A stretch of 64,000 nucleotides of DNA from positions 22,444,001 to 22,508,000 of the forward strand of contig NC_135251.1 of assembly GCF_964204865.1 (NCBI RefSeq). Reading direction: 5' to 3'. This document shows positions 1-64,000 of this stretch, piece by piece. The first letter of the stretch is position 1; each line of letters begins with the position of its first letter. A program made the position numbers and the translations under genes. The stretch is from Styela clava (Eukaryota > Chordata > Ascidiacea > Stolidobranchia > Styelidae). A model generated the notes under the pieces. That model did not search any database. It was not told the DNA's origin and saw nothing but the letters and a program-made list of their open reading frames with translations.

Positions 1-2361
1 CTGTACTCAACGAGCAACTTGTCCTGCGTGATGTAAATATCGAAATAATTGATGTTCACAAATTGGTTTAGCGAAAGATATGATAACCGCTCTCTCTAAC
101 TTACTTTTTCTTTGAACGCGATCGACCTACGATAATTAACAACATGCTCAACACTCATCGCTACACTGGTTGTGTATGCAATCAATTCGACAAATGTTAA
201 ATCAATTGAGAGCTTTTAGCGACATTACACATGCAAGCTTCCGATAGGTTATCCAAATTTGGATTTGATCGAGCAGCAATTACCCGTGAAAATAGCACCT
301 CTATCGTAAACTTGAATGTCACCGACTCCTCTGAGCGCAACCGGTAACCACAAAAGAAAAAGTGATTTGTTGTGAACGACTGAAAAATATAACTATGACG
401 CTGTAATACGATGTTTTTTGTACGGTTTTCAACGAATTAAGTATTGTGTATGTAAATTTATTTCAGCGCTGAGAAAGTGTTTATTACTTTCAAATCGACA
501 AGGCAATTTAAAGTTACGTCAGAACACAAAAGAAGAGATGACTTTTCCGTTTGCGACAATCGCTCAATTCGATATGCCTGTTTTCAGAAAAATTGCAATC
601 GGTCGACTTCGATTTCGGCCTGTACGTCAGTAATAATGACACGTATTATGACGCACTACCATATCTCCCAAGGCAAAATCACCTCAGAAATGTACAGTGC
701 CACAAGTAAACCGATGGCGATTGTACGTCAGGCAATACGCCACGGGTTCCTCGCAAATGTTTTCGACAAAATATTAATAAACTCAATTACGCTCCTTCGA
801 TCGAAAACCAGACGTCGCAAACCCGAATTAAGAACTGAAATTCTCCCAAGAGGACGTTTACCTAGGAAAGGTGAAAATTCCGTACAATTCACTGGGGATT
901 TCAACGTTAACGCATTAGAATATCAATGTATTAAGCATAAACAGCAAAATAAAATCAAGTTTCAATAAGGTATTAGGGGTCGTAGTCTGTATAGGCGGAA
1001 TAAATTAGCCACATACTAATGCTATGAGCCACGAAATTTAGTGGAATGAAGTAATTGGTGACACAGTATCAGGTTCAAGACGAAGCGGACAGAAGTAAAT
1101 AAACAACACAACTACATCCCAATAACAAATTATCGACTAGTAGTAAACACGCATTTACACAAACGTCGCTTTATGAATCTTGAATATGATTGACGAATAA
1201 TATTACAATCGAAGACGAATTTGATATTCGCAGCATAAGATAACATAATGTCGCGATGACATCAAATACTGAAGTTTGTCGTTTTTTGGCATGCGATCAG
1301 TCGGACATATTTTAGGATAATATTTCGTGCAAGAAGAGTTAATTTGAATACTTTCAGTGAACTTTTGAAGTCAAATTATAATATTATTATATAAATATGT
1401 ACAAATATTAATAACAAAATAATGCTGGATTAGTAAGTATTAGCATAGATAAAACGATGCCCATCATATATGTATATATACATAAACAATGCCATCAGGA
1501 AAATGGCGGTTTAGTTATCAAGTTAGTTGAGCAAGTTATATTGGTTAATCAATCGCATATTTAAGAAATTGAAAAAGCACTGTCTTGTCTTGTCCGCATA
1601 TTATTGCACGGTTAGTATTACTACTAATTTTATGACATGTATATCTACCAATTGGTTTTATCCGCCTATTATTTCAAACATTTTTTGATAGAAAAGCATT
1701 TAGTATAAATTGGTTTAACTTTCCACACACGCCACGCCAATTTGGTTTTCTATAACTCAATTCCGAATTACTAAAATATGTATAATTGAAAAGTAGTTTT
1801 ATTTCTGATTAGTCATTTCTGTTAGAGTGAAATAACGCGGTATTTTTAGTTTTCCGTCATTAACAGTTAAATAAGTCATGGAAACGATGCGGCCGTGGCT
1901 TGAAAGGACACTCCCATTTTCCTAGTTTCATTTTTGGTTTGGAGTTACTATTTGGCGTATTTTACTACTGCTATTAACTAGTGTGTTGCCCACTGGCGGA
2001 ATTATCACCAATCTAAAAACCAATAGTTTCACACCACTTAAACTGGAGCCAAAACAAATGCCGATTTAATGTACGGTATATTATGCGCCTCTGTTGAACT
2101 ATTCTTCTTAATCTAATATTTTCATGATATCCTAACATTCATATTTTGGAAGTTAAAATTCATTTCAAAATGATATTCATCCTTCCTTTACTAATGAAGG
2201 AATTTAAATGTAAGCTGAATGACTAAGCCTGAACAGAGAATATAAGCTCTTTTACTGAGCCCAATATCTGAATAAGTTTTTTTTTCATATAACAGCATCC
2301 TGGATTAGTACACTGTGGTAAAAATGACCACATTATGTTAGCATTTAACACAAGTTGAAAG
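1..2361. other. Intergenic stretch, no supported gene
   Basis: AT-rich sequence with stop codons in all frames except a 163-codon open frame on the plus strand (477-968). That frame shows no recognisable domain, no repeat pattern and no convincing splice or start context, so I do not call it a gene. No transposon end is evident until the hAT-type terminus at 2362. Confidence 0.5.
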
Positions 2362-4666
2362 CAGGGGCGGACACTTTCCATAATTTTGGGGGGGCGAACT
2401 TGGATCGCCTACCGAAAAACACCGCGCCGTGTATCGTCACGTAACAATAACCTGTCGATGTCATTCTCTAAGTATTAGCATGTCATCTTGCTACTCATAT
2501 ATCGATTACCTAGGCAGCTTTGCTCGGACACGGAACTTGCGCGTCACTGATCCAATTTCTTGAATTCCGCGAGAATTAGCCCACGGCTCTTGCTAACATA
2601 CAGAAAATAACAAATGTGAGGAGTCGTATTAGGTTATTGTTTCAATTCCTAGTTCTGCATAAAGCGCACTAACGCCGTTTCGTAAAAATTAGAAATGCAA
2701 AACAAGTAACAAGCTATAGTGCGAATTTTTTTCCTAAATTTTACCAAGGAATTATCATTTGACTAGTAGAATTGCCATTATTGCCGATTTATTAAATCAT
2801 CATTTGAACTCGAAATAACATTCAGGATTCACGCAATGACTTTGCAAGTTTTATTTATGATTTAATACGAAAATAAACAGGCAAAAGTTCAGGCGCGCAG
2901 CCAGGATTTAAAAAAAGGCGGAGGGGGGGGTCAAAGTCGGAACTTCCCATTGCCGTCTGCAACAAGCACCGCGATTACGCGCTCGTTAAAAGAGCCGCCT
3001 ATTTAAGCGTATAATGATTTTTCTGTCGATCCATGACAGCCACGAGATTCTAAAATGTCCTTATATATTAATTTAATTGTGTGCAACGTAACTCGCGGTT
3101 GCGACTTCTTACGTCAAAATATAAATATTACTAAACTAAAGTACCACGGCGATATGAGGACATAAAAATATGAGATAAGCTGCCTGATGTATTTAATTTT
3201 GATACGTATTTTTGCAATCTTCCGAACTCGTTATCGCCGTTACAAAAATCTCGATATCTGATATAAAATCCCATATAGTACAATTTTAATTCATACAATG
3301 AAAATAATTATAAAGTATACTAGTAAATCAAAAATACAAATTCACCGCCTCGAAATCCACGCGGAACAGTCGCCGCGATTACGCCACTTGTTAAAAGAGC
3401 CGACTTCATCAACGAAAAATGATATTCACTTGTGCAAAGTAATCAATCAAAGACCGATACGGGCATATTCAAAATGTCTTGATTTATTAATTTTATTGTC
3501 TTCAAGTTAAACTGCGGTTGAGTCGACAAAACAAGAGCCACTCTAAAACACGACGGCAATCCGCGGACATAAAAATGTGTGGTAAACTGCCCGTTTATAT
3601 ATTGTTTTGATCCGTATTTTTGCTATTTTGCGCATTCGATAAATTTGAGATGTACTTGTCACACTGGCTCCGCTCAATCGCAATGTTGTCACTCCGATTA
3701 TTTTTAAAGATAAAACCTTTCGAAAAATCCGTAAATTTCCTGTCAATTCTCACGTAGTAAAAGTTATTTCAGTACAATAAAAATACATAAATAAATACAA
3801 AAAGTGATCGAATATACTTTAATTATCTTATATATCATCACAAACCGGAGAAAAGTCGCGTTCTCAGCTTTGTTTAATGTTAACACGAAAATTTTCGACG
3901 TCAATTTAAAAGTAATGGATAAAAAGGCAAATCCCGCTCACAATTGACCGTGTTTCGATTTTAGTGACGAAATGTTTTTAATGGTCAAGCAAACATAATT
4001 TGTGCCGTTGGCACACGAAATTTTGCGATTTTCGATGCCTAGAAAAGCGTTTTTAGACTGTCGCGGGCCTCAAAACTTATGTTGTTTACAGTTTTATTTT
4101 TAGTATTTCATATTTCCGCTTCTCAATTTTTCGACATAGTAAATGCTTTGATCTTTTCCCGCAAATTATGCTGGGCCTTGCACGAAATCCATAACGTAAA
4201 AAGATACGTCCAGCGGTGAAAATTGTTTATAACAACTTTAGATCTAGTTAATTTTTTAGCGATAATAATTAATTGTTGTAATGAAACACAGTTTGCCTCT
4301 TACACTTCTCTCGCAAGTGCCAACAATAACACTATTGAAAGATTTTGACAATGAGAAAATCATATTAAATTGTACAAAAATGAATTAGATGTGCAAAACC
4401 GTGGCGCGTGATCGGCGGTGCGTTTGAAGACGGAGTATTACCCGTGCGGGCGCGCATGTTTCACGAAAATGTGAGGTGCTCCGAAGGCGCATTATTGTAA
4501 GAAAACAGTTATAATATCGGTAACTATTAACCGTTTAATTGCGCTTGACTATCGCACTTTTCGGAAATGATAATTTTGTAAGGCGGAAACAATATGTATG
4601 AAATTTTTTTGCGAAATTATTGGGGGGGCGACCGCCCCCCCTCGCCCCCCCGGGTGTCCGCCCCTG
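2362..4666. mobile_element. hAT-like non-autonomous DNA transposon, about 2.3 kb
   Basis: The left end begins CAGGGGCGGACAC and the right end finishes GTGTCCGCCCCTG, a perfect 13-base terminal inverted repeat. Both ends run inward into G-rich or C-rich tracts. The element is flanked by a perfect 8-base direct repeat, GTTGAAAG (2354-2361 and 4667-4674), the length typical of hAT target duplications. No transposase frame is visible inside, so it is probably mobilised in trans. A second hAT-like terminus near 2893 (GCGCGCAGCCAGGATT) suggests a nested or chimeric internal part. Confidence 0.9.
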
Positions 4667-5543
4667 GTTGAAAGGTCAAAAACCTTGGCACAATACAAAT
4701 TCTTTCCTCCTATAAAGGCAGATGGAAGCCACACTCAGTCAGTTTGATAACAAAACATCAGTTTTCAATTGGCGTTTCATGACAATTCAACTGTCACCAC
4801 AAACCATGCGGCGCCAAGATGGTTCGATGTGTGGAAATATCGTATGCGAAATCAACAAGATGACTAATGCCATCCGGTGATCTGAATAGGTAATTGTCGG
4901 GCAATAATGAACGCGAACAATTCAGGAAATTATTCAACAATCAGAATAAAATGTACCATTTGAAAATACAAAATCATTGTCAAAGGGAAATTCTTTATAA
5001 TGCACTCAATAACCAAAGTTGATTGATGAACTGATAAAACAGACAGCTGTAACAATTTTTGAGAAAGTTACAAAGGCAATAGCACTCTATTCAGATATAT
5101 GCCATTTCTTCTTCAACATTAATTATGATTAAAGTATAGGAATATCTATACAGAGAAATAAATCATTAAACAATCCATGCACAAGCTCTTCACAACATTA
5201 GAGTATGTCAAAACATGTGTGTTATGTTATTAATCCTTTTCAAAAAAGTGTTTGATTTTATGAACCACTATAGCAAACCATAAAAATAGCCAAAAGTGTA
5301 ACAAAAACTCTTTCCGGCATGTGCTGACGAAAACTGATGTTTGAATCATTTCAAGAAATGTGAAAAATATTTGGGTTGAAAATATTAAAATTCCTCATTG
5401 AAGTCAATTTCGCAATAATACCAAAATAAGTAATTGTCTCTTTATATAAATTACTATTCTATATTTTTCAATATAATTAATAAATAAGCATATTGGAAAA
5501 ATCCTCAATCATTTCAGAATATGATAAATCTACATAAAATTAC
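4667..5543. other. Intergenic or intronic sequence
   Basis: Apart from the 8-base target duplication at its left edge, I see no gene, RNA or transposon end here. It may be intron or 3' flank of the minus-strand exon at 5544-5648, but no convincing downstream exon was found. Confidence 0.4.
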
Positions 5544-5648
5544 CTGATCAAAAATTCGTCTTTTTCTATCTTTGATTCTCAAACTTCTGTTCATTGTTTT
5601 GCTTCTTGAGAAAATGTCAAATCTTGGTCGTTTCTTGTGTGAAGACAT
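5544..5648 (-). CDS. Candidate first coding exon of an unidentified basic protein
   Basis: On the minus strand an ATG at 5648 opens a 35-codon frame that starts MSSHKKRPRFDIFSRSK and ends at a good donor (CAG followed by GTAATT) in phase 0. The peptide is rich in Lys and Arg, as in many nuclear proteins, and contains RPRFDIFSRSK and SLRIKDRKRR. The following exon was not found in the 5.5 kb remaining downstream, which contains a 2.3 kb transposon. It sits upstream of nothing recognisable and about 0.8 kb from the CENP-S stop. I do not recognise the family; the exon could be spurious. Confidence 0.4.
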
Positions 5649-6017
5649 GGTTCCAATAGTCGTTACTATAGTAACAATTACATTTATAATATAAACCTGA
5701 GAGATTAAATTAAATAAAAGTTCATCAAAGACAGTATGAAAAAAACAGCATTGCTGATATTACATATAGAGAAGAATGCTATCAATTTTACAGAATTGCT
5801 AGAACTAGAAAAGCAACGGGATATATAACAAGTAAAATTTGAATCTAATCATTGATTCAAATGCAGAAAAACTAGTACCAGCAATTAAACAGTCTCAAAT
5901 ATTCGGAAGAAAAAATTCAAACACATCAAATTAGAAACATATACTATAGTATATTTGATACCACTGCATAGAAATCAAAAATCAAGAATGTCATTTGATA
6001 CTATTCGGTCTCTAATC

Positions 6018-6223
6018 AGCGCTCCAGAAGTATGTGTACCGATGTGGCGATAACTAATTTTGTTTGCCTACTTTACATCAAGTTGTGTAAAAGGACTAAG
6101 CCTATGAGCAGGGGGATATTCACTTAGCTAATACAGACAGTCCCGGATCTGGAAATAGAACTAAAATAAGGAAAATAGGAATAAAATTATGGCCTAACAC
6201 GGTACACATACTACGGGAGCACC
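6018..6223. mobile_element. Short MITE (family M), copy 1
   Basis: 206 bp with imperfect terminal inverted repeats: left AGCGCTCCAGAAGTATG, right CATACTACGGGAGCACC. It is flanked by CTCTAATC (6010-6017) and CTCTAATT (6224-6231), a 7/8 matching target duplication. Its interior matches the copy at 31064-31277 closely, sharing the segments TAACTAATTTTGTT and GGAAAATNGGAATAAAATTA. No coding capacity. Confidence 0.85.
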
Positions 6224-6324
6224 CTCTAATTTTTTAACAAATGAGTGTATTAAAACTTGATCTGATTCATCTCACAGTTGTCTATCATTCTTTACACTCA
6301 GTCACATTGCCGCAGCTCTGCATA

Positions 6325-6330
6325 TTTATT
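6325..6330 (-). terminator. Candidate polyadenylation signal of CENP-S
   Basis: AATAAA on the minus strand (TTTATT on plus) lies about 115 bases past the CENP-S stop codon, with a second overlapping copy at 6329-6334. Position and strand fit the 3' end of that gene. Confidence 0.5.
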
Positions 6331-6441
6331 TATTCATCTGTGAGAGACAATCAATTACAAGATCACAGAATTCTGGAATTAGTGAATTCCTCATAAAAAG
6401 GGTTTTCTAAGCTTCCTTCTCACACAATTCACATGCTTGCT

Positions 6442-6753
6442 TCATTTTGCATTTGATGAACTGGCCAATTTTTGCTTAAATTCTTCCAAGTGCTGATGTA
6501 AACTTGGAGATCTTCGAGCACAAAGTAAAACATCATCAACAGTTATCCGCTTTCTTTTTGCATGTTGAGCAAAACACTCTAAATCGTTTGCTATTATCTG
6601 AGATTGCCTGTAAGTTATTTCAGCAATGGTAGCGATAGTTTGCTTTGTGAAAACAATTTCATCTTTTTGTTCATGTTGTATATTTTCACATATTTTAGAC
6701 ACTGTATAATGGATAACTTGTTTAAATCTTTCTTCTTCAAAATCTTTAGACAT
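6442..6753 (-). CDS. CENPS: Centromere protein S (MHF1), histone-fold protein
   Basis: A 103-residue intact frame on the minus strand. Residues about 12-85 form a CENP-S type histone fold: VIHYTVSKICENI matches helix 1, FTKQTIATIAEITYRQSQ helix 2, and CFAQHAKRKRITVDDVLLCARR the conserved AKR/ARR segment. In the known family, CENP-S pairs with CENP-X (MHF2). The MHF tetramer binds branched DNA with FANCM at stalled forks and is also part of the CCAN at kinetochores. The length agrees with the vertebrate core, lacking the long basic C-terminal tail. The start chosen is the first ATG, giving MSKDFEEERF. The coding region is a single exon here, whereas vertebrate orthologues are split, so it is either intron-poor or a retrocopy that has stayed open. 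An AATAAA signal follows at 6325-6330. Confidence 0.93.
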   Translation of the reverse strand: MSKDFEEERFKQVIHYTVSKICENIQHEQKDEIVFTKQTIATIAEITYRQSQIIANDLECFAQHAKRKRITVDDVLLCARRSPSLHQHLEEFKQKLASSSNAK

Positions 6754-7246
6754 TGTTTGATAGGAAATGCAAGGTACGGTATTCCTTTTATATTGTGTGA
6801 TAATTTAAAATATGCAATGGCACTGAAAAATACATGGCATATTTTGAAGTTACAGGGTTAATAAGTTATGTAATTCGTTTAAATACTCAACACCCATTAT
6901 GCAGTACCGTTTTTGAGAAGTTTGATTATTGTTATTTGGCAGTTTTTCCATTTAGATTTTGAATTTGGGGTTTCATCAAATATATTTTTTCCAGCAACGA
7001 ATCGGATTATTTCATTTTGAGAAATATAAATGTTTTAGATTGTGCTTCCTTTTACTGTTTTAGGTTATTACGAAGTAACGTTTCACCGATCTTGTGGTGA
7101 TATGGCAATGCCAATATGGGGGGTCAACACCCCTAAACTGTCTATTAAAGTAGAGATGTGTCATTTTCAAGAATTGATGTCTTTACTGCTTTAAATATAT
7201 CTGTAGACTATATGGCTTATTTATGGAATTGAACTATTCCTGTATT
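6754..7246. other. Upstream region of CENP-S, no gene seen
   Basis: AT-rich sequence that should hold the CENP-S promoter. No TATA box or other element stands out at a convincing distance. Confidence 0.35.
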
Positions 7247-7888
7247 CCAGACTGGATTCCATGGCAGATGCACGCCCGAGGGCGCTAGCGCTCCACAAAA
7301 ATGCACGCGAGCGAATTCAATTTTGCACGCCAAAAATTTGCAATTGCTCACCAGTGTAAATCGGTTTAAATAGTTTTAAAATCAATAATCTAGTAATATA
7401 AAGATGCCAAAAAATTATAACTTTACAATTGTCGACTAATACTTGCTTGCAAGATTTGGCCTGATCGAAAAATGCGAAGCAAAAATCACCATATCGTGTT
7501 GAATGATAGGAATCCCGTGAGAAAAATCGCCTCCTCACCGACGCTGGCCATTTATGGCTCTGATTCAGCGTATTTTTAATACAATAATTTTACACGGATG
7601 TACCGAACAGTACCGGTATCTAAAGTCGCACAAACACTCTCAAAATTAGTGACAAAATATAGAAATGATGTTTTGGGGGTCAAAGGTCAAACGTCCATTT
7701 TTGCTATGATCCAACTTATTTTTACGTGGATGTATTGAGAGGTATCTTAGTTCGAAATCAGTTTAGCGGGCGCAGTTGTTTTGCACGCCGTGAGCTATAA
7801 TTGCACGCCAGAAATTCTTATTTGCACGCGGGAATTTCTGATTGCACGCCCGATTTCTCGTTCGAGAAGGCCATGAAATCCAGACTGG
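7247..7888. mobile_element. hAT-like MITE, 642 bp, with internal GCACGC motifs
   Basis: Ends are CCAGACTGGATTCCATGG and CCATGAAATCCAGACTGG, near-perfect inverted repeats. They are flanked by a perfect 8-base target duplication CCTGTATT (7239-7246 and 7889-7896). Inside both ends the motif GCACGCC or GCACGCG recurs in several spaced copies (for example TTGCACGCCA near 7321 and 7800, GCACGCCCGA near 7272 and 7846), resembling the subterminal repeats bound by hAT transposases. No coding capacity. Confidence 0.87.
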
Positions 7889-8530
7889 CCTGTATTTAGG
7901 GAACTATATCATGGATAGGACACAACTGAACTAACTAACTTCAACTAAAATGTTGTACAATTTTTATTAGGTAACATTCCTGAATTGCTGTAGCCTATTG
8001 CTGTATTAAGAGTCTAAGAGACATGTCCATGCTTTTACTGTTTTACGACCAACAACTGAAATTTTCACCTATTACGGTACCGGTACAGTATTATAGTTTT
8101 TTAAAACTCATTCATTTTATTTCATAGCTTAGTTAAGTAGTTATTTATTGAGGCATGAATCATACCTGCATTCTGCAAAGGTTACCGGCCAGCCGGTAGC
8201 ATACAGTACCGGGAGTCTGACTACTGGACTATGCAATACGAAAATAGCAGACTAATTTAATTACAGAATTAGCCGGTGTTTAAACATAGCCTAGTCTACA
8301 AAGAGTTTGTGGTACTAAACTATACAGTACCAAACCCTGGTATGTGTGATTTAATTTTTTAAAACAGTCTGAAATAAAATATCACCTCAAAATGTAGGGT
8401 AGTCTATTACGAACCTGTCTGCAATGTTTTGTTTTGTAGCGCTTGTTTGTGGCGTTGTTTGGCGCCACCAGTTTAAATCTACCTGCGCAACCATGCATGT
8501 TTGCCTGATCTTTGACCCCATGAAATTCTA
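7889..8530. other. Intergenic, no gene seen
   Basis: AT-rich sequence with scattered CCGGTA motifs near 8085-8215. No open frame with recognisable content. Confidence 0.35.
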
Positions 8531-8714
8531 CTTGGATGTTTCACCGAGCATCGATTTCCTTGCTTATTTCTATAATAAGGACCAATCAGCAAAACGTAAA
8601 CAATGACGTAACAATGGCAGTTTTTAAAGCCCCTCAGACACTTCTCTCGTTCGGACAGATATTCGAGCGCGGTTGTAATCATTGCCTCGTTTTCAGTTGT
8701 GTTTTTGAAAATTA

Positions 8715-9482
8715 CCGTATTTCCCCACGTATAATACGCATTTTCGTGGTCAAATTTAGTCTCACAAATATGGGGGTGCGTATTATACATTGGTTTACAA
8801 AATATCAAAAAAAATTAATTCTCATTTTATGGCTAATAATTGTCACATTTAATAATCTTAAGTTCCTAATTTTATGTGACAAAGTCTGTTAGAATCAGAT
8901 CATGATTGATTCGGTAGAAGCATACCCAGTTCAACAACAATTTAGTGTTGATAAAGGCCCAGAAAAAATGATGAAATAAAAGTGATAAAAATATGCTGTA
9001 GCCTACATCCGTTAACTGCAGTCATTGTCTGGTCTGTTTCTCTCGTTCCGCCGAATCGGCAAAACTTCACGGTAATAAATTACCTTATGAGTGACCTACG
9101 GCTTCTCTTTGAAGTGCGGCGTCTGAAAACACTTTCTGATATCGAGCCTTGTCAGCTTTTAAAGGGGGAGGGACAAATAACTTAACAAGAAATTTTAATG
9201 TCAAATAACATCACATCACGATTGGCAGATGTTTCACAGGCAAATACATGAAACATATTACCAGATATATATAGTTAACAAAAGGCAAGCAGACAGAATG
9301 TCTGAAACGTCCAGATAAAACATCTACAAGACAAGAGAGGACGAAATTTTGATATGCGTATTATCGTAAATATATACTACTACGGTATTATGCATGGAGT
9401 TTTGAAAATATTCTTGTTAAAAATGTACTGAAACCTAGGTTCGTGTTATCTACGGGCGCGTGTTATACACGGAGAAATATGG
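8715..9482. mobile_element. MITE inserted at a TA dinucleotide, 768 bp
   Basis: Left end CCGTATTTCCCCACGTATAA, right end TGTTATACACGGAGAAATATGG: inverted repeats of about 20 bases with a few mismatches. TA lies on each side (8713-8714 and 9483-9484), as for Tc1/mariner-type elements. Comparison with the uninterrupted relative at 27641-28291 places the insertion between GTTTTTGAAA and TGTAAATGAAG. No transposase frame. Confidence 0.75.
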
Positions 9483-9737
9483 TAATTGTAAATGAAGTTA
9501 TTTAATTGTCATTATACTTTTCGGTGAGCTTTAGTTCAATTGCAGTAATTAAAAATTAGTCCCAGAAAATCTACGATAGACTATGCTAAAATTAGCTATC
9601 ATTACCTGTTAGCGGCACCTGGTCGTATATTGTGATAAAATCGATGCTTTTTATTATGTAACTCAGTTTGTAAGTGCAAACTCTCCGAAACTCCCGCAAA
9701 ATATACATCCAAAATTTTGCAATAGTAAAGTATAGGG

Positions 9738-11258
9738 CAGGGGTTCTCAAACTTTTGATGTTGCGGAGCCCTTGAAAATGTTGACTATTATTCACGGAGC
9801 CCCAAAATGAATGTTAAAATTGTTACTTTTAGATTTATATTCCTGAGCAAGTTAAAAGCACTTTACTCAATTCAAATGCTGAACCCTTTTTAATAGGGTT
9901 AATACAAGTCATAAATAAATCTAAATTTCAAACATAAATTATATACTAAAGCTGTAAATTTGACACTTGACAAACATACTAATAAATTAGGGGTCGAATC
10001 TTTTCCCTTTTGACATTTTTAGAAGACTTAAAAGTCCGCTAATAATGTGCGCGATTGCATTTTGTTACAATCGCCGATTTTTTCCTCATCATGGCGTGTT
10101 TTTGAACCTTTAAACATTTTTACGCCGGTGTTTATTCTCCCTAAACAAAAATTTCATTCGGCATATACATGTATTGTTACACAATGACGACGTTAATTGC
10201 TTTTTTGTTCTCGTGGGGAATTATGAGTTCAATGTGGATAATATGTTACCAATGTGAAAAATATGTTACCATATTATAGTCATCGGCGACGAAATGCTAA
10301 AAATATTAATTAATAAAGAGGTAAATCCGCAACTCAAATTTCTTGATTAAAAAGCGGCATTCGAAAATATTAAAACTAAAACTTAAAATGGAAGATCACA
10401 CGTTTGGTATCAGCAGACTCACCTCAGATTGAAAACGCTTTTATAGACATTGTAAATCGCAAAATTTTGTGTTATGTTAGGTTTTCATCGTAGTAACTGC
10501 GAAATCGAAACACAGTCAAATGTGCGCGCGATGTACCTTTTTCTTCCATTTTGAAACCACCGACGGAGCCGCACGCAATCAGTTGTGCGCGCGATCCGCG
10601 ATGTACCTTTTTTTCATTCTGAAACTACCGACAGAGCCGAATGCAATAAAATAAATTTCAATTGTTCGTATTTTGCCAAGACATTAAACGGCGGCGATAA
10701 TAACCTCGAGTGCGAAAAAACAAATCAAGTTTGACAAATCCCAAGATCGCAAAAATACAACTCCAATTTATTCATAGTTGGCAGTTTATCACATATTTTA
10801 TGTTATTTTAGAATAGTATTCTTTCATTTTAGTAATCCTAATAGTAATCTTGAATCAAACGTGAGTAACGATGAGCACAATTACATTATAACGACGAGAG
10901 ACCTTGAATGCTCGCATCGGTCATGGATTGAATATTTTACGCATCAGAAATCTCGTTATCCGTTTTTTATATAATCGCCAAGAATGTTGCGCGGAAATTT
11001 CCGATTCCAATTTTGAACCACTTTCCCCTTAATAATCCTGGCTGCGCTCCTGCATATAAATAATGTCATTTTTTAATTCCGCCTCTTTGCCATATTTCGA
11101 GGCTATATTGTTGTCATATTTTATCAAAGCTGTTATTGCTTTTTTGAACAGTTACAAAACTAGTCAGTATTTTGAAAAGTAATCGAATAGCTCGCGGAGC
11201 CCCTGGGTTTCTCTCGCGGAGCCCTGGGGCTCCGTACGGAGCACTTTGAGAACCTATG
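9738..11258. mobile_element. hAT-like element, 1.5 kb, nested in family N repeat
   Basis: The left end starts CAGGGGTTCTCAAAC and the right end finishes CTTTGAGAACCTATG. The flanking 8-base duplication is GTATAGGG (9730-9737 and 11259-11266). Removing the element and one duplication restores AAAGTATAGGGA, which is what the intact relative has at about 28157-28168. Near both ends GCGGAGCCC is repeated (9765, 11215 and nearby). A further terminus-like string, AATCCTGGCTGCGCTCCTG at 11033-11051, suggests an older element inside. No transposase frame. Confidence 0.88.
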
Positions 11259-11501
11259 GTATAGGGAACAATTTTCTGGAGTCAAGGGTCGGGGAAACAT
11301 CCATACTCCGTAGGATAGACCAATGTTTTCTAACCTTTTCAATGAATTCTTCCATTCACCTATGTTGCATATTCTTATTCTTCCCTATACTATAAATTAA
11401 AAGGTCATTGTAGTGAAATTGCATATTTTATGTTGATTTAATTCAGTGCCTGAGTTCATGACCTTTCATGTAGTTATTATCTTGCTCTGGCCTGCCCCTA
11501 G

Positions 11502-11640
11502 TGTATACAATGTATCTTGTTTTTTGGTTCATGAAGTAAACACAGTACTCTGAAATATCGAGTTTATTCTGGATAATATTCTACACTCCGGTATAGAAAT
11601 CAAGGGTAGAAATATTATTACATGGTGGCAGCGGTTGGTG
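11502..11640 (+). repeat. Possible solo LTR with primer-binding site
   Basis: A stretch from TGTATACAATG (11502) to ATATTATTACA (11621) is followed at once by TGGTGGCAGCGGTTGG. That is the layout of a Ty3/gypsy-type LTR (TG...CA ends) followed by a TGG-initial tRNA primer-binding site. The string GAAATATTATTACA recurs about 70 bases on (11681-11694). No gag or pol frame follows, so it would be a remnant. This rests on a short pattern only. Confidence 0.3.
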
Positions 11641-11850
11641 ATAAACTAAAACCAACAAAGAAACAAAAAGAAACTAGAAATATTATTACAGTCATTAGGG
11701 TATACCAATAGATGTTTCCCTGAGCATATATATTAGTAAATCAACAAGCTGCCCACCGTAACAATTAACATTTTAGGAACCATCCAAACACTTTCTTCAC
11801 TTAGGTCTTTGACCAACGGGGCACACAACCTGCGGCCGTCGTGACAAAAT

Positions 11851-12132
11851 AATGCGGCCGTCCACAAAATCCTATAAACAAAACAAAAAAATTCAAAATA
11901 TTGGATTTGGCGGCTATGCTGATGCAAAAAAAATGATGAATAGCTTGTGCAGAAGTTTAAAGTCGAGGAAAATCTGCTGGACACATGGAAAGGCGCAGTT
12001 GAATATCCAGTGCTACAAGAATTGGCGAGAAATATTCTCGTTCTTTTCGGAAACACTTACACGTGCGAAGCAATGTTTTCAAGAATGACGTACCTGAAGA
12101 ATGAGTACCGAACGATAGATGGAAGTTGAATA
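11851..12132 (+). pseudogene. hAT transposase, C-terminal dimerisation domain remnant
   Basis: Two overlapping plus-strand frames (11852-12088 and 11947-12129) carry pieces of one hAT transposase 3' end. The second reads EYPVLQELARNILVLFGNTY then CEAMFSRMTYLKNEYRT. This is the hAT dimerisation motif (YPxLxxLAxxIL, then the Cys and FSxMxxIKN segment) found in ZBED/FAM200-type transposases. The upstream GFGGYADAKKMMNS part lies in a different frame, so a frameshift separates them, and the N-terminal RNase-H core is missing. The DNA just after its stop (12140-12400) matches the 3' part of the family N repeats, so this is probably the relic of an autonomous parent. Confidence 0.8.
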
Positions 12133-12400
12133 ACTCAATGCCCATTTTGTTTTTAGAAAAGTTTTATATTATTTGCAGCTTTGTTGTAATCAAAAATTAG
12201 TCCCGAAGCTGCGATAGACTAGGATAAAATTATCTATCGTTAAGTAGCCTACCTCAGAATGGCGGGTGTTTGAATATTTTGAATCAAAATGATGTTTTGT
12301 AACATGAGAAGTAGGTTGTAAGTGCCAACTCGCGAAAACATTCTGAAAGTAAGCATCAGAAACTTCGCAATGCTATATTTCACAGGTCGGGGAAACATCC
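12133..12400 (+). repeat. Family N 3' segment following the hAT transposase relic
   Basis: It contains TAATCAAAAATTAGTCCC, GCGATAGACTAGGATAAAATT, AGTGCCAACTCGCGAAA and GGTCGGGGAAACATCCA, all shared in the same order with the interrupted repeat at 8536-11335 and the complete element at 27641-28291. This links those non-coding copies to a transposase-bearing parent. Confidence 0.7.
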
Positions 12401-13311
12401 ATTTCAATTTTTCTATTGAATTAGATTGTGCAAACTTACATACTTCTTTAAAATGGCGGTTTTGTCCGGTTATCGCGCTTCAACGTTCTGTGCAGTACAT
12501 CTTGTACCTAATATTTTATTTGTAGCAATATACAAACTGTTGAAAATACTTGGTTTGCAAAAAAAAGCGGAATTCTCGTAAAAGCGAATCACAATTTCGA
12601 ATATTTTCGGTATTCTTATAACACTGACATAATTGTTGTAACTCCAGTTTGGTACTTTTTAATATATTTAACTTTACAATCTAAATCAAGAAGTCGATTC
12701 AGGAAAATATTAGTTTTTGAACCAAAGGCTAAAATTGCCAAGTAGTTTCTATAGTCTAAATTTAGATGAATGATAGCTTGGCTTCAGAAAATGGGAGCTT
12801 CAGCAGTCCATTTCAGAGAGATTTTCAACCAGGGTTCCACCAGTAAAATCCAAGGGTTCCGCAAGTTTTAAGATCATTTTGTTTCACCAGTAATATGGTT
12901 TCGTTTGGTTCCTGTTTATTTGAACCCACGACATTTGCACCTAACTATTGCACCTATGGAAAAAAATTTGTTTTGCGTATATATATATATATATATAGTA
13001 GTATATATTTACGCCCTAACCCATGGGTTTTGGCACCCGCATATAGATTGAACCTGCGGATATACACATGGGGTAAAATGTATGGTCACCGTTTCTTTTA
13101 TATATATATATATAGTTTATATCGACAGTATTGCTAAACTCTTCCCTGAAATTTCCACTCTATTGATTGTGGAAGTGTTGGACATAGAGTCTACTCTAGA
13201 CACTCCGAATACAATAATAGGCCTGATTACATGTCCATCAAAACCAGTCCAGCGAACCGGTTCGGTCAAAGTGGTCTCGGATACTACTTAGTGCCCTCGA
13301 TTACATGTCTA
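12401..13311. other. Intergenic with microsatellites
   Basis: No gene is supported. It contains two AT dinucleotide runs (about 12979-12999 and 13100-13117) and a hAT-like terminus CAGGGTTCCACCAG at 12828 with no visible partner. The last nine bases (13303-13311, ACATGTCTA) form the left target duplication of the fold-back array. Confidence 0.4.
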
Positions 13312-14774
13312 TGGTGGCCCATCGTTGTCACGCGTAAAATTTAAAAAAAAAAATGAAAAAGCGAAAATAAAAAAATAGTTGTGAAAAAACATAAAAATAA
13401 TTGAAAAAAAAAAGAAATGATGAAAAAAAAAAAAAATTAAAAAGAAAAATTGAAAAAAAAAACGAAAAAAAAAAAAAAATTAAAAAAAAAAAAAATTAAA
13501 AAAAAAAATTGGATAAAAAGGTTGACAACGATGGTCCGCCTCGTGGCCCATCGTTGTCAGGCTTAATCCTACACGCACAAATGTGTTTCCTGGGTTTCTA
13601 ACTCACTACTGATTTTCATGAGCAATATTCAATAAATTCAACATGAAAATGTTCTATAAATTCTCCATGCTAAAAGTTCAACCACAAGATATATATTAAT
13701 AATAATGATAAGAGAATATAGAATTGAATACGAAAATTTGTTTTTACGTGTAGAAGGTAATTTAATTGAAAAATGCTGCTTAACTGCTCAGTTGTCTGGA
13801 CACTCGTGCGATGCCGGTACGGTACCGTCTGACCGTACCGGTACCCATGCAATCACTCGTGAAAGAATGGGAGATACGGATAGTCTCGTAGAATACAGAC
13901 TACTAAAACACTCTCTGCGCCTGCCCCATACCGTACAGCCGTAACGTACCGATCCAGACAAATGATAAATCGCCCGTGCTCAACCATTTATTTCAATCCA
14001 TACCTCGACTCACTATATTCTACTAGGATAGCACGGGCGATTTATCATTTGTCTGGATCGGTACGTTACGGCTGTACGGTATGGGGCAGGCGCAGAGAGT
14101 GTCTCAGTAGTCTATATTCTACGAGACTATCCGTATCCCCCATTCTTTCATGAGTGATTGCATGGCTACCGGTATGGTCAGACGCAAAGGGACTATAACC
14201 GACTACCGGTATTTGGTAAGACGATACGGTACCGGCATCGCAAGTGTCCAGACAACTGAGTAGTTAAGCAGCATTCTCCAATTAAATTACCTTCTACACG
14301 TAAAAACAAATTTTCGTATTCAATTCTATATTCTCTTATCATTATTATAAATATATTACGTCTTGTTGAACTTGTAGCATGGAGAATTTATAGAACATTT
14401 TCATATTGAATATTGCTCAAGAAAATCAGTAGTGAGTTGGAAACCCAGGGAACACATTTGTGCGCGTAGGATTATGCCTGACAACGTTGGTCCCAAGCAG
14501 AAGCAAATTTTCTAAAAATAAAAACGCGTGACAACGATGGGCCACGAGGCGGACCATCGTTGTCAACCTTTTTATTTTCTTTTTATTCAATTTTTTTTTT
14601 TTTTTTTTTATTTTTTTTTTCGTTTTTATTTTCAAATTTTTTTTTTTTCAATTTTAATTTTTTTATCACTTTTTTTTTCAATTATTTTTATGTTTTTTCA
14701 CAACTATTTTTTTATTTTCGGTTTTTTATTTTATTTTTATTTTCAATTTTACGCGTGACAACGATGGGCCGCCA
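13312..14774. mobile_element. Fold-back transposon copy A
   Basis: About 1.46 kb that is almost entirely one inverted repeat. The left arm starts TGGTGGCCCATCGTTGTCAC and the right arm ends GTGACAACGATGGGCCGCCA. The arms meet around 14000-14030, where AAATGATAAATCGCCCGTGC is followed about 50 bases later by its reverse complement. Each arm has, in order, the terminal repeat, a 150-200 base A-rich (T-rich) tract, a GACAACGATGG...CCATCGTTGTC palindrome, a GACAACGTTGG box (right arm), and a GC-richer core with CCGTACCGGTACC. No transposase; the short Phe- or Lys-rich open frames merely reflect the homopolymer tracts. It is nearly identical to copy C. Confidence 0.92.
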
Positions 14775-14779
14775 TACTA

Positions 14780-16046
14780 TGGTGGCCCATCGTTGTCACG
14801 CGTAAAATTGAAAATAAGAATAAAAAAACGGATTTTAAAAAAAATGTTGTAAAAAAACATAAAGATAATTGAAAAAAAAAATGAAAATTAAAAAAAAATA
14901 AATAAATAAAAACGAAAAAAAAAACAAAAAAAAAAAATTAAAAAAAAAAAAAATTAAAAAAAAAAAAATTGAATAAAAAGAAAATAAAAAGGTTGACAAC
15001 GATGGTCCGCCTCGTGGCCCATCGTTGTCACGCGTTTTTATTTTTAGAAAATTTGCTTCTGCTTGGGACCAACGTTGTCAGGCATAATCCTACGCGCACA
15101 AATGTGTTCCCTGAGTTTCAAACTCACTACTGATTTTCTTGAGCAATATTCAATATGAAAATGTTCTATAAATTCTCCATGCTACAAGTTCAACAAGAAG
15201 TAATATATTTATAATAATGATAAGAGAATATAGAATTGAATACGAAAATTCGGAAAATTTGTTTTTACGTGTATAAGGTAATTTAATTGGAGAATGCTGC
15301 TTAACTACTCAGTTGTCTGGACACTCGCGATGCCGGTACCGTCTTACCAAATACCGGTAGTCGGTTATAGTCGCTTTGCGTCTGACCGTACCGGTAGCCA
15401 TACAATCACTCATGAAAGAATGGGAGATACGGATAGTCTCGTAGAATATAGACTACTGAAACACTCTCTGCGCCTGCCCCATACCGTACAGCCGTAACGT
15501 ACCGATCCAGACAAATGATAAATCGCCCATGCTCAACCATTTATTTCAATCCATACCTCGATCCTAGTAGAATATAGTGAGTCGAGGTATGGATTGAAAT
15601 AAATGGGTGAGCACGGGCGATTTATCATTTGTCTGGATCGGTACGTTACGGCTGTACGGTATGGGGCAGGCGCAGAGAGTGTTTCAGTAGACTATATAGG
15701 ATTAAGCCTGACAACGTTGGTCCCAAGCAGCATCAAATTTTCCGAAAATAAAAACGCGTGACAACGATGGGCCACGAGGCGGACCATCGTTGTCAACCTT
15801 TTTATTTTCTTTTTATCCAATTTTTTTTATTTTTTTTTTTTATTTTTTTTTTTTTAATTTTAATTTTTTTTTTAATTTTTTTTTTTTTGTTTTATTTTTC
15901 ATTTTTTTTTTAATTTCAATTTTTTTTTTATTTCTTTTTTTTCAATTATTTTTATGTTTTTTCACAACTATTTTTTTATTTTCGCTTTTTCATTTTATTT
16001 TTTCATTTTTTTTTTAAATTTTACACGTGACAACGATGGGCCACCA
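14780..16046. mobile_element. Fold-back transposon copy B, inverted relative of copy D
   Basis: Joined to copy A by TACTA and to copy C by TAATA. It starts TGGTGGCCCATCGTTGTCAC and ends GTGACAACGATGGGCCACCA. Read on the other strand it follows the copy at 42922-44477 nearly base for base, including the characteristic TTTTCCGAATTTTCGTATTC arm and a 67-codon open frame shared exactly. Its core inverted repeat centres near 15560 (CATACCTCGATCCTAGTAG). Confidence 0.9.
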
Positions 16047-16051
16047 TAATA

Positions 16052-17515
16052 TGGTGGCCCATCGTTGTCACGCGTAAAATTTAAAAAATAAAAATGAAAA
16101 AGCGAAAATAAAAAAATAGTTGTGAAAAAACATAAAAATAATTGAAAAAAAAAAGAAATGATGAAAAAAAAAAAAAATTAAAAAGAAAAATTGAAAAAAA
16201 AAACGAAAAAAAAAAAAAAATTAAAAAAAAAAAAAATTAAAAAAAAAAATTGGATAAAAAGGTTGACAACGATGGTCCGCCTCGTGGCCCATCGTTGTCA
16301 GGCTTAATCCTACACGCACAAATGTGTTTCCTGGGTTTCTAACTCACTACTGATTTTCATGAGCAATATTCAATAAATTCAACATGAAAATGTTCTATAA
16401 ATTCTCCATGCTAAAAGTTCAACCACAAGATATATATTAATAATAATGATAAGAGAATATAGAATTGAATACGAAAATTTGTTTTTACGTGTAGAAGGTA
16501 ATTTAATTGAAAAATGCTGCTTAACTGCTCAGTTGTCTGGACACTCGTGCGATGCCGGTACGGTACCGTCTGACCGTACCGGTACCCATGCAATCACTCG
16601 TGAAAGAATGGGAGATACGGATAGTCTCGTAGAATACAGACTACTAAAACACTCTCTGCGCCTGCCCCATACCGTACAGCCGTAACGTACCGATCCAGAC
16701 AAATGATAAATCGCCCGTGCTCAACCATTTATTTCAATCCATACCTCGACTCACTATATTCTACTAGGATAGCACGGGCGATTTATCATTTGTCTGGATC
16801 GGTACGTTACGGCTGTACGGTATGGGGCAGGCGCAGAGAGTGTCTCAGTAGTCTATATTCTACGAGACTATCCGTATCCCCCATTCTTTCATGAGTGATT
16901 GCATGGCTACCGGTATGGTCAGACGCAAAGGGACTATAACCGACTACCGGTATTTGGTAAGACGATACGGTACCGGCATCGCAAGTGTCCAGACAACTGA
17001 GTAGTTAAGCAGCATTCTCCAATTAAATTACCTTCTACACGTAAAAACAAATTTTCGTATTCAATTCTATATTCTCTTATCATTATTATAAATATATTAC
17101 GTCTTGTTGAACTTGTAGCATGGAGAATTTATAGAACATTTTCATATTGAATATTGCTCAAGAAAATCAGTAGTGAGTTGGAAACCCAGGGAACACATTT
17201 GTGCGCGTAGGATTATGCCTGACAACGTTGGTCCCAAGCAGAAGCAAATTTTCTAAAAATAAAAACGCGTGACAACGATGGGCCACGAGGCGGACCATCG
17301 TTGTCAACCTTTTTATTTTCTTTTTATTCAATTTTTTTTTTTTTTTTTTTATTTTTTTTTTCGTTTTTATTTTCAAATTTTTTTTTTTTCAATTTTAATT
17401 TTTTTATCACTTTTTTTTTCAATTATTTTTATGTTTTTTCACAACTATTTTTTTATTTTCGGTTTTTTATTTTATTTTTATTTTCAATTTTACGCGTGAC
17501 AACGATGGGCCGCCA
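16052..17515. mobile_element. Fold-back transposon copy C, near-identical to copy A
   Basis: Repeats copy A at an offset of about 2,741 bases; all short frames of copy A recur with the same translations. The only difference noticed is a base or two in the A-runs near the left end. It ends GGGCCGCCA at 17515, sharing with copy A the rare G in place of A. After one T the right target duplication ACATGTCCA follows (17517-17525). Such identity implies very recent duplication or gene conversion. Confidence 0.92.
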
Positions 17516-18366
17516 TACATGTCCAAACCAACAAACTGAGAACAGTTTTGGAGTTGCCGGATTAAATCAAATAAGTCATGATTTGCAAACACTGCATATA
17601 TCTTATTTCCAATAAATTCATAAATTCAATACAAATGTTAATTAAAGTATCAAAATTAAATGCACGTTCTTGATTTAAATTCTTTGAAGTTATTTGCAGA
17701 ATATGATAAGGGGTTGCTTTGCCGTTGAAATTTGCCCACAATCTAAGAACAAAACGACAAATTTATTGGGGGCATAAAAGATAGACGATTTAGATCATTT
17801 TGGCCGACCATCCAGCGTTCAACGCTGCAGACTACTGGCACCTTACGCCACACGATCCATTCAAAAATCACGGTAGGCCTACAGTTACCAATAGTCTACT
17901 GGCAGACTGGCAACTAAATGAAAACAATTACATTTTATCAACCAAACACTTGTGTGAAGTGGGCTCATCATATGTGAACAGAAGAACTTTCATTATTTAA
18001 CATCGCCCTACTACTGCGACGTTACCGACACTGAAGCTTTGTATTTATGCTGGTACGGGTATGTACAGTAAGGGTACCGGTACCAGCTAGAATGCGGTAT
18101 GGCTGTAAGGTGCAATTCCAAAAGAATTTTCAATGCAAACTGAAGTCGTTCTGCGCTCAGTTTATACCAATAAATCTTTAGACATCAAGATTTAATTCTC
18201 TGTTTCAAAACAACAGCCTATCATGCCAATATGCCGCACCGGGATCCCACCAGTATCAGTATTTTAAATTTGTGTTCAGCAGCGACACAATAGATGCGGA
18301 AGATGTTTAAATTAAACTTGCCCTATCTAGCTGAATTTTTATTAGTTTAAAAAAGCAACTCACTTA
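17516..18366. other. Intergenic, no gene seen
   Basis: Unique-looking AT-rich DNA, with GGTACCGGTACCAGC near 18074-18088. No supported coding frame. Confidence 0.35.
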
Positions 18367-18589
18367 TCAGAGATGAAAAAGAAAACAACTTCCGTACCTC
18401 CTTCGATCACGGGGAATCACGATTTCTCGAGTAGCACGGCGAAGCAACTGAGCAAGACCGGTTAGCTCACTTCCAGACCTCCTAAATAGGAGGTCTGTTG
18501 TTCTGGACCGATAGCACGGATTTGGATCGCAGGCGAACCACTGAAGCGTGAATATATGGTCTGCTAGACCGGTTCCAGCGGACATGATA

Positions 18590-18700
18590 GCTATGGACCT
18601 TTCCCCGAGCATAGACTTCCTTGTTTACTTTGTGACATTGGCCAATCAGCAAGATGCAAAAAGTGACGTAACAATGCCCCCTTTTCGCATCCACTCAGAC
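18590..18700 (+). repeat. Family N 5' segment
   Basis: The stretch around CTTCCTTGTTTAC, TTGGCCAATCAGCAAGATGC and AAGTGACGTAACAATGC repeats at 27750-27835 and, more diverged, at 8545-8640. No terminal repeats could be fixed for this copy. Confidence 0.6.
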
Positions 18701-19442
18701 ACAAAATATATATTTTGGCATATTCAACTAGCTGCATTGAGTACTATCAAGTCATCATTTCCAAAAAAATTAAACTGATGGTACCTGAAATGGTAATATT
18801 AATGCATGTATAATAATTAATTATGTAATGATTTATATAGCATATGTGGGATGACATATATATGAACATAACTTGTGAGAAAACTAAGAATGAAAACGTA
18901 GAAAAGCCACTCCCACATTAACAAGAATATTATTATAAGTTTAACAAAAGATCGGAGAGGGTCGGGCAATACGGAATAAAAATGTTCTCTCCTAAAATAA
19001 CACAGCCAATGTTTTGGCGAAATATTGGGTCCCGTGGGATTTACAGCAAATTTGACCTTCTCCCATATTTATCTACCGAAATTTAGAATAAAATTGTTTG
19101 CAGAAAAAAAGTGATTTTTACAACAACAATCACCTCCACAAGAGCAATAATTTATCGAAAGGTGCCCTAGGTCACCTTTGAGACAAAATACTGTATGTAT
19201 ATAGCATTTGTACGTACAAATATGAGACCATGCTCTTTAAATCACCATCTGAATAAAGTTGAATTGAATATTAAAGTTGGCTAATGGAGCAAATAAAATA
19301 TCATTGATTACGTCACTGCTGAAAGAGTTGTGAAAATCTAAATCGTAAAAATATAAGCTACAGATATAAGTGATTCGATAATTCATTCATACAACGATTC
19401 ATGCTAAATATGAGAACTCATCACGATCTAAAGACAACTTTA
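18701..19442. other. Intergenic, 3' flank of the first Rolling-stone gene
   Basis: No gene seen. AATAAAGTTGAATTGAAT near 19251 resembles the 3' end of the LINE at 40020 but is too short to claim. Confidence 0.35.
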
Positions 19443-22400
19443 TCATGCCTTTAATAAAGCAAATTGCCTGGGCCTTCTCTTCTTCTTTCCAAGTGTGCAG
19501 CGATAAATCATCATCCTCATATGGTGAAATGCAAATATGACTGAGTGCAGTATGATTGGTGCCACAACTACAATCGCAAGAAGAAATCCTGCTACAAATC
19601 CAGGGGAGTTGACAAAATCGAGAAATCCGTATATTTGGGAGTTTATTCCAGCGAAGTGTACGATAACTGCGGTGAATGCATAAAACAAGGCGAACATGCT
19701 AGTGTAAACAAACTGTATCCAGCGTGTCGGAATGGAGACTACAAAAATATCTATTAGAAGCATTATTCCTTGCACGCTATGTTTATGTTGGCCGAGAGGT
19801 TGTTTCAGTGTTTCCGCAGGAAGCCCGGGTGCCGTAAGTCCCCAGTATAAAACAGTAACGAAAAGCACAAAATTCATTGCTTGTACATGAAAGAACCAAG
19901 TGAGTTTATGAAAAAACTTCAATCCACCTAGGAATAAAGAAATTAAATACGACTACAATTGCTAGTAACCACAAAACATTTATTTTTATCCATCACTAAA
20001 GCACTATATATATATATATATAATGTTTCTGTCAGAAACGAATGGCTATTTTAATTTATAGCCATAAATGAAAAAAGGAATTTAACATGTGCCCTCATTT
20101 AATTTTAGAACGATTCGCCTTTAGTTCTATTTTGAATCAACCCAGAATAAGTTTTATCTTCCGCGTATTCAATGGGTGCCATATAGGCTTGCACGTAATT
20201 GACAAAAATCAATTCCGTAATTACGGCCAAATCGATTACGTAATGACCCCGTAATTGCGATCTTTTTTCACACACATTTAAACCTATAATAGCAACCAAT
20301 TGAATGCACTTTATTTTCGATTGGGCAATCGAGTTTGGGTTTTCATATTCCTGGCAGTACTCCACGTCGGCGACAGATGTTAAGACAAGAGTGAATTCAA
20401 ATTAATTTTATTCTGATTTTTATCTTTTGTGCTAGCTTTGATTTCCTTTATCACCTTCGCAAATCAACCGTCCCAATTTTATGCGATCAATTTTATCATT
20501 ACCGACACTGGTATACGGATATTTATGAAACGATAGTTGACTTTTTTTAAATCGTCGGGTTTCCAATAGACCTTATTCATTAAAAACCCATCCTACGCGC
20601 AAAAAGGAAAGGTGATGTAAAAAATTTTTTTTCAACATTAGCTCTTATAGGGAATGTGATCACCAGAGCAGAAATTTGCATTTTATGTCATTTTCTAGAT
20701 ATCTTTCATTGTATACGTGGGCAGTTTTGAGGATAGAATATTTTTTACATCTTTTTTGATATTTTTATTATGATAAACATGGTCAAGATTTTTAATAATC
20801 ATTCATTGAAATTTTAATGAGCGCGGTGTTTCCGATGACGTCATTCTCACTAGACCATGAGATTCTGCCAACGCGCCGTGCTCTGTGGGATATAGGCTCC
20901 AACTGCTTGTGATAACAGAATACTTGAATACCGGTACCGGGACCACAACTGGCGTTCAACGAAAGACCTATTTTGGTTTTAATTGGATGTTATATATTTC
21001 ATGAATTCCATGTACATTTCTGGTACACCTTTCAAAATCCAATGGCCTAACTCAGTTCATATGTTGACGGTACCTACCATGTACGGTACCTATCCCAAAA
21101 TTGGTGATGTTCAGGGCTGGATTTAGACCATGAGAGGTCCCTTCATATTTTTGAGCTCAGAATTTCTCTCAAAACAACACCACATTTAATTGCTTAAAAT
21201 TTAAAAATATGAAATCCGATTAAACTTTTCATTCTCCCCATTCATGGGTGTGAATTTTTAATTAAAAGAATGATAATTTACTTGAGGCAGTTTTGTTTTC
21301 AATTTATTTGATCAAACAACCGCTACAGCCATACTTTAACATAGAAACTTCCAGCAGAATGCGCATAATAATAATTTCCCCTACTATGATGCAAACGACG
21401 CAATAATGGCTGTTTACAATGTGGTTGAAACTAGTTGTGTACAGAATTTTCTACTCTGAAAAGCTTGATATATATATATATACTTTTTGTAGGGTTTAAA
21501 CTTGTCAAGTTTTCAAAAGAATTACAAACTTTGAAACCGAATTTTGAGGCTCTAGGTTTCAGCCTGCCTAGCCTATTGGTAAATCCAGCCCTGGTGATGG
21601 TCCCTACAGCAAATTTCTGGCCCTAATCACTCAGCAGATTGAAATAAATGGTTTTCAGCATTTATTAGCAGAGATAGATATTTTAATTAAACATATAGTT
21701 CAACTTAAAGCCTGTATAATGATATTATAAATATAGGCCCCATTATTCCTGCATTGGGAGAAGGCTTTCCACACTATCAAGTCTATAAGGTTTTAGCGTC
21801 TTCCAATGTCTCAGATGGAAACTCCAGTCTTCATTTCGCATATTCTTTTCATTAATGCCATTAGCATTTGAAGCTTGACTGATTCCGATGTACCTTTTCC
21901 ATTGTTGTTTAATGTAATATCCTAAACGTGACTTCAAATTTTTTTCTCACTTCAATCATCACATGTTTGAATACCCGAGCTGACTTCTACTGATTTATTA
22001 TTAATTTACAATTTTTTTTTATAAATTAACTGTCGTACTTGCTAAGTGTCCACTAAGTGAAAATCTACAAAAAAAGCAGTGTTTAATAATGGACTACATT
22101 TTTAACCGAATCCAAAAATATTCCGTAACTTAGTCAACCCTTCCTCCGAGGAGTTTTTGTTAAAACATCTTAATTAACTGTTAATCCTGATAGCAAACAT
22201 GGGGGCAGGGGGGTGTGATGGTCGTATCGCTCCCCAGTCTATACCGAATAACTGTGTGTTTTGTATATGATTTTTATTGATTCAATGCTTGTATTCTGGT
22301 TGACAAAATAAATCTCCCTCTCGTATTCAGTCATGTTTTTCAACCTAGTCACGAGACCGGTATTGTACCATTATAGCTTGGAGATATTCATCTTTTTTGT

Positions 22401-25400
22401 ATACCGGTACCGTACAACTTGTCCTGCCTATTGGAAAGATGGCCAACATTTTTGTTCGTAGGCCTATTTCAGTATTTACTAAATAATTTAGTTTTCACCT
22501 CTTGCAGCCTTGGTTCGGTACCGGTAGTTTAAATAACACGTCAGCATGCCTTCAGTAAATGCGGCGCGGCGGTGTGACTCAACGGGCTAAGCGTTAGGAA
22601 TACGCTCGCCACCGCACCTCTAATTACTCTGCGTGGGTTCGCAGGTTCGAATCTCACGCAGGGATGATTATGTGCGAGAGGATTGCTGGACTCCTCGCCG
22701 TCGTTGGGTGGTTCTCGTAACCGCTGGTCGGTTACGGCTTCCTCCACCATCAAGTCCATGCTTCCGAAAACAAAAACAATATAACTAATCCCAGACCCGA
22801 CTTGGAATGGTAACCGGACGAGAGGCCGTGGTTCGACATATGGATAAGCCGTCTTATCGGCTTTCCTCTCCCCCGGGATAAATATGTAAATCCTATCCTA
22901 TCCTATCCTAAATGATTGCTAGCTGTACAGGTATAAATGCGTAAAACCAGTAAACAAACGTGATAGAAATGGTACGGGTTATAGATTGTCAATGTTAAAC
23001 GCTCCCAGTACCGGACGGACACGGACCCAAAGCGACATTAGGGCCGCATTTGCAGCGCATATCCACAGAGCACGGCGCGTTGGCAGAATCTCATGGTCTA
23101 GTGAGAATGACGTCATCGGAAACACCGCGCTTATTAAAATTTTAATGAACGATTATCAAAAATCTTGACCATGTTTATCATGATAAAAATATCAAAAAAG
23201 ATGTAAAGTATATTCAATCCTCAAAACTGCTCACGTATACAATGAAAGATATCTAGAAAATTACAAAAAATGCAAATTTCTGCTCTGGTGATCACATTTC
23301 CCATAAGAGCTAATGTTAAAAAAAATTTTTTTACATCACTTTTATTTTTTGCGCTTAGGATGGGTTTTTAATGAATAAGGTCTATTTATCAATGCCACGA
23401 CGAGCGTATTCTCTCGTTTGATTATACTTGCGCTTGCCTCGCGACGAAGACTTGTTATTGCACCGTTTTTAACATTATTCGACTTTACTACCTATAGTCA
23501 GCATTTTATAATAATTATTGATGCCGACTTATTGACGTTATTCCGATTACCATGCTTCATTTTACATTAAATCATTTCGCGGCCTAAATGTTGTAACATC
23601 ATTAGCAACAAATTTAGATCAAATATTAATTGTTTGCGCATAATTTAAATACCGTACTTATATGGCTTTTCCGAAAATACAAAGTTATATCGCAAAAAAA
23701 TGCATATTGTGACATTTATTTTGCACTCACGAAAAAATTAACTTATTTTCCTAACTCAAGTCGACGATCCTATCGGCCAAGATTGACACAACTTTGGTCG
23801 AGTGTCGGTGGTTTTCAAGAATCAAAATAAGTTGCCGCATATGGTAAAGACAGTTAATCATACTTGGCCGAAATATTGCGAGGCATTGTGGAAAATATAT
23901 TGAGCAAGGACAAGTCCGGACTGATATAAAAGGATAAAACCGGTGACAGAACATCAAGGTTTTGTAATTGAAAATGGTTCTCGCACAGAATAAACACACT
24001 GGCACATACTTGATATTTGATAGTAGTTAAATTGAGAATATTGAACTGTTGAAAACAAAAAAACGATCGTCGAAATTCTTAAATCTCGTTGCCTTGGTTA
24101 AATATAATCCAATGCTCAGGACATTTTCAATTAAATACTGCACAAAGATAGTTATACATTAAACATTTAGGCTACAATTTAGCTTTTTTTTTAAATTTCA
24201 ATCATGCATTGTGGTGGAGAAATCCCACTATTTAAATACGGGTAACTATAAAAATAGAATGGGATTCTGGATTCGATTTAAGTATTCTAAAACAGTGGTT
24301 CCCAACCGCCGGTCCGCGGACCGTCAACGGTCCGCAAAGGATTTTTACCGGATCGCGGGAAATCCCGTCACATTGTTGTTTCTCTGCCGTCTCAATCGCT
24401 TTACCGATGCCGAAAAGACGAAGTTGCGTTGGTTCATTACGCAATTTCTCTTCCGTCGTCATATTGCTGTTTGATAAGCGTGACATTAATTATCACGGTG
24501 ACGTATTGGCAAGAGAGAGAAAAGTGAGAAAAACGGCTGCAAATATCGAAGCTCTAACTTCTTCTACTTTTTAAACTTTCACTTTTTACAATCGAAGGAA
24601 TTGACTGCTTTGAAGAGAGCTCGTTTCAATTGCGAAAGCTCTCGACCAATAATTACGACTTTACGTAATTCGTAACTTCGCTTCCGTAACTCGAAATAAT
24701 TCCGTAAATCTGTAAATTACGTGCAAGCCTAGTGCCATAATTAAGTGGGGATTGCAAAGTTCATTTATTCAAGCTTGAATATTAAATATATTACTACAAA
24801 TACCACAAATTTTTTTGTAAATTTACCTGGAGTCTCCGACTTCTCGTTATTTGATTCTTCTTGATTTTCAATTTTACGGTCATTTCGTGCAATTAGTCCA
24901 TACAATGTAATGATAAACGCGCAAAGATAATAAATTCCGGTAAAGAAAAAACTCCAATTACTTGCAGTGTAGGCAGCATCTTCTTTCGCAAACGCCCAGC
25001 TTGCTATTAGCCAGCCCCAGTGATAAAACATGGTGAAAGCACGATATAAAACAAAGTATAATTTCTTCTTCGACCACTTTAAAATACAAAATAATAGATT
25101 CTTGGTGTAAGAAAGCTTTTTATCTGAGATTGTATAATGCTATTTCCACATATATATTAAAAGCGTAGTATATCAATGCTAATCATCACATGCATTATAT
25201 TTTATTTTAAAATTTCACTTCAAGAATGAGAATTATGTAAATGTCACCATTTTGAAGTTATAATAATGAAAATAAGCAATGGAGCAATGAATGTCATGAC
25301 CACTGGGATAAATTCAAAAGCATACTGACTTACTTGGAATTCATAAAAATTGTTTTCGTGCGCGCTTTCGAGTCGTAGATGCTTTAGTTGAAATTCGTAT

Positions 25401-25417
25401 CCACAGCTTGTTGCCAT
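19443..25417 (-). CDS. Rolling-stone-like multi-pass membrane protein, gene 1
   Basis: Exons (minus strand) are 25334-25417, 24827-25076 and 19443-19927. All borders are GT/AG, with phases 0 and 1, and they join into 819 bases, a 272-residue protein. It starts MATSCGYEFQLKHLR. Likely membrane segments lie near residues 34-56, 67-90, 120-143, 160-182, 188-207 and 215-240. Family marks include WFFHVQAMNFVLFVTVLYW, GIMLLIDIFVVSIPTRWIQF and IYGFLDFVNSPG, which fit the Rolling stone family (Drosophila rost, implicated in myoblast fusion). A biochemical activity is not established for the family. The tail ends in a basic cluster, GKKKRRPRQF. Intron 2 (about 4.9 kb) contains a 2.8 kb transposon, a hAT element and a SINE; intron 1 is short. 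The other copy lies at 50860-52232 with the same exon plan. Confidence 0.88.
21112..21593. mobile_element. hAT-like MITE nested in the 2.8 kb transposon
   Basis: Ends are CAGGGCTGGATTTA and TAAATCCAGCCCTG, a perfect 14-base inverted repeat. It is flanked by GTGATGTT (21104-21111) and GTGATGGT (21594-21601), a 7/8 matching target duplication. 482 bp, non-coding; includes a short AT run. Confidence 0.87.
22561..22910 (+). repeat. tRNA-derived SINE
   Basis: It opens with a tRNA-like head carrying an A-box-like TGACTCAACGGGCTAAGCG (about 22575-22593) and a good B box GGTTCGAATCT (22644-22654), the internal RNA polymerase III promoter. A unique body of about 230 bases follows (TTGGGTGGTTCTCGTAACC; CCATCAAGTCCATGC; CTCTCCCCCGGGATAAATA). 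It ends with a pentamer tail, TCCTA repeated four times (22891-22910). AAATG lies on both sides and may be a short target duplication. Its GC content stands out against the host. The 72-codon minus-strand frame across it is a chance frame. A reverse transcriptase from a LINE would mobilise it. Confidence 0.88.
23385..24292. other. Intron sequence without identified elements
   Basis: This lies within intron 2 of the first Rolling-stone gene. I see no repeats with ends and no coding exon. Confidence 0.35.
24293..24420 (+). repeat. hAT-like terminus, partner end not found
   Basis: CAGTGGTTCCCAACCGCC followed by the palindrome GGTCCGCGGACC and another GGTCCGC copy is a typical hAT end (TIR CAGTGGTTCCCAACC). 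No matching right end or target duplication is visible before the next exon at 24827, so the element is truncated or too diverged. Confidence 0.5.
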
Positions 25418-27632
25418 TTCAAAACGTAAAAAGTTTTTACTTAGGCCTACTTACTGAATAAATTTCATATGTTGTTTGCTGAATAAGTTTAAAGACTAGA
25501 ATAAGAAGATGTTTTGTTTTCATTTCATGGCTTAAAACACCAAAACACATTTTAGAACTAATTTTTCGATAATCAGGTAATAGCAAACCCGCAAGAATTT
25601 CACAAACCGCGCTTTTGGTCTGTTTTATTCCTTCCACGATGGATTTGAGAAATGTACTTGACGTAATTCGAATTTTTGAGTTTTCACACCTAAGCATACC
25701 AATTGGCATATATTATATATTTGTGTTATATATATTATATATATATATATATATTAGCAAAAAATTAAATAATACTAAAATAATGATTGATGTTTCTAAC
25801 CAACTCGAATTGAATTAAAGTTCGGAATTAGTTATTTCCTTGCTACATTTTCCTTCTTATGCTTGAATTAAAATATATATTTTTTAACTCGAACTTCGCA
25901 GCAATTGTCTCTTTTCATATTTGCTACGCATAGCGATATTAGGGCGCGTTATGTAAAGCAGTTTGTCAAAATATATCGAGTTTTAAACATGCGTGATTAT
26001 CTCCACCCATCTCCATGACAATATTGAATAACCACAGCCCTATATTATTGCCAAAGGCGTGTATCAAATATCAGTGTCTAATGAACCCAGATTGCCTTGA
26101 AGTAAGCCGCAGATTCTTCAAGAATCCTTTCATCCAAATGTTTTACAAGATACTGCATAGCTTTTGACCCTTAGGCATATTTTTAGCTTCATTAGACCAA
26201 TGAAATAAAATGCTATATGGCATCATATATGTTTACCTCATGTTAGGTGTGTCCAGATAAGTGTGTAAAAACAGTCTGTTTCAAAATATGGCGACTAAAA
26301 AACTGATGAGAAACTGCATAATTTGGGGTAGAAGGAATAAAAACACACCGCAAACCCAGCGCTCTATTTTCGCGCCTGTATAAACCCAAATCAAAAAATA
26401 GCCTCCATAAAACGTTACTTACAGTTTATTTTGCCACTACCTTAGTAATGGTATAACAAACATTGAACATCAAGTAACACATTCTATGATGTCTTATAAT
26501 GTTATATTCCATACCTTTTCAGTCTGTTCCATTGCAATTTCAAACAATACTGATTCAGCAATATAACTATAAGGGTTCGGTTTAACAACTAGTGCTTAAA
26601 ACCACGAAAACGAGTCAAACTCATTCTTCTTCATGCTTGAAAATCTGTCTAAGTGAAAAGGTGTCTGAACGGCTTGAATTTCAATTGTACGTCATTGTTT
26701 ATTTTTTACTGATTATGCGCTGCTACGCAGCTAAAAACGATAGGATTAGCAACGCGACATACATACGCAGCCAAAATATACATTCAAAACCAACTCTCAT
26801 ATATAAAGTTAATGTCATATACGCCTAAAACCATTTTAAGTGATGCCACACTTACAGTCAATCGATTTTAAATATATATACTTTATGTAGAGCTGTACAA
26901 TACGGTTGAGTCTACATGTTGTGTGCATGAAGATACATCACTCGTTCACAGAGATTGAATACACAGAGGAAGTCGTAATTTTTTTGAGTCATAATGCCAC
27001 TTAAAGTTCAGGGCAAACCATCATTACCCACGTTACATTTTGTTTAATTTATAAAGCTTAGCCATATAAATTTTGTATGGTAAAGCAAATCTCGATGACG
27101 AAATGCAGTAGTGCTATTTCTCCTAGAGAAACTCTAAGAGGGATATTGATTGATCGAGAGAGCAGCGCTCAAGTATATGGACATGAAAAGCAAAGATTTT
27201 TTTAACCAGAATGATCCCAAATATCATAACCTGAACAAAGCTAGAACTGTGGGACATGTACGGTAGCTTACAGTATCAGGTTACCGATACCCGGACTGTC
27301 CTAGTTTTTACTGGTCCTGTGAGTTGGTGATACATGCTTTGAGTCTCAACGTGTATTGTGGTACCAAAAGATCGCAGTCGCAATGGTATTATCGAACATT
27401 TTACAGTACCAGCACCGTAGACTGCCGTGACAAAATTTCGACTTTCGCTAAGCTGACACGAGGTCGCGGAACCGCTACAAATAATTTCTAATTTTGTTGA
27501 CATCATACCACAAAACGTCAAATAGACTGACGAATCACACAGAGCCTACAGGAAGTTTGAAATTATTGAAAGTAATAGCCTTCTAGCGACAGCAGGAATA
27601 TTTAACCACTGAAGATTTCAAAGCAATTGGTC
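25418..27632. other. Intergenic, upstream of the first Rolling-stone gene
   Basis: No gene is supported. There is an AT run near 25730-25756 and a cluster of GTACCGG-like motifs near 27260-27420. The promoter of the first Rolling-stone gene should lie at the left edge, but no box is clear. Confidence 0.35.
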
Positions 27633-27640
27633 CTGTAGTT

Positions 27641-28291
27641 CAGGGGTGCACAACACGGGCAAGCGTGCCAAATTTGGCACGCCATACGCTCGAACGTGGC
27701 GCGCGGATGATATACATTAAAACATCACGTTTATATCAAAATCAGAAGATTTCCTCGTTTACCTCGTGATATTGGCCAATCAGCAAGATGCATAAAGTGA
27801 CGTAACATCGCTTCCGCTCAGAGACTTTTTTCGCTCAGACAGATTTTAAGACGTGGTCGTAAACATTACCTCGTTTTCGCGTTTTTGAATTCTATTCGTT
27901 AGTTTTCAGTTGTGTTTTGAATATGTAAATATATATCAAATAATTCAATGATCACTTTGTCTTCTTAGAAGTTTCAGTTAATTGCGGTTATCAAAAATTA
28001 ATGTAGATCTAGCTGTGATAGACTAGGCTAAAATTCATTATTTTTAAAAAACAGATTGTTGAATGCTATAAATCAGAATGATGGATTGAAACAAATATCC
28101 CATTTTACAGGCGCCAACTCGCGAAACCACTCTTAAAATAAGCACCGAAAATTTTACAAAGGTAAAGTATAGGGAGAATTTTACGGCGGTCAAAGGTCGG
28201 GAAAAGGTCCATACCAACGATTGTGCGTGGCACGCGACAAGAATATTTGGAAAAATTTGGCACGTGTCCTCATTTGAGTTGTGCACCCCTG
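27641..28291. mobile_element. Complete hAT-like MITE of family N, 651 bp
   Basis: Ends are CAGGGGTGCACAAC and GTTGTGCACCCCTG, a perfect 14-base inverted repeat. The flanking 8-base duplication is perfect: CTGTAGTT (27633-27640 and 28292-28299). It is the reference copy for the family at 8536-11335, 12133-12400 and 18590-18700. Near both ends it has TTTGGCACG or CGTGGCACGCG motifs of subterminal-repeat type. Non-coding. Confidence 0.92.
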
Positions 28292-28299
28292 CTGTAGTT

Positions 28300-29152
28300 A
28301 ACGAGTAAAACGCCAAGAATGTTGCATCGGCGAATGCGTGAATGTATTCACATGTACTTTAATCCCTAGGGCCTAGGACTCCGGTTCGTGCAGAGATTAA
28401 GATTCTCAAGAAGCCCGCTGTAAAGTCTCTGATCCTTGTTTTGTCTGTATATTATAAAGTTCATTTAAAACGATGTAAGATACAAAACGACAGGATGAAA
28501 CGGTAAAACAACTTAACTTCAATTTAGATAAAATCTTGAGGAATCAGGTAGAATCATGCGTTTGCGTTTGAGATGTATGTCTTGCCGTAACAAAAAGTAG
28601 AGTGTCACCGATTTTTAGAGTCTAACTTGGTCAGCGTAGCGACGCGAGACATCGGCCAATCACCGGGCGACATCATTAGGTTTCGCTATTAATATATCTA
28701 AATTTTCAAGTCGTGCATATTTTTGTTAACGTATCTAACATAAATGCTTCTCAATTACAATTGAACAGCCCTATAAAGTCTTCCATTGGAACCAATTTTT
28801 AATATTCAAAACAATTCGCCAAGGAGGCCAAATGAACGCAAAGTTTCCGCTAAGCAAAATAACTTTCAAGTTACGAATTGCTTGTAGCAAACGACGTTTG
28901 GTGGCGTTGTGAGCCAAGAAAAAATGCAAGCATAAATCTTCAATATGTTTAATATTTTTATAATAATATTTATATACTAATAAATATATATAAAAAAAAT
29001 CTTTAATATGTGTGTGGGCCCAGTAACGAAAGCTACACGTTTTGATTTTGCGTGGGAGCGTGTAAACTAAGTGTCATGTTGGCGTAGTGAAGGAATATAT
29101 TGATTAGCAAAAATGTATATAGGCTATATATGCTAAGGAATACAGTCAAAAG
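28300..29152. other. Intergenic, no gene seen
   Basis: AT-rich sequence without recognisable frames or element ends. Confidence 0.35.
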
Positions 29153-29390
29153 AGTACTCCCGTAGTATGTGAACCAAGATAGGGGATGCCGGAACGTAGA
29201 ATGTGTACCAGGTTTGGGTTAAGCCATAATTTCAGGTACAAATCCTACGGGAGTCACTTGGCTATAGTACCCGAACTCGTAATAGAACTAAAAAAAGGAA
29301 AATTGGAATGAAATTATGGCCTATCCCTAACCTGGTACACATACTGCGTTTCGGTGTCCGCAATCTTGGTTCACATAGTACGGGAGTACC
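29153..29390. mobile_element. Short MITE (family M), copy 2
   Basis: About 238 bp. The inverted ends read GTACTCCCGTAGTATGTGAA and TTCACATAGTACGGGAGTAC. The interior holds GGTTTGGGTTAAGCCATAAT and, inverted, ATTATGGCCTATCCCTAACC, so much of the element is palindromic. Relatives lie at 6018, 31064 and 62312. No clean target duplication could be read here. Confidence 0.85.
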
Positions 29391-29787
29391 AAAATACAAC
29401 GCTGATCGATGTCATAATAATTCCTATAGCTAGCGAAATTGTGTCATGCGCATAAAGTTATAAATCTTATGTATAGCTCGCATTATTATTTCCAAACTTC
29501 AACAACAGCACATCAACAATAAATTTTAGTTGTGAGACGTCTGCTTTACATTTTTTAGGATTTGGTATAAGTGTCGCTTACAATCAATCTTCCGAATCGT
29601 GATGGCATGTGAATTAAGTCGCAATAATTTGATCGGAGCAAAACCCTGCTCAGTAAAAACGAAATAAGAGAGAGGTAATTTCAAGCGAGTAATACTCAAT
29701 GTTGCGGTCACTTGGAAACAATTCCAAAAAACAATGGTTTATAATTTTACCTTAATCTTTCTATCTATCAACCACAATCAGCTAAAA

Positions 29788-30184
29788 CAGGGGTGGCCAA
29801 CACGTTGATTGCCACGTCTGGTGTTGGTGAACTTAATAACATACCCCAAAAAATTGCCTCGAACCAGTTTCATGCAGCGCATGTTGTATGTTTTTAAACA
29901 GAACGAATACAGTACTGTACATGCGCAAAATACGATATACACATACAGTAATTCAGTCTGGGCTCGCCATTGTCAAGATCGTGTGCCTTCGACTGACAAA
30001 CGATCCTCCAATAATTATCTTCCGCAGTACGCGAAAGCATTTTTTTGTATGCGTGTGAGTACTCATCTGTATACTCATATGTATACGATCAGTCGAGCGC
30101 GAGCTATTTCGAAGATTTTAGTCAATCGCGAACTATTTTGAAGATTTTAGTCGACCGCGGTCGAAAGCAGGTTGGCCACCCCTA
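29788..30184. mobile_element. hAT-like MITE, 397 bp
   Basis: The left end is CAGGGGTGGCCAAC and the right end GTTGGCCACCCCTA, with the last base diverged. The flanks are AGCTAAAA (29780-29787) and AGCTAGAA (30185-30192), 7/8 matching. An open frame on the plus strand (29809-30141) crosses the element but has no recognisable protein content. Confidence 0.85.
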
Positions 30185-30192
30185 AGCTAGAA

Positions 30193-31063
30193 CATTAAAT
30201 CTTTTCAGTGTCAGATATGTCGACGTAAGTCTATTAAAATGTATTTTGTTTATGCAATAATTGCATTGTAGATATTAATTGTTGGTGATAATAAAACATC
30301 ATAGAAGTATTCTTATGGTCTTTACTGTTATATCAAATTAACAGCAATTCCAGTTCGAACACGTAGTCTATATTATTCTTTTATATTATTGGAGTTCAGG
30401 TCGGGAATCTATACCGTATTCAGTTAGTTACTAGCAGATATAACACACGTAACAACAGCCGCCACTCATCCATCATTTTTCGTAATCCAAAATCTATCGG
30501 TAATAAAAACATGTATATATAATACGGCCGTTGTTTTTTCAGGCATGGAATCTTAGACAAAGCGAAGTATACATTTCGCATGCGACGTTGGTTTTCTTTA
30601 GCGTAGGACAATATGCGGGGGATCGCTCAGATTGAAGTTTATTTCATAAAATATTGGATGGATATGTGGTCCCTAGATGTCATTGCAGTTCAGACGTCTT
30701 TTTTATTCAAAACGTGTGTATGTAGTATTAAAGCAAATAATTCAATTCCGCTGCACTTAACTATTCAGATAAGTCAGTATACATACATTACAAACAATGT
30801 GATTACTGAAGCAGCGAGCAAAAAGGGATCATTTTTAATCAGTCTAGCTCTAGAGATTCTAGGAAATGAAATAATATTTGATCAACTATTTCAGATATGC
30901 TGGGAGTTTAAATAGCATAACATTTGGGAGTTTGAATAGCATAACAGACTTGAGGAATATAAATAAGAATATGGAGAAATAGGTTTAGCAATTGCCTTAC
31001 AAAACATAAAGGAGGCTACGATTATTGTCGCCCTCTTATTATCAGCGGGGTTAGTGAATTAAA
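30193..31063. other. Intergenic, no supported gene
   Basis: A 100-codon plus-strand frame (30613-30915) exists but shows no domain, and no splice logic supports it. Otherwise AT-rich sequence. Confidence 0.35.
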
Positions 31064-31277
31064 GCCGTTCGAGAAGAATGTGTGCCAATATGGAGGTAAC
31101 TAATTTTGTTCGCCTACTTTACATCAATTTGCGTAAATGGACGGAAACCTATGGGGAGGGGTTACATTCACTTGGTTAACACAGACAGTCCCCGAACTAA
31201 TAATGGAACTAAAATAAGGAAAATTGGAATAAAATTATTTCCTAACTCTAACCTGGTACACATACTACGGTTGTACC
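31064..31277. mobile_element. Short MITE (family M), copy 3
   Basis: 214 bp, starting GCCGTTCGAGAAGAATGTG and ending CACATACTACGGTTGTACC. The flanks are GAATTAAA (31056-31063) and GAATTGAA (31278-31285), 7/8 matching. The interior parallels copy 1 (CTTTACATCAATTTG; ACACAGACAGTCCC). Confidence 0.83.
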
Positions 31278-31467
31278 GAATTGAAAAAGATAAAAAAATA
31301 ATGAGGTCTCAAATTATTGGTAAATAAATGTAGACATAACACCGAGTTACACTTTATTAAGTAATTATATGATTTTAATACAGACATAAAATTGGTAATC
31401 ATGGCCATGGGCAATTTTATTGTATTAAATAAAAGACAAGAAAATATAATTACAACATAGTTTTGCC

Positions 31468-31674
31468 CTATGGGTAGGAAGTTGGCACATACATTGGATA
31501 GTTCGGGTGAATTCTAAGATATTCAAATTCCATACCTATAAAATAAATCAAATAGATTTCGTCGCTGGAATTATACCACCTTTCTTGAGACAGTTTCACG
31601 GGACGTGCACGGCGCGACGTTAATGGCGTGACCCGATTTTCAATTGCTGAGATCTCTTCAAAAATGTCAGACAT
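31468..31674 (-). CDS. Possible small single-exon gene, 68 residues, unknown function
   Basis: The minus-strand frame starts MSDIFEEISAIENRV in a fair start context (GAAATGT). It has a charged middle (TSRRARPVKLSQERW) and a Tyr/Pro-rich end (HPNYPMYVPTSYP). A minus-strand AATAAA (plus 31415-31420 region) follows about 50 bases past the stop, which fits a short transcript. Alternatively the frame could splice at a good donor inside (TTTATAG followed by GTATGG). I do not recognise a family, and it could be spurious. Confidence 0.3.
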   Translation of the reverse strand: MSDIFEEISAIENRVTPLTSRRARPVKLSQERWYNSSDEIYLIYFIGMEFEYLRIHPNYPMYVPTSYP

Positions 31675-33920
31675 TTCAATTTGGCGGCCTTTCCCATCCT
31701 TAGCTCTCAGTTTTCATTTTCGTATCGAAGTCATCGATGTTACAAAAGACGCTATTCTTACAGCCAATCAGCCTATGACATAAACAAGTCCCGTATGGCA
31801 CTTGGCAATCCTGTGCCAAAGTTTTCGTTTGTCGCTATCTTGGGGTGACAAATATGTGATGCGATAAGTTGCTATGTGTTGAATTTTGTTTCATTTGATG
31901 ATCAATCACTTATATCAGTTACCTCGATCGACGAGTTCTTGTTTATCCAGAATATATTCTTTCTACAGAAGTGCGTGAATCGACTGATATAGATAAATTT
32001 AAATTGAAAATTTGAATTGAAAGCGTATCGACTCAAATGTTCATTCTATGCAAAAAGTGATCATATTTTTAAATATAGCCAAGCATGACAGACATTAAAA
32101 TATGACCATTGTTTAAAATAACATTCGCCTGGCTGTTTTCAACGGTTCCTTTCAATTTTGCTCGCATTGTTATTTGTGTACACAGTTCCGATGGAATTTA
32201 ACAGTTCAAAAACACGAAATTGATTTTCGAAAATTCAAGTAAGGATGAGAGACAATTGGCCACAACGATGAGAAAGACGATGAGCCACAAAAACAAGATA
32301 GTTCATTTTGCGCTGTGTGGTCGGCGCGACGTTACCCCCTGCCTGAATGCATCAATATATTCATCTCATGCTCCAATATTGTGTTAGGACAACTATTTTC
32401 CAATTGTTTTGCTGTGTTTGCTAAATTGATTTCACTTTGATATTACGACAGTACTATTTTCTGTTACATTCTCTTATAGTCTGCACGGATTTGTGTATGC
32501 GTCCTAAAAATCCAATATTAGCAATCCAGTCTCGTATTTATTACTTCATAGCATCAGTTCACCTCACTTCACGATTTAAGTTTGAAGGAATAAATTCTGT
32601 CGTACTAAACCGTGCGGAACACCAACCATTTGGTTGCTTTGACATATACGAACAGATTTATGACGCTATATCTGGGAAAGATTACATTTTGTTGATACTG
32701 TTGGCTGACGCCTTCTATATACGTGTTTGGAATTTTAAAAAATGGTTAACATACGACGGGGGGAAAAGTTACTCGTAAGGTGCGTCATTTTATGTGGTAT
32801 AATGCTTTATCCAGTCATTAAAGAATATTTAGAACTTGATTAGTCAAGTTGAAATTAGTAAAATATAACGTTTTATGTTTTGAGAAGTTTGTTATAATCT
32901 ACTATGTTTCAATAAAGATATCATCATGAGATTAGCAGCAGAATCTTAGTAGAAAGTATGGAATATACAGCTGAGTTCTGATTTGACCGAGCAGGAGATG
33001 TAACAATTTGACAGGAGTTGGAACTCTAGTATAATAACCATTAACCATTTTCATATTGCGAATTTTGCAGGATTGTTCTCTCTCGGCTACACTAATTTTA
33101 TTATTGACCAGTTAACTAGCGACTATTCTTTCTTTGACAGAATTTAAGAGTAATTAAACGATATAAATTGTGTTAGTTTTGACATAAGATCCAGTAATAT
33201 GGTCTCCACATTCACCTCCAATAGAAGAGCAATTTTCTTTGTTCTCTTTTTAATGATATCGTTTACAGTATATGTCACAAGATTCTTGGGATACAAGTGA
33301 ATGAAAGGAATAAATTTGACTGATTTTACTGTCACTACCAACAACGACGAAATGTATTTTACCACTATAAACTGACTAAATTGCTTGAAATTTGATCCAC
33401 CCATTGTTTTGAAATTTTTAATACACATGAATATTTTTAAAATATGAACGATCTAATTTAGTTGTAGCGTCCACCACACGAACGAGTGTAATTCCGTCGG
33501 TGCTCCTTCGGTCGTACCAATTGCATTTACGTCTCCAAAACGTACCATATATTCAGTATCACTCAAAAACACTAAATGCTGAATATTGCTTTGGACGTAC
33601 AGAATTCGAATGCAAAAATGGTAGACAAAGAAAGACTAGTAGCAACTGGGCCAATTGTAGAGGAGCATTTTATCTCTAAAATTTCTCCAAAAAGTCTAAT
33701 TTTACGATTGTTTGAACTGGCTTAAATCGTCACAAAGTTAAAAAAAACGTTTAAAAAGTTGTTTTGGTTATCAAATTTAGTGTTTAATACATTTCAATTT
33801 ACAATTATGAGAATTTAATATTGTCAAACCAGTCAATGAATCATATGATCAGAACGACTGGCTTCATTTGCTACCTTTAGTTAAAATTAAATATTCAACA
33901 AATATATTTTACAAACTAAG
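31675..33920. other. Intergenic, upstream of the FUT8-like gene
   Basis: It contains two open frames without recognisable content: 113 codons at 32437-32778, and about 49 codons starting MLNIALDVQNSNAK near 33574. Either might hold an unrecognised 5' exon of the downstream gene, but no membrane-anchor plus donor combination is convincing. Confidence 0.3.
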
Positions 33921-34067
33921 AATCAACTTTCAAAATATGGAGAAGGATGCTGTACAAACGATGCAAAAGCATTTTAAAGATTACTGGACATCAATTTCTT
34001 TTACCACATTAAAAAACGCGACAGAAGAAGGGGAAAAAGATGCATCGGTACTTCAGGACGTGTACAA
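33921..34067 (+). CDS. FUT8-like 5' exon, duplicate A
   Basis: A 147-base exon between AG (33919-33920) and donor GTAAGA, phase 2 on both sides. The reading is INFQNMEKDAVQ then KHFKDYWTSISF and EEGEKDASVLQDVYK. It parallels the exon at 36291-36437 residue by residue (KRFKEYWKSISS; EEGKKDALALQDGFK), and the flanking intron DNA is similar too. In known FUT8 this corresponds to the stem or coiled-coil region around ELWFFLQSELKKL. Because it is symmetric it could be an extra exon of the same gene. However, the ATG exon at 35679 lies between the two and has an in-frame stop before it, so A may belong to an alternative 5' end or a relic copy. Confidence 0.65.
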
Positions 34068-34851
34068 GTAAGATTTCTCATCAAACGACATTATTCAAGC
34101 CTCGCTTTTAGAATACATAATTTGTTTCAAAATTATTTCATCTTTTTCTTTTCTATATTAAAGGCTTATGAAATAATAGACACTTGATATGGGAATAGGA
34201 AATATGTGTTTTCATAAACAAAAGTGATGTGTTAATAGTTTCAATCTACATTCGGAAGCGAGCCCAAGGGGGCTTTGATCGATCGTCTCTTATATTGGGA
34301 TCTATTATGACGTAAAAAAGGCGTGAACAAAATATTTTTACTCTGTTAATTATGTCATTACCACTGAATTGTCTGAGCTAATTTTGAGTTAAATAACTAA
34401 AGTCGTCACAGCATATACCAGCACGGTGACGAATCCAATCAATCAGCGTAATCTTACCAGGTTAAATTAAAGATTACATCGACAATGATATATTTATACA
34501 CAGTCTAAATAATAGTTTTGTTTATGATACCAAAAATCCTTTTCTCAATTACCAAATAAAATGCAACTGTTGCTTAGATTTTTCATAACATTCATGCCAA
34601 AACCCTTAATAAACATAAATTTCAAATATCATAACTTCCGCGATATACACAAGATGTCGAAATCACAAAGATTTATAAACTTTGGCGATTAGGTCAACCA
34701 TATCACATGTAATTAACTGAATTCTAGGTAATTTTTCACTTGTGGCATCGTCAGTATTCTTGCCTTATGCCTCTTTTATGAGAAAACACACATCAGGCCG
34801 GTCGTAGATTTCATTTTTTACGACCGTAAGTTGTGCACCTAGGGCCTAGAA

Positions 34852-34980
34852 CAGGGGTCGGCAACCTTTTGTCGCTCGCGGGCAAAAATTAAGGGTTGCA
34901 AGGCATTGGCGGGCCGCACATATTTTTAGAAAGTTGAAAACCGAACGGATGATACTTTTATAATAAAAATCAAGCAGTGA
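34852..34980 (+). repeat. hAT-like terminus without a visible partner
   Basis: CAGGGGTCGGCAACCTTTTG followed by GCGGGCAAAAATTAAGG and GCGGGCCGCACATA is a typical hAT terminal and subterminal pattern. No right end or 8-base duplicate of GCCTAGAA was found. Confidence 0.5.
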
Positions 34981-35033
34981 TACACCTCTCGAATAGAATA
35001 TAGATTTGTTCCCTCATGGCAGCTCATAGAAGA

Positions 35034-35290
35034 TCATTTGAATATTTTCAGCGCCATTGAACCCTTTGCACTTAACATCATGTTTCTGCGTTTTGTTGCC
35101 ATTTGTCTAATTATAATTATTGGACACGTAGTGGACATAACGATCATTTCAATATTATGTTGTTGTTGTTTTTTGTCATCAGTATCAAAAATCGCTTTTC
35201 TCTTCAAATACAGGACCAATTGCATTGAAATTTTCAATGATTAAAGATGGAGTTTTTCTCCAGAAGGCTATTAATTTTATTTTTTTTCAA
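35034..35290 (-). pseudogene. Decayed fragment of the unknown 142-residue gene (exon 1)
   Basis: On the minus strand, ATAGCCTTCTGGAGAAAAA then CAATTGGTCCTGT follows the first exon of the gene at 55156-56043. IAFWRK, then a SL..EN/KN..AIG block, then EKSDF are readable. The frame breaks just after the SDF position. It lies in the 5' part of the FUT8-like gene, on the opposite strand. Confidence 0.65.
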
Positions 35291-35678
35291 ACTTTCTGTG
35301 AATCCCATGAGATTTAATATTTCATCAAAAATTTCGTTGTATTACTTTTTAATCATGAGAACGCGATTTTTAATCCGCCAAGCGTGACGGCCAATTCCAG
35401 AAAGTCTTTCTCAAAAAATCGGAAGATTTTTGAGCTTACCGGTACCCGTAATGTTGTGAACTATTGCTCCATGTATTTGTAGATTGCGGTATTCACTGTT
35501 ATGATACCGTAGTAACTCGAATCAATTGGTATTTCAATTCACGTTGAAACGGAATCGTTACAGAACCTGGAAAGTCCGTGTACCTGAAAGTTTTCAAAAT
35601 AAAACGGCCCCGCAACCTGCAAGATGTTTGATTCGTCTATTGATTTGAAACTTCTAAAGATGTAAATAGTTCTGAAAT

Positions 35679-38600
35679 ATGGAACCTTTAAGCGTCAACT
35701 ACACGGACAAGTTGCAGGACGTGAAATTTCCAACGCTGACGAATGAGAAGTCAAATAACGAAAGGTACGTTTTCCAGGTATACAAGTTCTGTACGACTTC
35801 ATTTTCACCATGTTCATCACATCACATTAAGCTGGAGTTTTGAAATAAAATAACATCATTAATAATAATAATGCTCAAGATGTATCATGTATATATAATT
35901 GTTTTCAATTTTTTGTCCTCGAACCTTACAATAAAATGTACGGATTGGCACTGTAAAACGCTATATATTGGATACGGCAATTGTAAGGAATATAAGAATG
36001 GTTGGTAATGTTTGGTGAAAGTACGGTCAGTTGTAGTCGACCCATTTTTATCTGTAAAAATCTCATACAGATGTGTTCGAACGGGCTTAATATTCATACA
36101 TAGTTTTAAATAAAAAAAACTTTCAAGTTTAGAAATGCTGTTTATTGTTTAATACTATTATATTTTTTATATTGATAGTTTGATAATTCCGTTATTTTTC
36201 AAGGCGATGCTCAGAATGATTGGTTTCATTCTGTCGCGTTTCATGTTTAGACAATTCATCAATTTTTTATACTTGAAAATATTAATTAAGAATCAAAATT
36301 CGAAATTTGAAAAAGAATGCTGTACAAAACATGCGAAAACGATTCAAAGAGTACTGGAAATCAATTTCTTCTATCATATTAAAAAACCCGACTGAAGAAG
36401 GGAAAAAAGATGCATTGGCACTTCAGGATGGTTTCAAGTAAGATTTCCATTCAAACAATATTAATCGTCTTTAAATATAAACGATAATAATTTTAATACG
36501 ATAATAACGTCAACCCCAATGACTTAATTTAAATGCATTCGAAAACTTGCTGAACAAAGTTATAAAAACACTTAAAATCAAAGTTGTTTATTCAGGTAAA
36601 TGATTCTGGCGTGTTTTTACTTATACTTTACACGTTAATTCCACACATTCACACATCAGATGTACGCAATAATTGTATATTTGTTTGAAATTATCCCAGC
36701 TCGACTTATCGGTAGGCTCACATCCCTAAGTTTATGCTAGTCAAGAATTTTGCTATAATACGAAATACTCATGAGAAACGCAATTTTAACTAAAAAATAA
36801 ACTTCAAATTGATTTGATTTCAATAATCTACATTGTTAATAGAGTTTTGGACATTCGATATGAAGAAATAGGAAACTTTTTTGACGATAAAATTGAAGTA
36901 AATAACGTCTACTTCAACGGAACTGTGAGTGTCATGATTTTACTTGAATATTCAGTATAGGCTACTATATTTGTGTATTGAGCAAAAATATTTTCAATTC
37001 GTTTTATAAATAGTTAGACTGGGTTGTTAATCCTAATCAAATATTGCTTTTTTATCGATTCTGTGTTGGATTACTGAAAACTTTATTGCCAAACAACTCT
37101 CAAAAACGAAACGTTTGCTAATATGGTAAAAAAAGTCGCGCAGCCAAAGCTATTGCGCCTGAATAGCAATATAAAAAACGGTACAAAATTATCAATGCAC
37201 CTACACACACACAATTATAAACATGCTAATTACTTATTGCAATTCTGTTCTAGCACTACTATTATTTATTTGCTATTTTGCACGCAATCTCTTGGACGCC
37301 TTTTGCAAACAGTATAATTTCGTGCTTCAATGTATTCGGCCGAGTCATAAATATTAGAAAGAATTCTAATGTAATTGAATATGATAGATGACAACTCAAT
37401 TGACAGTTTTTAGTGAAATATTCTCCAAATTGAGCCTTAACCATTCGACAACATTTGCGATCAAAATAACAGTCAGCGAGCTAGCTTAACTGAAAACAAT
37501 AGAATGAGTAATAGACAGGTGCCATTGGCGCCACAATATGCTATATACATGACTATGTGCGTGAATATCTACCAACTTCTCTTTTTTGGGACAGCATTCA
37601 ACATTTCGTTGTTTGCTAAAAAATCCCCTATTGATTATAACAATTCGTCCACAGTCAAATCAGTTTCCAGTTCATAATTAGGGTTTATGACGTAATTTAG
37701 AGTGTCCAACATTCTTGGGGATAAGAGTTCGTTGAAGTGTGATATTTGTTCCGGCCGCGGCAGTGAGGATAACCTTATCACTCTTGCCATGATAACTCCC
37801 AATCCCAATTTTGCTTTATTAGGTGGTGAACATGTAGTGGCCCTTTTACCTGAAAAGAGCGCTTACTAGATCTTTATGATCCTTTTCCATGCGCTGTACC
37901 ATATCGGTGTGACGTTCCTCAATTACGCGCAGTTTCTCATGGGTTTCCTCGTTGGCATCTCTTATGGCATTGAGATATGAGATATTGCTGCTCTCTTTTT
38001 TATGTTGCTTCTATGTCAAGTTCCAATTGGTCAAGGCAGAAGATTCAGCCTTTTTTGCCATTGTCTAGTACAGGGGTGTGCAAACTGAGGCGCGCAAAGA
38101 GAAATTGTGCGGCCCGCGGAGAATTGCCAATTTGGAATGGTGTGCATGCGAAACAATTGTTTTCAGTTTAGTTTATCTGGTACGTGCGAGTAATCTAATC
38201 TTTTTGCGTCGCAAAGCATATACCAGTAGCCAGTCATATTAGGGAATTTATCTCGTTGCAAAATACACAATGTTATGAAGACGTGTTTCTCACTGAGTTT
38301 GAAGTCGGGTGTAGAAATTTAGGCGTTTTAACTCAACATTTCTGAACCCCTAACATTGCCGTGGAATCAACAACAAAAAGAAACAATAGTTTGTGCTTGC
38401 AACTATCCAGTAGAACTCTACCTACGAAATTAATTCGTCTCGGAAGCCCCTTCGCAGTTAAAAAATTCCGTAGGGGACACATTTTACAAGTAAATGTCTT
38501 AATTCCTTCTAGGCTCCACACAAAAAGTTGACCGTTGAGAGAAAACGTAATTTACGAAAATGAGCACACACACATGAAATTCAAAATATTTTGTTTGTTC

Positions 38601-41600
38601 TTTCATCGTATCATCGTCTTCTCACTGAATTCCGCTAAGAACACATTGTACGTATCCGCGGGAAACAAATGAGCCAATGGAATGGCAGATAATTTTTTGC
38701 CGCGCTGCACGCGGCTGCCTTCGGTTACGATAAAAATGAAATAATTGAAAAATGTTTTAAATCAAAATATGGACGGCGGGGCTAGGATATGTGCGCCATA
38801 TTCGACATCCGTATAAACACGAAAATCATATTCGAAGGTTGCGATTTCAAATTAGACATTTCTTCTTCAAGCACTGCATAAGATTAACCTAATTAACAAA
38901 TATCACTACAAGCGTTTTTTAAGTTTTCGGTTTTCGGACTTTCGTATGTAGAAAATCTTACGTTAGCCGGAGCAGTATTTTTACCAAAAGAATTTTCGTA
39001 TATTAGATTTTTCGTATCCAGGGCATTTTGTAGGTAAGGTTTACAGGTGCGCCCCGCGGCTTCACCCATTTATCTGTATCTGGCCCTCCTGTAATGAAGG
39101 TTGCACACTCCTGCTAGTAGATCACCCTGCTGGCGGCAGACTGAAGTTGAGAATTTTCCCATTTAGTACTGTTTAGAGTTTAGAAATCAGCCGCCGACAA
39201 CGCCATGTTATGTCTTGACAAGGCAAGGGGACGATTGTTCGAAGTAACAATAGTCAGCGAGCTAGCTTAACTGAAAACACTAGAATGAGTAATAGAAAGG
39301 AAAATCCCTTGACGTCACAATATGCTATATACATGACTATGTGCATATCTATCAATGCACAGTTGGGAAGGAAGAATAAAATTCAAAATGGGCTAAGGGA
39401 GGAATTCATCGAAAAAGTTTGAGAACCATTATATATCCCATAATTTGAAACCTGGATACTGAATTGGCTACCAAATATCACTAATTCGGTAGAAATTATC
39501 TGAAGCCAGCTTACTAAAAATACAAATGGTTTGATATCAACTTGTGCTATCGATTGGGTTTCTACAAGACCAACTACTTTTCCGTTTTCTATGCCTTTGC
39601 GTCGGTGGATCCGTATGCATATAATGCAAGGATGCTGTAGCAAGAGTGAAGATAACTATCCTGAGTAATTCAATAAATAGTCTTGCTGCACACTAACACA
39701 AATATATTTCTGTAACGTTTCGTCTGTTCAAGGTCAGACTTCCTCAGACATTCATATTTCAACTAAAGCAAGAACAGCAATTATACAATGGATGCCATGG
39801 CAACAAAACAATATCATAACAATGGGAGTTAACGAACCCATGCAGGTGGTGATTGTAAAATTAATTAACAACAATAAGTTTAAATATTTAAAACTAAAAA
39901 ACACATGAAAGTTTCATGCACATTCATAAAATGGGTGCCATGTCAACATAACAAAATCACAAAAATGGGATTTGAAAAATCAATAAATTGGTGATTGTAT
40001 TTTAATCAACTTCGATTACAATTCAATTCAATTCAATTCGTTTATTACTCCAGACCGCTGTGGTCCATATAAAAACAACACAACAAATAAACACAAGCAA
40101 AACAAAAATAACGCAATAAATACATAAAATAACTGATATGACAATCAGATTCACAGTAGTAAGTCTCAAAAAAGAGTTATAATATAGCAATTTAAGAGAC
40201 CAAAAGTGAGGTATAGAATCTAAGGTAGCCCGTAACAAACAGTATCTGCGAATCAAATAATGATTGTAATAAAATGTTATTGGAGTTCCTGCATCTCGTC
40301 ATGAACAACCACAGATTTTTTTCTATGGAGTGCTTCGAAAGAGGGAATGTTCCCAGATACCATTTTGTGACGGACACTCTCAGATCTAGAGACACAGTGA
40401 ATTACGCGATAAGCATTATTATATGAAATTTTAACTTTTTTATAATTATAATTATTGAAAAACAACCAGAGCTGGCAGTTATAAATGCTACAACAATACG
40501 TCCTAAACAAAAGATTTTTCACAGTAGTGGAACAATTGACAAATTTTTTCAAAATTGTATGGGCTATAAAATAAATTGATTTATACTGACATTTCAAGTC
40601 AAGGTCATCTCTAAGATCACTGGATAGGAAAACAGCAAGATATTTAGTGGACGAAACATAAGTCAATACAGAATTACAAAGTTTGATATCAGGCAAATTA
40701 TTCAGCCTAAACTTTTTATTCTGGATACACATACAAACAGATTTTTTCGAGTTGTACAAGATGTCATGTTCAATAGAGTATTTATCGCATATGTTAAGTA
40801 AACGTTGAAGACCTTTGGCTGAAGGTGAAATGCAACACATGTCATCAGCATAAAAAATATGATTGATAATATTGTTATTTGCTACACATCCAATGGTCTC
40901 TCGATTCAACTTAACAGAAATGTCATCCATGTAAACAGCATATAAATATGGACTTAATATACTACCTTGCTGGGTAGCATTATGGACAGAGAAAGGATCT
41001 GACACACTGCTACCCCATCTAACAAACATGGATTGATTACGATACATGTGTACAATCAGCGACAAAAATATTTTGGGGATTCTTCTGTTAATTAATTTAC
41101 GAAATAGAGTCCAGTGATTAACTTTATCAAAAGCTTTAGTGGCATCCAAAAAAGCTATGTAAACTGGTGATGATTTTTGGGAATAATAAGTAGCTAGCTG
41201 CTTTATTGTAAAAATGCACATGTCAGTCCCGTGACCAGGCTTGAAACCAAACTGGTTGTGAGATGTAGTTAAGTAAGACCCAATGTTATTTAAAATGTGT
41301 TTTTCAAAAATCTTAGATAAGACAGAGGCCACTGCAATAGGCCTGTAGTTACTTGCACTACAAATGTCACCATTTTTGTTCTTAATTATAGGCTGAATAG
41401 AACTTGAAAGGGAGGTTGCAGGAATATAACTATGGTTCATACATGTGTTAATATACAAACATAAAAGCACTGATAGAATTGGATGAGAATATGCCAAATG
41501 TTCCTTGGTTATCCCATCAGGACCAGGTGAACAACCAGATTTAAGAGAAGAAACAATATTTGCAAGCGCATCGACAGTGAGCAAGTAATTACTGAAACAG

Positions 41601-44600
41601 TTATCAACATCAGAATTCAAAAATCCTAACACAAAATTTTTATCATTTTCATTGGGAACACTATTAAAAATTTCTTCAAAGTGATTTTTTCATATATTAG
41701 TAATTTCATTCTGCCCAGTGGCACCCCCAACACTAGCTGGAAGTGGGCCGATATTGTCCTCTGAAATGATCCGCTTAGCGCGAGACCAGAATTGTTTGGG
41801 ATGGTTACACAATAATGATTTGGCAATAGCATCACATTGATTCCTTGTTCGCTCTCTTTTACAAGCTCGAAACAATCGTTTGAAATGCAATTTTGTTGTA
41901 ACATATGCATCAAAGATACAGCCATGGCGAGGATTGTTATGATAAACCAACTCAAGATATGCTTGTCGAGCAGCAACATAAGAGTCTCGGACCTCACTGT
42001 TCCATCCAGGAATAGGCTTAATGTGCTTATGTAACGATCTAACATGCACCATGTGAGACTGTGAACTAATAAGGGCAGAACAAATATCATGGTTAAATTG
42101 ATTAATGCTTTCACGGTGAGACTGGCAATTGATATTATGACATCGAATAGCCCCAAAGGGAATTCTTATAGAACTTAAGTTTTTAAAAGTTGAGTCAGAA
42201 TATTGGTTCAGCTGCGATGATGAAGCTGAGCTCCAGGAAACAAATTGCTTGACTGCATGGTCACTTTTTGTATCATACATGATAGGAATATGTGAAACAA
42301 TGATTGACACAGATAAAGGTCTGTGATCTGAAATTATAATGTCTTGAATAACATCTATAGATTCAATAGAATTATGCATATTCACACTTGTAATACAATG
42401 GTCTAACCAACTAGTTGTTGCATGTGCATCACTAATGTATGTAAAGGAACCAGGCGGTAGAAGTTTCATATCGGATAAAATAAGACCATTTTCTGAACAA
42501 AAATCTTTCAGTAAATGACCAAAAGTATTTGAGTCGCTGGCATTAAAATCACCAATGATAACAATATTAGATATAGAAGAGTTTTCAATGATAGATTGCA
42601 TTTTACAAAGTAGGGAGACAAACAAGTCTTCGTTTTCACTGCTGCAACATGGCATATAAACATTTAGAAATAAAATAGAGATTTCCTTATTTTGAAAAGG
42701 AATTCCCATCAGTCGATCATCTTTTATAGAATCAATTACAGAAATGAATGGATGCAGTGATTCATGCCATAAACAAGCCAGACCTCCAAATGGACGACCT
42801 GAGATTGGACTGCCATTGGCATAATATATGGGGGAAATAGCAGCACTACAGCTTCCGAGTCTGGGTTAAATAACAATTCGACACCGACTCAGAATCTGAA
42901 AGAACAAAACAGACACAATTATGGTGGCCCATCGTTGTCACGTGTAAAATTTAAAAAAAAAATGAAAAAATAAAATGAAAAAGCGAAAATAAAAAAATAG
43001 TTGTGAAAAAACATAAAAATAATTGAAAAAAAAGAAATAAAAAAAAATTGAAATTAAAAAAAAAATGAAAAATAAAACAAAAAAAAAAAAATTAAAATTA
43101 AAAAAAATAAAATAAAAAAAATTGGATAAAAAGAAAATAAAAAGGTTGACAACGATGGTCCGCCTCGTGGCCCATCGTTGTCACGCGTTTTTATTTTCGG
43201 AAAATTTGATGCTGCTTGGGACCAACGTTGTCAGGCTTAATCCTACACGCACAAATGTGTTTCCTGGGTTTCTAACTCACTACTGATTTTCATGAGCAAT
43301 ATCCAATAAATTCAACATGAAAATGTTCTATAAATTCTCCATGCTACAAGTTCAACCTCAAGCAATATATTTATAATAATGATAAGAGAATATAGAATTG
43401 GATACGAAAATTTGATTTTACGTGTAGAAGATAATTTAATTGGAAAATGCTGCTTAACTGCTCAGACACTCGTGCGATGCCGGTACGGTACCGTCTGACC
43501 GTACCGGTACCCATGCAATCACTCGTGAAAGAATGGGAGATACGGATAGTCTCGTAGAATATAGTCTACTGAAACACTCTCTGCGCCTGCCCCATACCGT
43601 ACAGCCGTAACGTACCGATCCAGACAAATGATAAATCGCCCGTGCTCACCCATTTATTTCAATCCATACCTCGACTCACTATATTCTACTAGGATCGAGG
43701 TATGGATTGAAATAAATGGTTGAGCACGGGCGATTTATCATTTGTCTGGATCGGTACGTTACGGCTGTACGGTATGGGGCAGGCGCAGAGAGTGTTTCAG
43801 TAGTCTATATTCTACGAGACTATCCGTATCTCCCATTCTTTCATGAGTGATTGTATGGCTACCGGTACGGTCAGACGCAAAGCGACTATAACCGACTACC
43901 GGTATTTGGTAAGACGGTACCGGCATCGCGAGTGTCCAGACAACTGAGTAGTTAAGCAGCATTCTCCAATTAAATTACCTTATACACGTAAAAACAAATT
44001 TTCCGAATTTTCGTATTCAATTCTATATTCTCTTATCATTATTATAAATATATTACTTCTTGTTGAACTTGTAGCATGGAGAATTTATAGAACATTTTCA
44101 TATTGAATATTGCTCAAGAAAATCAGTAGTGAGTTTGAAACTCAGGGAACACATTTGTGCGCGTAGGATTATGCCTGACAACGTTGGTCCCAAGCAGAAG
44201 CAAATTTTCTAAAAATAAAAACGCGTGACAACGATGGGCCACGAGGCGGACCATCGTTGTCAACCTTTCTATTTTCTTTTTATTCAATTTTTTTTTTTTT
44301 TAATTTTTTTTTTTTTTCAATTTTTTTTTTGTTGTTTTTTTTTCGTTTTTATTTATTTATTTTTTTTTAATTTTCATTTTTTTTTTAATTATTTTTATGT
44401 TTTTTTACAACATTTTTTTTAAAATCTGGTTTTTTATTCTTATTTTCAATTTTACGCGTGACAACGATGGGCCACCATACACAATTACACAGGATTTTAA
44501 ATACGCATCCGGTTCCGAATTAAACGAAATTGGAGACTCTGTCTACGAATAGATTGTCCAGTAACCCAATTCTTGTGATTTGTTTATGACCTAATCAGCG

Positions 44601-47600
44601 TCGTTTTCTGTCTCGTACCCAGCCTTCCCTCTTGTGACTTGAAGAACATCGTTTCGCTGAACTCAATAAATCCTTATTTTATTTCCAGTTAACCGAATTC
44701 TACATTATCTCAAACCTTCTTTCTGATCTGAAATACTACTGGTTGCATATATCATCGGTAATTAAAAGATTAGGTCTTTCAAGCGACATGCAAGAATTTG
44801 TGAACAATGGATACATGTGAGTTTACAATATTTTGTACTTTGCACAGGTCTTACCACCTGAATGGGATTTAAAAAGTGAATAAAATTTTATTATTTAACA
44901 TGAGGAAAAAATAAATCCTTTTCGCTATTCCCGGTTTAGATTGAGTAATTTGTATTAATTTTCTGCTTGCTATGCAATGTATATGTTATAAATGGAATTA
45001 CATTCAGTGAATTGGTCTAGTCAATAAAATAAAAATATTTCCGAGTATTTTGATGTAGATTAAAATTGATGCCAGTTAAAAGATCTTTTTAAATAATATT
45101 TTATCTAGAAAATCAAAAAAAGAACTTAAAAACCTGATTGAAGAATCTGAAACGATCGCCCGTAAAAATATGTATGACTTGCAGATGTACGTTCAAAAAA
45201 GAATAAACGAGCTGCAGGTAATTGAATAACTAATAATAATAAATCATTTACCTAATAATTGGGTTTTTGTTAATAACTGGAACAATTTCTTTGAATTTCC
45301 AGTGGTTAAAGATTATATTTTTCGCTAGAAGGTGCGCGTTCGCGATCTGGTGGCCAGGCGAAGTCGTGAACCATTTAAATAACTATGGTACAGGTAGACT
45401 ACTGTGACAGATTGTTTTTCGTATCCATATATATGAGCATCGCATCGCTGTCTATGTCGATTGTTAGTTCATTAACTTTGGGTACAAATTAACCCAATAG
45501 TCTCCATATATATTGAAGATATATTTGGAAAAACAATCTTTGGAAACAGGAATTCAACAAAACGACCCATATTTTCAGTCCGTGTTCAAAAATCGTATGT
45601 TGCTTCACCGTTGTCTGCTTCTCACAGCTTAATATCTCTGAGGCAAGATCTTATTCTGGCAAGATCTTATCTATCAGAGGTTAAATAACGATCAATGCGA
45701 AGCACTAACATTGAGAACAAACAGGACTCCAATTAGTTTTTTGATAAACAACAGCGTGACAGCGTCAAACATTCCTTCCTCTCTCACAAGACAGCGAAAC
45801 TGAATGCTTGAGTGCTACAAATATGGGCTAAATGTTTATGTAGCTTACTCATACAGACTGGGAGTAATCATTAAGACGTAAATGTGTTTCAGTATTTTTG
45901 TTAGGGGTAAAAAATAGTCCTATTGGTGAATGTTTTCCACCATTGGGTTGGGTCTGAATCGGTTGTTTTGTAGTAATTATATCTGAAAATTTATTGCGAG
46001 TATTAAATCTTTGCTATTCTGAAGAACAACTAACCGGATTGCAGGACAATGTGCTTGTATCCATTGTGGTGACTGGTAACCGCCGATCGGAGTCTGTTGT
46101 AAGAGAAACTGGCGGTTAATGGTAATGGCAAACAGGCATGATAGCAGAAGTTTTCCTGTCATTAGGATCTCTTTGACGCCTCGTATCTTTATCTGGTCAA
46201 AATGATTGATTATTTTCAGCTCTAAAATATTTAACCGCTTTAGGTATTTTTATTATACTGAATAGTCACAGACAAGTAAAACCCAACATATTGTTTGTCA
46301 ACTGCTGTCAGTTGTAACATACACTTAGATGTGAAGACAGCTATGACTCTTATTCAACTGTTCAGATTTCAGAGTTGGACTAAATCTTGCTGAACATCAG
46401 AGGTGACTTACACGGCAGTTACACAACAATGGCTAGTTCGATTACGTTGTTGATATTCATCTCAAGATTGTTACGGCTCCAAGTTTTTACGCTCGTGTGT
46501 CAACCATCACGTTACGCGCTCCAGTATTGTACCAATTCGCAGGATTCTCTCCCATAAGGATCAAAATTCATCCATAATTATCCGCAGTCTATTATGGCTG
46601 ACAAAAGCCTATACGTCCAATATTTGTTTACTACTTAAGGTTGTTTCGATTAACACCGCATATGTGTGTATGTTTTCTCTGTTTAGAATCCAAACAATTG
46701 CAACGGTACATCAGTTTATGTATGTAATATGGTAAATGGAGCTGGATTTGGCAGCGAGTTGCACAGCATACTCAAATGTTTTCTACCGGCGTTTAAACAA
46801 CAAAGAACATTGATTTATTATATTAAAGGATGGAAATATGATCCCGAAGGATTGAAGAATCTCTTTGCCCCACTCAGTGATTGTGACGAAACACAATATA
46901 CAAGTATTACAACTATTGTGAATACTACCACGTTAAATCAAGTTTTATGATAATACATCTTAATTTTTAAAATTAATTTGACATTTTTTCGAAAAATGCA
47001 GTTTGAGAAATCACCGGGTCTCTCTTTATTCGTGTTACAGTTAAATTAGCTATGTCTAAACAAGTCTGACAATATGATATATGTCATTGCTAGTGTGCAA
47101 CAATACACTTGAATGATTTGTATCAGCATAGAATTAGGTTGAATTTTTCTATACAGAATATATCTTTTTGTGAACACTATACCTTGAAATTATTTTCAAA
47201 TTTCCATTCGTTTTCAGGTCTGAGTAACTCACAAATTGTGAATGGCAATGCCGTTTATCCAACTGGATACGACTTTATATCAATTCCAGAGGAAATATCT
47301 CAATTTATTATTCGAAATCATGCGGATCCATTTGCCTGGTGGATCGCGCAATTCATTGGATATGCGATGAGAATAAGGCCTTACATTGTGAATCAACTTA
47401 ACATCACCGCTCAGAAAATAAACTTTACTAAACCCATAGCCGGGTAAGTGAATGATAAACTATGCTAAATTATTGTTGTTTTTGTTGTTGTAAAATTTTT
47501 TTCCTTAAAACCTAATATACCAAAATTGCCAGTACTTAGAGATAGATGGTAAATAAATGGGATGTCACCGTATATCTAATTCGTAGACCGTCTCTGTCTT

Positions 47601-49218
47601 GCAAGTCACCCGTTCACCATTCAGCGTCAACGCCCACGTGAATGAAGATACTTTAGAAAATCTCAATTTCATTTTATTCGTAGATTTTCACAACACACAG
47701 AATACAGAACTTAACATTCTCCAGCATAGACTAGTATTTTAGTTACATTGAAAGGAGCGGATGAAGATTTAGGATTCGTGGCCTCCACGAAAGAGAAATT
47801 TTCACCAACATGCATTTCTGCTGATTTAAGAGATCATGGTATCTATGGTAGATTACAGAAGTGGGAGACATTTCTCAATTTGCTCCACCTGAAACATATG
47901 ACCTCCTGATACCATTTCTTGAACACTTGGTTGGAAGTTTACTAAAGTTGAGATAGTCATTTGACCTCCGTGTCCATTTATTTGAGCATTACCTTATTCT
48001 GTTGTGGCCTCAATTTCGAGTAAAGTCAACTAACAGCATACATAACCCTAATTTCCCATCCTCTAACACTGAAATGTAGTATACAATATTAAATTTCCTA
48101 ATTAGAATAACTTTCACAGATATTGATCATAAAAGTTAAACTACTAACATGTTAATTTCTCATTTCAATCCATTTTTTTCAGAGTTCATATTCGTCGTGG
48201 AGACAAAATAAAATGGGAGGCAAAGAAACACGAAGTAGAAGAATATATGTTTTTTATAAAAAATTGGTTCGACGAACAAAATATAGAACAAAGAACTGTA
48301 TATGTAGCAACTGATGACGATGGAGTTCATCAGGAATTGAAAACGAAGTAAGAAATTTCATGATATGAACACTTTCTCGACCACAGCTCTGATTGAGGCT
48401 GCAAAGAATTAAAGACAATTTGGTTTTTTAGCTCTAGATGTCTCAATAGTTTGTCCCGTATAACTAAGTTATGATATACATATATAATGAAATTTTTCTC
48501 TTTTATATTAATAAGATATCCTTCATACAAATTCATCACAACCCCAACTGACACTATGCAAAAAGGACTTTGTGCTCTTCAGGGAATAGTCAAGGACATA
48601 TATCTACTTTCACAATGCGATTTTGTGGCATGCCCCGGTTCTTCCAATGTAAGTAACTGAAATGATAATCAACTAATTTTTTCCTATTTTTTTTCACAAG
48701 AATAAAAATATACAGTTTCATTATAATTGTAACGTTTTCATAAAATAAATTCAATCATGGAAATAATGAATTTGCATTCAAATTCAAATTGCCATGCATG
48801 AACTATTTGCTAATTTGATCATAAAAACATGTTGTCTTTTCCTATATATAACATCATGAAAATAGCAATGAAATAAATCTTACTTCTGTTCATTATTTAG
48901 ATATGCCACCTCGTTTACGAATTATTCAGCTTTCATCATCACGACGCATCTACCAGGTGGCAATCAATAGACCATATGTATTATTTGAATGATGCAATAT
49001 TTCCATACGTTGCAATATCTGACCATTCGGCGAGGAAAGATAGAAGTGAGATAAATTTTAGAAAGGGTGATATTATTAAAGTGACTCATGGTTGTCCCAC
49101 AGATGGGTTCATAAATAGCGAGAATACCAACAGTCGCGAAAAAGGAAGAGTTCCATTGTATAAACTAAGATCGAAGCCATCGATTGATAGTTTTCCGATT
49201 CTCCATAGACCTTCATAG
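35679..49218 (+). CDS. FUT8: Alpha-1,6-fucosyltransferase-like (FUT8 family)
   Basis: Exons: 35679-35764, 36291-36437, 36843-36924, 44689-44816, 45109-45217, 46687-46903, 47218-47443, 48183-48347, 48516-48648 and 48901-49218. All phases agree and sum to 1,611 bases, or 536 residues (human FUT8: 575). Known FUT8 transfers fucose from GDP-fucose to the innermost GlcNAc of N-glycans in the Golgi. Marks are RRINELQ-type to NPNNC, GAGFGSELHSI, DPFAWWIAQFI, the GDP-fucose loop HIRRGDK (about 334-340), E344, Y353, ATDD (374-377), SS (429-430) and a C-terminal SH3 (about 460-525, with FRKGDIIKV). No N-terminal membrane anchor is visible in the first exon, so a 5' exon may be missing. The intron 36925-44688 holds a hAT element, a LINE and a fold-back element. 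The 46903 donor (A then GTATTA) is weak. It is a clear family member, but orthology is less certain. Confidence 0.87.
37467..37571 (+). repeat. Direct repeat, left copy
   Basis: About 105 bases (AGTCAGCGAGCTAGCTTAAC; GAATGAGTAATAGA; CACAATATGCTATATACATG) recur at 39249-39354 in the same orientation, some 1.8 kb apart, around the hAT element at 38071-39113. Confidence 0.75.
38071..39113. mobile_element. hAT-like element in a FUT8 intron, about 1 kb
   Basis: The left end is CAGGGGTGTGCAAACT and the right end AGGTTGCACACTCCTG: inverted repeats with two or three mismatches. CTAGTA occurs on both sides (38065-38070 and 39114-39119), a likely remnant of the target duplication. Subterminal GCGGCCCGCGG and CGCCCCGCGGC are GC-rich. 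No transposase frame. Confidence 0.8.
39249..39354 (+). repeat. Direct repeat, right copy
   Basis: Partner of 37467-37571. It matches apart from a small replacement in the middle (AAGGAAAATCCCTTGACG instead of the CAGGTGCCATTGGCG part). Confidence 0.75.
39709..40011 (-). repeat. Remnant with a hammerhead-like motif and a tandem repeat
   Basis: On the minus strand CTGAGGA, a GTCTG...CAGAC hairpin and GAAAC occur in order (39713-39745), an arrangement close to a hammerhead ribozyme core. A related, poorer motif lies at 57397-57440. Next to it, two units of roughly 85 bases repeat in tandem (39785-39873 and 39928-40011; GATGCCATGGCAACA versus GGTGCCATGTCAACA, both ending in GGTGATTGTA). Penelope-like retroelements carry hammerheads, so this may be a remnant of one, but no reverse transcriptase of that type is visible. 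Confidence 0.4.
40277..41632 (-). pseudogene. LINE reverse transcriptase
   Basis: A 451-residue open part, with the RT core in order: CSPGPDGITKEHL (about 34-46), SNYRPIAVASVLSKIFEK (94-111), QFGFKPGHGTDM (127-138), FLDATKAFDKVNHW (161-174), QQGSILSPYLYAVYMDD (221-237), and the catalytic FYADD (260-264). The C-terminal part is of the type shared by CR1/Rex-like LINEs. It is in the same frame as the endonuclease part; only one TGA at 41690-41692 separates them, so this start is simply the first ATG after the nonsense codon. Target-primed reverse transcription would be its role. The copy is dead as read, because of the stop and the 5' truncation. Confidence 0.9.
41690..42852 (-). pseudogene. 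LINE AP-endonuclease domain, N-terminally truncated
   Basis: The frame continues upstream of the ATG at 42709 to about 42852. It reads SPISGRPFGGLACLW, then LNVYMPCC, VIIGDFNASD, WLDHCITS and ISDHRPLS, the exonuclease-endonuclease-phosphatase motifs, including the catalytic D/N pair and the SDH near the C-terminus of the domain. The first metal-binding Asn and Glu motifs are missing. It ends at a TGA (41690) where a Trp codon would fit (NI, stop, KNHFEEIFNSV). After that the same frame leads into the reverse transcriptase, so a single substitution split an originally continuous protein. Confidence 0.88.
42922..44477. mobile_element. Fold-back transposon copy D in a FUT8 intron
   Basis: Starts TGGTGGCCCATCGTTGTCAC and ends GTGACAACGATGGGCCACCA, with inverted arms over its whole 1,556 bases and the centre near 43690. 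It is flanked by a perfect 9-base direct repeat ACACAATTA (42913-42921 and 44479-44487), with one extra T at the right junction. It is an inverted relative of copy B (14780-16046), with longer A/T tracts. It inserted about 70 bases upstream of the truncated LINE end. Non-coding. Confidence 0.92.
45285..45345 (-). pseudogene. Short decayed fragment of the unknown 142-residue gene
   Basis: In the FUT8-like intron, the minus strand reads CCTTCTAGCGAAAAATA, TCTTTAACCACTGGAAATTC and AAAGAAATTG. This aligns with exon 1 of the gene at 55156-56043 (CCTTCTGGAGAAAAAAATCA, TCTTTAACCACTAAAAATTC, AAAGCAATTG). About 60 bases remain, with an in-frame stop. Confidence 0.6.
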
Positions 49219-50859
49219 TACCCCGTCGAAATAACGCAAAGTTAGTCCAGTTGAAGAAACAAAAATTTACAATATTGGAAAATGTGTTTTGCAGTGGGAA
49301 GACGACTATTCTTTGTCTTGATTATTAAATTATTACGCATCCAACAAAATATCTATGCTTTTCATATTTTGAACTTGAATCAAATATCTTTCTGTTTTAA
49401 ATTTCAGAAATAAAATACTAATTTGATATTGACCATAAAAATACTGTTATACATATAAATGTCTGTATAGTAACTTTCCTCAAAAGGTAATGTTTTCTAC
49501 AATAGGATGTAACGACCCATTATTGACTCTCCTGATTTTTCGTGTCGGCGTGAATCATAATGGAGCAAGTGCGCAATTTGTCAAGCGCTGGCTTCGCTGA
49601 TTCTATGGGTGAGAGAGATTAGACAATATAGATCTACCAGTATTGTGCATTTCACTTCAAAACAGTAATTCAATTTATGCATTTACGAAAGCTAACTGCA
49701 GACTCGAGAACACTTGAAAATGAATATTTTTCATTGGTTACGAAACACTAAATACGATAAAAACCTTCTTTGATGTGTATCCCTCTACTTCACTAAGCAT
49801 TCTCCTCGTAATAATTGCTTTTTTCAGAAAATGAATATTTTGGAGAAACTTTTCACGTCAAATACTTGTTGTAATTTAGTAATCCAAGCAGTGATTGCGC
49901 CAAAAAATGAGCAATTGCCAACTGCAATAGACCATAATTCTCCAATAAAACAACTTTAAAAAGACTTCAAATATTTAAAAATTCATGAGGTATTAAGATT
50001 TCTGCCGACGATATCCTGAAATCGGTAGTTTCCTGCTAATCTAACTCGACTGACCGCGAAGTGACGATATAGTTCCTCATTAAGTAAATTTGCCAAACAT
50101 GCACTCAGAACGTATAATAATGTATTAAGTAAAGATTCATGACATATGGAATTAGGCATCAATCTGTAATCAATACGTATGTGGAATGACATATTATGAG
50201 CATAACTTTACAACGCCAAAGCATAATTACTTTGCAAAGCCATCTTCAAATTCAACAAAAAATTATTGGTAGTTAAATAAATCCTAAAATGCAGTGCGTA
50301 CAAATATGAGGTAGTTTCAATATGATAAAATCATCATTATCACTATTAGCATCATCAAACAAAATTCACTAACTTGTACGGCTTTGAAATTCGAAATAAA
50401 TTTATCTTAAATAAAAACTTATGATGTTGCAGATTACGTTACTGACGGAAAAGGTATGGTAATGCGTACAACTCAGAAATGAAATAATCTTTACTAATGA
50501 TGAGAGACACGAACCGCAAAAGTTTTAACATAAATATTTACTTTATTCGTCGTTTTGACGAACGTAAAACGCTTGACTTTATTGTCACGTAATTCATGTC
50601 TGACAAATATGGTAATAGTTGAATGTGATCTGCGTAGTTTATCGTCCTGGAATCAGAACATGATTTAATTTAATTGATATTAAGTTTTATTTACTTCAGA
50701 CATATGTTTTTGTTTGTGAAATTTTTTCAAGTACCGGGTGGCCACCATTCTTGTATAGATTTCGAACATGATATCCGGATGTTGTTCCTAATCGAAGGAT
50801 GAATCAAAAATTAGCCCTTTGAAAAATGTTGCAATATTCATCATGAATATGGGAACGAA
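49219..50859. other. Intergenic between FUT8-like gene and second Rolling-stone gene
   Basis: The two genes converge here (plus then minus). AATAAAATAC near 49410 may serve as the FUT8-like polyadenylation signal. No other gene or element is seen. Confidence 0.4.
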
Positions 50860-52232
50860 TCACGATGAAAAGGCAACATTGTCATGCCCCGTATTGAATG
50901 TAGCTGGTTGATCGGACATTCTCTGCTTCTTTCCAAGTGTGCAGCGATAAATCAACATCTTCAGATGATAAAATGCAAATGTGATTGTGTGCAATATGAT
51001 AGGCACCACAAATACATTCATAAGAAGAACTCCTGCCACTATGCCGGGGGAGTTGACAAAATCGAGAAATCCGTATATTTGGGAGTTTATTCCGGCAAAG
51101 TGTACGATAACTGTGTTGATTGCGTAGAACAATGCAAACAAGGCACTGTAAACAAACTGTATCCAACGTGTGGGAATAGAGACTACAAAAATATCTATCA
51201 GAAGCATTATCCCTTGCACACTATGTTTATGTTGGCCGATAGGCATTCTCAGTGTTTCTGCTGGGACATCCGGTGCCAGAAGTGCCCAGTACAGAACTGT
51301 GACGAAAATAACAAAATCAATTGCTTGTACCTGAAAGAACCAAGTAACTTTGTGGAAGAATCTCAGTCCAGCTGAAAAAAAAAACCAAAAGACGATCATA
51401 CTAAAGCTCGATATACAACGTTGCAACAAGCTGTGATTAACTAAATATTTTAATTTACGGGACTTTTTAATAACGAAAGATAGAGATAAAGAGAGAACTT
51501 TAGGACGTGCCATCGCCTGACTAATTATAAAACAATCAGACTTTAAATTTACTTCAAATTAGTACTGTTTTAAAAAATAGTACTTCCTGATGGAACACGC
51601 ATATACTACAGAATAAATTCATTTAAGATTGAATAGTGATATATTACTAAGTCAGCTATACTACAAACATTTTGTATCAGTACCTGGATTTTCTGTTTTA
51701 TGTGACATGCCGGTATTTGGTGCTTCTTGATTTTCGACTTTATGGTCGTTTCGCGCAATTAGTCCATATAATGCAGTGATAAACGCGCATAAGAAATAAA
51801 TGCCGGTAAAGAAAAAACTCCAATTACTTGCAGTGTAAGCAATGTCTTCTTTGGCAAACACCCAGCTTGCTATTAACCAGCCCCAGTGATAGAGCAGGGT
51901 GAAAGCACGATACAAAACAAAATATAATTTCTTCTTTGACCACTTAAAAGACGAAAATAGTTCATGTTTAAAATATCCATGCATAAATTTACTTTAAAAA
52001 CTTATAAATGTAATTCTTAAATAACAAAAAGTACTGTCTTTGATACCAAACGCCATTAGCAATAAATTATGCCATGGTCAGTAGTATAAGTTCAGCCCAG
52101 AGGCATAGGCCATAGCAACAATATATGTATATACTTGAAATAACTTACTTGAAATTCGTAAAAATTGTTTTCGTTCGCGCTTTCGAATCGCAGATGCTTT
52201 GATTGAAACTCGTATCCACAGCTTGTAGCCAT
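50860..52232 (-). CDS. Rolling-stone-like multi-pass membrane protein, gene 2
   Basis: Exons (minus strand) are 52149-52232, 51684-51942 and 50860-51371, with GT/AG borders and phases 0 and 1. They sum to 855 bases, 284 residues. It starts MATSCGYEFQSKHLRFESAN, differing from gene 1 in only a few of the first 28 positions. Exon 2 shares WSKKKLYFVLYRAFT and ASNWSFFFTGIY. Exon 3 shares LRFFHKVTWFFQVQA and GIMLLIDIFVVSIPTRWIQF. The loop after membrane segment 2 (NQEAPNTGMSHKTENP) and the C-terminal tail (GKKQRMSDQPATFNTG) diverge most. Six membrane segments are likely, as in gene 1. Both introns are short here, unlike the 4.9 kb second intron of gene 1, which was swollen by transposons. An apparent extension of exon 3 (MARPKVLSLSL...) is intron sequence read through, with the poly-pyrimidine tract and CAG just before AGLRFFHK. 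Confidence 0.88.
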
Positions 52233-55155
52233 TTTAAAATGTAGAAAAATGCAAATTCCTGATTATATTTATTTTATTTGTTCTAAATATAAAATTTCTA
52301 GTTTTATAAGGTTTTAATATCGCACTGCCCTACTAGAAACACTGTAGCATATTCTTTAGCGCAAGGCAGATCCATAAGCTTGCTTATTTCAAGCGTTTGA
52401 TTTTCATTTTCTAACCTAACACTGTAAAATTGACATACATTCTATTATTGTGATCAACCATGTTTGTTTATGCCATATTGCATAATATGCAATATTTCTG
52501 TACACGTGATTTGTAGTTTTCTCTTCTTTATCATATAATCACTCTACTTAGTTATAACTTAGTTGCAACGCTTAATTTTCTATGACATTTACTGAATTAA
52601 AATATTGTTGTTTTTGATTTCAAATTCATTGGAACGACTTGTCGACGAAACGCTTAACCTAAAGTTCTAAACTACGTAATCTCGATGAAGCGTCCAACTT
52701 TTTCTGCCTGTTTCAAATTATCTAAAATTTTATTTCGATTGTGTATTCAAAAACTCTCTTAGTCTCTCACTTCATTATGAAACTAGATTGTTTCGATGTT
52801 TTCTAAAGAAGTTAGTATTATTACCGTGACTCAGTTGTGACTAAAAAGTGATTAGTCTTTACGTTCACTATGATCGGACATGGACTCATAGTATAAAAAT
52901 ATAGTACACATACGCCAGAACACGTTTTACAATCAATTCCTCGAATATTACAGTAGGTATATGCAAACATGCAAGAATTTGAAGTAATATATACGCTTGC
53001 GGTCTCACTAAGTCTTTTTTCTCTAATACAGTCACGATGACTTTGGTCAAACGTGAACGCAATTTCAGACATAAAAAGTATTTTACAAGCGAATCAGTTG
53101 GCTCTTATATCGGCAAAACGTCACTCGTATCCAAAACGTTTTGAAAGTATACGACGTCGGACAACTTCCTGAATAAACATATCGAAATTAGTGAAATGAC
53201 AGAGCATCTTGATTCTGTTGATTAAATCGAGAGTAGTTAAAAAATCTAGGTATGACGCAACATTAATCAATTCTCTAATGAAGTCTGCGTGCAATGCTTC
53301 AATGCCACGTCATGATCTGTATCATGATGATCATGTCGTGACTAAGACTTTTTATAGCCCACTTTGTAGCACGTTAATTATTATCGTGCAATGCATTCAT
53401 GAGCTACTATTTCGAAACGTTCATGTCTAGATCGCTTTAAGATATTAAATATATATTTCAACTTTCAAGTTTATTAATACTGATCGCTGTTTTTATTCCA
53501 AATCATTTTTTAGAAAGCAGCTCATTTTTTCTTCTTGACTCAAATCAGACTATCTTTTCTAATTTGAACTACGTGACAGATATCGATCCTATATAAATTT
53601 GCTACAGTTTTCGAAACGTTGTTTTTTAAATTCGCAATGTGTAATAGTCAGTACCGGATTTATTATTAGGGAAGGTAGGCTGGAGCCTATGGGCCTCGTC
53701 GTCCAGTTTCGAACTATGTTTTTAAATCAATTTAGCATACTATCCAATCGCCTTGGATGACTAGCTTTCGTATCACGTAATTCATTTATGACATCATAGT
53801 ATATTTTAACAAACCTTGAAAATATATTATGACATCATAATGAATTATTATTATGTCATTGTTGCTGATGTCTCCACGTAAGTTTTGATTTTTTCAATGT
53901 TAACTAATCTGAGCTCTGTATCTCGAATGTCGAAGGCTTGTATAGAATACCACATTTAAATTACCCCTCATTACTCCAAATTAGGCCGCAGGGTCTTTTC
54001 AAAAACTTTTATTCAACTATTTTTCAAGATAAGGCTAAGCTTGTTACCTCTGGGCATATTTTGGCTATTATTATAACAATGCAATGAAGTGTTATATATA
54101 TATGGCATAATATATGTTTACTTTACGGCGCAATCGGAATATGAGAATAGCTATCCATAGATGGCGGCAAAGATAGATTACTGCTAACAAATCAATTTAC
54201 TTTGGTCAGTGTTCATCTTCCAGCACATGTATTATAGAACAGCACCGTGAGATAAGGCCCATATCATGCTTACCAGTAAATGCAGGAGCTTTTGTCAAGA
54301 GAATTTTGTCACCATCTCAAAGGATTTGAGTTGGGTTTTTAGAGACTCGAAACGCGTCATGGAAAGTCGTATTTCTTTACCGTGCACGCCGATATTTGTT
54401 TGGTAAATGCATACTTCACTTGTTCCAATCAATTAATACGTCCACGCCAAATTCAAAAAAAGAATATCAAATATGCTTCCAATTGGCGTCCAAACTGCAA
54501 AGTGCAAACTCTTTCCCATTAACAAAATGTTGCGTCGGTGTATGCATTTTACAACTATTACAGTGTTTTCCGAACTTTCGAAACTTGTTTCCCCAAAATG
54601 TTTTATGACTTCATATTTGGTTGTGAACTCTCAATCATTTACAGTCAGTGTGCCGATTTTATGTCTAGAGTTTTTTTAAGAACCTTTTGTTACATATTAT
54701 ATGTGGAATTCACAACCTAATATCTGTTTTCGTGAACACAAAAAATTCTCCACTATAATTCCTTATCTCAGGTCTCAATATCTCTTAGTATTTCACCCTA
54801 ATGTCTGTGTGAGTACGCCAGGGTTTGAGCAAATTTCCTTTAAAAATAGTACAATGCAACAAATAGAGTGATCGTGTCCCGCACTTTGGTCTGTTCGCAA
54901 ATTTAGCAAATTCATTGTTGGTATTCAAGAACTGAATAACCCCAGATATGTGCACTAGATCGGACATATAAGATACTTATACAAAGATAAGAATCAATGT
55001 GATTCTATCTTCAATTTTTCTTTCTCTTCTGTTAAAAAAATCCTATAAGTATTGATCAAACCACTTAATTTGCTTTTTTTTATTCTGTGGTATAATATCT
55101 AGAAACTTTTAAAAAACATGTACTAAATATTTATATCTATGTATTTCCACACAAT
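52233..55155. other. Intergenic, upstream of second Rolling-stone gene
   Basis: No gene is supported. An 83-codon minus-strand frame (52821-53072) has no recognisable content. CAGTACCGGATTTATTATTAG near 53650 resembles a hAT end but has no partner. Otherwise AT-rich sequence. Confidence 0.35.
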
Positions 55156-56043
55156 CTAATTTTGTACATTAGATTGGACGCATCCTGCAAATTTTAGTGG
55201 TACTTTGTCCCATCCTCCTCCTATTTCAACCAGTTTATTATGTACCAACAAAATATCTTCTGCCGTGGGCTGTGGAGTTTTTGTATAAACCCATATATAT
55301 CGCTGACCTGAAACATTGAAGAATAATTGCACACACTATGCAAATAGAAATTTCCATTTACGCCAACCTTTTTTCTTCAAAATTTGTAAGATACTAGTAA
55401 TTTGTCAAATAGTAGTTTAGTATAGTAGTGATGAATATTAAATTAATATCTGTTGTGAGTATAGGTACAAATTTGCATCTTGTAAGAAAATTTTTTCTTT
55501 GGAATTACTTTTGAATAAATCGTATACTTTTGAGTTACAAGTCCAAAAATAATTCACAAATTAATCTTAATCGATTCACCCTCTTAGTTGTTACTTTAGA
55601 CGAGTTAATATCAGTTAAGACATTCAATCTATTTTTCACCAGCAAGTCATACTTGCATAAGACATTTAACATTTTACTATATTGTGCATCGAATCATTTG
55701 GCTTTACTGAAAAGACTCAACTCAAGTCTAGTCATCTTGAATATCCTCAAATACTTGTAAACTTACCGACTTTTCCACATTGGAGCCACATTACGTAATT
55801 CTCGTAATTTGACACGTGATCTACTTCAGTACGATACCAGCTATCAATCTCTGAAAAATATACTTTTGGATACTTTAGTGGACCTATGGATCGTTTCAAT
55901 ATTATGGTGTTGTTCTTTGACACTTTTTGGACATCCAGTGGAAAATCTAAAAAGTCGCTTTTCTCTTTGATTACTAGACCAATTGCTTTGGAATTTTTAG
56001 TGGTTAAAGATGATTTTTTTCTCCAGAAGGCTATCACTTTCAT
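55156..56043 (-). CDS. Two-exon gene of unknown function, 142 residues
   Basis: Exon 1 is 55767-56043 and ends at a consensus donor (GTCG then GTAAGT). Exon 2 is 55156-55307 and starts after TTTCAG. The split codon (phase 1) joins to read KVGQRYIWVYTKTPQ, and the total is 429 bases. The protein starts MKVIAFWRKKSS and ends DKVPLKFAGCVQSNVQN, with a Trp/Tyr-rich middle (DSWYRTEVDH; ENYVMWLQCGK). There is no signal peptide, membrane segment or known domain that I recognise; two Cys are present. Splice fit and three independent decayed copies in the window argue that it is a real, duplicating sequence. It could also be an internal part of a longer gene or of a mobile element. The start is the first ATG; earlier exons are possible. 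Confidence 0.6.
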
Positions 56044-56279
56044 TTATTTCAAATATTTCTGTTAGCTTTGTGAAATTTGTTTTTGTTTGCTATGACACCG
56101 AACGTTCTGCGGACGCATATGCTGGCACTCCTCTTCATGTTCTTTTGATCACGTGCCATCGAACGTCGGTGGTTTGTAACGGAATCCTTGCTTCGCTAAG
56201 ATTTGAGGAATGGTGAATAGCGAATAGGGCCGTACGTGGTGTTATATTGCATTAGTGACTCGGATCGTTGGTATTACTA

Positions 56280-56840
56280 CAGTTGTGAGTCGGACCATCT
56301 TGCAATTTCAATTCACGCTGTCACAAGACTGGAACTGCTGAAGATAGGGCAGTTCCGGTACCGTAACACAGCGCAGTGACACTGAACTAACTCGTATCTG
56401 TCTGGTAAAAGCGGGGCTTGTATTTTAAATTTTGTTCCAATAATGAAGAAGGGAATGAAACGAATTACTTAGTATTTCAATTCATGTTGCAATTGAATGG
56501 AGAAGAATAGATCATTGCCTGGTGAGTTGTCTGTGTAGTCGAATTGTCCATCAGCCCTAAACGTTTATGACAGTCACTGTACCGAAATTTGTACCCCGAT
56601 TCAGGTGGTGTTAAGTTGACACATGTTATTTTGTAACGTTTTATGTGAAATGTTCGACTGTGGTTCGGTACCTGATCCGGTAATACGGTACATAATTGAC
56701 TCATATTACGAAATATTTCAATTGATATTTTAATATATTCGAGAATAATGGATCATGGTCACAGGACCTAAAATATCTATGGCAGTCCCTGTACCGTCAC
56801 AGTACCCCGATACAGGTACTGGTAAATCACCGCATATGAT
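56280..56840. repeat. Diverged dispersed repeat rich in GTACCG motifs
   Basis: Two related stretches (around 56470-56650 and 56720-56830) share TCATGGTC/TCATTGCC, CACTGTACCG and ACCCCGATNCAGGT. Similar words recur at 35500-35580 (ATTTCAATTCACGTTG). GGTACC and CCGGTA are frequent. No ends or coding content were identified. Confidence 0.4.
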
Positions 56841-57110
56841 TTTTTGGGGAATTGTTCTGCGTGTCCATATATTTGAGCATTGCTCTCTTGTTATTGATAT
56901 TTTACTATAATTCAGTAATACAATGAATCGATTTAATTATGTGTCATATTTCTATGACTATATGGTTTGATAGAGTGCTCCAAACTACTATTCCTCTCTC
57001 TATGCTTAATTGTAAGTGCAGTGATTCTCTAACTTTTATGGTACACCCTTCCGAACAATCTTAACACTTGCGGTCACCTGCTCTTGATTTGCGTTTAATG
57101 GTCGGTCAGT

Positions 57111-58360
57111 TTGTTCGCCACGTTTAAGAATGGAAAACTCAACAAACAAACAAAAAAGGTGAAATGCATTAAATTCAAAGAATTAAAAAAATCACAGTTG
57201 ATTTACTTTAAATCAATGTACTTATCGTGGATGGTACTTGCGACGATATTTACCTGTGATCCTCAGAGAATAACTCTGTGGCCCCGAGGGCCCAGTTTGA
57301 CAAATCCCGTGTTAGAGGGATTCGTATGCACCCAATGTAATGATAGTGTAGCTAGAATTAACATCACACTTTCACAAACATTGATTATGTAACGATTTGT
57401 CTAACCAGAGTCAGACTTCCTCAGACAATCAGTTCACAAGAATTATTTAGTTTAAATCTAAGACGAAACGTTACAAGACAAAATATTTGAAAGATGATGC
57501 AAGAAATTTGAACCATTCAGCATTTAAAAAAAAATAATTACATTAGTTTTACAACTACTTTTTTACCTTTTAAAGCGTCTTTTTTTTGTCCCATCTTTTT
57601 TGCAGCATCAAGCCATAAAAACTCTGAATACATACATATATAAGTTAATTTGGCATGATTAATTTGACAAAATATGGTATATATATTAAAAAAAGTCAGA
57701 AATACCGTAATTCGGGTCCAGGTTGTCAATGGAGTTTCCTCTTGTATACCAATGTACTGGTACGAAATCATATTTTTTAAAGCCTCTTTGAAAAGAAATA
57801 ATGGTAAAATATTAGCAGTATATAATTTTAATGAATTGCTGAGAGTGAATCTAAATGAAAAATCGAATTCGCAAAGTTTTATTGAAAACTTTCAACTAAT
57901 TCACGAGTACAGATGCTTAAAAATTAAAATGCCTTGGCAGATTATGATTGAAGAATTAATTAATCCAATACGTTGCTTTTTTACATTTGAGAAGTAGACT
58001 TACTCTGGGGTAGTATAACTGTGCTTGAATTCGACGTAAACACCCTTGGAGGTTTCTTTGGCATTTATGAACGACCAGCAAGGAGCCTCTCTCACGAATA
58101 CATCACCAACATTCAACACCTGGTACCATTCATCAGGGAACTGTCAAAAAAACTTTACAATTTTATTCAACTTCAATTAGGTAATTACGAATTTACATTT
58201 TTGAATTTATTCTCTCCTAAAATACAATTGGTTGCTTCTAGGGCTGCAGTATGAACGATGGAGAAGTTTACAGGAAATTCGCTAGGTGGCGCAGTTTCTA
58301 CAGCAAAACTTTTCAGAACACTATTACTGTACCTTTCTCGGATTGACTGTGACACACTTT
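57111..58360. other. Stretch with open frames but no recognised gene
   Basis: Plus-strand frames at 57111-57392, 57674-57997 and 58021-58254 are 75-110 codons long and show no domain. CAGAGTCAGACTTCCTCAGAC at 57409-57429 belongs to the repeat with the hammerhead-like motif. I see no convincing exon chain. Confidence 0.3.
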
Positions 58361-58389
58361 ACTATTAAAATTCATACGATATTTGGGTG

Positions 58390-58520
58390 CAACTCTCTCG
58401 ATGGGAATAAGGCTAAGACACGCTGCTCTGGCACACAATCACATCGAAATTTTTGACTAAGGGATCAATAGGTAATAGGGTTAAAAGTATCTCCGACTGT
58501 TTTACTACATATAATTTCAA
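58390..58520. repeat. Dispersed repeat, copy 1
   Basis: CTCTCGATGGGAATAAGGCTAAGACACGC, then ACATCGAAATTTTTG and CAATAGGTAATAGGGTTAAAA, corresponds in order to 61738-61835 (CTTCTCGATACGAATAGGG...). Identity is moderate; the function is unknown. Confidence 0.5.
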
Positions 58521-59529
58521 AACAACGAGTATTGTTTGTATCAGGTATAATCTTGTGCAAAGTTCGTTTGACTGCAAGCAAGACGAAATAATATAGATAA
58601 GAGGAAACACTGCAAATTGGACTTCTTCTGCTTGTACAGTGGCGTATATAAGTTGTAAATTCTTGCTTCACTAAATATCTCGTCATTAAACATATACCGG
58701 TAGTTACGCTCTTACGGAATTACCATGTTCCAATCTGAATCTTCTAGTTTGGGTAGTGAGCATTCATTGTTTGTTTCATGATTTCCATTTACTCTCAGGG
58801 TGACACAAAGAAGACACGCAAGATATGAGAGCTGCATTTTTTGACGTTAGTATTTTAAATGCTTTCTAACACTGTAAATAAGTTAGTTGTAGGGTCGTTA
58901 GTGAGAACTACAGGTACAACACATATAAACCTCAATTACTATGCTCAGGCGCGACTGCATCGCAATTTTTAAGTTGTTAAAAAAAGCTTCTTATAATGGC
59001 GATCCATTCTCAAACTTTTTTAGGGCATTTCGCGAATATGAAAATTTGCAGAAAATCAGATAAATGTTTATTTCTTGTTGAAAAGTGTTAGATTTGTTTT
59101 TACCGCAGTAGAACTAATTAGTTGCTCAGTTCTTTCCAAATCAAGACAAATACATTCCTTTAAAAAACTCAGATCCACGTATTCACGACTATGCACGAAC
59201 CTATCTATACTCAGCTACAAAATAATTACAAAACTGCTTCCAATGCCTCATAATTTGCAAGACTTGAGTATTTGTTGACTTTCCATCGATATCATGACAG
59301 TATCAGGAAATAACAAAACGTTACGGAAATGTGCAAAAGTGCGTTATCTGTGATCAATCAATCAACTGAATGGCTTATGTATTCATTATGTGCCTCGTTT
59401 TGTGATGCAGATACAAATTATTGTTGAATGGTAACTTTAGGCTGACTGAATAAATTAACAATGCAATGCACTGAAACATGTATATCGATGCATTCACGTA
59501 CAATCCAATTTAGAAAAGATCACCGTATA

Positions 59530-59800
59530 TTATTGCATTTGGCAAATTGTAGCTGTATTATTTTCCCATCCTGCACTAATTGTAACCAGTTTAATATGTA
59601 CTAAAAGAATATCTTCTGCAGTGACCTGAGACTTTTGTATACACCCGCTTGTAGTACCGCTGAGCTGAAATATTAGCGAATAATTCAATACACTGCGTAA
59701 ATAGAAATTTTCATCTACTCCAACTTTTCATCTTGTAATGTAGTAAGATAGTCAAATAGTAGCTCAGTACAGTAAGTAGCAAAGGCTAAAGTATAAATGT
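59530..59800 (-). pseudogene. Duplicate of exon 2 of the unknown 142-residue gene, frameshifted
   Basis: 59530-59664 on the minus strand parallels exon 2 of the gene at 55156. It begins after TTTCAG with CTCAGCGGTAC, then VYTKV, a one-base frameshift, then TAEDILLVHIKLV and an Ala-Gly-Trp, and stops at TAA. The adjoining 130 bases match the intron of the parent gene as well (ACTGCGTAAATAGAAATTTTC; GTCAAATAGTAG), so it arose by genomic duplication, not retrocopying. Confidence 0.7.
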
Positions 59801-60039
59801 GCACTTTTGAATTACGATGTAGCATTTCACTGACATTTTGAAATTTCCAAATTATTGCATGCGTAGCCTAATCATACGACATTGCGCATATATATATATA
59901 TGTCATTGACTATGTATGTACATCACTCAAATATTTTTAGATAAATATTAGGTTGGCTGTACATAGCATTGAATTTATATGTTTACGAATTGGTTGTAAT
60001 AAATATGACGTTAACAATCTTATCTAATACATTCATCCA

Positions 60040-60160
60040 AATCATATACATATAGAGCCTACCAAATATGCATATAGAGCCAAGGTATATACATAAAGAG
60101 CCAACCAAATATGCATATACAGCAAATGTCATATGTACATACTGTAGAGTTAAGAGGTTC
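60040..60160. repeat. Degenerate repeat of ATATGCATATAGAGCC units
   Basis: Four or five units of about 25-30 bases: ATACATATAGAGCCTACCAA, ATATGCATATAGAGCCAAGG, ATACATAAAGAGCCAACCAA, ATATGCATATACAGCAAATG. It is the left outlier of the larger tract at 60960-61430. Confidence 0.7.
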
Positions 60161-60959
60161 TACAGATCCTATTTTTGCTTATTGGGCTGTCTTGTCAATC
60201 TACTTCCGTAGCTAACTCCCGATACAGTAGTAAGGCACACATAAACACATCCAACATGTATGAAAGAACTTGTAATGAAAGTATATGTACAGTATATATA
60301 CAAGTGACAGTCCAGTAAAATTCCACAATCAGGTAAAAGTTCCACAGTAGATAAATGGCAGTGTAACACAGTGAATATTCTCTCTATACACGGTAGTGTA
60401 TACGTGAGTATTGTGTGCATATAGTGATGTATTGTATGCGTGTATTGTATGTGGTGTGGTGAATGGTTACAATATATTTGTGTCTCCAGCCCAACAACAG
60501 TACTTAAATTTAGCTACAAGACACAAAAACAATAAAATAGTATAATTAGCCTTCGGTATACAACTCAATTACAACCTATATTACTAAATAACCCTAAACT
60601 TCCCTAAATATCTTAACAATCCTAAATTAGCATAATTAAAACCCTACAATTTGCAACTCAATGCCGCAAAGTAAACGCATCCTCTGACAAAGAAATTCCC
60701 GTGACCAAGCCTCATTGCACTGTATCCGACACTAATAAATAGGACACCCAGTATGATACAATAAGAATAACAAGGGCATGAATACAAATCAGCTGATATA
60801 AGAGAGTATTGCACCATCATTGCCAAAACTTTCTCTCGGTCAGGGGTCTTAATATAAACAAACGAATAAATAAACAAGAGCAAGTCTGAACATGTTTATC
60901 GGGAATAGAATAACTAAAATTAATGGGTTAATTCACGGAAAGTTAAATTTCTGCCTGTA

Positions 60960-61430
60960 ACACATACAGCCAGTGCCGTATGCGTACGCAGCAAATGCCA
61001 TATTCATATACAGCCAATGCCACATTCATGCCTTATATGCATATCTTATTACATCACTGTATATACAAAATATATTGACTGTATATGCATATGCCATGCA
61101 TATGGCATTGGATGTATATGTACATTGACTGTGTATGTACATCATCAAGATGCTAATATATGTATAGTCAGTTAACAGTATATGCATATTACATTGGCTG
61201 TATATGTACAGCACCTAAATGGCTGTATGTGTTATGAAATTGGTCGGATATGCATGTATTTACTGTATATGCATATGCCATGCATATGGCATTGGGTATA
61301 TATGTAAATTGAGTTTACTTTGTATACATATATACATTACTTGAACGCCTTCGTATTATACTGAATTGTTTGAAAATGTATATGACATTGGCTGTTTATG
61401 TACAGCACCTGAATGGCTGTATATGTGTAT
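60960..61430. repeat. Degenerate tandem tract built on GGCTGTATATG / CATATACAGCC
   Basis: About 470 bases of diverged units in both orientations: CATACAGCCAGTGCCGTATG, CATATACAGCCAATGCCACA, then CCATGCATATGGCATTGGATG and GGCTGTATATGTACAGCACC. Several units are internally palindromic (CATATGCCATGCATATGGCA), so the single strand could form many small hairpins. It ends where a copy of the GACCTTATTC inverted-repeat end begins (61436). Confidence 0.75.
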
Positions 61431-61435
61431 CGAAT

Positions 61436-61591
61436 AGACCTTATTCATTAAAAACCCATCCTACGCGCAAAAAAGAAAAGTGACGTAAAAAAATATTTTT
61501 TAACATTAGCTCTTATGGGAAATGTGATCACCAGAGCAGAAATTTGCATTTTTTGTAATATTCTAGATATCTTTCATTATATACGTGAGCC
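61436..61591 (+). repeat. Partial copy of the 2.8 kb transposon arm
   Basis: It starts at TAGACCTTATTCATTAAAAA and follows the arm at 20569-20730 through TCACCAGAGCAGAAATTTGC to ATATACGTG, then diverges. Only the outer 155 bases are present, and no inverted partner lies to the right. Confidence 0.85.
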
Positions 61592-61699
61592 TGTATTGTA
61601 TACCTGCCCTAATAAGGGTACGGGATGACGGAGTCCGTACATCAAAGCCTCTCGTAAACCCCCCAATACTCCACTAATCTGTTTGGTAGCTGAATCACA

Positions 61700-61870
61700 C
61701 CCCACTATTCAAATACTCATTCATAAATTTTTGGCCAATCTTCTCGATACGAATAGGGTTACGACACGCTACTTTGTCATACAAATACCATCGAAATCCT
61801 TGCCAAAGGTTAATGGCCAATAGGATCTGTAAAAACGCGGACTTATTTACTAAAAAATTGAAACCATAAC
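61700..61870. repeat. Dispersed repeat, copy 2
   Basis: Partner of 58390-58520: CTTCTCGATACGAATAGGG, TACGACACGCTAC, ACCATCGAAATCC and GGCCAATAGGATCTG in the same order. A 78-codon minus-strand frame spans it but has no recognised domain. Confidence 0.5.
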
Positions 61871-62311
61871 CCAAAACAAAAACAGTACCCATAAATTGTT
61901 TAACCCTTTTTGTGAAAAAAAAGTTATTCAATTTTGTTTGCGCCGGAACTTGTGTTTGTGCAAGATTGTACCCAATAGTTTGAATACGGTTTATTGCAAA
62001 AATGTAATAGTATGCTGATACACGTCGGAATATATATTATTCATAGCCAGTATTTATATGTGCGGGGAATAAAAACGAATTGAAAGCATAAACAAATACA
62101 TCGATTCTTGTGACTTTTGAAGCCTTTCTATTCTCAATGATATTCTGCTGTAGATAGACCAGCGCTCTTTACTATGCTAGCAAACAGGCCATTCCTTTTC
62201 TGCAAAAGAACACTTGGTTTGTCGAACTCCTTGACTTGTCCTTCCTCTAGCACCTATAGATAGAAAATTGAATTGTATTCACAAATGAGTTCATGTTAAC
62301 AACATTATTTT

Positions 62312-62421
62312 GGACCTCCTGAAGTATGCGCACCAAGATGGCGCACAACCTGAACTCAGGTTGTGTACCAGGTTAGGGTTCAGGTTATGCAACATCTTGG
62401 TGCCCATACATCAGGAGTACC
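62312..62421. mobile_element. Shortest MITE of family M, 110 bp
   Basis: The ends GGACCTCCTGAAGTATGCGC and TGGTGCCCATACATCAGGAG, finishing in TACC, are inverted. The middle AACCTGAACTCAGGTTGTG is palindromic, so the whole element could fold into one hairpin. It is flanked by a perfect 8-base duplication ATTATTTT (62304-62311 and 62422-62429), supporting hAT-type mobilisation. Confidence 0.88.
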
Positions 62422-62429
62422 ATTATTTT

Positions 62430-63225
<796 letters not shown>

Positions 63226-64000
63226 AGGGTGTCTCAAAAGTAAGTATACATTTTTAATTTTGATTTGTTTTTCAGGTACTCATCATAGAGCTTTCATTTC
63301 TTCAGAAAACACAGTAAGAATAAGGAACAGATTTTGAGTATATTGTTTTAGGTATTTTTCAACAATCCACAGAATGACAGGTGTCACAGTCTGAATGATG
63401 TTCATATACTGGCGTGCTTGCCATTGTCACAGTTTCAGAAGATGTTGCTACTGTGGTTGTAGATGAATCAGAAGACTCAAGGGTTCCGGATTGGTTGTTT
63501 ATTGTACGTCAACTTCACAATTACACTTAGTACGACATGGACGGAGGACACAACAAAACGCAACCGACCTCCAGCCCGACGCCGGAGAAAAAGAGAGCGA
63601 AAGAGAGAGTTTTTCTCTCATGTGTAGTTAGTGGTCGGAGTCTGAATCCGACAAAACAGGATTAAAAAAGTGTCAACATAACTGTTTATTGAAATAAAAA
63701 ATCTATATATACACAAAATATAAAAACGGACACTTTAGTCCGCGGCACAAGGAAATAAATCCGAGAAATGAGGTGCAAAATTGCTGTTTGGCAAGAAGCA
63801 TATAAATCAGTACGGCAAACTCAGCGTCTCTTTAAAAGAGAATTTGGAATTAATTCGACTGTGAATGTTTTCCTAAGACCGTTTCCTAACCGTTCCTAGT
63901 TTCCTGATCTTTGTGCGTCAACTACAGATCCAGTTTCCATAAATTTATGATAAATTGCATAAATTGTTCGTTGTGTAACAGCCAAATTAATTGCAAATAC
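63226..64000. mobile_element. Mariner-like element remnant with scrambled transposase HTH
   Basis: TACAGGGTGTCTCAAAAGTA at 63226-63245 looks like a Tc1/mariner-type terminus. Further on, the plus strand from 63769 reads MRCKIAVWQEAYKSVRQTQR then LFKREFGINSTV, which resembles the first half of the N-terminal helix-turn-helix of such transposases. The minus strand from the window edge to about 63903 reads INLAVTQRTIYAIYHKFMET then GSVVDAQRSG, the usual second half (KFxETGSVxDxxRSG). The two halves face each other, so the copy is rearranged or two fragments abut. It runs off the window. Confidence 0.55.

Follow-up and report, generated by a model that had tools for sequence, protein, structure and literature searches.

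At positions 13310 to 17517 of the window, by which we mean the whole 64-kb stretch of DNA analysed here, three fold-back elements stand end to end with only one target duplication around them. The locus thus raises the question of how such an array could form within a single insertion site.

Four units of one fold-back family

A first-pass annotation had described a head-to-head array of three fold-back elements. Our analysis bears this out, as units A, B, and C are joined end to end, and a lone copy of the same family, unit D, was also found in the window:

13310-14776, + strand: unit A, fold-back element, TATGGTGG...CCGCCATA, 649 predicted pairs
14778-16048, - strand: unit B, inverted D-type copy with a 314-bp deletion in the left arm (D's orientation)
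16050-17517, + strand: unit C, the same as A save for one extra T in an A-tract
42920-44479, + strand: unit D, lone family member flanked by a target duplication of its own, 704 predicted pairs

The units measure 1467 (A), 1271 (B, the shortest), 1468 (C), and 1560 bp (D). Their location agrees with the first-pass annotation, while their extent had to be corrected: the earlier units ran from TGGTGG to CCRCCA, and the terminal TA is now added. The end sequence of the units is TATGGTGGCCCATCGTTGTCA, and their termini are best read as TATGGTGG...CC(A/G)CCATA. We found TATGG or CCATA at all eight ends of the four units, demonstrating the presence of TA...TA termini. The terminal motif had 16 matches in the window, all inside units A to D, and none in 100 shuffles. 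Its 15-base core occurred 30 times, solely in the same units, as compared to a shuffle mean of 0.28.

Predicted pairing indicated that the inverted arms are long and fill most of each unit, which places the units in the fold-back structural group. The previously proposed hairpin of more than 600 bp per unit holds for A, C, and D (649, 649, and 704 predicted pairs) but not for B (515). The predicted pairs that span the unit midpoint number 609 in A, 296 in B, 609 in C, and 684 in D. Among 32 ORFs with 100 or more amino acids, a Pfam scan covered 15 and detected no DNA transposase in them; three ORFs running through the T-rich arms of the units lay outside it. A bacterial or viral spread of the family was considered and rejected. 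The 19-base terminal pattern had no match in viral_contigs and two in genome_contigs (Streptomyces and a Halopseudomonas MAG), which we take as chance matches because about two would be expected in 257 Gb by hand reckoning.

We took the window to be animal DNA on the basis of its encoded proteins, as detected by a Pfam scan of the ORFs. The same scan identified an alpha-1,6-fucosyltransferase fragment and a CENP-S-like protein. Further features of the window are the following:

19443-19952: rolling-stone-like protein 1 (Pfam Rost)
50860-51558: rolling-stone-like protein 2 (Pfam Rost)
40277-42865, - strand: LINE with endonuclease and reverse transcriptase domains, two ORFs

Unit D starts 55 bp past the upstream ORF of this LINE. 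The two rolling-stone-like gene copies (19443-25432 and 50860-52247) represent a local duplication, about 27 to 31 kb apart, with stretches of 300, 256, and 105 nt that are similar at 83 to 89%. A further transposon-like structure carries inverted arms at 20565-20906 and 23046-23386, which lie about 2.1 kb apart and match in 318 of 342 columns; a 118-aa ORF within it had no Pfam match, and a partial relative was found at 61427-61590. Dispersed short repeats include 86- and 77-nt families at 6020-6224, 29266-29351, and 31066-31272 and a 61-nt family at 8553, 18613, and 27747. Two TA microsatellites lie in the left flank of the array, at about 12979-12998 and 13100-13115 (some 310 and 195 bp from the array). 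Rfam gave no match in the window at the gathering score.

Comparison of the units confirmed that A and C are almost the same sequence, with 1463 matches, no substitutions, and a single 1-base gap at 13348 that reflects an additional T of C within an A-tract. Their offset, earlier given as about 2,741, is 2740 before the gap and 2741 past it. The identity stops at the element ends, bar one shared C on the right. B had been described as matching D when inverted, and it showed 1234 matches, 5 substitutions, and 10 gaps (345 columns) against the reverse complement of D, the largest gap being 314 bp. On the side facing A, the core arm of B matched the right arm of D in 555 of 556 positions and the right arm of A in 506 of 524. 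As this arm is nearer to that of D than to that of A, B is not a copy of A. Because B is inverted, the order of the array is A(+) B(-) C(+), with one right-right and one left-left junction.

Comparison of A with D gave between 44 and 48 substitutions, the number varying with the alignment used, and several gaps; one of these is a 50-bp gap in A, where sequence was lost between two copies of the terminal motif. The outer poly-A module in the right arm of A matched the left arm of D in 205 of 228 positions and the right arm in 194 of 225, being no nearer to the latter than to the former, a pattern that hints at exchange between arms. Relative to D, deletions were found in both left arms (D's orientation), of 314 bp at about 15697 in B and of 50 bp at about 13545 in A and likewise in C. 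They suggest that these palindromes may be unstable.

Junctions and the single outer duplication

The junctions and the target duplications were located as follows:

13304-13309: left target duplication of the array, CATGTC, 6/6 against 17518-17523
14777: junction 1, single-base spacer (C) separating two complete right ends (TACTA, 14775-14779)
16049: junction 2, single-base spacer (A) separating two complete left ends (TAATA, 16047-16051)
17518-17523: right target duplication of the array, CATGTC
42914-42919: left target duplication of D, CACAAT, 6/6
44480-44485: right target duplication of D, CACAAT, 6/6

The five-base junctions TACTA and TAATA reported before are present; they are better parsed as TA-C-TA and TA-A-TA, with one base between complete ends. 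The claim of one duplication around the whole array, and not around each unit, was upheld, as among six contiguous blocks only A+B+C has flanks that match in all six bases. The other blocks matched in 1/6 (A), 2/6 (B), 1/6 (C), 0/6 (AB), and 2/6 (BC), and random 6-mer pairs from the window matched at a rate of 0.0005. This result bears on ordinary nesting, in which units would have been inserted successively into or beside one another. Repeat-rich DNA commonly has adjacent insertions, which we counted for nesting. However, the inner duplications are absent (2/6 for B and 0 to 2/6 for A, C, AB, and BC), and none of the units is interrupted by another. Because B has no target duplication, we consider nesting very unlikely. 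The earlier suggestion that a copy had inserted into a junction and was then duplicated is disfavored as well, since the flanks at the edges of B match in only 2/6 and the four internal ends are complete.

Upon rejoining of the flanks, the empty array site contains GATTACATGTCCA, a 13-mer found again 74 bases upstream at 13225, and this recurrence makes the empty site plausible. GATTACATGTC occurs twice just left of the array, at 13225 and 13299 (74 bp apart), the second copy being the insertion site. Judged from the two sites, the target duplication is most likely 6 bp long. A 7-bp parse (ACATGTC and ACACAAT, with ends TATGG...CCAT) is also exact at both of them, is the longest exact one at both among the parses tried, and would alter the spacers. 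We prefer the 6-bp parse, since under the 7-bp parse the two ends are no longer alike and the A that follows each of the four right ends becomes a coincidence. Two longer duplications were rejected: for one of 8 bp, TACATGTC suits the array but fails at D under the same parse, while one of 10 bp requires one mismatch at each site by hand comparison.

The C of junction 1 is the base that flanks the right end of unit C, but on the side of B it disagrees with D's right flank. The A of junction 2 differs from the base flanking the left end of A; had B come from the site of D, this A would suit the left flank there. The agreement of the two spacer bases with known flanks does not exceed chance (about 0.2, estimated by hand).

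Given the one-base difference between A and C, we also considered an assembly artefact, in which reads of A took the place of those of C, or the assembly expanded one unit or a collapsed repeat. Zero substitutions is what an assembly error could give, and long palindromes and A/T-rich tracts pose difficulties for assembly. On the other hand, the sole difference between A and C consists of a T added within an A-tract, which is more than a change of homopolymer length, B is unlike both of its neighbors at many sites, and random misjoins would not yield the exact ends, the spacers, and the outer duplication. We therefore hold an artefact to be unlikely. An origin of B from a read folding back on itself was rejected, as B compared with the reverse complement of A gave 1128 matches, 37 mismatches, and 400 gap columns.

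Possible origin of the array

We tentatively favor, at somewhat less than even confidence, the formation of the array by the joining of transposase-cut ends, probably between sister chromatids and with capture of an excised B. In this view, the units would belong to a fold-back DNA transposon that has TA...TA ends, carries no recognised gene, and is mobilised by a transposase encoded elsewhere. At the start, one A copy would have been sitting in the CATGTC site. After replication, one sister chromatid would have received a cut at the right end of A and the other a cut at the left end, and an excised D-type copy (B) would then have been joined between the two broken A ends, giving A-B-A within the original single duplication. 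Cut transposon ends would in this case have been joined to one another and not to new target DNA.

Such a sister-chromatid route would result in identical outer units, a single outer duplication, B without a duplication, and complete inner ends one base apart. It would explain the identity of A and C and the placement of the duplication in fewer steps, and it did not figure in the first-pass annotation. The four complete internal ends with their one-base spacers point to the joining of transposase-cut ends, and their completeness up to the terminal TA makes a homology-driven exchange unlikely. Under this route, the base at junction 1 would match a flank base that stayed on A; as the base at junction 2 is not the C predicted beside the left end of unit C, it would have come from B's side or from repair. 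The sequence itself shows the anatomy of the units, their exact ends, the single outer duplication, the identity of A and C, the inverted and D-like B, and a worn, junction-like sequence present in every arm (see below); we infer the cutting enzyme, the sister chromatids, and the capture of B. The evidence for the mechanism comes from the sequence of one array and one lone unit, thus from two insertion sites.

Template switching during replication through the long palindromes could instead have introduced, by copying, both B and a second A. Replication forks stall at long palindromes, and A-B-A with its inverted middle resembles inverted triplications; both were counted for this explanation. 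The 50-bp (A) and 314-bp (B) deletions relative to D also suggest palindrome instability. However, switches would be needed within one base of the element end at both junctions, while homology-driven switches would be expected inside the 1.3 to 1.5 kb of shared sequence, and we find this explanation quite improbable.

The main rival is the earlier proposal that the array moved as a single composite. It agrees with the exact ends and with there being just one outer duplication, though we do not favor it. According to this macrotransposon explanation, which we see as possible though rather less than likely, excised units would have been concatenated elsewhere, and the trimer would have been inserted via its outermost ends, creating the CATGTC duplication. 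One 6-bp duplication lies around the whole array and none around its parts, and a pre-formed concatemer accounts for the junctions as well as end joining does. Each unit already looks composite (poly-A module, core, poly-T module, and worn junctions), and D with its own duplication shows such a unit inserting whole. In maize, according to the parts available of two accounts, the ends of neighboring Ac elements act jointly in macrotransposons or composite insertions, and the whole excises and reinserts (PMC9910405, PMC4270019), so that whole-unit excision and reinsertion has a known precedent (PMC9910405). As described there, Ac macrotransposons enclose host DNA, whereas the units here abut with at most one base of host DNA between them. 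The composite explanation also requires two identical A copies in one concatemer and an extra insertion step, and a single copy of the array is known, from the 64-kb window.

Possible traces of earlier joining, and related systems

The end joining that we favor may not have been the first in this family. We found an identical 36-bp sequence, not noted in the first-pass annotation, in all eight arms, some 210 to 290 bp from the unit end:

13524-13559, + strand: junction-like sequence, apparently worn, within the left arm of A, 36 bp

Exact 36-mers start at 13524, 14995, 16265, and 43148 on the + strand and at 14529, 15759, 17270, and 44226 on the - strand. The sequence reads GACAACGATGGTCCGCC-TC-GTGGCCCATCGTTGTCA, while junction 1 reads GACAACGATGGGCCGCC-ATACTATG-GTGGCCCATCGTTGTCA. 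The 36-bp sequence thus differs in having TC for the TA-N-TA center and in one more base. We infer that it is an old head-to-head junction, worn and without its TA ends. Each unit would then look like a smaller end-to-end array of poly-A module, core, and poly-T module, with the inner cut sites gone. As the worn joint is present in all eight arms, end joining probably occurred earlier in this fold-back family. It could instead represent paired subterminal transposase-binding sites, which would look similar. Searches with the terminal motif and the core found no free-standing poly-A module in the 64-kb window.

Sea urchin TU elements are modular fold-back transposons with 8-bp duplications and 15-bp tandem repeats in their outer arms. 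The units share this modular build and would differ in the other two features. Tetris and Galileo are described as having very long inverted arms that contain modules or internal repeats, and Galileo as forming chimeric copies via ectopic recombination, in the available parts of the published accounts (PMC4079207, PMC2775673). Those parts give duplications of 7 bp for Galileo and 8 to 10 bp for Tetris, and a three-unit array with 1-bp junctions is described in neither. An assignment to Galileo or the P superfamily is not supported, as the 7-bp duplication consensus GTAGTAC, given in the part available (PMC2775673), is matched neither by CATGTC/CACAAT nor by ACATGTC/ACACAAT.

A likeness in the ends was found with IS3EU/GingerRoot transposons, whose signature, in the available part of the account, consists of TA...TA termini and 6-bp duplications (PMC10045372). 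Here, TA...TA termini are present at 8/8 ends, and 6-bp duplications fit 6/6 at both sites, as does the 7-bp parse. In contrast, long fold-back arms and end-to-end arrays are not part of that account as far as it is available, nor is the manner of cutting and joining by these transposases. Judged by sequence, the family fits IS3EU/GingerRoot by its ends and not by any enzyme.

End-to-end arrays as such are known from the SaTar arrays of plant MULEs, which were reported as new in 2018; in the available part of the account, complete elements are lined up there in linear fashion and no element interrupts its neighbors (PMC5907723). A one-family trimer with one-base joints and a single duplication is a variant of such arrays. 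SaTar elements are described there as Mutator-like, unrelated to one another, and microsatellite-targeted, with 8- to 11-bp duplications, whereas the array here has one family, one outer duplication, and one-base spacing. Membership in SaTar is not supported, as one base lies between the units and an exact 8-bp duplication at the array and at D alike was not obtained with any parse tried, although TA microsatellites are present left of the array. A literature search of titles and abstract openings, which covered few subscription journals, found no title that names arrays of fold-back elements with one-base junctions.

The minicircle junction of the bacterial element IS2 (IS3 family) consists of abutted ends with a spacer of one or two bases, in a proportion of 90% to 10%, according to the part of the account available (PMC3299598). 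Both junctions here have 1-bp spacers under the TA...TA parse, which is the usual spacer of IS2. However, IS2 is described as joining the right and left end of one element, while the joints here are right-right and left-left, between units, and in a chromosome. In IS2, the transposase makes such junctions by asymmetric strand transfer. By analogy, the one-base junctions could have survived from a reaction in which a eukaryotic IS3EU-type transposase joins ends as IS2 does. Because the two ends of a palindromic element are nearly equivalent, copies would be joined right-right and left-left; the TA-less junctions would be locked inside, and the family would grow layer by layer. We regard this extension as speculative and improbable.

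If the array is real and recurrent, it would show that an animal chromosome can have transposon ends joined to one another with a precision of one base. Modular fold-back elements could then be built by joining, followed by loss of the inner cut sites, and move as one. Such arrays would also offer a sequence-level handle on cutting and joining by IS3EU-type transposases.
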